Virus record (IMG/VR): IMGVR_UViG_3300049433_000053 | Span: 1-30,143 of that record | Direction: 5' to 3' (one strand) | Origin: a virus | DNA: 30,143 nucleotides | In this document: positions 1 through 30,143 of the stretch, piece by piece | Numbering within the stretch: position 1 is the first letter of the stretch | Layout of the letters: each line of letters opens with the position of its first letter | Translations under genes and position numbers: made by a program | Notes under the pieces: model-generated | What the model saw: the letters and a program-made list of their open reading frames with translations, nothing else | Told to the model about the DNA's origin: nothing | The model's database searches: none

Positions 1-251
1 GGCTCTCCCTGGACCTCCAGGAGGAGCTGCTTGCACGGGGAGTCCTTCGACGCTTCGAACTGAAGGGCGCTCTCCTTGACGGCCTGACGGCCCTCCCAGT
101 ACAGGGGCTCACCCGTCTTCATGTCGGTGCGCTGGGTGACGCGGAAGGAGAGCACGGTGCCCTCTACGACCGCTCCCACCTTCGGGAACTTGGCAGCTAC
201 CGAGCTGCCGGACAGGAACTGCTTGACCTCGCTGAACGGGTCGATCGCCAT
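1..251 (-). CDS. SSB-like / OB-fold-type hypothetical protein, cut by the window edge
   Basis: The minus-strand frame starts with ATG at 251 behind a GAAAGG ribosome site and stays open for 83 codons to the left edge, so the C-terminus is missing. The protein begins MAIDPFSEVKQFL. It then has the stretch VGAVVEGTVLSFRVTQRTD, followed by a K-T-G-E-P-x-Y-W segment. A strand-rich start of this kind (G-x-V-V-x-G-x-V) resembles OB-fold single-strand DNA-binding proteins found near replication genes in actinophages. I infer an ssDNA-binding or replication-accessory role from this resemblance and from the nuclease and helicase genes upstream in the same leftward block. No catalytic motif is visible. 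The identity is uncertain, but the coding call is strong because of the ribosome site and GC-rich third positions. Confidence 0.75.
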   Translation of the reverse strand, partial: MAIDPFSEVKQFLSGSSVAAKFPKVGAVVEGTVLSFRVTQRTDMKTGEPLYWEGRQAVKESALQFEASKDSPCKQLLLEVQGE

Positions 252-383
252 GATGCGTGTACCTTTCTGCCTGTTTTCCTGTGAAACGAGCGGCCCCGGC
301 CGGACCACCATCCGACCGGGCACCCTCGCCGCCCCTAGTGGAGGACTTGCGTCCGCTCCCGTTTCTGAGGCGGGGCAGTCGCC
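252..383. other. non-coding leader between the tRNA-like element and the left-edge gene
   Basis: No convincing gene is seen here on either strand. On the minus strand it forms the leader of the left-edge gene. It contains a small hairpin (GGAC-TTGC-GTCC near 342-353), an actinobacterial-looking TAGGGG hexamer on the minus strand near 334-339, and the purine-rich ribosome site next to position 251. Processing of the tRNA-like element upstream could release this mRNA. That is inference. Confidence 0.4.
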
Positions 384-489
384 GTGAAGGGCCGGGATTC
401 GAACCCGGATCGTCCTCGGATACCGGTTGGGGTCCGGTCCTCGGGGCTCTAGCCATCCCCCACCCACAGGGGTTGAGCTACACCTTCGC
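384..489 (-). tRNA. tRNA-like element with an enlarged D-loop and irregular arms (structure suggests anticodon CCC)
   Basis: Read on the minus strand, it has an intact T-arm with the B-box-like GGTTCGAATCC flanked by a 5-bp CCGGG/CCCGG stem. It has a GTAGCTC...TAGAGC D-arm and an acceptor-like pairing of GCGAAGG with CCTTCAC (one C-A mismatch). A 5-bp ACCGG/CCGGT stem closes a 7-base loop, ACCCCAA, which would give anticodon CCC. Several things are wrong for a normal tRNA. It is about 30 bases too long. The D-loop holds an extra 16 to 17 bases that could form their own CCCC/GGGG hairpin. The joining segments on both sides of the anticodon arm are too long. Position 33 would be C instead of the near-universal U. 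It may be a structurally deviant tRNA, a decayed pseudo-tRNA, or a tRNA-derived processing signal. Functional charging is doubtful. Confidence 0.45.
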
Positions 490-554
490 CACGTTTTACG
501 ACCGCCGTCGTGGGGTCAATCGTAGTGCGGATTAGCTAAATCCCCTAGCGGGAC

Positions 555-1841
555 TCAGCCTGCCTTTTCCTCCAGGGACGCGAGGTGATCCTGCATCCGC
601 TTGATCACCGTGTTGAAGCGCGTCTGGCCGATCTTCTGCACCTGCGGGCGCATCTCCTGGTACAGGGCGGACGCTTCCGCCCGGGTGCTGATCCGGTCGG
701 CCCGTTCCTCCCACGTCGGCTTACGGGGGGCCGGGGGCGTATCAATGGCGAGGGCGGGCTGTACGACCGCCTGTCCGGTAACGGACGGGTAGTCGGCCAG
801 TTGTGCAGCCGTGGGCCTGTCGAAGCCGGAGGAGGGCGCCTGTTGCTCCGTCACCTCCACCGGCGCCGGTACAGCAGTCGGCTGGTCCACGATCTCCAGC
901 GGGGCGGCGAGCTGCTTGGCCTTCCGCCACTTCCGAACCTTCATGCAGAGTTCCAGGGCCTGCCAGCCCTGTTCCAGGTCGACCGCGTACAGCACGCACG
1001 CGGGGGCGCCCGCCTTCTTCTGGATCGGAAGGTGCACCACGATGCCGACGTCTTCCCGGACCGTGCTGGGCATCGGCCCGTCGGTGCCTTCGGACGCTCC
1101 GAGCGGCAGCAGGTCCCACTCCTTGCCCTCCGGGTCCCAGATGCCGTGTTCGTTGATCGCGTGGGCGTAGATCGCCTCCTGGATCGCGATCTCCCCCCAG
1201 CCGTACGACAGGTCCCGACCGGTCTTCAGGTCGCCGATGACGTGCTCACCGGCCTTCAGGTGCAGCACCCGCTTGTCGGCCATCTTCAGATCGACGTCCC
1301 GCGTCGCCCGATACACCCGGTCGAACGTCCCGGCGATCCCCTCGGAGGAAGCGGTCGTCACCACCCGCTTCTCGATCATCTGCGGGACGATCTCCAGCCC
1401 GTACGCCTGGAGAGCGGCGCTGTACGCATCCACGTCGCTGCGCATCGTCGGCGGGATGTTGGGCTTCTGGCCCTGGTCCACGGCTGCGGTGAAGGCGTGC
1501 ATGGCGGTGCCCAGGTTGGCGGCGACCTTGTCCCCCGCCGCCGCCCGCGACTGCTCGCAGACCGCGTTCAGGTCGTCCTTGTCGGCGGACACGTCGTACC
1601 CGCAGGCCAGGGCGTACAGGTCGGGCCGCATCGTGAGGCCCTTCACCGCCATGCGCTGCTGCCACATCGACAGGGCGAAGGTGTCGGCGACCGACTTGGC
1701 GATGGTCGTGGCGCGGGACCAGGGCTGCGTCTGGCCGGTGTCCGGGTGCGGCAGCAGGTACCGTCCCCAGCGGTCCCGGGGAACGTCGTTGCTGGCCGGG
1801 GGCTTGCTGTTGACGAACGCGGTGGCCGGGTTACTGCTCAC
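555..1841 (-). CDS. PD-(D/E)XK exonuclease, RecB/Cas4-like (alternative internal GTG start)
   Basis: Starting at GTG 1841, which overlaps the last codons of the small zinc-finger gene, gives a 428-residue protein. Its N-terminus (DRWGRYLLPHPDTGQTQPWS) is what phage members of this nuclease family usually begin with. Nuclease core: G-T-A-M-H near residue 115, the acidic residue in G-T-F-D-R-V near 174, the D-L-K motif in V-I-G-D-L-K-T-G near 204-206, and a downstream Gln (QEAIY) near 221. Together these are the RecB/Cas4 signature H...D...D/ExK...Q. The protein probably acts on DNA ends in phage recombination or replication, partnered with the SF2 helicase in the same block. The C-terminal 150 residues are Pro/Ala/Gln-rich and less conserved-looking. 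The nuclease assignment is firm. Whether translation starts here or at 2555 is open. Confidence 0.7.
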   Translation of the reverse strand: MSSNPATAFVNSKPPASNDVPRDRWGRYLLPHPDTGQTQPWSRATTIAKSVADTFALSMWQQRMAVKGLTMRPDLYALACGYDVSADKDDLNAVCEQSRAAAGDKVAANLGTAMHAFTAAVDQGQKPNIPPTMRSDVDAYSAALQAYGLEIVPQMIEKRVVTTASSEGIAGTFDRVYRATRDVDLKMADKRVLHLKAGEHVIGDLKTGRDLSYGWGEIAIQEAIYAHAINEHGIWDPEGKEWDLLPLGASEGTDGPMPSTVREDVGIVVHLPIQKKAGAPACVLYAVDLEQGWQALELCMKVRKWRKAKQLAAPLEIVDQPTAVPAPVEVTEQQAPSSGFDRPTAAQLADYPSVTGQAVVQPALAIDTPPAPRKPTWEERADRISTRAEASALYQEMRPQVQKIGQTRFNTVIKRMQDHLASLEEKAG

Positions 1842-2555
1842 TGAGCCAGTCTTCGAAGCAGTCGGCATGGACGTAGTCTCCGTTCCCGACCCCACGGATG
1901 AGGTCTCCTTCGTCGATCGGCTCGTAGCACTGGTAGCACTCGCCGCCGTACCCGGCGTAGAACTCTGGGCCGTAGTCGGGGCCCCGGTCGTCTCCGGTGA
2001 TGAAGGCGGTTGCGTCTTGCCCGCCTGCCGGGGCCACGTCCTGATGACGTCGGCCGCCTTGCTGTCCTGCCATGATCCGTCTCCTGCCGTCGCCACGTCG
2101 CTCCCGCCGCCCTGTGCGGCCCACCACTGCTCTTCCGTCCATCCCTGCGCCAGCGCCTCCACCTTGCCGGTCGGCAGGGGAGCGCGGTACGGGTTGGGTC
2201 CGAGTGACTCCATCACCGACTTGATCTTTTCACCGGGCATATCTCGGACCCCGTGCGTGGTGGCCATGTTGAGCACTTCTTCGGCTGCCGCCATCACTTC
2301 GTCCGGGATGTACGGGGAGAGCATCGCCAGTTCGGCGTCCCGTACGTCCTGCTTCGTCGGCTGGAAGGTGACAACCCCGCACACGGCGCACACCGGGGAG
2401 TCGGCGAAGTCGTGGTCATGCTTGGGCCAGTCGCTCCCGCCGGGGCAGTGTGGGTTTTCCTCGCTCGCACGCTTGCCGTTGGCGGCATGGGAGCGGACGC
2501 GCCCGTTCGCCGTCAGGGACAGGTCGGTGCGAGTGCATCGGCTGCATTCAGCCAC
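555..2555 (-). CDS. long composite reading frame: zinc-binding N-terminal module joined in frame to a RecB/Cas4-like PD-(D/E)XK nuclease
   Basis: The GTG start at 2555 sits behind a good GGAGAG site and overlaps the end of the upstream gene by 8 bases. The frame stays open for 666 codons. Residues 1-65 hold zinc-ligand pairs (CSRC, then a C, then CAVCG). Residues 70-160 look like a normal globular protein. Residues about 175-238 are unusually Ser/Thr/Pro-rich and coincide with a separate, better-looking frame (1831-2073). From residue 239 on, the sequence is a typical phage RecB/Cas4-family nuclease. Third-position GC suggests that coding switches out of this frame near 2005 and returns near 1841. 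This may therefore be two genes with a third between them, joined only because no stop codon falls in frame. Alternatively it is a true fusion with a linker. I see no canonical slippery site. Reading through to a 666-residue protein is possible but not established. Confidence 0.5.
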   Translation of the reverse strand: MAECSRCTRTDLSLTANGRVRSHAANGKRASEENPHCPGGSDWPKHDHDFADSPVCAVCGVVTFQPTKQDVRDAELAMLSPYIPDEVMAAAEEVLNMATTHGVRDMPGEKIKSVMESLGPNPYRAPLPTGKVEALAQGWTEEQWWAAQGGGSDVATAGDGSWQDSKAADVIRTWPRQAGKTQPPSSPETTGAPTTAQSSTPGTAASATSATSRSTKETSSVGSGTETTSMPTASKTGSVSSNPATAFVNSKPPASNDVPRDRWGRYLLPHPDTGQTQPWSRATTIAKSVADTFALSMWQQRMAVKGLTMRPDLYALACGYDVSADKDDLNAVCEQSRAAAGDKVAANLGTAMHAFTAAVDQGQKPNIPPTMRSDVDAYSAALQAYGLEIVPQMIEKRVVTTASSEGIAGTFDRVYRATRDVDLKMADKRVLHLKAGEHVIGDLKTGRDLSYGWGEIAIQEAIYAHAINEHGIWDPEGKEWDLLPLGASEGTDGPMPSTVREDVGIVVHLPIQKKAGAPACVLYAVDLEQGWQALELCMKVRKWRKAKQLAAPLEIVDQPTAVPAPVEVTEQQAPSSGFDRPTAAQLADYPSVTGQAVVQPALAIDTPPAPRKPTWEERADRISTRAEASALYQEMRPQVQKIGQTRFNTVIKRMQDHLASLEEKAG
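1831..2073 (-). CDS. small CxxC...HxxC zinc-finger protein, nested out of frame in the nuclease ORF
   Basis: ATG at 2073 is preceded by a strong purine-rich site (GGCAGGAGACGG). The 80-residue product contains GGECYQCYEPIDEGDLIRG followed by YVHADCFEDW, a C-x2-C ... H-x2-C zinc-finger pattern common in small actinophage proteins. From about position 2010 to 1840 this frame has strongly G/C-ending codons, while the overlapping long frame there is Ser/Thr-rich and has mixed third positions, so this frame looks like the coding one. The stop (1831-1833) overlaps the nuclease's alternative GTG start, which favours translational coupling. Its function is unknown. Zinc-mediated nucleic-acid or protein binding is likely. 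Confidence 0.7.
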   Translation of the reverse strand: MAGQQGGRRHQDVAPAGGQDATAFITGDDRGPDYGPEFYAGYGGECYQCYEPIDEGDLIRGVGNGDYVHADCFEDWLSEQ

Positions 2556-2937
2556 GGTGCTCTCCAGTCTCTTCGATCTTGCTCACCAGCAGTACGAGCT
2601 TTCCGTCACTGCCGGTCCTGAGGTTCATACGATACTGCCCGGGGTCCACCGGCGGCCCGCTGAGGGACGTCAGATGCCGGTGGAGCGCGCACGTCTCCAG
2701 GGTGCCGCCGATCCGCTCCCTCAGCGGGTGGGCCAGGGTGAAGCCTCCCACCTCATGGAACGTACCGATGTGGCCCTGTTCCGGGGATTCACTGAGTAGG
2801 TTGCTCACTGAGTCGGGCATCGGACACACGCTGTCCGCGCAGGTGACGTAGCCGCCCTCCCCGAGGAAGAGCGTCTCCCCGCAGCCCATCGGGCAGAAGC
2901 CCTGTACTTTCTCTCCTTGATCACGGATGAATGGCAT
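2548..2937 (-). CDS. zinc-ribbon protein, DUF6085-like
   Basis: This 129-residue protein opens MPFIRDQGEKVQGFCPMGCG. It has two Cys pairs (C-P-M-G-C and C-A-D-S-V-C), a zinc-ribbon arrangement, followed by a short His-containing stretch (HIGTFHEVGG, CALHRHL) and a basic tail. The F-C-P-M-G-C-G-E-T-L-F opening recalls a family of small Streptomyces phage proteins, so I name it DUF6085-like with moderate certainty. Its 3' end overlaps the start of the next gene by 8 bases, so the two are probably coupled. A plausible GAGAGGAGAAAG ribosome site lies just upstream of the start. The molecular role is not known. Confidence 0.8.
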   Translation of the reverse strand: MPFIRDQGEKVQGFCPMGCGETLFLGEGGYVTCADSVCPMPDSVSNLLSESPEQGHIGTFHEVGGFTLAHPLRERIGGTLETCALHRHLTSLSGPPVDPGQYRMNLRTGSDGKLVLLVSKIEETGEHRG

Positions 2938-2950
2938 GATCTTTCTCCTC

Positions 2951-3418
2951 TCACAGACAGGTGGACCGCAGGGTCCGGCCGGTCTTCTGCCAGCGCTCCA
3001 GGCGCGCGATGGTCTCGCGCAGTGCGATTTTCATGTCCTCCAGGTCCGGGTCATCGAACCGGGCTTCCCGACGGTCCCCGTAGTCGGCCATCTCGTCTCT
3101 CGGGGGCCACTCAATCGGCCCGTACTTCTCCAGCTTCTCCAGGGTCGTACGGGCGCGGGACAGTACGGCCCGCAGTTCGGTGAGGGCTTCCCCGCTGTCG
3201 CGGCCCCGGTCGGCATAACGAGCACGGGTGCGCAGGTTCAGGTCTGTCTTGCGGGCCCGGTCCGCGCACCTGCACCGGTCATGGTCACAGCTCCTCAGCA
3301 CGGTGAGGTTGCGCCTGCCGCCCTCCACGTACGCACCGATGCCGTGTTCCTCGTGCCCACAGTTCTCACACGGCGGGTTGCCCCCGGCCGACACCCGGGC
3401 CATCTCGACGATGCTCAC
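2951..3418 (-). CDS. small Cys/His-containing protein with helical C-terminus
   Basis: I choose the GTG at 3418. It forms a GTGA overlap with the helicase stop and has GAGGAAGG about 8 bases upstream. The product is 155 residues. The N-terminal third has two cysteine pairs (PPCENCGHEEHG and a later C-D-H-D-R-C-R-C cluster), consistent with zinc binding. The remainder is charged and probably helical (ALTELRAVLSRARTTLEKLE, and a final IALRETIARLERWQ). No enzyme motif is visible. The position directly downstream of the helicase gene suggests a replication or recombination accessory, which is inference only. Another possible start is the in-frame ATG at 3403. Confidence 0.75.
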   Translation of the reverse strand: MSIVEMARVSAGGNPPCENCGHEEHGIGAYVEGGRRNLTVLRSCDHDRCRCADRARKTDLNLRTRARYADRGRDSGEALTELRAVLSRARTTLEKLEKYGPIEWPPRDEMADYGDRREARFDDPDLEDMKIALRETIARLERWQKTGRTLRSTCL

Positions 3419-5076
3419 TGCCCCGCCTTCCTCATCCATCCGTCGAACTTCTGCGCGGCCTTGGCCACGCTGATCGCGTCGGACAGCTCTCCCTTGCGGG
3501 GAGTCTCGCCGACCGCCACACCGTACGACCGGGCGAAAGCGATCTGGCGGGGCTCCGCCTTCCGCTTCCTCCAGCCCGCATCCTTCATGCCGTTGAACGG
3601 CATCCGGTCTTCTGCCTCGGTCTCCGCCCATGCCTGCGCGGTGCCGAGCTGCATGCCCCTGTGCAGACGCTCCCACTTGCCGTGCGGCGGGGCGTAGCAG
3701 ACATCCCAGGTGCCCTCCTTATCCGGCCATACGAAGATCTCTTCGTTGGCGACCGGGATGAACATGACCCCGGCCGGGGTGCGGAGCCAGGCGTGCGACG
3801 ATGCCTGGAAAAGATCGATGTCCCGGTGCTTGAGGTTGAAGGCCACGTGGTCCGCCGTGACGACCGTGTTGCCCTCCTCCTCCTCCCGGACCGCCGCATC
3901 CGCCAGCGACTCGTCTCCCCGGAACGACGTCACCTCTCCCGGTGCTAGGTCGATCAGCGTGGACAGCCGCCCGCCGACGCCGGTGACGTCCAGCACCAGG
4001 CAGTTGGTCTTGCCCGGCCACGGCCGCAGCCCGCGCCCCACCATCTGGATGTACAGAGTCGGGTTGGTCGTCGGCCGGGCGTTGACGACACAGTCAGCCC
4101 AGGGGAAGTCGGCTCCCTCGGTCAGCACCATGCAGTTGACGATGGCCCGCAGCTCCCCGGTCCGGTACTGCCGGTAGATGTCCAGCCGCTCACCGCGCGG
4201 GGTCGTACCGTCGATCGTCGCTGCGGGGATACCGGCCTGGATCAGAGCCAGAGTCGTTTCCCTCGCAGAGGCGACGTCCGGCAGGAAGACGATCGGCCGC
4301 CGGTCGGCCGCGTAGGTGAGGATGCTGCGGGCGACGATCCGGGGCCCATCGGCCGCGATGATCGCGCGGCCGAGATCCTTCGCCTGGTAGTCGCCCCCGG
4401 AGCGCTTCACGTCCCCGAGGTGCAGGTGGTCCAGGTCGACCGCTTTGCCCCGGACGTCGGTGAGATAGCCCCGACTGATCATCCACAGCACGGACCGCTT
4501 GAACACGACGTCTTCCCAGACGTCCCCCAGGCCCACTCCATCGCCGCGTGCGAGGGTAGCGGTGACCCCGAGAGCCCGGGTACCGGCAGGGGTGCCCTCC
4601 AGCTCGGTGAAGCAGCCGAGATCGGTCATGATGTCCCGGTAGCTCTGCGCGGCAGCGTGATGCGCCTCATCCACGATCACGAGACCGATGCGGCCGAAGT
4701 GTCGTTGTCCGGCCAGGAGCCGCCGCATCCGGGCTTCCCGGGCAAGCGTCTGGACCGAGCACACCATCACGTCGCAGTGGATCTCGTTGTCGGCCGCCTT
4801 CACCTTGCCGACCATCAGCCCGGGGGCGACAGCGCGGATCTTGGCAATGGCCTGGTCGGCGAGCTCGTCACGGTGCACGAGGATGACGACCCGGTGAGGG
4901 TCGCCCGCCCGGCGTCTGGTGTCGACGAACTTCTGCGTGATGTGCGAGAAGATCACTGTCTTGCCGGACCCGGTGGGGAGCACGACGGCCGGGCGCTGGA
5001 TTCCGTTGTCCCACGCCCCCCACACCGCGTCGTTGCACTCGGCCTGGTAGTCACGCATCCTCAGTTCGGTGCTCAT
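3415..5076 (-). CDS. superfamily 2 DEAH-box DNA helicase
   Basis: The start at ATG 5076 is supported by AAGGAG eight bases upstream and by an ATGA overlap with the preceding gene's stop. The 553-residue protein has the SF2 motifs in order: Q-like region RMRDYQ, Walker A PTGSGKT at residues 34-40, Walker B VDEAHH around 135-140, motif III T-A-T-L, and motif VI QMVGRGLRPW. It has the compact RecA1-RecA2 layout of RecG/RecQ/RAD3-like phage helicases. It probably unwinds or remodels DNA during early replication or recombination, possibly with the RecB-like nuclease of the same leftward operon. The C-terminal ~130 residues (DLFQASSHAWLRTPAG onward) form a tail typical of these phage helicases and have no motif I can name. 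Confidence in the family is high. Confidence 0.95.
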   Translation of the reverse strand: MSTELRMRDYQAECNDAVWGAWDNGIQRPAVVLPTGSGKTVIFSHITQKFVDTRRRAGDPHRVVILVHRDELADQAIAKIRAVAPGLMVGKVKAADNEIHCDVMVCSVQTLAREARMRRLLAGQRHFGRIGLVIVDEAHHAAAQSYRDIMTDLGCFTELEGTPAGTRALGVTATLARGDGVGLGDVWEDVVFKRSVLWMISRGYLTDVRGKAVDLDHLHLGDVKRSGGDYQAKDLGRAIIAADGPRIVARSILTYAADRRPIVFLPDVASARETTLALIQAGIPAATIDGTTPRGERLDIYRQYRTGELRAIVNCMVLTEGADFPWADCVVNARPTTNPTLYIQMVGRGLRPWPGKTNCLVLDVTGVGGRLSTLIDLAPGEVTSFRGDESLADAAVREEEEGNTVVTADHVAFNLKHRDIDLFQASSHAWLRTPAGVMFIPVANEEIFVWPDKEGTWDVCYAPPHGKWERLHRGMQLGTAQAWAETEAEDRMPFNGMKDAGWRKRKAEPRQIAFARSYGVAVGETPRKGELSDAISVAKAAQKFDGWMRKAGQ

Positions 5077-5549
5077 GACCCACACTCCTTCGTCGGGCAC
5101 GACTCCCGGCGTCCGAGGTGGTGCCAGACACCCCGCCTCTGGTCGGTGTACAGGTGGCTGTCGCCATTGCCGAGGCTCTTGCGGAACGACTCCCACAGGG
5201 CGGTGGCGAGCTCCTTGCACTCGGGGAGCTCGCAGTGGTAGATGACCCCCGGGTGCTCCCAGACGCTCCCGGCCCCGTCGTCGTACGTGTGCACGGTGCC
5301 GGTGACCAGGTTCCGGAAGACGGTGGCCGCACGGATCACCTGGTCCAGGGATTCCACCAGCTCGTCTTCCGAAGACGACGACACCGCCCGCAGGGTCTCC
5401 ACGAGCAGGTTGAGGGCCGGGGCCGGGGTGCCGGATGCCTTCGTGACGGTCTGTACGGCGATCGCCCGGCGTGCCGTCTCGCTGTAGGTTCGGCCCAGCA
5501 GGTTGGGGCCCTGCCGCAGGCCGTAGGCGTCGCGCTTCTCCAGGTTCAT
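5073..5549 (-). CDS. hypothetical protein
   Basis: 158 residues starting at ATG 5549, overlapping its neighbours by 4 bases on both sides (ATGA). The N-terminus (MNLEKRDAYGLRQGPNLL) is followed by a mostly helical central region (ALNLLVETLRAVSSSSEDEL, then DQVIRAATVFRNLV). The C-terminus has a Cys/His-bearing stretch (YHCELPECKELA and later C-P-T-K-E-C) that could bind a metal. I do not recognise the family. The tight coupling to the helicase gene suggests co-regulated early expression. Confidence 0.75.
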   Translation of the reverse strand: MNLEKRDAYGLRQGPNLLGRTYSETARRAIAVQTVTKASGTPAPALNLLVETLRAVSSSSEDELVESLDQVIRAATVFRNLVTGTVHTYDDGAGSVWEHPGVIYHCELPECKELATALWESFRKSLGNGDSHLYTDQRRGVWHHLGRRESCPTKECGS

Positions 5550-5818
5550 GATGCCTCTCCGAACAGGTAGTCCAGAGCGGCGTAGATGCCCCGGCTGACC
5601 TCGTCAATGTCATAGAAGGGGCGCCCCTTCTTGACTTCTTTCAGGACCTTGTCCACGAGCTCATCCCGGTCCCCGAGCACTTCCCGGACCTCCGCCCGGA
5701 GCTGTTCACCGGTGCCCTCTTCGTCGGTGACCCGGGCGCTGTGCTCGTTGCCCGCCATCAGGTCCACCAGCCGGTCGAAGAACGGCCGGTCTTCGAACGG
5801 GTTTTCCACGATGCTCAT
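5546..5818 (-). CDS. small acidic hypothetical protein
   Basis: Starting at ATG 5818 (AAGGGG site upstream, ATGA overlap with the preceding stop) gives 90 residues: MSIVENPFEDRPFFDRLVDL. The protein is acidic and helical. It ends in a segment with the sequence YDIDEVSRGIYAALDYLFG. A longer in-frame extension exists upstream but has no ribosome site and overlaps the zinc-finger gene fully, so I reject it. Family unknown. Confidence 0.75.
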   Translation of the reverse strand: MSIVENPFEDRPFFDRLVDLMAGNEHSARVTDEEGTGEQLRAEVREVLGDRDELVDKVLKEVKKGRPFYDIDEVSRGIYAALDYLFGEAS

Positions 5819-6174
5819 CGTCGCCCCTTCTGGAACGCCAGATTGAGGATCGGGGACGGGGTGAGGAAGCGGACCACCTCTGTCCGGCCGTCCCCGAGTC
5901 CGCAGCAGTTCCGGCACAGGCCCCCGACGGCCGACCGGCCGGACCGGGGCGGTACCGCCTCGCGGTACGTCCAGTGCCCGCAGCGTTCGCACCGGCCGCC
6001 ACGAGCGGCTACGGCGGCCGACGTCGCCTCCAGGTTGGGGGAGGGTGATGCGGCGGTCCGGGTGACGCGCTGGTCGGGCTCCACCGGGCTGTTGCAGTGC
6101 AGACACCGGATGCCGGACCTCGGGCCGAAGTACCGGGGGACGTGGACGTGGCGTACGGTCTCGTGATCTTTCAC
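5815..6174 (-). CDS. triple-CxxC zinc-binding protein, first gene of the leftward operon
   Basis: The GTG start at 6174 is preceded by a long purine-rich GGAGAGGGAG site. The 119-residue product has three cysteine pairs (CLHC near residue 24, CERC near 60, CRNC near 87) between basic, Arg-rich stretches, which suggests a zinc-stabilised nucleic-acid-binding protein. It is the first gene after the divergent control region, so it may be an early regulator, but there is no direct evidence. It overlaps the next gene by ATGA. Confidence 0.75.
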   Translation of the reverse strand: MKDHETVRHVHVPRYFGPRSGIRCLHCNSPVEPDQRVTRTAASPSPNLEATSAAVAARGGRCERCGHWTYREAVPPRSGRSAVGGLCRNCCGLGDGRTEVVRFLTPSPILNLAFQKGRR

Positions 6175-6233
6175 TCTGTTCTCCCTCTCCAGTCGTGCTA
6201 TGTACTCGAACGTTCCCGAGCTATTGTGTACCT
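6175..6233. promoter_or_regulatory. divergent early control region with nested palindromes
   Basis: This 59-bp gap separates the leftward and rightward operons and is AT-richer than its surroundings. It contains the perfect palindrome GAACGTTC, embedded in CTCG...CGAG arms. It also carries GTAC-flanked arms (TATGTAC on one side, GTGTAC on the other) and a TATTGT hexamer that lies about 7 bases before the ATG at 6234. The palindrome sits where a dimeric repressor could control both directions. The exact -35 elements are not clear. Confidence 0.5.
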
Positions 6234-6470
6234 ATGACAACCAACGATACCCCCACTCCGGGGTTCCTCACAGTGCGAGAGTCGGCGATCCGCGCGGGAG
6301 TCGAAGAGCAGACGATCCGCCGGTGGTTCCGGGATGAGCGGGTTCCGCTCAACCGGTACCGTGTCGGTCCCCGTGGAGTCCGGGTCAAGGAAGCGGAGCT
6401 GGAGGCACTTCTCGCCCCCCGCCCGGCTCCTGCACCGTACGCCGCTCCGGGCACCCCGGCCGTACGCTGA
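6234..6470 (+). CDS. excisionase/MerR-type helix-turn-helix DNA-binding protein
   Basis: 78 residues. It has the HTH_17/Xis-like pattern: FLTVRESAIRAGVEEQTIRRW, then a wing-like RVPLNRYRVGPRGVRV and a final KEAELEALL helix. It probably binds DNA as a small transcription regulator or recombination-directionality-type protein. No integrase is seen in this window, so a regulatory role is more likely. The ATG at 6234 has no ribosome site and lies only about 7 bases after a possible -10 hexamer, so the mRNA may be leaderless, as is common in actinobacteria. A GTG at 6195 in the same frame would overlap the palindromic region and also lacks a ribosome site. Confidence 0.8.
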   Translation: MTTNDTPTPGFLTVRESAIRAGVEEQTIRRWFRDERVPLNRYRVGPRGVRVKEAELEALLAPRPAPAPYAAPGTPAVR

Positions 6471-6483
6471 CGGCGGGTGCGCC

Positions 6484-7071
6484 GTGCGCAATCCCTTCAA
6501 CAGCCAAAAGCGCAGACGACCGGCCCTGGAACAGGAGCCGGTGCGATCGGCACCGAAGACCCGGCCGCGCGTCCAGTCCATCGAAACCCACTACGCCGGG
6601 TGCCGCTTCCGGTCACGGCTGGAAGCACGGTGGGCGGTGTTCCTGGACGAACTGCACATCGACTGGGAGTTCGAGCCGCAGGGCTTCGAACTGCCCAGCG
6701 GCCGGTACCTCCCGGACTTCCGGGTGAGCACGGGCATGGAAGAAGTGCCGGACTTCTGGATCGAGATCAAAGGTCCGATACCGGACACCCGGGAGATCAC
6801 CGTGGCCTCTGAGATCAATCTGTACGTCGGTCCGCTGATCATCCTGGTGGGGGACGTACCTCGGCGGCGGGGCGCCGGTACGGCCTGGCTCTTCCAGCGG
6901 GACGGTGAAGGATACGCATGGGTGATGACCCAACCGGAGACGGCCCTGCTGTCGGTCGCCTACCCGGAGGAGTCCACTCGGCCGGAATACCTGGGCAGTG
7001 GCCCGGACCGGTACGAACAAGCTCTGACGGCCGCACGGTCGGCACGGTTCGAGCATGGAGAGAGGGGCTGA
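6484..7071 (+). CDS. PD-(D/E)XK nuclease-like protein, copy 1
   Basis: 195 residues from GTG 6484. The core motif runs Y-A-G-C-R-F-R-S-R-L-E-A-R-W-A-V-F (conserved Glu), then G-R-Y-L-P-D-F (the PD aspartate), then W-I-E-I-K-G (the ExK lysine). The spacing fits a small PD-(D/E)XK nuclease of the resolvase/restriction-like fold seen in many actinophages. A role in DNA processing is likely but untested. The C-terminal half carries a hydrophobic G-P-L-I-I-L-V-G-D strand and a Gln/Trp-rich stretch. The gene ends in a segment nearly identical to the end of the next gene, part of a tandem duplication. The start has only a weak ribosome site, so an upstream start overlapping the HTH gene is possible. 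Confidence 0.75.
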   Translation: MRNPFNSQKRRRPALEQEPVRSAPKTRPRVQSIETHYAGCRFRSRLEARWAVFLDELHIDWEFEPQGFELPSGRYLPDFRVSTGMEEVPDFWIEIKGPIPDTREITVASEINLYVGPLIILVGDVPRRRGAGTAWLFQRDGEGYAWVMTQPETALLSVAYPEESTRPEYLGSGPDRYEQALTAARSARFEHGERG

Positions 7072-7081
7072 GGTGACGGAG
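7029..7081 (+). repeat. 53-bp direct repeat, copy 1 (nuclease cassette boundary)
   Basis: These 53 bases match 7672-7724 with only four mismatches by my alignment. The repeat spans the last codons of one gene (encoding A-R-S-A-R-F-E-H-G-E-R-G), its stop, the GGAGAGAGGGG ribosome site and the GTG start of the next. The two copies are 643 bases apart, exactly one gene unit. Confidence 0.9.
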
Positions 7082-7714
7082 ATCAAGGCAATAGAAACTC
7101 GATATGCCGGATGCCGGTTCAGGTCCCGGCTGGAGGCACGATGGGCGGTGTTTTTCGATACGCTCGGTGTCGAATGGGAATACGAATCTCAGGGATTCGA
7201 AATTCCTGAGCGTATATTTCGAAAGCCCACTCGGTATCTCCCGGATTTCTGGCTCCCGACAATGAATGTCTATGCGGAAGTAAAAGGAACTCTGGACCAG
7301 GATTCCACTGAACGTCTCCTCAATTCGGCGGCTGTCCTGTCGTCTCCCGAAGGGGGCTGCGGAGGAGGTCATGACCTGGTGGTTCTAGGCCCGATACCCA
7401 AGGCTGAACCAGCATTTCAAGCAGTATACGGAGCAACCGATGTCCCCAGTCTTCTCCATATGCACAAAGGGGATCTCTTCGTGTCCCCCTGGAGGCAGAT
7501 CAACTACGGTAGCAATTCATGCCCGGCTTACTCGATAGAGGCATTCCGCGTAGCCAATGATGCGGAAGGCTGGGAGCCAGGATACGGTTCAGAGTGGGGA
7601 CCTGTAATTCTCAAAGGATTTACTGCGGGAACGCATCGTGTGAGTTCGGGTTCGTTCATCCGGGGATACGGGGCCGCACGGTCGGCGAGGTTCGAACATG
7701 GAGAGAGGGGCTGA
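7073..7714 (+). CDS. PD-(D/E)XK nuclease-like protein, copy 2 (AT-richer paralogue)
   Basis: 213 residues from GTG 7073, which is placed correctly behind GGAGAGAGGGG. An ATG at 7055 would start inside that ribosome site. It has the same core as copy 1: conserved Glu in R-S-R-L-E-A-R-W-A-V-F-F, PD in R-Y-L-P-D-F-W-L, and ExK in Y-A-E-V-K-G. The middle of the gene is distinctly AT-richer than all neighbours, with many A/T third bases (for example the run at 7180-7290). Its two ends keep the phage's own composition through the direct repeats. This suggests that the interior came from elsewhere and recombined in through the conserved ends. The C-terminal half differs from copy 1, so specificity may differ. 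Confidence 0.85.
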   Translation: MTEIKAIETRYAGCRFRSRLEARWAVFFDTLGVEWEYESQGFEIPERIFRKPTRYLPDFWLPTMNVYAEVKGTLDQDSTERLLNSAAVLSSPEGGCGGGHDLVVLGPIPKAEPAFQAVYGATDVPSLLHMHKGDLFVSPWRQINYGSNSCPAYSIEAFRVANDAEGWEPGYGSEWGPVILKGFTAGTHRVSSGSFIRGYGAARSARFEHGERG

Positions 7715-7724
7715 AGTGACGGAG
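7672..7724 (+). repeat. 53-bp direct repeat, copy 2 (nuclease cassette boundary)
   Basis: Second copy of the repeat described at 7029-7081. It carries the end of the copy-2 nuclease gene, the ribosome site and the GTG start of the primase-polymerase gene. Homologous exchange between the two copies would delete or add one complete nuclease gene without disturbing the neighbouring starts and stops. Confidence 0.9.
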
Positions 7725-10700
7725 CGGGAGCACGACAGGGCGCCGGAGGAATCCGGCGCTGATGTGTCTGGGGAGACGAATGGCGCGGTAGCGGCACGCG
7801 GGGTGATGGCGGAACTGGAGGAGAGCGAAGAGCGGGGCATGCGGGAGGAGCCTGCGAAGGTGACGCCTCCCCGGCCACCGGCCGACGTCTCCCCGGTGCA
7901 CCACTCCGAGCTGCTCGGGTCGGTCATCAGTGAAGAGCAGATGGCGGCACGCGGGTACCGCACGCTGTACGGATCGGAGGAGGACCAAGCAGGACTCAAG
8001 GAGATCCGCATCCCGAGGTGGGCATGGCGGGACGACACCGCGTTTCCCGGGCTGCTCATCCCGATGTACCGGGTGACCGGGGAGCGCATCGGGTACCAGT
8101 GGAAGCCCGCCACCCCGCAGGAGGCGCCGGGCGGCAAGCGGGAGAAGTACGCGAGCCAGAGCGGCACCCCCAACCGGCTGGACGTACCCCCGTCGTGCTC
8201 GGACGCGGTCCGGGACCCGAGCGTGCCCCTGTGGGTGACCGAGGGGGTGAAGAAGGCGGATGCGCTGTGCTCCAAGGGGCGCGCGGTCATCACCCTCACC
8301 GGGGTCTTCAACTGGCGGAGCAAGCTGGGCACGCTCGGGGACTGGGAAGACATCCCGCTCCGGGGCCGCACCGTCGTGGTCTGCTTTGATGCGGATGCCC
8401 GCGACAAGCGGAACGTGCTGCTCGCCATGCGGCGCCTCGGGATGTGGCTGGAGTCGAAAGGCTGCGCCGACGTCCGGTACCTGATCGTCCCGGCGGAGGT
8501 CAACGAAGTCCAGGTCAAGGGCGTCGATGACTACTTCGCTGCCGGTGGCACGATGGAAGACCTCGGGGCTGCCGCCATGCGGGAGCTGCCCGCCGACGGA
8601 GCACAGGATGCCGCGTTCAGCGATGCGGTGCTGGCGGACACGGTCTGCCGGGAGGAGCTGGACGGCCGGTTCTGCTGGGCTTCAGGTCTCGGGTGGATGA
8701 CGTGGACCGGGAAGATATGGGAGGGCGCGACCGACGCCACCGTGACGGAAGCGGTACGGCTGTGGGCGCTCGAAGCCTTCAACCGGGTGCTCGACCGGCA
8801 GCGGCAGGACCACAACCGGGACATGCGGAGTCAGATGGACGGCTGGCGCGGCGTGCTGTCGGCCGGTCGGCTCGGCGCACTGGTGCGCCTCGCGCGGGGC
8901 GTGCTGGAGTGCAAGCCGGACGACTTCGACAACGACCCCGACATGTTCAACTGCCCGAACGGCATCCTGGACCTGCGGACCGGCGAACTCCAGCCGCACG
9001 ACCCCGACCAGTTCATGACGAAGATCGCCGGGGCAGACTACGTCAAGGGGGCCACGCACCCGGACTGGGAGACGGCTCTGCTCGCGCTCCCGGAGGAAGT
9101 ACGCTCCTGGTTCCAGCTCCGGGCCGGACAGGCCATCACCGGTCACATGACCCCCGACGATCTGGCGATCATCTGCCAGGGCGGTGGAGCCAACGGGAAG
9201 AGCACAATCTCGGATGCGCTGGCGGAGGTGGCCGGGAAGTACCACGTGGTGGTGAGCGACCGGGCGATGCTCGGGGGCGCGAGCGACAACCACCCGACCG
9301 AGATGATGGACTTCATGGGCGCCCGGTACGCGGTGCTGGAGGAGACGCCGGAGAGCCGTCGGCTGGACACCAACCGGCTGAAGAAGCTCACCGGTACGAG
9401 GGAGATCACCGCCCGGCGCATCCGGCAGGACAGCGTGACGTTCGAAGCGACGCACAGCCTGTTCGTGAACAGCAACTACCGGCCGGTGGTGGACGAGACC
9501 GACCACGGCACATGGCGGCGCCTCGCGCTGGTGAGGTTCCCCTTCACCTTCCGCAAGAGCCAGGAAGAGGTCAGAGGGCCCCAGGACCGCCTAGGAGACC
9601 CGACCCTGCGCCAGAGGGTGAAGACCGACCCGCAAGTGCGCGAGGCGGTGCTTACGTGGATGGTGGGGGGTGCTCAGCGGTGGTACGACCTGTCGATGGT
9701 GATGCCCGAGCCTCCGCAGGCGGTGGCGGACGACACCAAGGCATGGCGGCTGGAGAGCGACCCCATCCTGCACTTCATCGAAGACAGCCTGATGTTCGAT
9801 CTCGACCGGCACGTGGGAGCGACCGAGCTGCGCGAGCGGTTCAACGGATCCCTGCGGGAGCGCGGCGGCAAGGAGTGGGGCGAGAAGACGTTCGCAGCCC
9901 GGTTCGGCGGTCACGACCTGACGGCTCAGAACAACGTCGAACGGCGCAAGGTGAAGCGTTCGGCCGCCCTCTCCTCGCTCCGCCCGGAGACCGTTCCGGC
10001 GGGTTCCTACTACGCCTGGCTTGGAGTCCGGTTCCAGGCGCCCGAGGAGGGATTCAGCGGTCCAGATAGCGAGACGACCCAGAATCCGTTCGGCGACGGC
10101 CCATGTAACTCTCCGGAATCGACCCCAGGTCAATCACCGGAGGCTCCCTCCGGTTCCGTCAGTTCCGTCACGTTCTTTAACGAGAATTCTCCCCATACAC
10201 GAGGGGTTATAGATCGTGACGGAACTGACGGAACCGGAGAGATTCCTCCGCTTACAGACCATGATCAAAGTGATGGGGAAACCATGATCGAAGACGCGGT
10301 GGACTTCATGTCCGCCGACCCCTTTGCCGAACCGGCCGCCCCTGTGGCGGAGGAGCTGTCCCCCGTGCCCGCAGAGGTGCCCGTGGAGTCGGGTGCGGAC
10401 CCCTCCCGTCCGAACGCTCTGACGGGCTTCGACGCATCCGGCGAAGTCGGGTTCGACCTGGAGACCGCCGACGCCAGCACGATGTTCACGTACGGGCCCG
10501 GGTTCGTCCGGATCGGCGGGCTCATCAACGAGCGGGGGGAGACGGCCACCGGTTCCGACATCAAGGCCCTGGTGGACAAGCTCAACGCCGCCGACGTGGT
10601 GTACGGCCACAACATTCTCGGATTCGACGGACTGGCCCTGGCCTACTGGCACGGTCTCGACTGGGAAGCCTTCTGCGCCAAGGCGGTCGACACCGACCCC

Positions 10701-12161
10701 CTGTCCCGGCAGGCCCACCCCCCGCGCTCCCGTGGAAAATCCTCCATCGACGAGTACGACCTGAACCACGTTGCCGCCCGTTACGGGCTGGAAGGCAAGA
10801 CCGACGACATCAAACGGCTGAAGACCAAGCACGGCGGGTACGACAAGATCCCGCTGGACGACCCCGAGTACCACGGTTACCTGGTGGGCGACGTGAGGGC
10901 TTCCCGCCACGTCCGGAAGATCCTGCCGGAGACCGACTACACCACCCGTGAGCACAAGATCGCCGCCATGATGGGCCGGATGACCCTCAACGGTTTCAAG
11001 GTGGACCGGGAGCTGCTGGACACCCGGTACCGGGAGGGGCAGGAGCGCAAGAAGGCGGCTGAGCAGGAGCTGTCCGATGCCCATGGGCTCCCGCTCGGCA
11101 GGATGGTCAATCGGGGCCGGGGTGCCGCCAAGCACCAGGTCTTCGAACCGGCCGCCTCCCCCCTGGCTACCGGCGAGGGGATCGAGTGGCTGAAGAACCT
11201 CTGGGAGCAGTACGGCGTCAACAAGCCTCCCCGCACCGAAGGTGGTCGGCTGTCGACGAAGGCGGAGCTGCTGAAGCTGGTCGCCGAACACCCCAAGTGC
11301 CCACCCGAGCTGTCTCACGTGCTCAACCTGATGGGGATCATCACCACCACCCGGACGGTCTACGCCACCACCCTGACCTACCTCGCCGCCGACGGCCGGG
11401 TGCACCCGAAGGTGTCGATGCGGCAGGCGTCCGGCCGGGCCAGCGTCACCGAACCGGGCATGACGGTCTACGGCAAGCACAATGGACGCCACCACGAACG
11501 GGAGATCTTCGTACCGGACGCCGGTGAGGTACTGATCACCTGCGACGCCAGCCAGGTCGACATGCGGGCGATCGCCGGACACTGCCAGGATCCGAACTAC
11601 ATGGCGATGTTCGCCGCAGGTCGTGACGCCCACTCCGAGATCGCTCTTCAGGTGTTCGGCTCGGCCGACTTCCGGCAGAACGCCAAGGCGATCGGTCACG
11701 GCTGGAACTACGGCCTGGGTGCACGGAAGATGATCGAAGACGGTCACGACCCCGAGCTGGTGCGCACCTTCATGAGTGGGATGGCGGAACGCTTCCCCCG
11801 GCTGATCGAGTGGCGGGAGGAGATCCGGGCACAGGGTGGCCGGGGCGAACTGCTCGACAACGGGTTCGGCCGGATGATGCGCTGTGACCCGCACTTCGCC
11901 TACACGGTGGCCACCGCCCTCATGGGTCAGGGCGGCGCACGGGATCTCGTGTTCGACGCCATGCTGAGGCTCCCGCAGAGCTACTGGAAGTATCTGCGCA
12001 CCTTCGTGCACGACGAGATCGTGATGAGCGTTCCGGCGGAGCAGGCGGATGAGGTCATGGCCCGGGTGAAGGACGCGTTCACCACGGTGTGGAGGAACGT
12101 GCCGATCCTCGCCGACACCACCGGCCCGGCCGCCAACTGGGGGGAGGCGAGTGTCAAGTGA
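7716..12161 (+). CDS. fused primase-helicase and family A DNA polymerase
   Basis: The GTG at 7716 (GGAGAGAGGGG upstream) opens an uninterrupted frame of 1481 codons. Residues about 70-290 match the DUF3854 primase-associated TOPRIM-like domain, including the P-L-W-V-T-E-G-V-K-K-A-D and V-V-V-C-F-D-A-D-A motifs. Residues about 300-770 form a D5/SF3 helicase with Walker A GGGANGKST near 488-496. After a low-GC3 linker of about 110 residues comes a polymerase I-like part with an intact 3'-5' exonuclease: exo I F-D-L-E-T, exo II N-I-L-G-F-D-G, exo III Y-L-V-G-D-V. The polymerase motifs follow: A T-C-D-A-S-Q-V-D, B R-Q-N-A-K-A-I-G-H-G-W-N-Y-G, C F-V-H-D-E-I-V. A possible internal start is ATG 10284 behind GATGGGGAAACC, so the polymerase may also be made alone. 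Since no stop separates the halves, a fusion product is expected unless the sequence carries an error. Confidence 0.9.
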   Translation: MTEREHDRAPEESGADVSGETNGAVAARGVMAELEESEERGMREEPAKVTPPRPPADVSPVHHSELLGSVISEEQMAARGYRTLYGSEEDQAGLKEIRIPRWAWRDDTAFPGLLIPMYRVTGERIGYQWKPATPQEAPGGKREKYASQSGTPNRLDVPPSCSDAVRDPSVPLWVTEGVKKADALCSKGRAVITLTGVFNWRSKLGTLGDWEDIPLRGRTVVVCFDADARDKRNVLLAMRRLGMWLESKGCADVRYLIVPAEVNEVQVKGVDDYFAAGGTMEDLGAAAMRELPADGAQDAAFSDAVLADTVCREELDGRFCWASGLGWMTWTGKIWEGATDATVTEAVRLWALEAFNRVLDRQRQDHNRDMRSQMDGWRGVLSAGRLGALVRLARGVLECKPDDFDNDPDMFNCPNGILDLRTGELQPHDPDQFMTKIAGADYVKGATHPDWETALLALPEEVRSWFQLRAGQAITGHMTPDDLAIICQGGGANGKSTISDALAEVAGKYHVVVSDRAMLGGASDNHPTEMMDFMGARYAVLEETPESRRLDTNRLKKLTGTREITARRIRQDSVTFEATHSLFVNSNYRPVVDETDHGTWRRLALVRFPFTFRKSQEEVRGPQDRLGDPTLRQRVKTDPQVREAVLTWMVGGAQRWYDLSMVMPEPPQAVADDTKAWRLESDPILHFIEDSLMFDLDRHVGATELRERFNGSLRERGGKEWGEKTFAARFGGHDLTAQNNVERRKVKRSAALSSLRPETVPAGSYYAWLGVRFQAPEEGFSGPDSETTQNPFGDGPCNSPESTPGQSPEAPSGSVSSVTFFNENSPHTRGVIDRDGTDGTGEIPPLTDHDQSDGETMIEDAVDFMSADPFAEPAAPVAEELSPVPAEVPVESGADPSRPNALTGFDASGEVGFDLETADASTMFTYGPGFVRIGGLINERGETATGSDIKALVDKLNAADVVYGHNILGFDGLALAYWHGLDWEAFCAKAVDTDPLSRQAHPPRSRGKSSIDEYDLNHVAARYGLEGKTDDIKRLKTKHGGYDKIPLDDPEYHGYLVGDVRASRHVRKILPETDYTTREHKIAAMMGRMTLNGFKVDRELLDTRYREGQERKKAAEQELSDAHGLPLGRMVNRGRGAAKHQVFEPAASPLATGEGIEWLKNLWEQYGVNKPPRTEGGRLSTKAELLKLVAEHPKCPPELSHVLNLMGIITTTRTVYATTLTYLAADGRVHPKVSMRQASGRASVTEPGMTVYGKHNGRHHEREIFVPDAGEVLITCDASQVDMRAIAGHCQDPNYMAMFAAGRDAHSEIALQVFGSADFRQNAKAIGHGWNYGLGARKMIEDGHDPELVRTFMSGMAERFPRLIEWREEIRAQGGRGELLDNGFGRMMRCDPHFAYTVATALMGQGGARDLVFDAMLRLPQSYWKYLRTFVHDEIVMSVPAEQADEVMARVKDAFTTVWRNVPILADTTGPAANWGEASVK
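10148..10239 (+). repeat. 25-bp perfect inverted repeat with tandem 9-mers in the primase-polymerase linker (possible origin or operator)
   Basis: The arms 10148-10172 and 10215-10239 are perfect reverse complements. Each arm contains two head-to-tail copies of the 9-mer GTTCCGTCA (10153-10161 and 10162-10170; inverted copies at 10217-10225 and 10226-10234). The 42-base spacer is AT-rich. It holds the palindrome GAGAATTCTC (10182-10191), a CCCC/GGGG mini-hairpin and a TATAGA hexamer at 10208-10213. Iteron-like 9-mers around an AT-rich core fit a replication origin or an operator/promoter for the polymerase part. A terminator is unlikely, as there is no T-run. Confidence 0.85.
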
Positions 12162-12370
12162 GCGAAGTCGAGCTGTGGGGCGGCCCGGCCGACGGGAAGC
12201 GGATCGTCTTCCCGGACCCGGTCCCGCCATGGGTCACGATCAGCGTGCCGACCGAGGGACCCCCGCCGGACGATCCGAAGCTGGTCCGGATCGAGCCCGG
12301 CCGGTATGTGCTCAGCGTGGAGCAGGCAGCAGACATCGATCTTGTCCGGTACGAGTGGGAGGCAGCGTGA
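12158..12370 (+). CDS. small hypothetical protein
   Basis: GTG 12158 overlaps the polymerase stop (GTGA), with GGGGGAGG about a dozen bases upstream. The 70-residue product begins SEVELWGGPADGKRIVFPDP and carries several hydrophobic strands, a beta-rich pattern seen in small actinophage proteins of unknown function. It is followed directly by the next gene (TGATG). Confidence 0.75.
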   Translation: MSEVELWGGPADGKRIVFPDPVPPWVTISVPTEGPPPDDPKLVRIEPGRYVLSVEQAADIDLVRYEWEAA

Positions 12371-12816
12371 TGGAGCACGGGACCGGCGCAGCGGATGCCC
12401 TGCGGGGAATGCTCAACTTCGGGAAGATGATCCGGGAGACCGGCCTGCTCAGCGCGACGGAGCCCGGTCGGCGGATGATCTCCGAGGCAGCAGAGCTGCA
12501 AGACTTCCATCTCCAGATGAAGGTGGTCGGATTCCCGGACAGCCGGGTCAAGCGCGTGCTCGATCAGGAGATGAGCCGTACCGGACTCACCATGAAGGAC
12601 CGGCTGGAATCAGCCCGTACCCGGCTGCTGACCGGCGCCCCGTACGACAGCACCAACCGCCAGTTCGAGGAAATGGTGGAACGATGGTGCCGGATGCACC
12701 CGCAGGATTCCTCCGGTGATCTGAGGTGCACCCTGCTCAACCTGTACGACCTGGATGTCTTCCCCCGGGAGGTCATCCTAGCTATGAGAGAAAGTGATCT
12801 AATTGACCAGGATTGA
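12370..12816 (+). CDS. hypothetical protein
   Basis: 148 residues from ATG 12370 (GGGAGG upstream). The protein looks all-helical: ADALRGMLNFGKMIRETGLL near the N-terminus, then AAELQDFHLQMKVVGF and a C-terminal LRCTLLNLYDLDVFPREV stretch. It has two cysteines and several Arg/Lys. No named family is recognised. Its place in the chain from polymerase to the modification genes suggests middle-phase expression. Confidence 0.75.
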   Translation: MEHGTGAADALRGMLNFGKMIRETGLLSATEPGRRMISEAAELQDFHLQMKVVGFPDSRVKRVLDQEMSRTGLTMKDRLESARTRLLTGAPYDSTNRQFEEMVERWCRMHPQDSSGDLRCTLLNLYDLDVFPREVILAMRESDLIDQD

Positions 12817-13120
12817 CGATGGACTCGTGGACGTCGCCGACGGGCTGACGCTGTGCCTGCACACCGGCACAGTCGTCCCCTCGCTCGTACAACCGAAGGC
12901 GCGGTATATCCGGACGTCGGCCGCACCCGTCAAGGGCATGATCCGCCGCACCCCGGCCGGGCCGACGTACCACCGGGTGGTGTGCAGCCGGTGCGGGACG
13001 TGGGCGGTCGCCCTGTACTGGAAGCCAACCCTGCCCCCGAGGCTGCTCAGCGACCCGGCCGCCACCGGTCCTCTCACCCAGGTCTGGCAGGCCCTCACCC
13101 CCTGGAGGAAGACCTCATGA
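12803..13120 (+). CDS. small hypothetical protein with a CxxC pair (TTG start)
   Basis: 105 residues. The frame begins at TTG 12803, overlapping the previous gene by 14 bases, with GAGAGAAAG about 10 bases upstream. A later GTG at 12827 is possible but has a poorer site. A V-V-C-S-R-C-G-T-W motif near residue 60 could bind zinc. The end overlaps the ParB-like gene by ATGA. Function unknown. Confidence 0.65.
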   Translation: MTRIDDGLVDVADGLTLCLHTGTVVPSLVQPKARYIRTSAAPVKGMIRRTPAGPTYHRVVCSRCGTWAVALYWKPTLPPRLLSDPAATGPLTQVWQALTPWRKTS

Positions 13121-13815
13121 TCGAATACCTGAGCACCGAAGACGTACCCCTGGGCAATCTCACCCCGTTCCCCGGCAACGCGCGCCGGGGTGATGTGGAC
13201 GCCATCGCTGAGTCGATCGAGCGCAACGGCCAGTACCGGTCGCTGATCGTCCGCCGGGTCCCGGCCGGGTCCCTGGTCGTGCTCGCCGGGAACCACACGA
13301 TGGCGGCCCTGTCCAAGCTCGGCCGGGAGACGGCACGCTGCGAGCTGATCGACTGCGACGACGACACCGCCCGCCGGGTCAACCTGGTCGACAACCGGCT
13401 GCCGGACGCCGGGGGGTACGAGGATGAGGCGCTGGCGGCCCTGCTCGGGGCGCTGGACGACTTCACCGGTACCGGGTACGTACCCGACGACCTGGACGAC
13501 CTGCTGGCCCGGATCGGCGACATCCCTGAGATGGTGGAGCAGCCGACCGAAGCCCGGTACGCCGAAACCCCGGAGGAGGCGGAGGCACGGCGCGAGAAGA
13601 TCGACAGCTACGAGCCCCGGCAGACCCCGCAGGGAGGTACGGCAGTCGAGCTGATCGCGGTGATGCCGGTTCCCGATCACCAGGAGGCGACCGCCCTCAT
13701 CCGCTCGATCAGGGATCGGGACGGGCAGGATCTCACCGCAGGGCAGATCATTCTGTACGCGCTCCGGAACCACGCCGGAGTCGTTCCTGACGAAAACGAG
13801 GAAAGCGATGACTGA
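13117..13815 (+). CDS. ParB/Srx-like (ParB N-terminal domain) protein
   Basis: 232 residues from ATG 13117 (GGAGG eight bases upstream). The first 90 residues follow the ParB-N/sulfiredoxin fold: L-G-N-L-T-P-F-P-G-N-A-R-R-G-D-V, then I-A-E-S-I-E-R-N-G-Q-Y-R-S-L-I-V-R, then V-L-A-G-N-H-T-M-A-A-L, the signature G-N-H positions. ParB-N proteins bind nucleotides and DNA, and in phages many act as nucleases or modification cofactors. The C-terminal part is acidic. It lies just upstream of the base-modification genes in one overlapping chain, so a role in targeting or regulating modification is possible. There is no partner ParA and no parS-like palindrome in the window, so segregation is unlikely. 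Confidence 0.8.
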   Translation: MIEYLSTEDVPLGNLTPFPGNARRGDVDAIAESIERNGQYRSLIVRRVPAGSLVVLAGNHTMAALSKLGRETARCELIDCDDDTARRVNLVDNRLPDAGGYEDEALAALLGALDDFTGTGYVPDDLDDLLARIGDIPEMVEQPTEARYAETPEEAEARREKIDSYEPRQTPQGGTAVELIAVMPVPDHQEATALIRSIRDRDGQDLTAGQIILYALRNHAGVVPDENEESDD

Positions 13816-14050
13816 GGCCAAGAGCAGCACACCGGCCAAGAAGACCGCCGTATTCGCCAAGTCCAAGCACGACGCGACCGTGAACCGTGAGCCCAACCCC
13901 GTACCCGAACAGGGCGGCCGGGTCGTGGCCCGGTGCTCGTGCGGCTGGACCGCGTCCGACCAGTACACCCGCGACCGATTCGAGCCATCGGTGCGCGCCG
14001 TGGTCCAGGAGGCGGCCGACCGCCACGAGAAGGAACCGGAGACCGACTGA
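13808..14050 (+). CDS. small basic protein with a CSCGW motif
   Basis: 80 residues from ATG 13808, preceded by GAGGAAAG. It has a Lys-rich N-terminus (SSTPAKKTAVFAKSKHD), a V-V-A-R-C-S-C-G-W-T motif in the middle and a helical C-terminus. The C-S-C-G-W stretch is a frequent small zinc-like motif in actinobacterial proteins. Family unknown. It overlaps the ParB-like gene by 8 bases. Confidence 0.7.
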   Translation: MTEAKSSTPAKKTAVFAKSKHDATVNREPNPVPEQGGRVVARCSCGWTASDQYTRDRFEPSVRAVVQEAADRHEKEPETD

Positions 14051-14316
14051 TGCCCATTCTGTTCTGGATCATCGATATCTCGGCACTGTTCTGCACGGCC
14101 GGGGTGTTCACCGGGTATTTCGTGGACCGGCATTACATGAAGACCCGGCCGCACCTGTTCGGGCCCCGGCTGTACGGACCGAGCTGGCTGCCGTACCTCG
14201 GGTTCTTCCGTCCGTACATCCGGCGGGTCCGGGCGTTCCATGACCGGATCGACCAGGAGGATGCCCGCTACCTCCGGGGCGAGGGGTACGACGTCGTCAT
14301 ACGGGGTCGGCGGTGA
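14050..14316 (+). CDS. small single-span membrane protein
   Basis: 88 residues from ATG 14050. Residues 3-24 (ILFWIIDISALFCTAGVFTG) form one hydrophobic span, followed by a basic cytosolic-type tail with many Arg. The gene overlaps its neighbours by single bases or GTGA. It may dock a modification or replication protein at the membrane, but nothing in the sequence shows this. Confidence 0.7.
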   Translation: MPILFWIIDISALFCTAGVFTGYFVDRHYMKTRPHLFGPRLYGPSWLPYLGFFRPYIRRVRAFHDRIDQEDARYLRGEGYDVVIRGRR

Positions 14317-15203
14317 ACGATCTGTGGGCCGACTACACCCAGTTCCACGGACTGATGGTGGAGAGCCAGGATCTCGACCCGGTGTACCCCGTGTACAAGC
14401 GTCTGGCCGAGGGTCTCAACCTCAGCCGGGCCGACCGGGTGTGGCTCGTGCTCGCGCACGTCGCCTACTACCACGCGGGGAGCGCCCTGGTCGCGTTCTC
14501 CGGGGCGAACGGACTGCGGGATGCGGGAACGTCCAGGCTCGATCTCCCGTGTTCCACAGAGCGCCGTGGGCACCGCTCCCCGGCTGCCCTGTCGGCGCAC
14601 CTGAACGATCTGTCCCGCCGGGCTGACGAAATCTTTGCCTGGTGCGTCGAGACGTCCTACATGGAACCGGAGACCGGCTGGAACTACCTCACCGACCGGC
14701 TGGAGACGATCCACGGCAACGGCCGGTGGGCCGCGTACAAGACAGCCGAGATGCTTCAGCACGTCTACCCTCTGGGGATCGAGGCGCCGGACATGGGCCA
14801 CGCCTTCAGCTCCGGTCCGAGGAAGGGTCTCGCGCTGCTGTACGAAGACGACCTGCCGACCGGCAACGATGCCCTGTCGGTGAAGCATCTCGACTCCCTG
14901 AGCCGAGAAGTCGTCAGCCACCTGAACTACCGGGTGGGGGTCCGGATGGCCACGATGGCAACCGCAGAGACGTCGCTGTGCGACTTCCACAGCCTGGTTG
15001 AGGGCCGGTACTACGTCGGCCGGGACATCGATCAGATGCAGGCGCAGCTCACGGCCGTGCCGAGCGGGCTCACCCGGCAGGTGTGGAAGGCACGCCGCCA
15101 GACTCTCCCCAACCAGTACCTCGGAGAGCTGTACGGCTGGAAAGGCGTCGACACGGCGCGCAGCCGGATGTACCGGGACACAGGAAAGATCGTGGAGAGA
15201 TGA
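14313..15203 (+). CDS. amino acid:DNA transferase (alpha-glutamyl/putrescinyl thymine pyrophosphorylase type)
   Basis: 296 residues starting at GTG 14313 (GTGA overlap). The protein has the all-helical, HhH-glycosylase-like pattern of the aGPT-PPlase superfamily. Landmarks are an N-terminal D-Y-T-Q-F-H-G-L segment, an H-G-N-G-R-W-A-A-Y-K-T-A-E motif at about 134-146, and E-T-S-L-C-D-F-H followed by G-R-Y-Y-V-G-R-D-I-D-Q near 219-241. In characterised phage pathways such enzymes displace a phosphoester on hydroxymethyl-pyrimidine in DNA with the amine of a free amino acid. The neighbouring kinase and dioxygenase would supply that activated base. My family call rests on remembered motif spacing, so a profile search should confirm it. 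Coupling to the FAD enzyme (ATGA) is tight. Confidence 0.75.
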   Translation: MNDLWADYTQFHGLMVESQDLDPVYPVYKRLAEGLNLSRADRVWLVLAHVAYYHAGSALVAFSGANGLRDAGTSRLDLPCSTERRGHRSPAALSAHLNDLSRRADEIFAWCVETSYMEPETGWNYLTDRLETIHGNGRWAAYKTAEMLQHVYPLGIEAPDMGHAFSSGPRKGLALLYEDDLPTGNDALSVKHLDSLSREVVSHLNYRVGVRMATMATAETSLCDFHSLVEGRYYVGRDIDQMQAQLTAVPSGLTRQVWKARRQTLPNQYLGELYGWKGVDTARSRMYRDTGKIVER

Positions 15204-16036
15204 AGATCCTCGTTGCAGGAGCGGGTATCGCCGGTAGCTGTGCGGCCCACGTACTGCGGGACGCCGGTCACGACGTCGTGCTCGCCGACCCGGCGCCGGA
15301 CACGGCCGCCAGCCGGTGCGCGTTCGCGCTGACCCGGATCGCCTGGTGGTCGGGAGCTCCGAAGATCCGGGTGGTCCGGTCGCTGAACTGGTACCAGGCA
15401 CGTGGCCACATCGTCACGTCGTCCGCCACCGTGCACGACGTCCGCCGACAACGCACGACGATCCAGGGCGACCACTACCTGATCAGTCCCACCGGCCCGC
15501 TCGTCCCGCGCGATCTCGCCGCCTCGGTCGGCTGGTGGGATGAGCGGGCTGACGGTGTGCTCGTGGATTTTCGGCACTGGATACGCGAGCAGTACGACGC
15601 GCTGGTGGTCGCCGCCGGGCCCGCGTCGGCCGGACTGCTGTCGTGGCCTGCCGACGGGTGCAGCTACGGCGGCATCCACACCGCACCGGGCAACCTGCTC
15701 ACCGACGGCGGTCAGCTCGCACTGCTCCGGCGCACCGACCGGCTGAGCTACACGGCTGCCTTCGTCGCCGGGGAGACGCGCATCGGAGCCTCGCGCTGCT
15801 CCTCACCGGAGCAGGCACACCGCGTCGCCGACGGCATCCGGGACCGGCTGCTGTCCGAAGGTCTCGTCAAGGGAGCCGACTGGGCGTACCGGTCCGGCAC
15901 CCGCTACGCCACGGCATCCCCCGGCGCTGTACGGATCTCGCGCCGGGTATGGTCGCTCACCGGACTGGCACGGTCCGGGTACGCACTCGCTCCGGCCGCC
16001 GCGCTGGACATCGAAAAGGAGATCAGAGAGCTGTGA
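15200..16036 (+). CDS. FAD-dependent oxidoreductase/lyase of the amino acid oxidase fold
   Basis: 278 residues from ATG 15200. The N-terminus is a Rossmann fold with a G-A-G-I-A-G dinucleotide motif at residues 7-12 and an acidic residue closing the second strand (VVLADPAP). A second FAD-binding region appears as D-A-L-V-V-A-A-G-P near 130-140, and the C-terminus has the VWSLTGLARSGYALAPAAAL pattern of DAO-type flavoproteins. It is short for this family. In phage thymidine hypermodification, flavin-dependent lyases trim an amino acid attached to the base. This one sits between the transferase and the kinase, so that role is likely. A free amino acid oxidase is the main alternative. Confidence 0.8.
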   Translation: MKILVAGAGIAGSCAAHVLRDAGHDVVLADPAPDTAASRCAFALTRIAWWSGAPKIRVVRSLNWYQARGHIVTSSATVHDVRRQRTTIQGDHYLISPTGPLVPRDLAASVGWWDERADGVLVDFRHWIREQYDALVVAAGPASAGLLSWPADGCSYGGIHTAPGNLLTDGGQLALLRRTDRLSYTAAFVAGETRIGASRCSSPEQAHRVADGIRDRLLSEGLVKGADWAYRSGTRYATASPGAVRISRRVWSLTGLARSGYALAPAAALDIEKEIREL

Positions 16037-16608
16037 CCAAGCACCTCGTATACCTGGTGGGCCCGCCCGGAGTCGGCAAGTCGAGCGTGATGGCTGAGCT
16101 GACAGCCGGGCTGCACCGGGTCCCGTACAAAGACGGTCAGCTCAAGTACGACGGGCTGTACAAGACGCACGCGCCCCCACAGACGGCCACCCCGGTCGGT
16201 GTCGAGCTGGGGGCGCGCCGCGACTCGTTCAGTGGCACCGATGCACTCGGCATGGCGGTGCAGCCGCACGCCGTGGAATGGATCGGCCGGGCGACCTGTC
16301 CCCTGGTGCTCGGGGAAGGTGCGCGCCTGGGTAATGCCGGGTTCCTGCACGCCGCCCGGTCCGCTGGATACACGCTGCACCTCGTGCATCTGTCCGCCGA
16401 TCCGCACACCCTCGCTGCCCGGCGCTTCCAGCGTGGCAGCAAGCAGTCGGAGGTGTGGATCCGGGGAGCGGAGACGCGCGCACAGCGCATCATGGAGCGG
16501 ATGGAGCTGGACGCGATCCTGCATTACCTCCACACGGACCATTTCACGTCGGAGGAGATCGCTATCACGCTGGTTGACCTCATCCCATCCCTGGAGGTAC
16601 TGCGGTGA
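16033..16608 (+). CDS. P-loop kinase acting on hydroxymethyl-pyrimidine DNA (5-hmdU DNA kinase-like)
   Basis: 191 residues from GTG 16033 (GTGA overlap). The Walker A motif G-P-P-G-V-G-K-S lies at residues 10-17. It is followed by a basic, Tyr-containing stretch and then the G-T-D-A-L-G-M-A-V-Q-P-H motif that I associate with the DNA-nucleotide kinases of hypermodification clusters. A later L-G-E-G-A-R-L-G-N-A-G-F strand and Arg-rich lid (A-A-R-R-F-Q-R-G) complete the fold. The predicted reaction is ATP-dependent phosphorylation of the hydroxymethyl group on a base in DNA, creating the leaving group for the transferase. A small nucleoside kinase is an alternative, but the gene neighbours argue for DNA as substrate. 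Confidence 0.8.
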   Translation: MTKHLVYLVGPPGVGKSSVMAELTAGLHRVPYKDGQLKYDGLYKTHAPPQTATPVGVELGARRDSFSGTDALGMAVQPHAVEWIGRATCPLVLGEGARLGNAGFLHAARSAGYTLHLVHLSADPHTLAARRFQRGSKQSEVWIRGAETRAQRIMERMELDAILHYLHTDHFTSEEIAITLVDLIPSLEVLR

Positions 16609-17477
16609 TCGAGATGAGGCTGCGCCGCCGGTCGGCCCCGGCGGAGCTGGAGGCGAAGCAGGGGAAGATCCTCGGTCCCTCCGACTACAACCTGCTGCTC
16701 ACTGGTCCGGCGTACGTACGGATGCCGGACAACCGGCCGCTCTGCGTGTACCTGCCGGGCGTGCTCACCGGCGAACTCGACAAGCCGGGCATCTACGAGA
16801 TCCTGTCCGGTATGCGCGCGATCTCGAAGAACCGGGGGCTGGCGTCCGGGTCCCCGCGCCTGCGCACCCGGCATCCCGGCCGGACGTACGCCCGTGAGGT
16901 GGCGTCCACGATCGTCGGGGCGGTCGACCCGATCGGTCAGACGCGCTACTGCCGCCTCACCGCCTGGACCGGTCGCAACCTCCCGCAGTGGGAACAGCTC
17001 ATCCCTCTCCTCCAGGCCGTAGCCGAGAAGCAGCGGCAGTATGTCAACGATCGGGCGATGGCTCAACAGGCTGTCGCCGATTCCGCTGACCCGGCGTGGG
17101 TCGTACCGGGTACGCCGTTCTCCACGATCACCGTCAACAACACATATCCGACCGGCGTGCACACCGACAAGGGCGATCTGGACGCCGGATTCTCCGCCAT
17201 CGCTGTGATCCGGCGCGGCTCGTACACGGGCGGACACCTCGTGTTCCCGGAGTACCGCGTGGCGGTCGACATGTACCACGGCGATCTTCTGCTGATGGAC
17301 GCGCACCAGTGGCACGGCAACACCGCGCTGGTGTGCGCCTGTGGCCGGGAACCGAACGGTGCATGCTCGGAGTGCGGTACGGAAAGGATCTCGATCGTGA
17401 GCTATTTCAGGTCCAAAGTCGCCGACTGCGGCACCCCTGACCAGGAGATCCGCCGGGCGAACGCCAACCGTATCTAG
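16605..17477 (+). CDS. TET/JBP-family Fe(II)/2-oxoglutarate dioxygenase
   Basis: 290 residues from GTG 16605 (overlapping the kinase stop). The double-stranded beta-helix motif is clear: N-N-T-Y-P-T-G-V-H-T-D-K-G-D places the metal ligands His186 and Asp188. The G-G-H-L-V-F-P-E-Y strand and D-A-H-Q-W-H-G-N-T supply the distal His237, and R261 in R-I-S-I-V-S-Y-F is positioned to bind 2-oxoglutarate. The H-T-D...H-G-N pattern is that of TET/JBP DNA base hydroxylases. Between the distal His and the Arg is a four-Cys insert (C-A-C then C-S-E-C), probably a zinc site. The likely substrate is thymine or 5-methylcytosine in the phage DNA. Which one cannot be told from sequence, and no cytosine methyltransferase is visible in this window. 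Confidence 0.85.
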   Translation: MIEMRLRRRSAPAELEAKQGKILGPSDYNLLLTGPAYVRMPDNRPLCVYLPGVLTGELDKPGIYEILSGMRAISKNRGLASGSPRLRTRHPGRTYAREVASTIVGAVDPIGQTRYCRLTAWTGRNLPQWEQLIPLLQAVAEKQRQYVNDRAMAQQAVADSADPAWVVPGTPFSTITVNNTYPTGVHTDKGDLDAGFSAIAVIRRGSYTGGHLVFPEYRVAVDMYHGDLLLMDAHQWHGNTALVCACGREPNGACSECGTERISIVSYFRSKVADCGTPDQEIRRANANRI

Positions 17478-17503
17478 TCAGTTACGAGACAAGGATCGTT
17501 ACG

Positions 17504-18022
17504 ATGACTGCTTCAGAGGGGGACCGCCTGCGGATTGAAGAACGGCGCCGGAAAGTCGTTCAGCTCCGCCTCGCAGGGGTCAAGTCGGAAGAGATCGTTC
17601 GGCAGCTCGCCGACTACTACGGGCCGGATGCCGACAGCGCTCTGGCCCGTGTCGACTGGCAGCGTGCCCGGGAAGCGAGCAAGCGGCTCACCGACGAATC
17701 CGTGGAAGAGCTCCGGGATATCCAGTCTGACCGGCTGGAACGGCTGCTGGTCGGTGTGTGGACGAAGGCGCTGAAGGGCGACATCAAGGCGGTCGATTCG
17801 GCGGCCCGGCTGATCGAGCGGATATGCAAGCTGCGGGGCCTCGATCCGCCGACTCAGGTCCAGCTCTCCGCCCGGATCGAGATGGAGTCCACGGCAGTCG
17901 CCGAAGCGGTCATCGCAGCGATCGACTCCCTGGGGTTCACGCCCGAGGTGCGGATGAAGGCGTTGGAGGCTGCGCAGGTGCGGCTGACGGCGATCGCCGA
18001 ACAGCGGGAAGAGATCGCCTGA
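17504..18022 (+). CDS. small HTH protein, terminase-small-subunit-like
   Basis: 172 residues from ATG 17504, with AAGGATC about 10 bases upstream. Residues 8-55 form an HTH-like region (ERRRKVVQLRLAGVKSEEIV). The rest is helical with the motif RLERLLVGVWTKALKGDIKA, then AARLIERICKLRGLDPP. Many actinophage proteins of this shape are annotated as HTH proteins or terminase small subunits, and a TerL gene lies 3.4 kb downstream. I favour a small-terminase or DNA-recognition role, without proof. A strong terminator follows. Confidence 0.65.
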   Translation: MTASEGDRLRIEERRRKVVQLRLAGVKSEEIVRQLADYYGPDADSALARVDWQRAREASKRLTDESVEELRDIQSDRLERLLVGVWTKALKGDIKAVDSAARLIERICKLRGLDPPTQVQLSARIEMESTAVAEAVIAAIDSLGFTPEVRMKALEAAQVRLTAIAEQREEIA

Positions 18023-18038
18023 TCCTGTCAAGCCCCTG

Positions 18039-18733
<695 letters not shown>

Positions 18734-18749
18734 CATGGCACATACCGAG

Positions 18750-18773
18750 GGGCCCGCTTGAGAACGGGCCTTC
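18750..18773 (+). terminator. short terminator-like hairpin
   Basis: GGCCCG (18751-18756) pairs with CGGGCC (18765-18770) around an 8-base loop, followed by a weak TTC tail. It lies immediately behind the Rpf-LysM stop. It is weaker than the hairpin at 18867. Confidence 0.5.
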
Positions 18774-18866
18774 AACGATCATCGTGACGCCTCGTACCCC
18801 GGTCGGTCTGGAGAGGGCTCCGGATCGCATCGGGGGACCAGAGCCCACGGGGGTCCTGGTCAATTG

Positions 18867-18918
18867 AACGGCAAAGGCCCTGGTGTGGCCCACGCACCAG
18901 GGCCTTTGCCGTTTCTTG
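18867..18918 (+). terminator. strong 19-bp perfect-stem terminator
   Basis: A perfect 19-bp stem (18867-18885 with 18895-18913) starts A-A-C-G-G-C and closes a 9-base loop; a short T-containing tail (TTTCTTG) follows. The region before it (18771-18866) holds no gene but has a second hairpin (GACCAG...CTGGTC near 18838-18862). It insulates the protease gene from upstream transcription and could also act on the other strand. Confidence 0.85.
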
Positions 18919-18964
18919 ATCTGGCGCGGCGTAGCCTGCGGATGGCCTACCGAGAGGGAGCATC

Positions 18965-19831
18965 ATGCCATCCGGATACAGCACGGAATACGTCCACCAG
19001 TACGACCGCACAGACCCGCGCCTGGGCCGCCACGTCCGCCACGACAACCGGTCTGTCCGGTACGCGTACGGTGTGCTCCCCAAGTCGGCGATCACCAAGA
19101 AGCACTGGACCCGCCGGGTGCCGTACTTCGATCAGGGCAACCTCGGCTCGTGCACGGCCAACGCCTTCGCAGGCGCCCGCGCCACCGACTCGGCGGCCGG
19201 GCCGGGCCTCACCTCGGTCACCGTCAAGGCGGATAGCCGGAGCGTGTTCGCGCCCGGCACCTTCGCTCTCAACGAAGACTTCGCCGTGTCGTTCTACACG
19301 CTGGAGACGAAGGACGACGCGTATCCGGGGGAGTACCCGCCGGACGACACCGGGTCTGACGGCCTCGGGGCGATGGCGGCCGGGCAGGATCTCGGCCTGG
19401 TCGACAGCTACCAGCACGCGTTCTCGATCTCCGCCACCAAGTCCGCCCTGATGTCCGGGCCCGTGCTGTGGGGGACCGTGTGGCTCAACTCCATGTTCGA
19501 CACGGACCGTAACGGCTTTCTGGTCGTTTCCAAGAGCTCCGGTGTGGCGGGCGGGCACGAGCTCGTGCTCACCGGGTACGACCCGGCCACCGACACGTAC
19601 GACGGGGACAACTCCTGGGGTGAGTCGTTCGGTCTCGGCGGTGCCTTCCACGTCACCGGCGCGAACCTCAGGTGGCTGCTCAGCCAGCAGGGCGACATCA
19701 CGGTGCCGAAGTGGACCACCGTGTCACCCGATCCCGCCCCCGTTCCGGTGCCTCCGTCGCCGACGGCGGTCACCGATCAACAGCTCTGGGATCTCTCGAA
19801 GGCGTGGGCGGCCGGTCGCAGCCTCACCTGA
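18965..19831 (+). CDS. papain-like (C1) cysteine protease
   Basis: 288 residues from ATG 18965, with GAGAGGGAG upstream. Catalytic landmarks: Cys63 in D-Q-G-N-L-G-S-C-T-A-N-A, His in G-G-H-E-L-V-L-T-G-Y-D near residue 198, and Asn in G-D-N-S-W-G near 216. This is the Q...C...H...N order of papain-fold proteases. The C-terminal 50 residues are Pro-rich and may be a wall- or head-binding tail. Related proteins occur in actinophage and actinobacterial genomes, often of unknown target. No signal peptide is visible, so a role inside the cell or in the virion is more likely than secretion. Confidence 0.85.
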   Translation: MPSGYSTEYVHQYDRTDPRLGRHVRHDNRSVRYAYGVLPKSAITKKHWTRRVPYFDQGNLGSCTANAFAGARATDSAAGPGLTSVTVKADSRSVFAPGTFALNEDFAVSFYTLETKDDAYPGEYPPDDTGSDGLGAMAAGQDLGLVDSYQHAFSISATKSALMSGPVLWGTVWLNSMFDTDRNGFLVVSKSSGVAGGHELVLTGYDPATDTYDGDNSWGESFGLGGAFHVTGANLRWLLSQQGDITVPKWTTVSPDPAPVPVPPSPTAVTDQQLWDLSKAWAAGRSLT

Positions 19832-19847
19832 GCCATTCGCCGACCCG

Positions 19848-19894
19848 TATAGGTACCCGGTAGCTGTGTGCAATTATGTCTGAAGTTACCTATA
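19848..19894 (+). repeat. 8-bp inverted repeat in the intergenic region
   Basis: TATAGGTA (19848-19855) and TACCTATA (19887-19894) are perfect inverted copies around an AT-rich spacer. Placed behind the protease gene in an otherwise GC-rich region, this could be an operator or an RNA structure; the sequence alone does not say which. A 32-codon frame overlaps it (19876-19974) but has no ribosome site. Confidence 0.45.
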
Positions 19895-19943
19895 CGTATC
19901 GTAAGAAACGTGCGAGGTTGGCGCCTACGCAACGAACTCAGAT

Positions 19944-19971
19944 GCCCGTGGGGTACTACCCACGGGCTTTC
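19944..19971 (+). terminator. rho-independent terminator after the cysteine protease
   Basis: Stem GCCCGTGGG (19944-19952) with CCCACGGGC (19959-19967), 6-base loop and a TTTCTG tail. A typical short intrinsic terminator. The remaining stretch to 20082 carries no long gene. Confidence 0.85.
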
Positions 19972-20032
19972 TGATAGGGATTTGCCAAGGTCAGAGCTTG
20001 ATCTTTACTAAGGGGTAACCATCGTTGGTGCC

Positions 20033-20069
20033 TTCACCGGATAGCTATACGCTTAGTCGATCCGGTGAA
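20033..20069 (+). promoter_or_regulatory. 10-bp perfect inverted repeat upstream of the small gene and epimerase
   Basis: TTCACCGGAT (20033-20042) and ATCCGGTGAA (20060-20069) enclose 17 AT-rich bases that contain TATACG. The repeat ends next to the ribosome site of the 22-codon gene. As DNA it may be a repressor site over a promoter (TTGGTG at 20025 as a possible -35). As RNA it would form a leader hairpin. Confidence 0.55.
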
Positions 20070-20082
20070 AGGAAAGATCACG

Positions 20083-20151
20083 ATGAAGATCCCACGCAAG
20101 ACCCGCCGTCCCGCTCCCCCGCTCGACCCCGGGTACGGCAAGCGGAGCTGA
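20083..20151 (+). CDS. 22-residue basic peptide, likely leader or tiny protein
   Basis: ATG 20083 is preceded by a good AAAGGAAAG site. The product reads MKIPRKTRRPAPPLDPGYGK plus R-S, so it is basic and Pro-rich. The strong ribosome site and the palindrome before it make chance less likely. It ends 33 bases before the epimerase start and may couple translation to it. No homologue is claimed. Confidence 0.5.
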   Translation: MKIPRKTRRPAPPLDPGYGKRS

Positions 20152-20184
20152 TAGAGAAGATCGTCGGATATCTGGAGGAAGATC

Positions 20185-21243
20185 GTGGAAAGCAGCTTTG
20201 AAGGTAAACGGATTCTGCTAACGGGTGCTGCGGGGTTTGTAGGCAGCCACGTGCTGCGCCACCTGCTGAAACGGACTAAGGCCGAAATAGTATGTCCGGT
20301 TACGTTCCGCCACAAAGGCTTCCCAGCCCGGATCATCAGCGCGGCAGAGGGGATCGAGATCGACGGCGGCGCACCGGCACGCGTCACCGTGATGATGATG
20401 GATCTCACAGCGCCCGCAGACCCGATCTCGATCAGCCGCATGGGCCACATCGACTACATCCTCAACGTGGCCAGTGAGTCGCACGTGGACCGCTCGATCA
20501 CCGACCCGGTTCCGTTCGTGATGAACAACACGGCGCTGATCCTGAATACCCTGGAGCTGGCCCGCGTGCTCCGGCCGGATGTCTTCCTCCAGATGTCTAC
20601 GGATGAGGTCTACGGCCCGGCCCCCATGGGCTACAGCCATCGGGAGTGGGACCCGATCTGCCCCTCCAACCCGTACAGCGCGAGCAAGGCCGCGCAGGAG
20701 GCCATCGCTATCTCGTACTGGCGCACGTACGGCGTCCCGGTCGTGATCACCAACACCATGAACATCATCGGCGAGATGCAAGACGTCGAAAAGATGGTGC
20801 CGAAGACGATCAAGCTGCTCACCAACGGGGAGCCGGTGCCGGTGCACTGCGATACCGATGGCTCACCGGGGAGCCGGTTCTACCTGCACGCGCGCAACCT
20901 CGCCGACGCTTGGCTGTTCCTGCTCCGGCAGGAAGGCAAGCTATGGGACCTGAACATGCACGTGGACGGCTCCGGCCGCCCGTCCCGCTTCAACATCGTC
21001 GGTGAACAGGAAGTCGACAACATCACCCTCGTGAAGCAGGTAGCGAGGATCATGGGCGTGATGCCCCGGTACGAGAAGCAGAGTTTTCACGCGTCCCGGC
21101 CGGGCCACGATCTCCGGTACGCGCTGGACGGGTCCCGGATGGCCAAGCTCGGGGTCAACGGCTGGCACCCGCCGTTCCCGTTCGATTCGTCCCTGGAGAC
21201 GACCGTGCGGTGGACGCTCGACCACCCGGAGTGGCTTCAGTGA
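20185..21243 (+). CDS. NAD-dependent epimerase/dehydratase (extended SDR, RmlB-like)
   Basis: 352 residues from GTG 20185, GGAGGAAG upstream. The Rossmann motif T-G-A-A-G-F-V-G-S-H contains GxxGxxG (Gly14, 17, 20). The active site has M-S-T-D-E-V-Y-G and the Y-S-A-S-K-A-A-Q motif (YxxxK), the signature of dTDP-glucose 4,6-dehydratases and related nucleotide-sugar enzymes. It would act on a nucleotide-linked sugar. In a phage this could alter the host cell surface or supply a modified sugar, and no glycosyltransferase is in the window to say which. It overlaps the next gene by GTGA. Confidence 0.9.
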   Translation: MESSFEGKRILLTGAAGFVGSHVLRHLLKRTKAEIVCPVTFRHKGFPARIISAAEGIEIDGGAPARVTVMMMDLTAPADPISISRMGHIDYILNVASESHVDRSITDPVPFVMNNTALILNTLELARVLRPDVFLQMSTDEVYGPAPMGYSHREWDPICPSNPYSASKAAQEAIAISYWRTYGVPVVITNTMNIIGEMQDVEKMVPKTIKLLTNGEPVPVHCDTDGSPGSRFYLHARNLADAWLFLLRQEGKLWDLNMHVDGSGRPSRFNIVGEQEVDNITLVKQVARIMGVMPRYEKQSFHASRPGHDLRYALDGSRMAKLGVNGWHPPFPFDSSLETTVRWTLDHPEWLQ

Positions 21244-21425
21244 AGCGGCCCGTGTGCTCGTGGTGCGGGGTCTTCCTGAGCTGGCGGTCCCGGCTGCGGA
21301 TCGAGATGGTGCGCTGCCACATGTGCGCGTCCTGCCACCGGCACGGCTGCTGTGAAGCGGGGATCTACCTCCAGAACGGCGGACCGGAGTTCCGGCGCCT
21401 GTCCCGGTCCGGGCAGAGCGAGTAG
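21240..21425 (+). CDS. small zinc-ribbon protein
   Basis: 61 residues from GTG 21240, overlapping the epimerase stop (GTGA). Cysteines occur as CSWC, then CHMCASC, then C-C (SCHRHGCCEAG), a pattern for one or two zinc sites. It is translationally coupled to the epimerase. TerL starts 17 bases after its stop. Function unknown. Confidence 0.7.
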   Translation: MKRPVCSWCGVFLSWRSRLRIEMVRCHMCASCHRHGCCEAGIYLQNGGPEFRRLSRSGQSE

Positions 21426-21442
21426 CGAGAGACACTGATCAC

Positions 21443-23677
21443 ATGACCACCGATGCGCAGCAGATCGCCAAGCAGGCTGCCGATCTGCTGCGCATGTACG
21501 GTGAGTCGGCCGGACGCTGGGCACCGCGTCCGCACCAGATCCCTCCCCCGTCCGGGTTCTACGGCTGGCTGCTGATGGCGGGGCGCGGCGCCGGTAAGAC
21601 GGACGCCTGCGCTAAGTACGTCGTGGACCACGTCAAGGGTCCGGCCTGCCTCAAGGGCGACACCCCTCACTGGATCGGGATCATCGCCCCCACCCTCGGC
21701 GATGCAGCCACCTCGTGCTTCTCCGGTCCGTCCGGGATCAAGGCGCACGACCCGTCCGCCAAGATGGTGAACACGATCGGCGGCACGATCATCCGGTGGC
21801 CGAACGGCAGTGAGGCGAAGCTGTTCGGCGCCAACACCGAAGAGGACACCCAGCGTCTCCGGTCCGGCGGTAACCGTTGTGTTGTTGAGGGCACGATGGT
21901 GCGTACTGCACGAGGGGAAGTTCCCATTGAGGAAGTAGTCCCCGGGGACAGGGTGTGGACTCGGAACGGCCTGCGTAAGGTGCTCAAGGTCTGGGATAAC
22001 GGGATCAAGGAAGTACGCCGATACGATCACGAAGCTGGATCGACTTGGATGACTCCGGATCACCAGGTGTGGACTGATCGGGGGTGGGAACAAGCCTCGC
22101 TTGTCTCGACAAGCGATACAGTGTTTACATGGCCGACTTCATCGAATATGACGGTGCTCGCTGGTATCCGAACAAGCGCGATCCCTACTACCGCAACAGT
22201 CGTAGAGGACTACTGCATCGATGGATGTATCTGCGCGAAGTCGGACCGATACCTGGCAGAGCGCAAGTCCACCACCGGAACCACGACAAGCGTGACAACC
22301 GTGTGGAAAACTTCGTGCTTCTCTCCCCCGGAGACCATTGGCACGAACACGGTACGGAGCGAGGCGACGACTGGCACAGCAAAGGTGGTCGTGCGACGTG
22401 GGCCAGCGCGGAGTACCGCGATTTCACCTGTGAGCGGTGCGGCGCATCGTTCCGTTCCCGAGGTACGACAGGGGCCCGGTACTGCTCCCCCCATTGTCGT
22501 GAGGCGTCGGCTCCTTCACGGGCACGGGAAGAACGGGTGTGTTGCGTGTGCGGCGCACGGTTCGAATCCCAGAAACGGTCTTCGACACGTACCTGTTCAC
22601 GGCGGTGCACTTCGGTCGTCGCATACGAGTCGCGTCGCAAGGGTGTATGACCTCACGGTCGAGCATGATCACGAGTTCTTCGCTGACGGGCTGCTCGTTT
22701 CCAATTGCCTGCAATGGCTGGAGGAGATCGCCGCGTGGCGGTATCTCGACTACGCCTGGAACCAGATGCGGTTCGGCCTGCGCGTCGGCCCGCATCCGCA
22801 CTGGATCGGCTCCACCACCCCCAAGCCCCGGCAGCTCATCAAACGGCTGGACCGGGGCGATATCGCCAACGTCGTCATCACCCGCGCGACCATGTACGAC
22901 AACCCCCACCTGCCCGCCGACATCCGGGAAGCGCTGGAGGAGGAGTACGGCGGTACCCAGCTCGGCCGTCAGGAACTGCTCGGCCAGCTCATTGATGAGG
23001 ATGAGCAAGCTCTCTGGAACCACCGCACGATCGATGCGGCCCGCGTCCCCAAGAAAGACCTGCCGGAGTTCGGCCGGATCTCCGTCGGGGTGGACCCGTC
23101 CGGCGGTGCCGGTGAGCAGGGCATCGTGGTCGCCGCCCGGTCCAAGCTCATCCTGCCGCCGACCGTGATGCCCGAGGTGGAGGGGATCGAGATCCCGGGG
23201 TCCGACCGGCCGAACAAGCACGGGTACGTGCTGGACGACCGCACCGTCCACCTGTCCCCCGACGGATGGGGCAAGGCCGCGATCCTGGCCGCTGTGGACT
23301 GGGAGGCTGACGAGATCTTCGTGGAGACGAACTACGGCGGGGCCATGTGCGTGTCGACGCTCCGCACGGCGGCCGAAATCAAGGGAGTCAACATCCCGAT
23401 CAAGGTCGTCACCGCCACCCGGGGCAAGAAGGTTCGGGCGGAGCCGGTCAGCGCGCTCACGAGCCAGGGCCGCTGGCACCACGCCGGTACCTTCGAAGCG
23501 CTGGAGGACCAGATGTGCACGTGGCACGATGACCTCGGCTGGAGCCCCGACCGGCTGGACGCGGCGGTGTGGAACGGGTGGGGGCTGCGCCTCGCGCACC
23601 TGCTGTCCGGCGGTCAGGGCTCGATCGGCGGGGGCGCCATGTCCAAGAAGATCACGCCAGGACGGGGTGCCTACTGA
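21443..23677 (+). CDS. terminase large subunit (TerL) interrupted by an intein
   Basis: 744 codons from ATG 21443. N-extein: Walker A (A-G-R-G-A-G-K-T) near residues 48-54. The intein spans residues 146-421. The C-extein begins C-L-Q-W-L-E-E-I-A-A-W, where the acidic pair is the Walker B/catalytic Glu of the packaging ATPase. The nuclease domain follows: V-G-V-D-P-S-G-G (first metal aspartate), F-V-E-T-N-Y-G-G (glutamate) and D-R-L-D-A-A-V-W (last aspartate). Splicing would give a 468-residue TerL, normal length for this family. It translocates and cuts phage DNA at the portal. Its ribosome site is weak (GAGAGA), perhaps compensated by coupling to the preceding gene. Confidence 0.95.
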   Translation: MTTDAQQIAKQAADLLRMYGESAGRWAPRPHQIPPPSGFYGWLLMAGRGAGKTDACAKYVVDHVKGPACLKGDTPHWIGIIAPTLGDAATSCFSGPSGIKAHDPSAKMVNTIGGTIIRWPNGSEAKLFGANTEEDTQRLRSGGNRCVVEGTMVRTARGEVPIEEVVPGDRVWTRNGLRKVLKVWDNGIKEVRRYDHEAGSTWMTPDHQVWTDRGWEQASLVSTSDTVFTWPTSSNMTVLAGIRTSAIPTTATVVEDYCIDGCICAKSDRYLAERKSTTGTTTSVTTVWKTSCFSPPETIGTNTVRSEATTGTAKVVVRRGPARSTAISPVSGAAHRSVPEVRQGPGTAPPIVVRRRLLHGHGKNGCVACAAHGSNPRNGLRHVPVHGGALRSSHTSRVARVYDLTVEHDHEFFADGLLVSNCLQWLEEIAAWRYLDYAWNQMRFGLRVGPHPHWIGSTTPKPRQLIKRLDRGDIANVVITRATMYDNPHLPADIREALEEEYGGTQLGRQELLGQLIDEDEQALWNHRTIDAARVPKKDLPEFGRISVGVDPSGGAGEQGIVVAARSKLILPPTVMPEVEGIEIPGSDRPNKHGYVLDDRTVHLSPDGWGKAAILAAVDWEADEIFVETNYGGAMCVSTLRTAAEIKGVNIPIKVVTATRGKKVRAEPVSALTSQGRWHHAGTFEALEDQMCTWHDDLGWSPDRLDAAVWNGWGLRLAHLLSGGQGSIGGGAMSKKITPGRGAY
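22098..22115 (+). repeat. 8-bp hairpin before the nested HNH gene
   Basis: CGCTTGTC (22098-22105) and GACAAGCG (22108-22115) form a perfect hairpin with a 2-base loop that ends 13 bases before the HNH start codon. It lies inside the intein coding region. It may control HNH translation or mark the edge of the inserted gene. Confidence 0.6.
22129..22650 (+). CDS. HNH homing endonuclease nested out of frame inside the TerL intein
   Basis: 173 residues from ATG 22129, in a frame one base behind the intein frame. HNH core: P-I-P-G-R-A-Q-V-H-H-R-N-H-D-K-R-D-N at residues 41-57 and P-G-D-H-W-H near 67-72, the His-Asn-His geometry. Two zinc fingers follow (C-E-R-C ... C-S-P-H-C, then C-C-V-C ... C-S-R-R-C), probable DNA-binding modules of mobile endonucleases. 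The stop (22648-22650) lies inside the codons for the first residues of the intein's C-terminal block. There is no clear ribosome site; a hairpin precedes it. It probably drives homing of the intein. Confidence 0.85.
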   Translation: MADFIEYDGARWYPNKRDPYYRNSRRGLLHRWMYLREVGPIPGRAQVHHRNHDKRDNRVENFVLLSPGDHWHEHGTERGDDWHSKGGRATWASAEYRDFTCERCGASFRSRGTTGARYCSPHCREASAPSRAREERVCCVCGARFESQKRSSTRTCSRRCTSVVAYESRRKGV

Positions 23678-23736
23678 TGCGCTTTCAGCGGGGTATCGTC
23701 TTTCCGTGAGTCAACCGAGCTAAAGAGAGGCATCCC

Positions 23737-24096
23737 GTGAAGATATTCGGCAGAGAGCTGGCCGTGTGGCTGGCCACCGTCGCCGCTGTGGAACAGGTGG
23801 TGACCGCGTACGGGTTCGACGTGAACGGCCACGTGCAGGGCATCGTCACCGCCGTGATCGTGTTCGTGTTCGGCGTGTACACCGCCGTCCGTGTCGGCGA
23901 TGGCGTGATCGCCATGGCCACGGGTGTCGCCACCGCGCTCTTCTCGCTGTTCGCCGCGTTCAACCTGGACTGGACCGCACACACCCAGTCGTTCTGGATC
24001 GCCGCCATCACCGCCGTGCTCGGGTTCTTCGTGCGGACCCAGGTGGTCGCTCCGGTCCCCCCGGCTGTATCGCCGCCCGGCAAGCTGGTCGTCTGA
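23737..24096 (+). CDS. four-span membrane protein, holin-like
   Basis: 119 residues from GTG 23737, GAGAGG upstream. Four hydrophobic segments are visible: around residues 8-25 (LAVWLATVAAVEQVVTAY), 31-50, 58-78 and 88-103, with a Pro-rich tail. The N-terminus MKIFGRE is a recurring start for Streptomyces phage membrane proteins that are often labelled holin. A role in timed membrane opening is plausible. It sits between TerL and the portal, an unusual but seen location. The 50-base gap before it has no clear promoter. Confidence 0.7.
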   Translation: MKIFGRELAVWLATVAAVEQVVTAYGFDVNGHVQGIVTAVIVFVFGVYTAVRVGDGVIAMATGVATALFSLFAAFNLDWTAHTQSFWIAAITAVLGFFVRTQVVAPVPPAVSPPGKLVV

Positions 24097-24111
24097 CCCC
24101 TGCTCGATCAT

Positions 24112-24138
24112 GCGCCCGGCGGGAGATCCGCCGGGCGC
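24112..24138 (+). terminator. GC-rich hairpin after the holin-like gene
   Basis: An 11-bp perfect stem, GCGCCCGGCGG (24112-24122) with CCGCCGGGCGC (24128-24138), and a 5-base loop. There is no T-run, so it may reduce rather than stop transcription or stabilise an mRNA end. Confidence 0.55.
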
Positions 24139-24166
24139 TCGAACTGAAACGGAACAGGATCTAGAT

Positions 24167-24580
24167 ATGCCGACCTGGCTGCTCGTCACCCTCATGATGC
24201 TCGCCACCTACCGGATCACCCGGCTCGTGGTCAAGGACGACTTCCCGCCGGTGCTGTGGGTGCGTGACCGACTGTGCGGCGGTTGGCGTCCGCTCACGAC
24301 CAAGGAGATCGCTTCCCTGAAGTACACCGGGGAGCAGGGTGACGCCCGGGTGGACGTCCGCACCGACGAAGACGGGGTGCGCTGCCGGTACATCTACCGC
24401 GCCGGGTGGGTGCCCGACTGGCTGGCCGATCTCCTGTCCTGCCCGTGGTGCGCGTCCGGCTGGATCGCCCTCATCCTCACCCTCGCTGTCGCCCTCACCG
24501 TCGGTGTCCCGGCGCCGGTGCTCGTCTGGCCCGCCGTGTGGGCTGCCGGGTCCCTGCTCGCCGCCCGTGACTGGGCATGA
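24167..24580 (+). CDS. DUF1360-family membrane protein
   Basis: 137 residues from ATG 24167. The N-terminal T-Y-R-I-T-R-L-V-V-K-D motif and a later S-C-P-W-C-A-S-G-W are the hallmarks of DUF1360. Two to three hydrophobic spans: near residues 3-14, 98-115 (ALILTLAVALTVGVPAPV) and 118-130. Function unknown; sometimes found near lysis genes. It ends in an ATGA with a frame that leads into the next gene. Confidence 0.8.
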   Translation: MPTWLLVTLMMLATYRITRLVVKDDFPPVLWVRDRLCGGWRPLTTKEIASLKYTGEQGDARVDVRTDEDGVRCRYIYRAGWVPDWLADLLSCPWCASGWIALILTLAVALTVGVPAPVLVWPAVWAAGSLLAARDWA

Positions 24581-24615
24581 CCTACAACGTCACCTACCAC
24601 GAGAAGAGATCTCCT

Positions 24616-25005
24616 GTGCTCCGCAAGCTCTCGATCACCGCAGCCGCCCTGTTCGGTGCGCTCGTGTTCATGTTCGCCTTCTCCACCGCTGCTCTTGCCT
24701 CCGCCGACGGGCCTACGCTCTGCAACCCGACCGGCGGTGCGTGCGTCTGGTTCACCGCCAACGGCGATGTGATCCACGTGCAGGACCGGCTCTGCGACAA
24801 CCACGCCGCCGTCGCTCAGGTGCAGGTCCCGGCCGTCGGGATCTACGACAACCTCTGGAACGGGAACGGCTGCGGTACCACCCTGACGTACAGCTACGGC
24901 ACGGCGGTTCCGGAGGGGTCTACGGTCTACTACCGGCCGTGCCTCGGGGTCAACTACACCACCCTGTCGAGCTGCAACAGCGGCTGGACGCACGGGACAG
25001 CGTGA
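24616..25005 (+). CDS. small secreted Cys-containing protein
   Basis: I choose GTG 24616 because it begins a textbook signal peptide (VLRKLSITAAALFGALVFMF, cleavage near A-L-A-S) and has GAGAAGAG upstream; an ATG at 24577 overlaps the previous stop but has no ribosome site. The mature part (about 95 residues) has several cysteines (CNPTGGACVWF, C-D-N, C-G-T-T, C-L, C-N-S) and many Tyr/Asn, which suggests a disulfide-stabilised extracellular protein. The target is unknown; host-surface or superinfection effects are possible. Confidence 0.65.
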   Translation: MLRKLSITAAALFGALVFMFAFSTAALASADGPTLCNPTGGACVWFTANGDVIHVQDRLCDNHAAVAQVQVPAVGIYDNLWNGNGCGTTLTYSYGTAVPEGSTVYYRPCLGVNYTTLSSCNSGWTHGTA

Positions 25006-25280
25006 TGGCCACCGCTCCGGAGGAAGCCCCCATCGTCGAACACGGCGTCTCAGCGCCGTACGACGGCTCCAACAGGCTGCTCTCAGAGACCCCCGCAGAG
25101 ATGACTGTGGGGATCGTTCAGACACAGGGCGGGCAGCGCCTCGCGCTCACGTTCCGCACGCCCTCCACCACCTTTACGGTCTTCCCTGACCGGGCGATCG
25201 CCGACACATGGCGTGGGATGATCGCCGCTGCGGTCAGTTCGATGAACGGCCTGATTCTCCCGCCGGGGGTGAACGGATGA
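25005..25280 (+). CDS. hypothetical protein
   Basis: 91 residues from ATG 25005, sharing a base with the previous stop (TGATG). The middle has strand-like sequence (MTVGIVQTQGGQRLALTFRT) followed by a helix (AIADTWRGMIAAAV). Possibly a head- or portal-accessory protein because the portal gene follows, but no family is recognised. Confidence 0.65.
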   Translation: MATAPEEAPIVEHGVSAPYDGSNRLLSETPAEMTVGIVQTQGGQRLALTFRTPSTTFTVFPDRAIADTWRGMIAAAVSSMNGLILPPGVNG

Positions 25281-25282
25281 GG

Positions 25283-25346
25283 TAGGGTGAGACCTGCTTC
25301 GGTTCGCTCCTGGAGACCCCGTCACTCCCCCGTGTGGCGGGGTCTC
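25283..25346 (+). promoter_or_regulatory. TAGGGT element and 9-bp hairpin before the portal gene
   Basis: TAGGGT at 25283-25288 resembles an actinobacterial -10. Downstream, GAGACCCCG (25313-25321) pairs with CGGGGTCTC (25338-25346) around a 16-base loop. No T-run follows, so it may be an mRNA leader structure rather than a terminator. The gap of 134 bases holds no gene. Confidence 0.4.
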
Positions 25347-25414
25347 TGCACGTCCGGTACAGGCTGTGACGAACTTCGACGGTACCCTGACCCTGTCCAG
25401 AGGCGGGAGGCAGC

Positions 25415-27223
25415 ATGCCGTGGTACCAGAAGCTCGGATTCGGCCGCCGGGCGCCGGAATCCCTGACTGCTTCGGCCGAAGCCGTCACGGCAGCAGCCGC
25501 TCCGGTGAAGCGGCCCGAATCGCAGTTCCTCCAGAAGACCGCCACCTGGCAGGAAGAGGCGTGGCGGTACTTCGATGAGCTCGGGGAATTCAACACCGGG
25601 GTCAACTGGCTGGCCGCGATGCTGTCCCGGGTCCGGCTCCGGGCGGCTGAGATGTCGGACAACCTGGACGAGCCGACGATGATCGACAGCGGACCGGCTT
25701 CTGAGATCGTCGGTTCCCTGTCCGGCGGTGTCGGCGGTCAGGCTCAGCTCATGCGGGCGATGACGATCCAGATGGCCGTCCCCGGGGACTGCTACCTGGT
25801 GGGTCAGGACAACACCGATGAGGAGCACGAAGACTGGACCGTGCGGTCCGTGGACGAGATCCGCGTACAGAACCGCAAGTTCCAGGTCGTTTCCGAACAA
25901 GTTCCGACAATCGTGTGGACCGACCTGCCTCCCGATTCGATGCCGATCCGGATCTGGAAGCCGCACGCCCGGTTCCACCTGCTGTCCGACTCGGCTGCTC
26001 GCGCGGCTCTGGCGATCATGCGCGAGCTCGAACTCGTCAACCGGCACATCGTGGCCCAGTACCTCTCCCGCCTCGCATCGGCGGGCATCCTGCTGATGCC
26101 GATGGAGATCGAGTTCCCGGTGCGGGAGGAGTTCGCCGACGCTCCCGACCCGTTCGCTGCCGAGCTCGTAGAGATCGCCATGGAGGCGATCCGGCAGCCG
26201 GGCACCGCCTCCGCCGTGATTCCGATCCCGGTCAGGGTGCCGGGTGAGTACGTGGAGAAGATCAGGCACATCGACTTCACGCTGAAGATCGACGAGAAGA
26301 TCATCGAAAAGCGCGACTCCGTGATCAACCGCCTGGCCAACAAGCTCGACATCCCGGCGGAGATCCTGACCGGCCGGGCGCAGGCAAACCACTGGACCGC
26401 GTGGGTACTTGACGAAGACGCGCTGAAGACCCACATCGCGCCCACCGCCGAATCGATCTGCGACAGCCTCACGCGCGGGTACCTCTGGCCCCGGCTCAAG
26501 GCGTCTGGGATGACCGCCAAGGAGTACACGAAGTTCGTCGTCTGGTACGACATGTCGGAGCTCGCACAACGCCCCGACAAGTCCACCAACGCGCAGGCCG
26601 CGTACGACCGGCTGGAGCTGTCCGGTGAAGCGCTCCGTCGGGAAGGCGGGTTCGATGAAGCGGATGCTCCGTCGAAGGAAGAACTCGTGCAGATCGGCCT
26701 CAAGGCGATCCTGAAGAACACTCCCGGCTCGGCTCCGGCCGCCCTGGACGCGCTTGCCGGGCGGAAGGTGCTGGAAGTGGTGGCGGTCGCTCAGTCGGCC
26801 GCCGCTCCGGCCGCTACCGGGGGAGCACCGGGGGAGCAGCCCCCCACGGAAACGAAGTCTCCCAGCCCACCCGAGAAGCCGAATCCCTCAGAAACCCCGC
26901 CAGCTCCCAAGGCTTCGTCGGCGGCTGTCCGGGCTGAACTCGTCACGTCCCAGTCACGGGCTCTGCACGCGATCCGGTTCGGTCTCGGCACACAGGGGGA
27001 ACTACTGCATCCGGCGGTCTGCCGGGAGCACGCCTACTCCTGTCCCTTCACGCATGCTGCCTGGTCCGCGTTCCCGACCAAGCTCACCACCGGCACGTAT
27101 GAGTGCCGTCTCGACACCTTCGGCCGCCTGGCCATCGGTGCGGCGTCGCCCTACCTGGACACATCGGAGTGGTCCGTGACGCCGGGCTTCGCTCCGAGCT
27201 GGAAGGACGACGCCCGTGCCTGA
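25415..27223 (+). CDS. phage portal protein
   Basis: 602 residues from ATG 25415, with GGGAGG upstream. The N-terminal half has the layout of siphovirus portals: W-R-Y-F-D-E-L-G-E-F-N-T-G-V-N-W-L, then V-P-G-D-C-Y-L-V-G, W-K-P-H-A-R-F-H-L-L-S-D-S, and the conserved helix near I-D-F-T-L-K-I-D-E-K-I-I-E-K-R-D with L-D-I-P-A-E-I-L-T-G. The last ~150 residues are Pro/Ala-rich and end in a Cys/His/Trp patch (VCREHAYSCPF). It forms the dodecameric ring through which TerL pumps DNA. The gene overlaps the MuF-protease start by 8 bases. Confidence 0.9.
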   Translation: MPWYQKLGFGRRAPESLTASAEAVTAAAAPVKRPESQFLQKTATWQEEAWRYFDELGEFNTGVNWLAAMLSRVRLRAAEMSDNLDEPTMIDSGPASEIVGSLSGGVGGQAQLMRAMTIQMAVPGDCYLVGQDNTDEEHEDWTVRSVDEIRVQNRKFQVVSEQVPTIVWTDLPPDSMPIRIWKPHARFHLLSDSAARAALAIMRELELVNRHIVAQYLSRLASAGILLMPMEIEFPVREEFADAPDPFAAELVEIAMEAIRQPGTASAVIPIPVRVPGEYVEKIRHIDFTLKIDEKIIEKRDSVINRLANKLDIPAEILTGRAQANHWTAWVLDEDALKTHIAPTAESICDSLTRGYLWPRLKASGMTAKEYTKFVVWYDMSELAQRPDKSTNAQAAYDRLELSGEALRREGGFDEADAPSKEELVQIGLKAILKNTPGSAPAALDALAGRKVLEVVAVAQSAAAPAATGGAPGEQPPTETKSPSPPEKPNPSETPPAPKASSAAVRAELVTSQSRALHAIRFGLGTQGELLHPAVCREHAYSCPFTHAAWSAFPTKLTTGTYECRLDTFGRLAIGAASPYLDTSEWSVTPGFAPSWKDDARA

Positions 27224-30143
27224 ACAGACTGTCCACCGGCACCGGCCCTCTGCACCGGGGCCGCTCGCCGGTCGGCGGCAGTGGTTCGCCAACGATTCCC
27301 ATCTCGACGGCGGCATGGTTGCCCTGCTTCCCACGGACTCCGATGCGAAAAAGCTTGTGATCGACGGCGGAGAGTCGGTCAACGACCTGCACCTGACGCT
27401 GTTCTACCTGGGTGGGGACGCATCCGCCTTCGACGCAGCGGCCCGCGCCCGGATCGCCGATTCGGTCGAATCCTGGACGTCCCACCTGCCGCCGGTCACG
27501 GCCAAGGCGTTCGGAGCGGCGCACTGGAATGCGGGAGGTGAGAAGCCCTCGTGGGTCTGGTCGATCGGAGACTTGCCGCCGGACGACAACAGCCCCGACA
27601 TGCCGTCTCTGACCAGGTACCACGTAGCGGCTGCCACAGCGGTGGAGGATGTCAACCTGGGTGAGCCCGGGATGCCTGAACTGCCCGAGCAGCACACCCC
27701 CTGGGTTGCGCACGTCTGTGCGGCGTACAGCAGCGATCCGGCCCTGCTCCCCGAGCTGGAATCCCGCCTCGGGGAGGTCACCTTCGACCGGATCAGGATC
27801 ACGTTCGGCACCGAGGCGACCGACATCCCGCTGACCGCCTCCCTCACCGCGTCCGGCCCGCCCGCCTTCCGGCGGAAGCCGACTCCTGTCGAGCTCGCCA
27901 GCCGGGCCGACTTCGCCCTCACCGATGCCCGGTGGCACTCGGCTGTCGACGCTGCCGTGATGATCTGGACGTCCGTTCTGAACAAGCAGCGCGCTCAGCT
28001 CCGGACCGAGATCGCCGAAGCCGTCGACTCCGGGGAGCTCGACCGCCTCGCCCACCTCTCCGTCGACACGGCCGATGCGTACGCCGCGCTCACCGAGCAC
28101 ATGCGGCAGTACGCACAGCAGTGCGGGGAGCACCAGGAGGAGGAAGCCCGCAAGCAGGGCGTGAAGGTCGGCCCGTGGTCGCTGTCCGGGGAGGCGGTCA
28201 CCGCGTCAGCCGTCGGCACAGCCCTGGACAAGATCCGCAGCTATGCGCAGGTGAAAGTCGCCGCACTCGCCGATCGGCTGCGGTCGACCGCTTCGCAGCG
28301 TGCCGTCGTGCTCGCGCACCAGGGCGGCTCCGGCCACACCGTGGCCAACGGGGTGGACAAGGAGTTCACCGACACCAAGCAGGCATACGTCCGCACCGAG
28401 CTGTCAGCCGCCATGTCGGCCGCGCAGAACTTCGGCCGGATGGCCGTGCTCAGTGCCGCTCCCCCCGGGCACTACTTCGCTTCCGAACTGCTCGACAAGA
28501 ACACGTGCAAGCGGTGTTACGAGATCGACGGCCGGGAGTTCCCCACCTTCTCGGATGCCGAGCAGGCTTACCCTGCCGGTGGGTACGTAAGCTGCCAGGG
28601 TGGCGGCCGGTGCCGTGGTGAGCTGGTCACCGTGTGGGACACGTCCGAAATCGCCAGCGCCGCACCCCAGACGGGAGAGACCATGACCTCCACCACCGAC
28701 CTTGGCGGAAAGCCCAACCAGGGCACCAAGAAGGACAAACGGCTGAAGGAAAACGACAAGGCGACCAAGGCGGCCGACGACTCCGACCACTTCGGCAGCA
28801 CGACCGGCAGCGTCACCGACAAGTCGTGGGACGGTGCTGCCTCCCGCTTCACGGATGAGCAGTACCGACAGTCGTCGGCCGCCTGCGATGCGGGGAGCGG
28901 ATCGGCCAAGCAGGCGTGCTTCCTCCCGCACCACGAGCCGGACGGCACGACCAACCGGAACGGGGTGCACGCCGCTGCTCAGCGCGTCAGTTCGCTGTCC
29001 GGCCACGACCCGGCCGCCGTCGCTCGCGCCAAGGCCCACCTGCGCAGCCACTACAGCGCCATGGGTGAGGAAGTCCCGGACTCGATCAAGGCGACGATCG
29101 GGGACGAAGTCGAACTGGCCCTCGAAGCCAAGGGCGGCGTCCTGGTGGAGAACTTCGACGACACGACGGCTGAAGGGGACACGACCGCATGGCGCGGCCC
29201 GCTCGCCATCGAAGGCGTCACCACCGGGGACGGCCGGGAGTTCGCTCCGGACGCCCTGACGTGGCCCGAGCCGATTGCCGCCGGTGAGGTACCGCTGCGC
29301 TGGAACCGGGTCGACTCCCACGGTGGGGAACCGCGTACCGAGGCTGTCAATGTCGGCCGGATCGACCGCATCTGGCGGGACGGTGGCCTGATCATGGGTG
29401 AGGGTGTCTTCAACCTCAAGGTCCCGGACGGGCAGACCGCCTACGACATGGTGAAGGACGGGTTCCTGCGGGGCATCTCGATCGATGCTGACTCGATCAC
29501 GGATGCCGACGTGGAGTACGTCTGGCCCGAGTCGGCGACCGACGGGGAGGAAGACGACCTGTTCGCCATGCTGTTCGCACAGCCCGAGAAGATCATTTTC
29601 CACGCCGGACGCATCCGGGGTGCAACCCTCTGCGACATCCCGGCCTTCAATGAGGCGTACATCGAACTCACTGACCCAGAGGGCGCGGTCATCGCGTCGG
29701 CCGCCCCGGCGCCGGAGGAAGTCCCCACCTGGAGCCCGGTACGTTCCCCGCGCGCGATCGACGGCCTGACGGCGGCCCTGGCCACGCCGGAGTGGAAGCC
29801 CCCGCGCGCTTGGTTCGCCGATCCGAAGCTGTCGATGCCGACCGGCATCACCGTCACCGACGACGGCCGGGTGTACGGGCACGCGGCCATGTGGGGGTCC
29901 TGCCACATCGGGCAGTCGGACGTGTGTGTCCAGCCGCCCCACGAGGAAGCCCACCCGTACTACATGACCGGCGAAGTGCTCGCCGACGACGGCAGCCGGG
30001 TGGCGGTCGGGCAGATCACGGTCGGCACCGGTCACGCCAAGCTGTCCCTCGGGGCGGTCCCGGCGTCCGAGCACTACGACAACACCGGCCACGCGGTGGC
30101 CGACGTCGCCGTGGGCAACGACGCGCACGGCATCTGGGTGGCT
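27216..30143 (+). CDS. 2H-phosphoesterase / MuF / capsid maturation protease fusion, cut by the window edge
   Basis: GTG 27216 (GGAAGGA upstream) opens a frame with 976 codons and no stop before the right edge, so the C-terminus is missing. Residues about 25-200 resemble a 2H phosphoesterase (D-L-H-L-T-L-F-Y-L-G with H-x-T at 59-61; the second motif is a weaker H-V-C near 166). Residues about 300-480 are a MuF-like head-morphogenesis domain ending in a Cys cluster (CKRCYEIDGREF, C-Q-G-G-G-R-C). From about 490 on, a prohead protease-like part follows (LRGISIDADS and later motifs). ATG 28683 behind GGGAGAGA could make the protease part alone. Such MuF-protease fusions are known in actinophages. 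Confidence 0.85.
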   Translation, partial: MPEQTVHRHRPSAPGPLAGRRQWFANDSHLDGGMVALLPTDSDAKKLVIDGGESVNDLHLTLFYLGGDASAFDAAARARIADSVESWTSHLPPVTAKAFGAAHWNAGGEKPSWVWSIGDLPPDDNSPDMPSLTRYHVAAATAVEDVNLGEPGMPELPEQHTPWVAHVCAAYSSDPALLPELESRLGEVTFDRIRITFGTEATDIPLTASLTASGPPAFRRKPTPVELASRADFALTDARWHSAVDAAVMIWTSVLNKQRAQLRTEIAEAVDSGELDRLAHLSVDTADAYAALTEHMRQYAQQCGEHQEEEARKQGVKVGPWSLSGEAVTASAVGTALDKIRSYAQVKVAALADRLRSTASQRAVVLAHQGGSGHTVANGVDKEFTDTKQAYVRTELSAAMSAAQNFGRMAVLSAAPPGHYFASELLDKNTCKRCYEIDGREFPTFSDAEQAYPAGGYVSCQGGGRCRGELVTVWDTSEIASAAPQTGETMTSTTDLGGKPNQGTKKDKRLKENDKATKAADDSDHFGSTTGSVTDKSWDGAASRFTDEQYRQSSAACDAGSGSAKQACFLPHHEPDGTTNRNGVHAAAQRVSSLSGHDPAAVARAKAHLRSHYSAMGEEVPDSIKATIGDEVELALEAKGGVLVENFDDTTAEGDTTAWRGPLAIEGVTTGDGREFAPDALTWPEPIAAGEVPLRWNRVDSHGGEPRTEAVNVGRIDRIWRDGGLIMGEGVFNLKVPDGQTAYDMVKDGFLRGISIDADSITDADVEYVWPESATDGEEDDLFAMLFAQPEKIIFHAGRIRGATLCDIPAFNEAYIELTDPEGAVIASAAPAPEEVPTWSPVRSPRAIDGLTAALATPEWKPPRAWFADPKLSMPTGITVTDDGRVYGHAAMWGSCHIGQSDVCVQPPHEEAHPYYMTGEVLADDGSRVAVGQITVGTGHAKLSLGAVPASEHYDNTGHAVADVAVGNDAHGIWVA

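What the first reader, a model, noticed from the sequence alone, without database searches (positions are those of the whole stretch)
1831..2555. Zinc-finger gene nested in, and possibly splitting, the RecB-like nuclease frame
In the 666-codon frame the piece at 1841-2010 is Ser/Thr-rich and poorly coding, while an 80-codon frame in the same DNA has a strong ribosome site, a CxxC/HxxC finger and GC-ending codons. The nuclease has its own GTG at 1841 overlapping the small gene's stop. Either three genes are packed with overlapping frames and one lost its stop, or the N-terminal module is truly fused to the nuclease with an overlapping gene in the linker.
Basis: seen in the sequence. Interest (0 to 1): 0.7.

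Follow-up and report, generated by a model that had tools for sequence, protein, structure and literature searches.

The report
Zinc-finger gene inside a nuclease linker
In this actinobacterial virus a small zinc-finger gene is written in a second reading frame inside the flexible linker of a larger DNA-cutting enzyme, and related viruses keep both messages, so one stretch of DNA very likely makes three proteins.

Summary
On the minus strand, frame 555-2555 (666 codons) joins a zinc-ribbon module (A) to a RecB/MGME1-like nuclease (C). An 80-codon zinc-finger gene (B, 1831-2073) lies inside the A-C linker in the -1 frame. In 21 of 21 contigs with nested B, A and C share one open frame, B sits in the same relative frame, and an AGGAG/GGAGG site lies 5-8 nt before B's start. 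In 20 of 21 a C-frame ATG/GTG overlaps or adjoins B's stop. Substitutions follow B's codon rhythm, although B's wobble base is the main frame's second base. In seven other contigs the same finger is fused in frame with C. I read this as a true A-C fusion with a nested gene in its disordered linker, plus internal re-initiation of a short nuclease: products A-C, B and C. A programmed frameshift and a sequencing error are disfavoured. The kind is known (phiX174 A/A*/B, lambda Rz/Rz1); this instance, with a finger that is either nested or fused, appears undescribed in the papers I could search. Expression and function are untested.

The parts
555..2555 (-). A-C: 666-codon fused frame, zinc-ribbon module A + linker + PD-(D/E)XK nuclease C
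   Evidence: open in 21 of 21 nested contigs; phrog_466 exonuclease E=5e-73
2394..2555 (-). conserved core of module A (C..C...NGR.RSH...C.GGSDWPKHDH)
   Evidence: alignment A1; 19 loci found with it
2548..2555 (-). GTGGCTGA: start of A-C overlapping the stop of the upstream DUF6085 gene
   Evidence: sequence; DUF6085 E=5e-30
2081..2085 (-). AGGAG Shine-Dalgarno site of B, 7 nt before its ATG
   Evidence: site kept in 21 of 21 nested contigs, in two different main-frame phases
1831..2073 (-). B: 80-aa zinc-finger protein nested in the -1 frame inside the A-C linker
   Evidence: phrog_1581 E=6e-7 and phrog_28043 E=1e-6; model core pLDDT about 90
1831..1841 (-). GTGAGCAGTAA: C-frame start codon overlapping B's stop
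   Evidence: equivalent start in 20 of 21 nested contigs
555..1841 (-). C: short nuclease form (428 aa) from the internal GTG
1167..1322 (-). nuclease motifs D174, D204-x-K206, Q221-x3-Y225 (C numbering)
   Evidence: invariant in 21 of 21 C sequences, alignment A7
2548..2937 (-). upstream gene, DUF6085 (129 aa)
3415..5079 (-). upstream SF2 helicase (same strand); start inferred
   Evidence: ResIII 1e-24, Helicase_C 7e-16; phrog_16 DNA helicase 1e-86
3..263 (-). downstream gene D, cut by the contig end (MAIDPFSEVKQFLSG...)
   Evidence: phrog_1911, unknown function, 1e-8

Best explanation
One locus encodes three proteins. (1) Ribosomes that start at GTG 2555 read through to 555 and make A-C, a zinc-ribbon module tethered to a RecB/MGME1-like nuclease by a disordered Thr/Ala/Ser/Pro linker. 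(2) A second set starts at the AGGAG + ATG inside the linker and makes B, an 80-aa treble-clef-like zinc finger, in the -1 frame. (3) At B's stop, ribosomes re-initiate on the overlapping GTG 1841 and make C, the nuclease without A. Shown by comparison: both frames are open, B evolves as a protein, and B's ribosome site and C's start codon are kept. Inferred: that all three proteins are made, and their ratio. Also inferred (weaker, about 0.4): B is a DNA-end or DNA-break reader that works with the nuclease in phage replication or recombination. It resembles PARP-1 Zn2 in fold, it is fused to C in other phages, and it is a free gene near a Cas4-type exonuclease in mycobacteriophages.
For: A and C in one stop-free frame in the window and in 19 of 19 A-module loci, and in the 6 further nested loci. 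B always in the same relative frame, 21 of 21 nested contigs. AGGAG/GGAGG 5-8 nt before B's start in 21 of 21, lying in two different main-frame phases, so kept as DNA and not as protein. C-frame start at -8 to +4 nt of B's stop in 20 of 21, with differing B C-termini. Substitutions over B in 9 disjoint sister pairs: b1 99, b2 100, b3 160; b3 versus b1 P=2e-4. Open main frame and C start both more frequent than synonymous randomisation gives. Finger fused in frame with C in 7 contigs. Free-standing B near a Cas4-type exonuclease in mycobacteriophages. Stand-alone nucleases start near where the internal start lies. C fold: MGME1 Z 14.3 over 198 residues. B fold: PARP-1 Zn2 Z 5.7, rmsd 1.4 over 49 residues.
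Against: No expression data of any kind. L036 has no C-frame start near B's stop, and L022 has A-C with no B, so neither B nor the short form is universal. Four-fold sites in B diverge only moderately less than in C (0.264 versus 0.347), so the linker's residues are under weak constraint and the fused product is supported mainly by frame openness. The backbone of the C tree is unresolved, so the 21 contigs are not 21 independent events. B's similarity to PARP fingers is not significant by sequence (E 0.69), ties with RING and C1 fingers in structure, and Pfam gives no family above its cut-off.
Confidence: 0.78

Rival explanations
1. Three separate genes A, B and C; the A-to-C open frame is an accident of high GC content and A-C has no function.
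For: High-GC DNA has long chance frames. Over B alone the main frame is often open by chance (P 0.16-0.91 per locus). B's frame carries the stronger constraint.
Against: A separate A gene needs a stop, and none of 21 nested contigs has one in A's frame. Product P(open) over 14 representatives is 1.4e-5. A-B-C is one frame in 4 contigs and A-C in L022.
Confidence: 0.12
2. Programmed -1 frameshift: ribosomes slip from A into B's frame and make an A-B protein, as in dnaX.
For: B is exactly in the -1 frame, and B's stop is the first stop after such a slip.
Against: No conserved slippery heptamer: 16 of 20 loci have none, the other 4 have GGGCCC-type ones at scattered places. In L042 and L060 the B frame is closed by a stop 9 nt before B's start. 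B has its own ribosome site in 21 of 21.
Confidence: 0.04
3. Sequencing or assembly error, or a recent lost stop, in the window.
For: The window is a single virus record of 30143 bases.
Against: 20 other contigs have the same arrangement, among them a complete plasmid of Streptomyces sp. S1D4-14 and two Streptomyces isolate contigs.
Confidence: 0.01
4. B is a mobile out-of-frame insertion (ShiLan type) that parasitises the nuclease gene.
For: Out-of-frame genes nested in phage enzymes are published for actinobacteriophages (PMC11855218, abstract and section 4.3 read). L022 has A-C without B.
Against: B shows no HNH or other homing-nuclease profile. It is kept across four clades with a ribosome site, unlike ShiLan, and the same finger is a fused domain elsewhere.
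Confidence: 0.03

Closest known systems
phiX174 genes A / A* / B (recalled)
   Same: A large DNA-acting protein, a short form from an internal in-frame start, and a second gene nested in another frame
   Different: Double-stranded DNA tailed-phage-type genome; the nested product is a zinc finger that other relatives carry as a fused domain
lambda Rz/Rz1 nested spanin genes (PMC6139136, search listing only; nesting in lambda recalled)
   Same: Small gene nested in another frame inside a larger gene; the two products work together
   Different: No short in-frame form; lysis, not DNA metabolism
Mycobacteriophage Ms6 lysA, second endolysin embedded in frame (PMC3111421, search listing only)
   Same: Short form of an enzyme from an in-frame start inside the long one, in an actinobacteriophage
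   Different: No extra protein in a second frame
ShiLan out-of-frame HNH insertion (PMC11855218, abstract and section 4.3 read)
   Same: Actinobacteriophage, nested out-of-frame gene that leaves the host frame open
   Different: Homing endonuclease insert with no detectable ribosome site; B has one and shows no homing-enzyme profile
MGME1 / RecE / AddAB / Cas4 PD-(D/E)XK nucleases
   Same: Fold (MGME1 Z 14.3) and D / DxK / QxxxY motifs
   Different: No conserved cysteines for an Fe-S cluster; zinc-ribbon module tethered in front
PARP-type zinc fingers (PARP-1 Zn2)
   Same: C-x2-C ... H-x2-C and treble-clef-like model, rmsd 1.4 over 49 residues
   Different: No significant sequence match; RING and C1 fingers score alike

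Membership tests
Nested (fully contained) overlapping gene | whole gene inside another gene, different frame, same strand | tested here: met
   21 of 21 nested contigs
Nested (fully contained) overlapping gene | own initiation signal | tested here: met
   AGGAG/GGAGG 5-8 nt upstream, 21 of 21
Nested (fully contained) overlapping gene | protein-level selection on the nested frame | tested here: met
   b1 99, b2 100, b3 160 substitutions in 9 disjoint pairs
Nested (fully contained) overlapping gene | nested protein is made | not testable with these tools
   no expression data
PD-(D/E)XK nuclease of the RecB/MGME1 group (C) | D, DxK and QxxxY motifs | tested here: met
   D174, D204, K206, Q221, Y225 invariant in 21 of 21
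PD-(D/E)XK nuclease of the RecB/MGME1 group (C) | fold | tested here: met
   MGME1 Foldseek E 3e-5; Z 14.3, rmsd 3.7 over 198
Cas4 proper | four conserved cysteines binding Fe-S (feature recalled) | tested here: not met
   no invariant or nearly invariant Cys in alignment A7
PARP-type zinc finger (zf-PARP) | match to the family profile | tested here: not met
   no zf-PARP hit for any of 31 members at E<=1
PARP-type zinc finger (zf-PARP) | fold | tested here: inconclusive
   Z 5.7 with rmsd 1.4 over 49, tied with RING and C1 domains
Programmed -1 frameshift | conserved slippery heptamer and open -1 frame upstream | tested here: not met
ShiLan-type out-of-frame homing element | homing endonuclease domain in the nested frame | tested here: not met

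The most novel reading that the evidence does not exclude
A frame-switching protein domain. The same zinc finger reaches the same nuclease in cis (fused in frame) in some phages and in trans (from a gene hidden in the -1 frame of the linker) in others, while the flanking modules stay in one frame. The nested form lets one mRNA set the ratio of tethered nuclease, free nuclease and finger.
Probability: 0.5. Interest if true: 0.72.

Novelty: new variant of a known kind. Interest (0 to 1): 0.6.

Why it matters
The nested gene appears to be missed by annotation: the gene table of plasmid pS1D4-14.2 lists only the 1137-aa 'hypothetical protein' (that table is known to be incomplete). It is an unusually clean natural case of dual coding in a disordered linker: 21 contigs, four clades and in-frame fused counterparts, so how a domain moves between frames becomes testable. 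It also points to a zinc-finger partner of a widespread phage exonuclease family (465 phage records match the window's frame, over the nuclease part in the 60 rows listed).

Tried and rejected
Slippery-site frameshift: rejected. Lost stop or sequencing error: rejected. B in known isolated phages: the window's B finds only 19 Mycobacterium records at E<=0.01 and L032's B none; the window's A module finds none of 50,697 records. A regex for the finger found nothing in the fetched stretches of eight annotated phages with the nuclease (L011, L012, L073-L078), so I could not show a non-nested B-then-C ancestor. The C tree does not resolve whether nested or fused came first. The Foldseek search with B gave no match at E<=0.001. 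Paper searches that found nothing on this locus; some searches gave only general or comparator papers.

Full report
ANATOMY. On the minus strand of the window, frame 555-2555 has 666 codons. Codon 1 is a GTG that overlaps the stop of the preceding DUF6085 gene (GTGGCTGA). The first part (module A) has zinc-ribbon motifs; the last 428 codons are a nuclease (C). Between them, frame 1831-2073 reads 80 codons in the -1 register (B), with AGGAG seven bases before its ATG and a C-x2-C ... H-x2-C finger. A C-frame GTG at 1841 overlaps B's TAA.

RELATIVES. Scans of IMG/VR with B, the whole frame, the A part, module A (alignment A1) and the B family (alignment A5) gave loci L002-L006, L014-L032 and L035-L071. 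A genome scan gave two Streptomyces isolates (NRRL S-455 and S. africanus), whose contigs have the same lengths as those of L025 and L029. L002 is the 98,815-bp linear plasmid pS1D4-14.2 of Streptomyces sp. S1D4-14. Sorting the 29 contigs in which C was found together with A or B: B is nested in 21 (window included), fused in frame 0 in 7 (L014, L019, L023, L028, L048, L055, L067), and absent in 1 (L022). Of the 37 loci, 15 are nested, 6 fused (L056, a contig end, counted with L055), and 16 show B with no C on the same strand within the fetched stretch. The loci were found through A, B or the whole frame, so nucleases without A or B are not represented here.

THE FRAME IS NEVER BROKEN. In the window and all 19 loci the A module lies in the same stop-free frame as C; the six extra nested loci agree by coordinates (the A hit of L047 is weak, 37 bits). 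This rejects 'one gene lost its stop' and 'sequencing error'. In all 21 nested contigs B is in the same relative frame.

B IS A GENE WITH ITS OWN START. AGGAG or GGAGG lies 5-8 nt before B's start in 21 of 21. In the main frame this site falls in two different codon phases (CAG GAG and GAG GAG against GCA GGA G and ACG GAG G), so the DNA and not the main-frame peptide is kept. Over B, substitutions in 9 disjoint sister pairs are 99 at b1 (main base 3), 100 at b2 (main base 1) and 160 at b3 (main base 2); b3 against b1, P=2e-4. In 50 closer pairs the rates are 0.170, 0.186 and 0.254, against 0.158, 0.122 and 0.294 by codon position in C. B thus shows its own coding rhythm on bases that the main frame should hold fast. 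Amino-acid identity in the sister pairs is 0.72 in B's frame and 0.65 in the main frame. The main-frame residues over B are 75% Thr, Ala, Ser, Pro and Gly, as in a disordered linker.

C HAS ITS OWN START TOO. A C-frame ATG/GTG lies between -8 and +4 nt of B's stop in 20 of 21; L036 is the exception. It is kept although B's C-termini differ (CGDD, CGG, SEQ, GRA, ADD). Counting only starts in the last 9 nt, 17 of 20 loci have one against 4.0 expected from random synonymous codons, and 11 of 14 representatives against 2.4 (P=3.5e-10). The same randomisation leaves the main frame open over B with a product probability of 1.4e-5 over 14 representatives. Relatedness makes both values too small. Of six annotated stand-alone nucleases from Streptomyces, Corynebacterium and Gordonia phages, five begin roughly 20-50 residues before the start of the conserved fold and one (L076) about 80; in the window the internal start lies 25 residues before it. 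So C is probably a complete enzyme; its first 17 residues are predicted disordered.

WHAT THE PARTS ARE. C matches phrog_466 exonuclease (5e-73) and folds like MGME1 (Foldseek 3e-5; Z 14.3 over 198 residues), with RecE, AddAB, Cas4 and Dna2 behind. D174, D204, K206, Q221 and Y225 are invariant in 21 of 21, and no cysteine is, so it is not Cas4 in the strict sense, although relatives are annotated so. B matches phrog_1581 and phrog_28043, both of unknown function; the finger fused in L004 matches phrog_1581 (2.6e-6) and, weakly, phrog_28043 (0.011). The B model (core pLDDT about 90) resembles PARP-1 Zn2 (Z 5.7, rmsd 1.4 over 49 residues), tied with RING and C1 fingers; sequence support is not significant (E 0.69). 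Upstream on the same strand is an SF2 helicase, and at 7698-12161 on the plus strand a primase/DNA polymerase, so the setting is DNA replication or recombination. In mycobacteriophages Agent47, Aminay, JF1 and Edugator a B relative is a free gene one or two genes downstream of a Cas4-type exonuclease.

MECHANISM. Shown by comparison: two open frames, protein-level selection on B, kept start signals for B and C. Inferred: translation of A-C, B and C from one mRNA, with re-initiation of C at B's stop. Inferred more weakly: B brings or licenses the nuclease at DNA ends. The fused relatives (L048, L067: B then C; L014, L019, L023, L028: A, B, C; L055: B ahead of C) are 'Rosetta stone' evidence that B and C act together.

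RIVALS AND LIMITS. Frameshifting is disfavoured: there is no conserved slippery site, and a stop lies 9 nt before B's start in L042 and L060. A purely accidental A-C frame remains possible but needs 21 contigs without a stop. The C tree has four well supported nested clades and an unresolved backbone, so one origin is possible and the order nested-to-fused is open. No expression evidence exists here.

NOVELTY. Nested genes and internal starts are known kinds: phiX174 A/A*/B (recalled), Rz/Rz1 (PMC6139136, listing only), Ms6 lysA (PMC3111421, listing only), ShiLan (PMC11855218, abstract and section 4.3 read). I found no paper on this locus. The unusual point is a conserved domain that is nested in some phages and fused in others.

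Noticed in passing
window 21443-23677 (+) and 22084-22650 (+): The terminase large subunit carries an in-frame Hint/intein-like insert (Hint_2 5.7e-7), and inside it, in another frame, an HNH_3 endonuclease ORF (2e-12): an out-of-frame homing nuclease in an intein, close to the published ShiLan idea.
   Followed up: partly
L018 7135-8145; L015 about 7836-8043: The nuclease C of L018 holds an in-frame insert of about 1 kb with a LAGLIDADG_3 hit (2e-8), probably an intein; L015 has a shorter unmatched stretch without a hit.
   Followed up: partly
window 3-263 (-), 1831-2073 (-), 1800-1841 (-); L002, L003, L042, L044: B, C and the next gene D share a short N-terminal motif (DPF or DAF, often followed by FLxGG), as if several operon proteins carried one docking peptide.
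   Followed up: no
L055 and L056 (both ends of IMGVR_UViG_3300029951_000013): Two near-identical copies of B lie at the two ends of one contig, which may be a terminal repeat or a circular join.
   Followed up: no
window 381-495 (-): A tRNA-like stretch (T-arm-like GGTTCGAATCC) between C and D; ARAGORN calls no tRNA in the window.
   Followed up: partly
L053, L054, L058, L059, L064, L066, L071: Another group of free-standing B relatives with a CSHYEC ... EHK[ED]NEDAR ending, with no nuclease C found in the fetched stretch.
   Followed up: no

Follow-up and report, generated by a model that had tools for sequence, protein, structure and literature searches.

A TET-containing operon predicted to hypermodify DNA pyrimidines in an actinobacterial-type phage

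The stretch of DNA analysed here (the window; 30,143 nucleotides of the IMG/VR record IMGVR_UViG_3300049433_000053) is a 30-kb fragment of a phage genome, and genes absent from it could therefore lie elsewhere. Four adjacent open reading frames (ORFs), all on the plus strand, fill exactly positions 14313-17477. They encode an amino acid:DNA transferase (ADDT/AADT; 14313-15203; PF18724, phrog_6364), an FAD enzyme of the DAO fold that is a predicted Nα-glycinyl-pyrimidine lyase (15200-16036; PF01266 and fold), a P-loop kinase with a hydroxymethyl base in DNA as predicted target (16033-16608; PF18751, phrog_800) and a TET/JBP Fe(II)/2-oxoglutarate dioxygenase (16605-17477; PF12851 and fold). As described in the first-pass annotation, the genes are joined by four-base overlaps (ATGA at 15200, GTGA at 16033 and at 16605). 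The GTG start codon of the transferase gene (14313) in turn overlaps the stop codon of the preceding gene. All four members of the proposed four-gene operon were confirmed, but the unit is longer, with the genes at 13117-14316 running directly into position 14313.

The first of these upstream plus-strand genes (13117-13815) encodes a ParB-like protein and belongs to the unit. The protein matches phrog_723 (E 4.8e-46), while its Pfam ParB_N match (0.0021) is under the cut-off; it is a possible DNA-targeting partner. A ParB-like ORF was found by profile search in 52 of the 55 distinct transferase and TET loci having more than 1 kb upstream, with a profile that included Phelemich gp1, unproven as a ParB protein, and in 53 of the same 55 once the profile was rebuilt without it. 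The ParB-like gene is overlapped by the ORF of an 80-aa protein with a CxCxW stretch (13808-14050), which abuts the next gene and gave a weak phrog_5419 match (0.0066) and no Pfam match. By eye, a comparable small ORF follows ParB in locus L005. An 88-aa hydrophobic protein (14050-14316), whose ORF overlaps the transferase start, matched no family in Pfam or PHROG searches. A dTDP-glucose dehydratase-like gene at 20185 was considered but not taken into the pathway, with no evidence for or against it.

Profile searches upheld all four family assignments, each above its Pfam cut-off. The transferase matches ADDT (PF18724) at 2.3e-19 (70.5 bits, cut-off 26.2) and phrog_6364 at 7.1e-35; gp51 of phage M6 is in the same PHROG and Pfam family and aligns with the window protein at an hhalign probability of 98.6%. 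The transferase homologue of phage Phelemich has a weak pairwise match to phiW-14 gp109 (3e-4). A profile of 12 transferase sequences matches PDB entry 25qc (5.4e-19) and the glycinyltransferase 8z2m (9.5e-6). From this weaker 8z2m match and the kinship of the FAD enzyme, glycine is predicted as the amino acid.

The FAD enzyme matches DAO (PF01266) at 6.6e-8 (32.9 bits, cut-off 27.9). Its best PDB profile matches are 8z2o and 8z79, covering residues 3-274 (1e-9), and the top three Foldseek hits are the Nα-glycinylthymidine (Nα-GlyT) FAD lyase (TM 0.74-0.76); identity to these two structures is 20-21%. The closest solved structure thus being an Nα-GlyT FAD lyase, the product is likely 5-aminomethyl-deoxyuridine, in agreement with the aminomethyl-type base suggested earlier. 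Other DAO-fold enzymes score close behind the lyase: glycine oxidase follows it by profile (9.4e-9, residues 3-43 only), and renalase ranks closely after it in the fold search. Moreover, a visible subgroup of 4 among the 11 aligned FAD relatives shares only 28-30% identity with the window protein, and in 26 of the 81 distinct transferase loci the transferase, kinase and TET occur with no FAD match. The FAD enzyme might instead serve a different role as an oxidase or dehydrogenase and leave another base derived from an amino acid, for example a retained Nα-aminoacyl-thymidine. Against this stand the full-length profile match and the top fold rank, as well as the position of the FAD gene, which directly follows the transferase gene with a four-base overlap in 8 of 12 sets, window included (gaps measured from script-picked start codons). 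We regard such a non-lyase role as quite unlikely, and predict an Nα-glycinyl-pyrimidine lyase from sequence and modelled fold.

The kinase matches Ploopntkinase3 (PF18751) at 5.4e-31 (108 bits, cut-off 27), and its Walker A residues G10, G15 and K16 are invariant in 23 sequences. It also matches phrog_800 (1.5e-15), the PHROG of M6 gp54, with an hhalign probability of 63% against gp54 alone and 82% against four such sequences. While gp54 matches the 5-hmdU DNA kinase family PF18748 (HMUDK) at 7.7e-18, this family is absent from the 16 Pfam matches of the window kinase at E 0.1. Transferase and kinase thus both share a PHROG with M6 proteins rather than falling into unrelated families, though the kinase differs from that of M6 in Pfam family. 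Nearly all of the 49 PDB matches of the kinase profile at E 0.1 are limited to the Walker A region. The names "terminase small subunit" and "adenylate kinase", which are labels in these records, were rejected as the role of the kinase. Relatives of the kinase are also present in phages Crownjwl and PenguinLover67, where TET was not found.

The dioxygenase matches Tet_JBP (PF12851) at 1.9e-16 (60.2 bits, cut-off 34.9). The metal-binding residues named earlier (H186, D188 and H237) form an HxD...H triad that is invariant in 45 aligned TETs, window included. Since a TET profile matched no PDB sequence at E 1, a fold search was used instead. The structure model (mean pLDDT 92.2) is nearest to CcTet (E 2e-12), TET2 (1e-11) and NgTET1 (1.5e-11; best E each).

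All four genes occur on one strand in a fixed order in 47 distinct loci, window included, either as ADDT-DAO-KIN-TET (21/21) or as TET-ADDT-DAO-KIN (26/26). A unique system is thereby ruled out, and the set is conserved far above chance; it is also present in cultured phages growing on Mycobacterium smegmatis. Nearest to the window by transferase is locus L004 (66%). Megablast searches with positions 12500-17600 against phages, and with the operon against plasmids, gave no match. TET is present in 75 of the 81 distinct transferase loci. The transferase-based counts (81, 55 and 47 loci) omit M6 and phiW-14 (L075 and L076 among our loci), transferase matches below 40 bits and any locus whose last 120 transferase residues duplicate another. 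Two of the six loci lacking TET lie on contigs that end near the operon (L146, L170); the other four are divergent (L116, L117, L179, L181), and three of these have a match to the M6-type kinase. Identical TET ORFs occur in four locus pairs (L017/L018, L026/L030, L050/L051 and L040/L042), and the Phelemich phage is nearly a copy of Reprobate. Within the stretches fetched for the named phages Terij and Ottawa and for loci L025/L026, TET adjoins the kinase without a transferase; at other loci TET is accompanied by a PLP enzyme, a radical SAM protein or a TET-associated glycosyltransferase. Kinase and TET might thus form a separate pair, making for example phosphorylated or glycosylated hydroxymethyl bases, with the transferase and FAD genes as passengers. 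Given the order fixed in 47/47 four-gene loci and the frequency of TET among the transferase loci, we consider this highly improbable.

According to the available text of PMC6449724, a 5hmdU DNA kinase followed by transferases probably acts in M6, ViI and phiW-14. The first-pass annotation placed TET where such phages have a nucleotide-pool hydroxymethylase, a proposal now supported by the complementary distribution of TET and thymidylate-synthase-family genes. The latter were found in 0 of the 99 TET-bearing records searched and in 5 of 8 TET-less records, near copies being included in these counts. In detail, PF00303 was found in 0/46 TET-bearing records, window included (TET presence here resting on earlier TET locus searches); in 3/49 further records selected by transferase or FAD enzyme, all three among the five without TET (P = 0.0005 by count); and in 0/9 named TET phages, while it is present in M6 and phiW-14, both without TET. 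The 46 records comprised 44 of 61 TET loci, the window and L064; they and the 49 further records were searched for PF00145 and PF00303, and PF12851 was searched in the 49 and in 12 named phages. In the window itself, a 30-kb fragment, there is no PF00303 match that would indicate an M6/ViI-type hmdU pool. TET thus seems to replace the nucleotide-pool route, although lineage is a partial confounder of this pattern because the TET-less records are divergent in transferase.

Together with the kinship of the pathway, this complementarity favours thymine as the TET substrate. The residue expected to read the base, Asp191 in the window TET, favours 5mC. When TETs were assigned to the better-scoring of two profiles, this position was Asp in 71/71 distinct window-type TETs covering it and Asn in 47/47 of the other phage type. 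These are types rather than clades, since the Asn-type TETs do not form one clade in a quick tree of 119 TETs with crude rooting. In the R269 column of the same alignment, 46 of the 47 Asn-type TETs have Leu and one has Val, through either a real change or a shifted alignment. In the part of PMC7854593 available, the corresponding residue contacts N4 of 5mC (Asp350 in CMD1, Asp234 in NgTET1, Asn1387 in TET2), and thymine O4 made no good bond to this Asp when docked in CMD1; NgTET1, likewise with Asp, is much weaker on T than on 5mC (PMC9584883, available part). The same four steps might therefore run on cytosine, with the window-type TET oxidising 5mC from a phage or host C5-methyltransferase and 5hmC being converted via Nα-glycinyl-5-methylcytosine to 5-aminomethylcytosine. 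Since Asn also fits 5mC, as in TET2, the residue is no proof of a two-base split.

Phage systems that pair a C5-methyltransferase with a TET acting on 5mC are known. C5-methyltransferase-like genes were found in 6/15 window-type records of at least 50 kb, and in 6/17 large or complete window-type records against 0/11 of the other type. This comparison is biased, because the query from L004, which has such a gene approximately 1.5 kb upstream of ParB (under the Pfam cut-off), was run on 49 records that nearly all carry a window-type TET and not on the Asn-type set. However, no C5-methyltransferase was detected in the remaining 9/15 large window-type records, in the complete HTVC112P and P12024L genomes or in the window, and PF00145 had no match in the nine named complete TET genomes. 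G047 and G048, both short records with the other type of TET, do carry one, and the genes in one of the six positive records may be those of a Streptomyces host. In addition, the transferase-FAD-kinase set accompanies the Asn-type TET too, and the transferase and lyase relatives of known chemistry work on thymidine derivatives. Overall, the cytosine route is a serious candidate but an unlikely one. It is also tempting to speculate that the Asn-type TET feeds one shared line of kinase, transferase and FAD lyase from thymine and the Asp-type TET of the window feeds it from 5mC, yielding 5-aminomethyl-deoxycytidine without a modified nucleotide pool; we rate this two-base scheme as doubtful.

Positions 14313-17477 very probably form a DNA hypermodification operon in which kinase, transferase and lyase act after TET. 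From the protein families, we propose that this operon of an actinobacterial-type phage, presumably a virus of soil bacteria, hypermodifies DNA pyrimidines after replication. TET/JBP would act first, hydroxylating a base of the phage DNA at its 5-methyl group. With thymine, the likeliest substrate, this would yield 5-hydroxymethyluracil, whose hydroxyl the P-loop kinase would phosphorylate. The transferase would then replace the phosphate with an amino acid, attached through its amino group; glycine is the likeliest and would give Nα-glycinylthymidine, from which the FAD enzyme would oxidatively trim the glycine, leaving 5-aminomethyl-deoxyuridine. The ParB-like protein may direct the enzymes to DNA sites. 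The order of events proposed earlier, with a hydroxymethyl base phosphorylated, an amino acid attached and a flavin enzyme trimming it, is consistent with family membership. For the whole scheme, including thymine and the aminomethyl product, we have moderate confidence.

The choice between T and 5mC decides whether the modification is novel; with 5mC as the TET substrate, the pathway would end in an aminomethylcytosine that has not been described. To our knowledge, 5-aminomethyl-deoxycytidine is a DNA base known in no organism. The earlier proposal that the enzyme set by itself points to an undescribed modification is not supported: named phages carry the same set, and the available text of PMC11550810 already counts 5-aminomethyluracil among the natural bases of phages. 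Likewise, TET, transferase and kinase together are already termed a thymidine hypermodification system (PMC11955845, in the portion available; GenBank OP910132). A literature search for TET JBP, hypermodification and phage together found nothing. An amino-bearing base could help phage DNA to escape bacterial defences.

The enzymes belong to known families, and by sequence the set is already in named phages. In Mycobacterium phage Phelemich and Microbacterium phage Kozie the four enzymes are adjacent and followed by the terminase. Both differ from the window in the order TET-ADDT-DAO-kinase and in an Asn-type TET under the Pfam cut-off. The Phelemich record labels the proteins hypothetical, oxidoreductase and adenylate kinase, and the Kozie record hypothetical. 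Gene 1 of Phelemich is ParB-like by the rebuilt-profile search, not by Pfam. Mycobacterium phage Reprobate has matches to the transferase and the FAD enzyme of the window in the same positions as Phelemich. Rhodococcus phage Tonitrus and Gordonia phage Wooper encode ParB, a Tet-like J-binding protein, an aGPT-Pplase2 domain protein and a kinase, which publications or annotations describe as a system for thymidine or 5-hmU as far as the available sources go. The Tonitrus TET differs in being of the Asn type, and a further gene in Tonitrus (gp8) and LittleMunchkin (gp5) has no FAD family match. The nearest named-phage TETs are those of HTVC112P and Nonlabens phage P12024L (29 and 32%), with Asp at the same position. 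P12024L differs in a glycosyltransferase (PF20691) after TET and has no kinase, transferase or FAD match in the fetched 10 kb. The nearest solved structure to the FAD enzyme is the Nα-GlyT FAD lyase gp47/NGTO, from a phage which we take to be PaMx11. Pseudomonas phage M6 shares PF18724 and phrog_6364 (gp51) and phrog_800 (gp54) with the window, but its gp54 is in PF18748 instead of PF18751, and its thymidylate-synthase-family hydroxymethylase acts on the nucleotide, whereas TET would enter on DNA. An entry on DNA needs no modified pool, so the module could pass between phages with few genes, which fits the occurrence of the same gene set with either type of TET and in either fixed order. If the proposed pathway is correct, phages have two unrelated ways to reach amino-bearing bases like those of M6, the nucleotide pool or oxidation in DNA.

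The four-gene operon is real and conserved. Four ORFs on the plus strand, all above the curated Pfam cut-offs, encode an amino acid:DNA transferase (ADDT; 14313-15203), a FAD-dependent oxidoreductase (DAO; 15200-16036), a P-loop nucleotide kinase 3 (KIN; 16033-16608) and a Tet_JBP protein (TET; 16605-17477), and successive ORFs share four-base overlaps. The window is the entire 30,143-base IMG/VR record, which is classed as linear and is therefore often a fragment. Upstream, a ParB-like gene (13117-13815, plus strand; phrog_723) and two small genes run gap-free into the operon. Of 55 distinct loci with both transferase and TET and over 1 kb of sequence before them, 52 have a ParB-like ORF, or 53 when a cleaner profile is used.

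A search with the window TET protein returned 61 IMG/VR loci (best-segment identity 45-74%), and the FAD enzyme and transferase profiles returned 38 and 73 loci, respectively. TET was present in the fetched stretch of 75 of 81 distinct transferase loci; the six loci without it are two contigs ending near the operon (L146, L170) and four divergent loci (L116, L117, L179, L181). All four genes occur together in 47 loci (window counted), always on the same strand and in two orders only. ADDT-DAO-KIN-TET (21/21) goes with a TET of the window type, which has Asp at the base-reading position, and TET-ADDT-DAO-KIN (26/26) with the other type, which has Asn. Among 12 sets compared at their junctions, four-base overlaps at all three junctions were seen in the window and the related loci L004 and L011. 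Two named phages, Mycobacterium phage Phelemich and Microbacterium phage Kozie, carry all four genes; their TETs score 22 and 25 bits, under the Pfam cut-off of 34.9. Reprobate was counted with them by its transferase and FAD matches. A window-type set is also present on one bacterial contig, Streptomyces africanus contig 59, which makes actinobacteria plausible hosts.

By kinship, the operon is a predicted Nα-glycinylthymidine/aminomethyl pathway with TET entry. The window transferase shares phrog_6364 and PF18724 with gp51 of phage M6, the DNA of which is described as containing 5-(2-aminoethyl)deoxyuridine (PMC6449724). Its profile matches PDB 25qc (5.4e-19) and the glycinyltransferase 8z2m (9.5e-6). 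Residues 3-274 of the FAD enzyme align in profile searches with the flavin-dependent lyases 8z2o and 8z79 at 1e-9, and glycine oxidase follows at 9.4e-9 over residues 3-43 only. The FAD enzyme model (mean pLDDT 86.6) has the same lyase as its top three folds (TM 0.74-0.76), with renalase close behind by E-value; the title of this lyase reads 5-N-alpha-glycinylthymidine FAD-dependent lyase gp47/NGTO of a Pseudomonas phage. The kinase belongs to PF18751 and has phrog_800 in common with M6 gp54, a 5-hmdU DNA kinase by Pfam. It gave no match to the Pfam family of that M6 kinase, and direct profile comparison with the M6-type kinase was weak (63-82%).

The thymidylate-synthase family (PF00303) includes the nucleotide hydroxymethylases of the nucleotide-pool route. 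For M6, ViI and phiW-14, replication from a 5hmdUTP pool was proposed (PMC6449724). PF00303 was absent from all 46 TET-bearing records searched. In a further 49 records picked by transferase or FAD homology, it was found in none of the 44 with TET and in three of the five without (0.0005 by count). Among 12 named phages, PF00303 was missing from the nine with TET and present in M6 and phiW-14, which lack TET; in PenguinLover67 neither was found. Pooled, with the omission of Crownjwl (kinase present, no TET match), PF00303 occurs in 0/99 TET-bearing records vs 5/8 without TET. TET thus seems to take the place of the nucleotide-pool route. The complementarity is strong but not independent evidence, because fragments are common among the records, near copies are included and those lacking TET are divergent.

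The modified base is considerably more probably thymine than 5-methylcytosine (5mC). The operon enzymes are kin to thymidine enzymes, TET and thymidylate-synthase genes are complementary in occurrence, and a PF00145 C5-methyltransferase was found in none of the nine named TET phages. Potentially, the substrate is instead 5mC, which would be the more novel outcome. This possibility draws on the third residue after the iron-binding Asp, which is Asp in all 71 distinct window-type TETs covering the position and Asn in all 47 TETs of the other type. N4 of 5mC is reported to be bound by the aligned Asp, Asp and Asn in CMD1, NgTET1 and TET2, respectively, and CMD1 docking is described as placing thymine at a disadvantage against Asp (PMC7854593). 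The Asp to Asn change in CMD1 is reported to have gained no thymine activity (PMC7854593). NgTET1 is stated to oxidise thymine, far less than 5mC (PMC9584883, citing Pais et al.). PF00145 matched 5/46 records (one of the five under cut-off) and 2/49 records, the latter two both short and with Asn-type TETs. The match under cut-off is a C5-methyltransferase-like gene of L004, located some 1.5 kb upstream of ParB; a search with it gave relatives in two further records, of which one was new. A C5-methyltransferase-like gene thus defined is present in 6/15 window-type TET records of at least 50 kb. With two complete named window-type phages added, this is 6/17 vs 0/11 of the other type (four IMG/VR, seven named), or about 0.03 one-sided and about 0.06 without the L004-query match, which was sought in the window type only; the count is post hoc and includes near copies, and one of the six is a contig equal in length to the Streptomyces one. 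Over short records the association fails, and thymine remains our preferred reading.

Window-type TETs also occur with other partners: a same-family transferase, a PLP enzyme and the kinase in L005, a radical SAM/SPASM protein and no kinase in L024, and a TET-associated glycosyltransferase in L033. L035 holds a window-type set with an inserted LMW-phosphatase-like protein. Loci similar to these four were assessed by eye. In LilMcDreamy (Asn-type TET), an Asp/Arg hydroxylase-like gene stands at the expected place of the FAD gene. A subgroup (L027 7311-8584, L029 7177-8046, L035 7203-8512) has a longer TET ORF and an amidoligase-like protein, a weak match (0.012) from L035 alone. In two of its members, L035 by Pfam and L027 by eye, the phosphatase-like protein separates the transferase from the FAD enzyme.

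Two family labels mislead. P-loop kinases, M6 gp54 among them, match phrog_800, although its label reads 'terminase small subunit'. Likewise, the Phelemich and Tonitrus TET/JBP proteins match phrog_6059, which is named 'queuine tRNA-ribosyltransferase'. Kinase relatives were found in 389 phage records, 362 of them mycobacteriophage, for example Crownjwl (L187, 1-567) and PenguinLover67 (L072, 4032-4589). These two kinase-bearing phages were checked and gave no TET match; in PenguinLover67 the relative adjoins preQ0 genes. There, the kinase relative may have a different role.

Elsewhere on the plus strand of the window, the large terminase (21443-23677) has an intein-like insert, with Hint_2 at residues 146-186, Intein_splicing (below cut-off) at 394-421 and the terminase domains after it at 424-710; several named relatives align as two pieces. 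A single 1487-residue protein (7698-12161) combines DUF3854, a D5-type primase/helicase and a family A DNA polymerase, and in the best named relatives among the matches listed primase and polymerase are distinct genes. The gene at 18143-18733 encodes LysM and a transglycosylase-like domain, PF06737, which we take to be Rpf-like. Between operon and large terminase lies a dTDP-glucose 4,6-dehydratase-like gene (20185-21243), under its NCBIfam cut-off and over that of Pfam Epimerase.

Modifications starting from TET/JBP-generated hydroxymethylpyrimidines were reportedly predicted by Iyer et al. in 2013. The enzymes are said to have been described by Lee et al. in 2018 and 2022, Burke et al. in 2021 and Wen et al. 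in 2024, the last, by its title, on how Nα-GlyT and 5-NmdU are made. Among the open-literature matches listed, no paper joined TET entry to a FAD lyase, none reported the predicted base from a phage of this kind, and no test of the TET-entry route to an aminomethyl base was found. The first-pass annotation had seen a candidate for an undescribed modification; the predicted product is probably an already known base, and natural phage bases are stated to include 5-aminomethyluracil (PMC11550810). The GenBank record of Wooper annotates a Tet-like J-binding protein, aGPT-Pplase2 and a 5-hmU DNA kinase. For Rhodococcus phage Tonitrus, a possible thymidine hypermodification system was published, consisting of ParB, a TET-like protein, aGPT-Pplase2, a kinase and one unknown (PMC11955845).

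Follow-up and report, generated by a model that had tools for sequence, protein, structure and literature searches.

Can an intein hold its endonuclease gene in a reading frame other than its own and still function as an intein? This question is raised by a gene for the large terminase, TerL, in a stretch of viral DNA of 30,143 nucleotides (positions 1 to 30,143 of IMG/VR record IMGVR_UViG_3300049433_000053), referred to here in its whole length as the window. A preliminary description of the window had noticed intein blocks in the TerL frame surrounding an HNH gene in another frame. The present analysis indicates that the locus probably comprises a cis-splicing TerL intein and a separately translated HNH gene in the -1 frame, whose product mobilises the intein; splicing, HNH translation, and homing are all inferred. 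The preliminary description was essentially right but was based on one case, and it missed both the recurrence of the arrangement and its fully split relatives.

The intein in the TerL frame

The host gene occupies positions 21443-23677 of the plus strand, on which all features described here are located, as a single open frame of 744 codons. Pfam matches to Terminase_6N (E=3e-11) and Terminase_6C (E=3e-9) identify the two exteins flanking the intein, which is inserted in the ATPase part of the protein at the site GGNR|C. An alignment of 36 loci delimits an intein of 276 residues at 21878-22705, from Cys1 (TGT, 21878-21880) to Asn276 (AAT, 22703-22705), followed by a Cys; residues G13, I17, T28, G31, T59, H62, L273, and N276 are invariant in this alignment. 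The N-terminal splicing half (21878-22138) contains blocks A and B, including T59-x-x-H62, and matches Hint_2 (E=6e-7) in the TerL frame. The C-terminal half (22598-22705) contains blocks F and G, RVYDLTVEHDHEFF...LLVSN, and matches TIGR01443 intein_Cterm (E=2.7e-6) in the same frame. The +1 Cys of the C-extein (22706-22708) is evident in the sequence, and its codon is retained in alleles lacking the intein; a +1 Cys acts as a nucleophile required for splicing. The penultimate residue of the intein is Ser, instead of the common His.

All features expected of a cis-splicing intein, namely blocks A, B, F, and G in the host frame, C1, TxxH, a terminal Asn, and a +1 Cys, are present. A split intein would have IntN and IntC on separate ORFs, a layout not found in the window, where the single ORF 21443-23677 includes both. 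A contiguous cis-splicing intein in TerL is the likely interpretation, although splicing itself is inferred from sequence alone and there are no expression data.

Structure prediction agreed with the assignment of both splicing halves. In the AF2 model of the host-frame intein, mean pLDDT over 10-residue segments was 94-98 for residues 1-80, 76 for residues 81-90, and 86-98 for residues 241-276, with values of only 37-55 for the linker formed by residues 91-240. High confidence thus covers residues 1-88 and 241-276, and the model predicts a HINT domain interrupted by a disordered linker. The best Foldseek match of the model was the Mtu RecA mini-intein (E=1.3e-7), as expected for a HINT fold. 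The linker is the host-frame reading of the HNH DNA (22148-22597); it is free of stops and, as judged by its identity to the related locus L003, is not conserved as a protein.

Group I introns often carry HNH ORFs in other frames, and a self-splicing RNA intron with such an ORF has therefore also to be considered. This alternative can be discarded with near certainty: no Rfam match was found in positions 20500-24500 even at E=1, the HINT halves are in frame, and an intron would need no open host frame.

The HNH gene in the -1 frame

The DNA between blocks B and F contains, at 22129-22650, a gene resembling those of HNH homing endonucleases, which encodes 173 amino acids (HNH_3, E=2e-12) and has homologues up to 76% identical. 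It begins at the third base of a host codon and is thus in the -1 frame. Its ATG (22129-22131) is embedded in the host codons ACA-TGG (Thr-Trp), and its TGA (22648-22650) in TAT-GAC, the Tyr-Asp of block F. The HNH_3 catalytic core, around QVHHRNHDKRDNRVENF, was located by Pfam at 22213-22326 (residues 44-81 of the ORF 22084-22650), and residues H47, H48, N56, N60, and H69 (numbered without the Met) are invariant. It is followed at 22429-22608 by two C-x2-C zinc-binding modules, recognised by conservation of their cysteines 100/103/118/122 and 137/140/155/159 (also without the Met), which are invariant or nearly so; the protein thereby shows the combination of HNH motif and zinc-binding modules expected of an HNH homing endonuclease. 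AF2 predicted a folded protein (mean pLDDT 88.9), for which the best PDB match was I-HmuI (1U3E), a weak one (E=0.1, probability 0.89).

The main claims of the preliminary description about this layout were confirmed. The intein at 21878-22705 with blocks A, B, F, and G in the TerL frame held in its coordinates and its Hint_2 and intein_Cterm matches, as did the clean -1 HNH with two zinc fingers at 22129-22650 and the position of the HNH stop at the start of block F, the TGA lying within the Tyr-Asp of that block. The stretch between blocks B and F, described as being of low complexity in the TerL frame, corresponds to 150 host-frame residues predicted to be disordered (pLDDT about 55 or less).

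Recurrence of the arrangement

A nucleotide search of annotated phages found nothing near, and protein searches were therefore used; a scan of genome contigs with the N half found only distant inteins. All fetched loci were searched with HMMs of the HNH and of the N and C halves, distinct HNH genes were counted, and a locus was termed nested when its HNH lay between both intein halves inside one unbroken host ORF. The first set contained 72 nested genes at -1, 2 at +1, and none in frame, along with 7 whose intein halves were on separate ORFs, 21 without an intein, and 2 with a C half only. A second set, fetched later as a replication and searched with the same HMMs, contained 51 at -1, 7 at +1, and none in frame, together with 4 split, 9 free, and 1 with an N half only. 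Both sets provide 132 distinct nested loci, 123 at -1 and 9 at +1; the HNH shares the intein frame in none of them, nor in the window, where it is at -1. Loci with both intein halves were unbroken in 132 cases and broken (TerL+IntN / HNH / IntC) in 11.

The nested loci span 30-69% GC and include sequenced phages. The layout occurs in Tetrasphaera phage TJE1 (HQ225832), Acinetobacter phage Highwayman (OZ038341), and Rhodobacteraceae phage LS06-2018-MD07 (OP947163), in the records of which terL is the sole annotation at the nested locus; phage TerL annotations can therefore conceal an HNH gene. Nested genes are not copies of one case, since 66 genes of the first set form 50 clusters below 50% HNH identity. 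Pfam searches of ten host ORFs identified terminase families in six, only intein or homing-endonuclease matches in three, and a weak NlpC/P60 match in one, and the flanking sequences suggest three main insertion sites: GGN|CLxWLEE, as in the window, the Walker-B-like W|CDEL, and one near the TerL C-terminus.

The preliminary description had itself named the finding that would refute it, a one-base sequencing error on each side of the HNH gene, and this remains the sole support for the view that sequencing or assembly errors mask an ordinary in-frame intein-endonuclease. Such a paired error is excluded by the close relatives L003/L004, L005, L012, L015, and L092, which have the same offset and the same HNH start position, and by the same frame relation in more than 100 further loci. 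With the offset shared by more than 120 distinct loci, including TJE1 and Highwayman and ranging from 30 to 69% GC, frame errors of any kind are virtually ruled out. The frame-nested HNH intein is thus a recurrent and probably functional arrangement rather than a sequencing slip.

Several variants of the layout were also observed. The minority of nested HNH genes at +1 includes L217, L222, L225, L230, L233, L236, L243, and L060, the last with an open host frame against 6.4 stops expected. In L099 a frame-nested HNH intein resides in a host ORF with the weak NlpC/P60 match and no terminase match. The host ORFs of L042 and L046, besides their out-of-frame HNH intein, match a LAGLIDADG endonuclease in the host frame.

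Selection on both reading frames

An open host frame might be an accident of high GC content, the intein frame being irrelevant. In favour of this reading, the host frame across the window HNH (61% GC) stays open in 43% of synonymous shuffles, and openness in the window alone is therefore not significant. At the level of the class the result was different: 67 nested loci had no host-frame stops against 106 expected from synonymous shuffles, and 51 nested loci of the replication set had none against 88 expected, whereas free-standing HNH genes had 118 observed against 115 expected, and 56 against 59 in the second set. Because an unbroken ORF defines a nested locus, the absence of stops follows in part from the choice of cases, and these counts have to be weighed together with the 132 unbroken and 11 broken loci. 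Nested members of low GC content (33-45%) also keep an open host frame, with P down to 0.001 or less. A further signature is found at the start codon, where an A following the ATG would create a host-frame TGA: this base occurs in 0 of 147 nested -1 genes and in 19 of 52 free genes (second set, 0 of 88 and 10 of 27).

Codon positions revealed which frame is under selection in each segment. Between the window and L003, identity across the HNH DNA is 76% in the HNH frame and 49% in the host frame. Substitutions at host codon positions 1, 2, and 3 numbered 72, 56, and 184 in the N-intein, 127, 317, and 137 in the HNH part, where host position 2 is HNH position 3, and 2, 3, and 38 in the C-intein. 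Up to the HNH start selection thus acts on the TerL frame, then on the HNH frame, and from block F onwards on the TerL frame again. From this switch of the most variable codon position it follows that the HNH and the splicing halves are conserved and the linker is merely kept free of stops.

These sequence statistics show that selection on TerL prevents stops in the host frame, and that selection on the nuclease preserves the HNH frame. The GC accident is all but eliminated by the low-GC members and by the strong host-frame selection on both splicing halves. The claim that one DNA stretch is open in two frames consequently held, with conservation that is significant for the class and not for the window alone. 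A reading of the HNH as a fossil gene was rejected together with the sequencing-error, GC-accident, and RNA-intron readings on the basis of the shuffles, identities, Rfam search, and substitution positions.

Inferred translation of the HNH

Translation signals were counted in 44 clusters whose HNH start could be recognised. A Shine-Dalgarno-like core of at least four bases at proper spacing precedes 20 of the 44 starts, against 6-10% at controls (Fisher 4e-9), and upstream of the start the HNH frame closes within 33 nt in 33 clusters and within 0-3 nt in 6 of the 44. Because of this enrichment and of the upstream closure, internal initiation is favoured over frameshifting as the likely mode of expression; HNH translation is inferred, with no data on the HNH protein.

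The competing explanation is that -1 programmed ribosomal frameshifting produces a TerL-N/IntN-HNH fusion. The nested frame is mostly -1, no Shine-Dalgarno motif is present upstream of the window ATG at 22129, and in L003 and a few other loci the HNH frame extends far upstream without a stop, all of which would agree with frameshifting. Against it stand the closure of the HNH frame shortly upstream in most clusters, the strong enrichment of Shine-Dalgarno motifs at HNH starts, and the existence of the +1 group, which make it very improbable, although slippery motifs were not systematically searched. Absence of a Shine-Dalgarno motif has likewise been described for the HNH of ShiLan (PMC11855218).

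A perfect hairpin (CGCTTGT-CTCG-ACAAGCG, 22098-22115) ends 13 nt before the HNH ATG of the window; it is not obviously conserved in L003 or L005.

Mobility and origin of the HNH gene

A survey of relatives for TerL genes without the intein or without the HNH had been proposed, and both were found. The empty TerL alleles L172 and L173, from viral contigs, have 88% extein identity and a continuous LRSGGNR|CLQWLEELAAW, the host sequence being exactly rejoined at GGNR|C as expected of intein-less homologues. Presence and absence concern a unit bounded by the ends of the intein, not by those of the HNH. L175 represents a related TerL with a mini-intein lacking the HNH. In the extein tree the window TerL nests among empty alleles, apart from other intein carriers (99/98 support), and the HNH tree tracks the intein insertion site, requiring 5 changes against 15.5 in shuffles; this link between HNH type and site might also reflect shared descent with TerL. 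In L006 the HNH core was lost by a deletion of whole codons, leaving an intein of 624 nt, compared with 834 in L005 and L012, with the intein frame kept, as would be predicted if a homing enzyme degenerates once fixation is reached. Empty alleles, site tracking, and L006 fit homing, which is itself inferred, and cleavage of the intein-less allele by the HNH has only the indirect support of site-specific HNH clades and patchy presence.

The HNH could instead be a hitch-hiker in a harmless intein loop and not the mobiliser of the intein. This reading draws on the free homologues beside terL and on the mixture of nested, split, and free forms in the HNH tree. It is considered unlikely, since HNH clades track the intein insertion site, presence in TerL is patchy with empty alleles, and the mobile unit is bounded by the intein ends.

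According to the preferred explanation, a homing HNH, a ribosome on terL would read the HNH DNA in the host frame and produce the disordered linker, the two HINT halves would then fold together, excise the intein, and restore TerL, and a second initiation at the internal ATG would yield a free HNH protein. This protein would cut intein-less terL at or near the insertion site, and repair would copy the intein and its gene into the break. The earlier statements that the intein still splices and that the nuclease must be translated separately draw support from the conservation, from the switch of selection between frames, from the empty alleles, and from the predicted structures, and they remain inferences.

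As to origin, a free-standing HNH gene may have entered the loop of a mini-intein out of frame, mostly at -1. An invasion of this kind, also proposed in the preliminary description, is supported by L175, by free homologues beside terL, and by the mixed HNH tree. Free-standing HNH homologues adjoin terminase genes in PAE1, SN1, FBPa53, EauM-23, and BP10, and all three forms coexist, intermixed, within one HNH family, where well supported branches force at least 4 changes of the nested state; the nested gene of Highwayman pairs with the free gene of BP10 with modest support. In free genes, the reading that corresponds to -1 nesting has 118 stops against 351 in the other frame, about a third. We infer that the -1 excess arose because that reading has the fewest stops, and that in-frame cases are lacking because the free gene's own stop would truncate TerL.

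Apparent natural split inteins were observed in L163 (Lactobacillus CL2), L171 (Brochothrix BL3), L170 (Vibrio 1.245.O), L036, and L051, in which IntN at the TerL end is followed by the HNH ORF and by a small ORF that encodes IntC and the final residues of TerL; the HNH of BL3 is truncated. Split forms could stem from nested ones by loss of the open host frame, or they could have arisen separately.

A bolder reading would see in frame-nested HNH inteins a class that is widespread and that marks an intermediate step in the evolution of inteins. If it were true, only a nuclease gene landing out of frame would be tolerated in a mini-intein loop, and a host frame that subsequently acquired stops would turn the element into a split intein with a free-standing nuclease between its halves. 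We advance this reading tentatively, the balance of evidence falling slightly short of it.

Relation to known systems

The closest published case is the ShiLan domain, an HNH with zinc fingers encoded in the third frame (Arsenault, Gosselin and Gogarten, 2025; PMC11855218); an out-of-frame HNH insertion has also been published for the Pacc40 methylase, with no splicing domain identified there. ShiLan shares with the window the -1 relation (its start is insertion base 18, host codon position 3), a host frame kept open by an insertion without stops, and a patchy distribution. According to its authors, however, the ShiLan insertion has no splicing domain and stays in the methylase, whereas the window HNH is surrounded by a complete HINT domain.

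Canonical large inteins, such as PI-SceI and the mycobacteriophage TerL inteins (PMC5050341), likewise have an endonuclease between blocks B and F of two HINT halves, insertion at functional TerL sites, and empty alleles. Their endonuclease is in frame, while that of the window is in another frame and hence, by inference, a separate polypeptide. Split inteins and fractured genes whose halves are separated by a free-standing endonuclease gene were reportedly described by Dassa et al. (2009); they share with the window a nuclease gene between IntN and IntC, but their halves are separate, and in the window splicing of one unbroken ORF would occur in cis. The free-standing HNH_3 genes of the five phages listed above encode homologous HNH proteins with zinc ribbons beside terminase genes, but they lie outside any intein and their other frames are unconstrained. 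I-HmuI, also encoded by a nuclease ORF independent of the host frame, is carried by a group I intron without a HINT domain, unlike the window, which has no intron RNA match.

Out-of-frame HNH insertions are thus already known, as are in-frame endonucleases in inteins and separate nucleases in split inteins; an out-of-frame nuclease within a complete intein is possibly new. No description of it was found in the searchable literature; the search missed a preprint on non-canonical intein architecture in actinobacteriophages (bioRxiv 10.1101/2025.01.02.630785), and an earlier description is therefore not excluded.

The frame-nested intein represents an architecture between the full-length and the split intein, with DNA that is doubly constrained. 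As nested, split, free, decayed (L006), and empty states all exist, the origin of split inteins and the acquisition of endonucleases become testable. The class also supplies many natural long overlapping genes on the same strand, with a clear reason for both frames being open.

Other features of the window

Elsewhere in the window, an ORF of 1487 amino acids (7698-12161) contains, in this order, DUF3854, D5_N, DUF5906, and DNA polymerase A domains, and constitutes a primase/helicase/polymerase fusion. At 15643-17477 a P-loop nucleotide kinase adjoins a Tet/JBP dioxygenase gene, a pair that may point to hypermodification of DNA bases.
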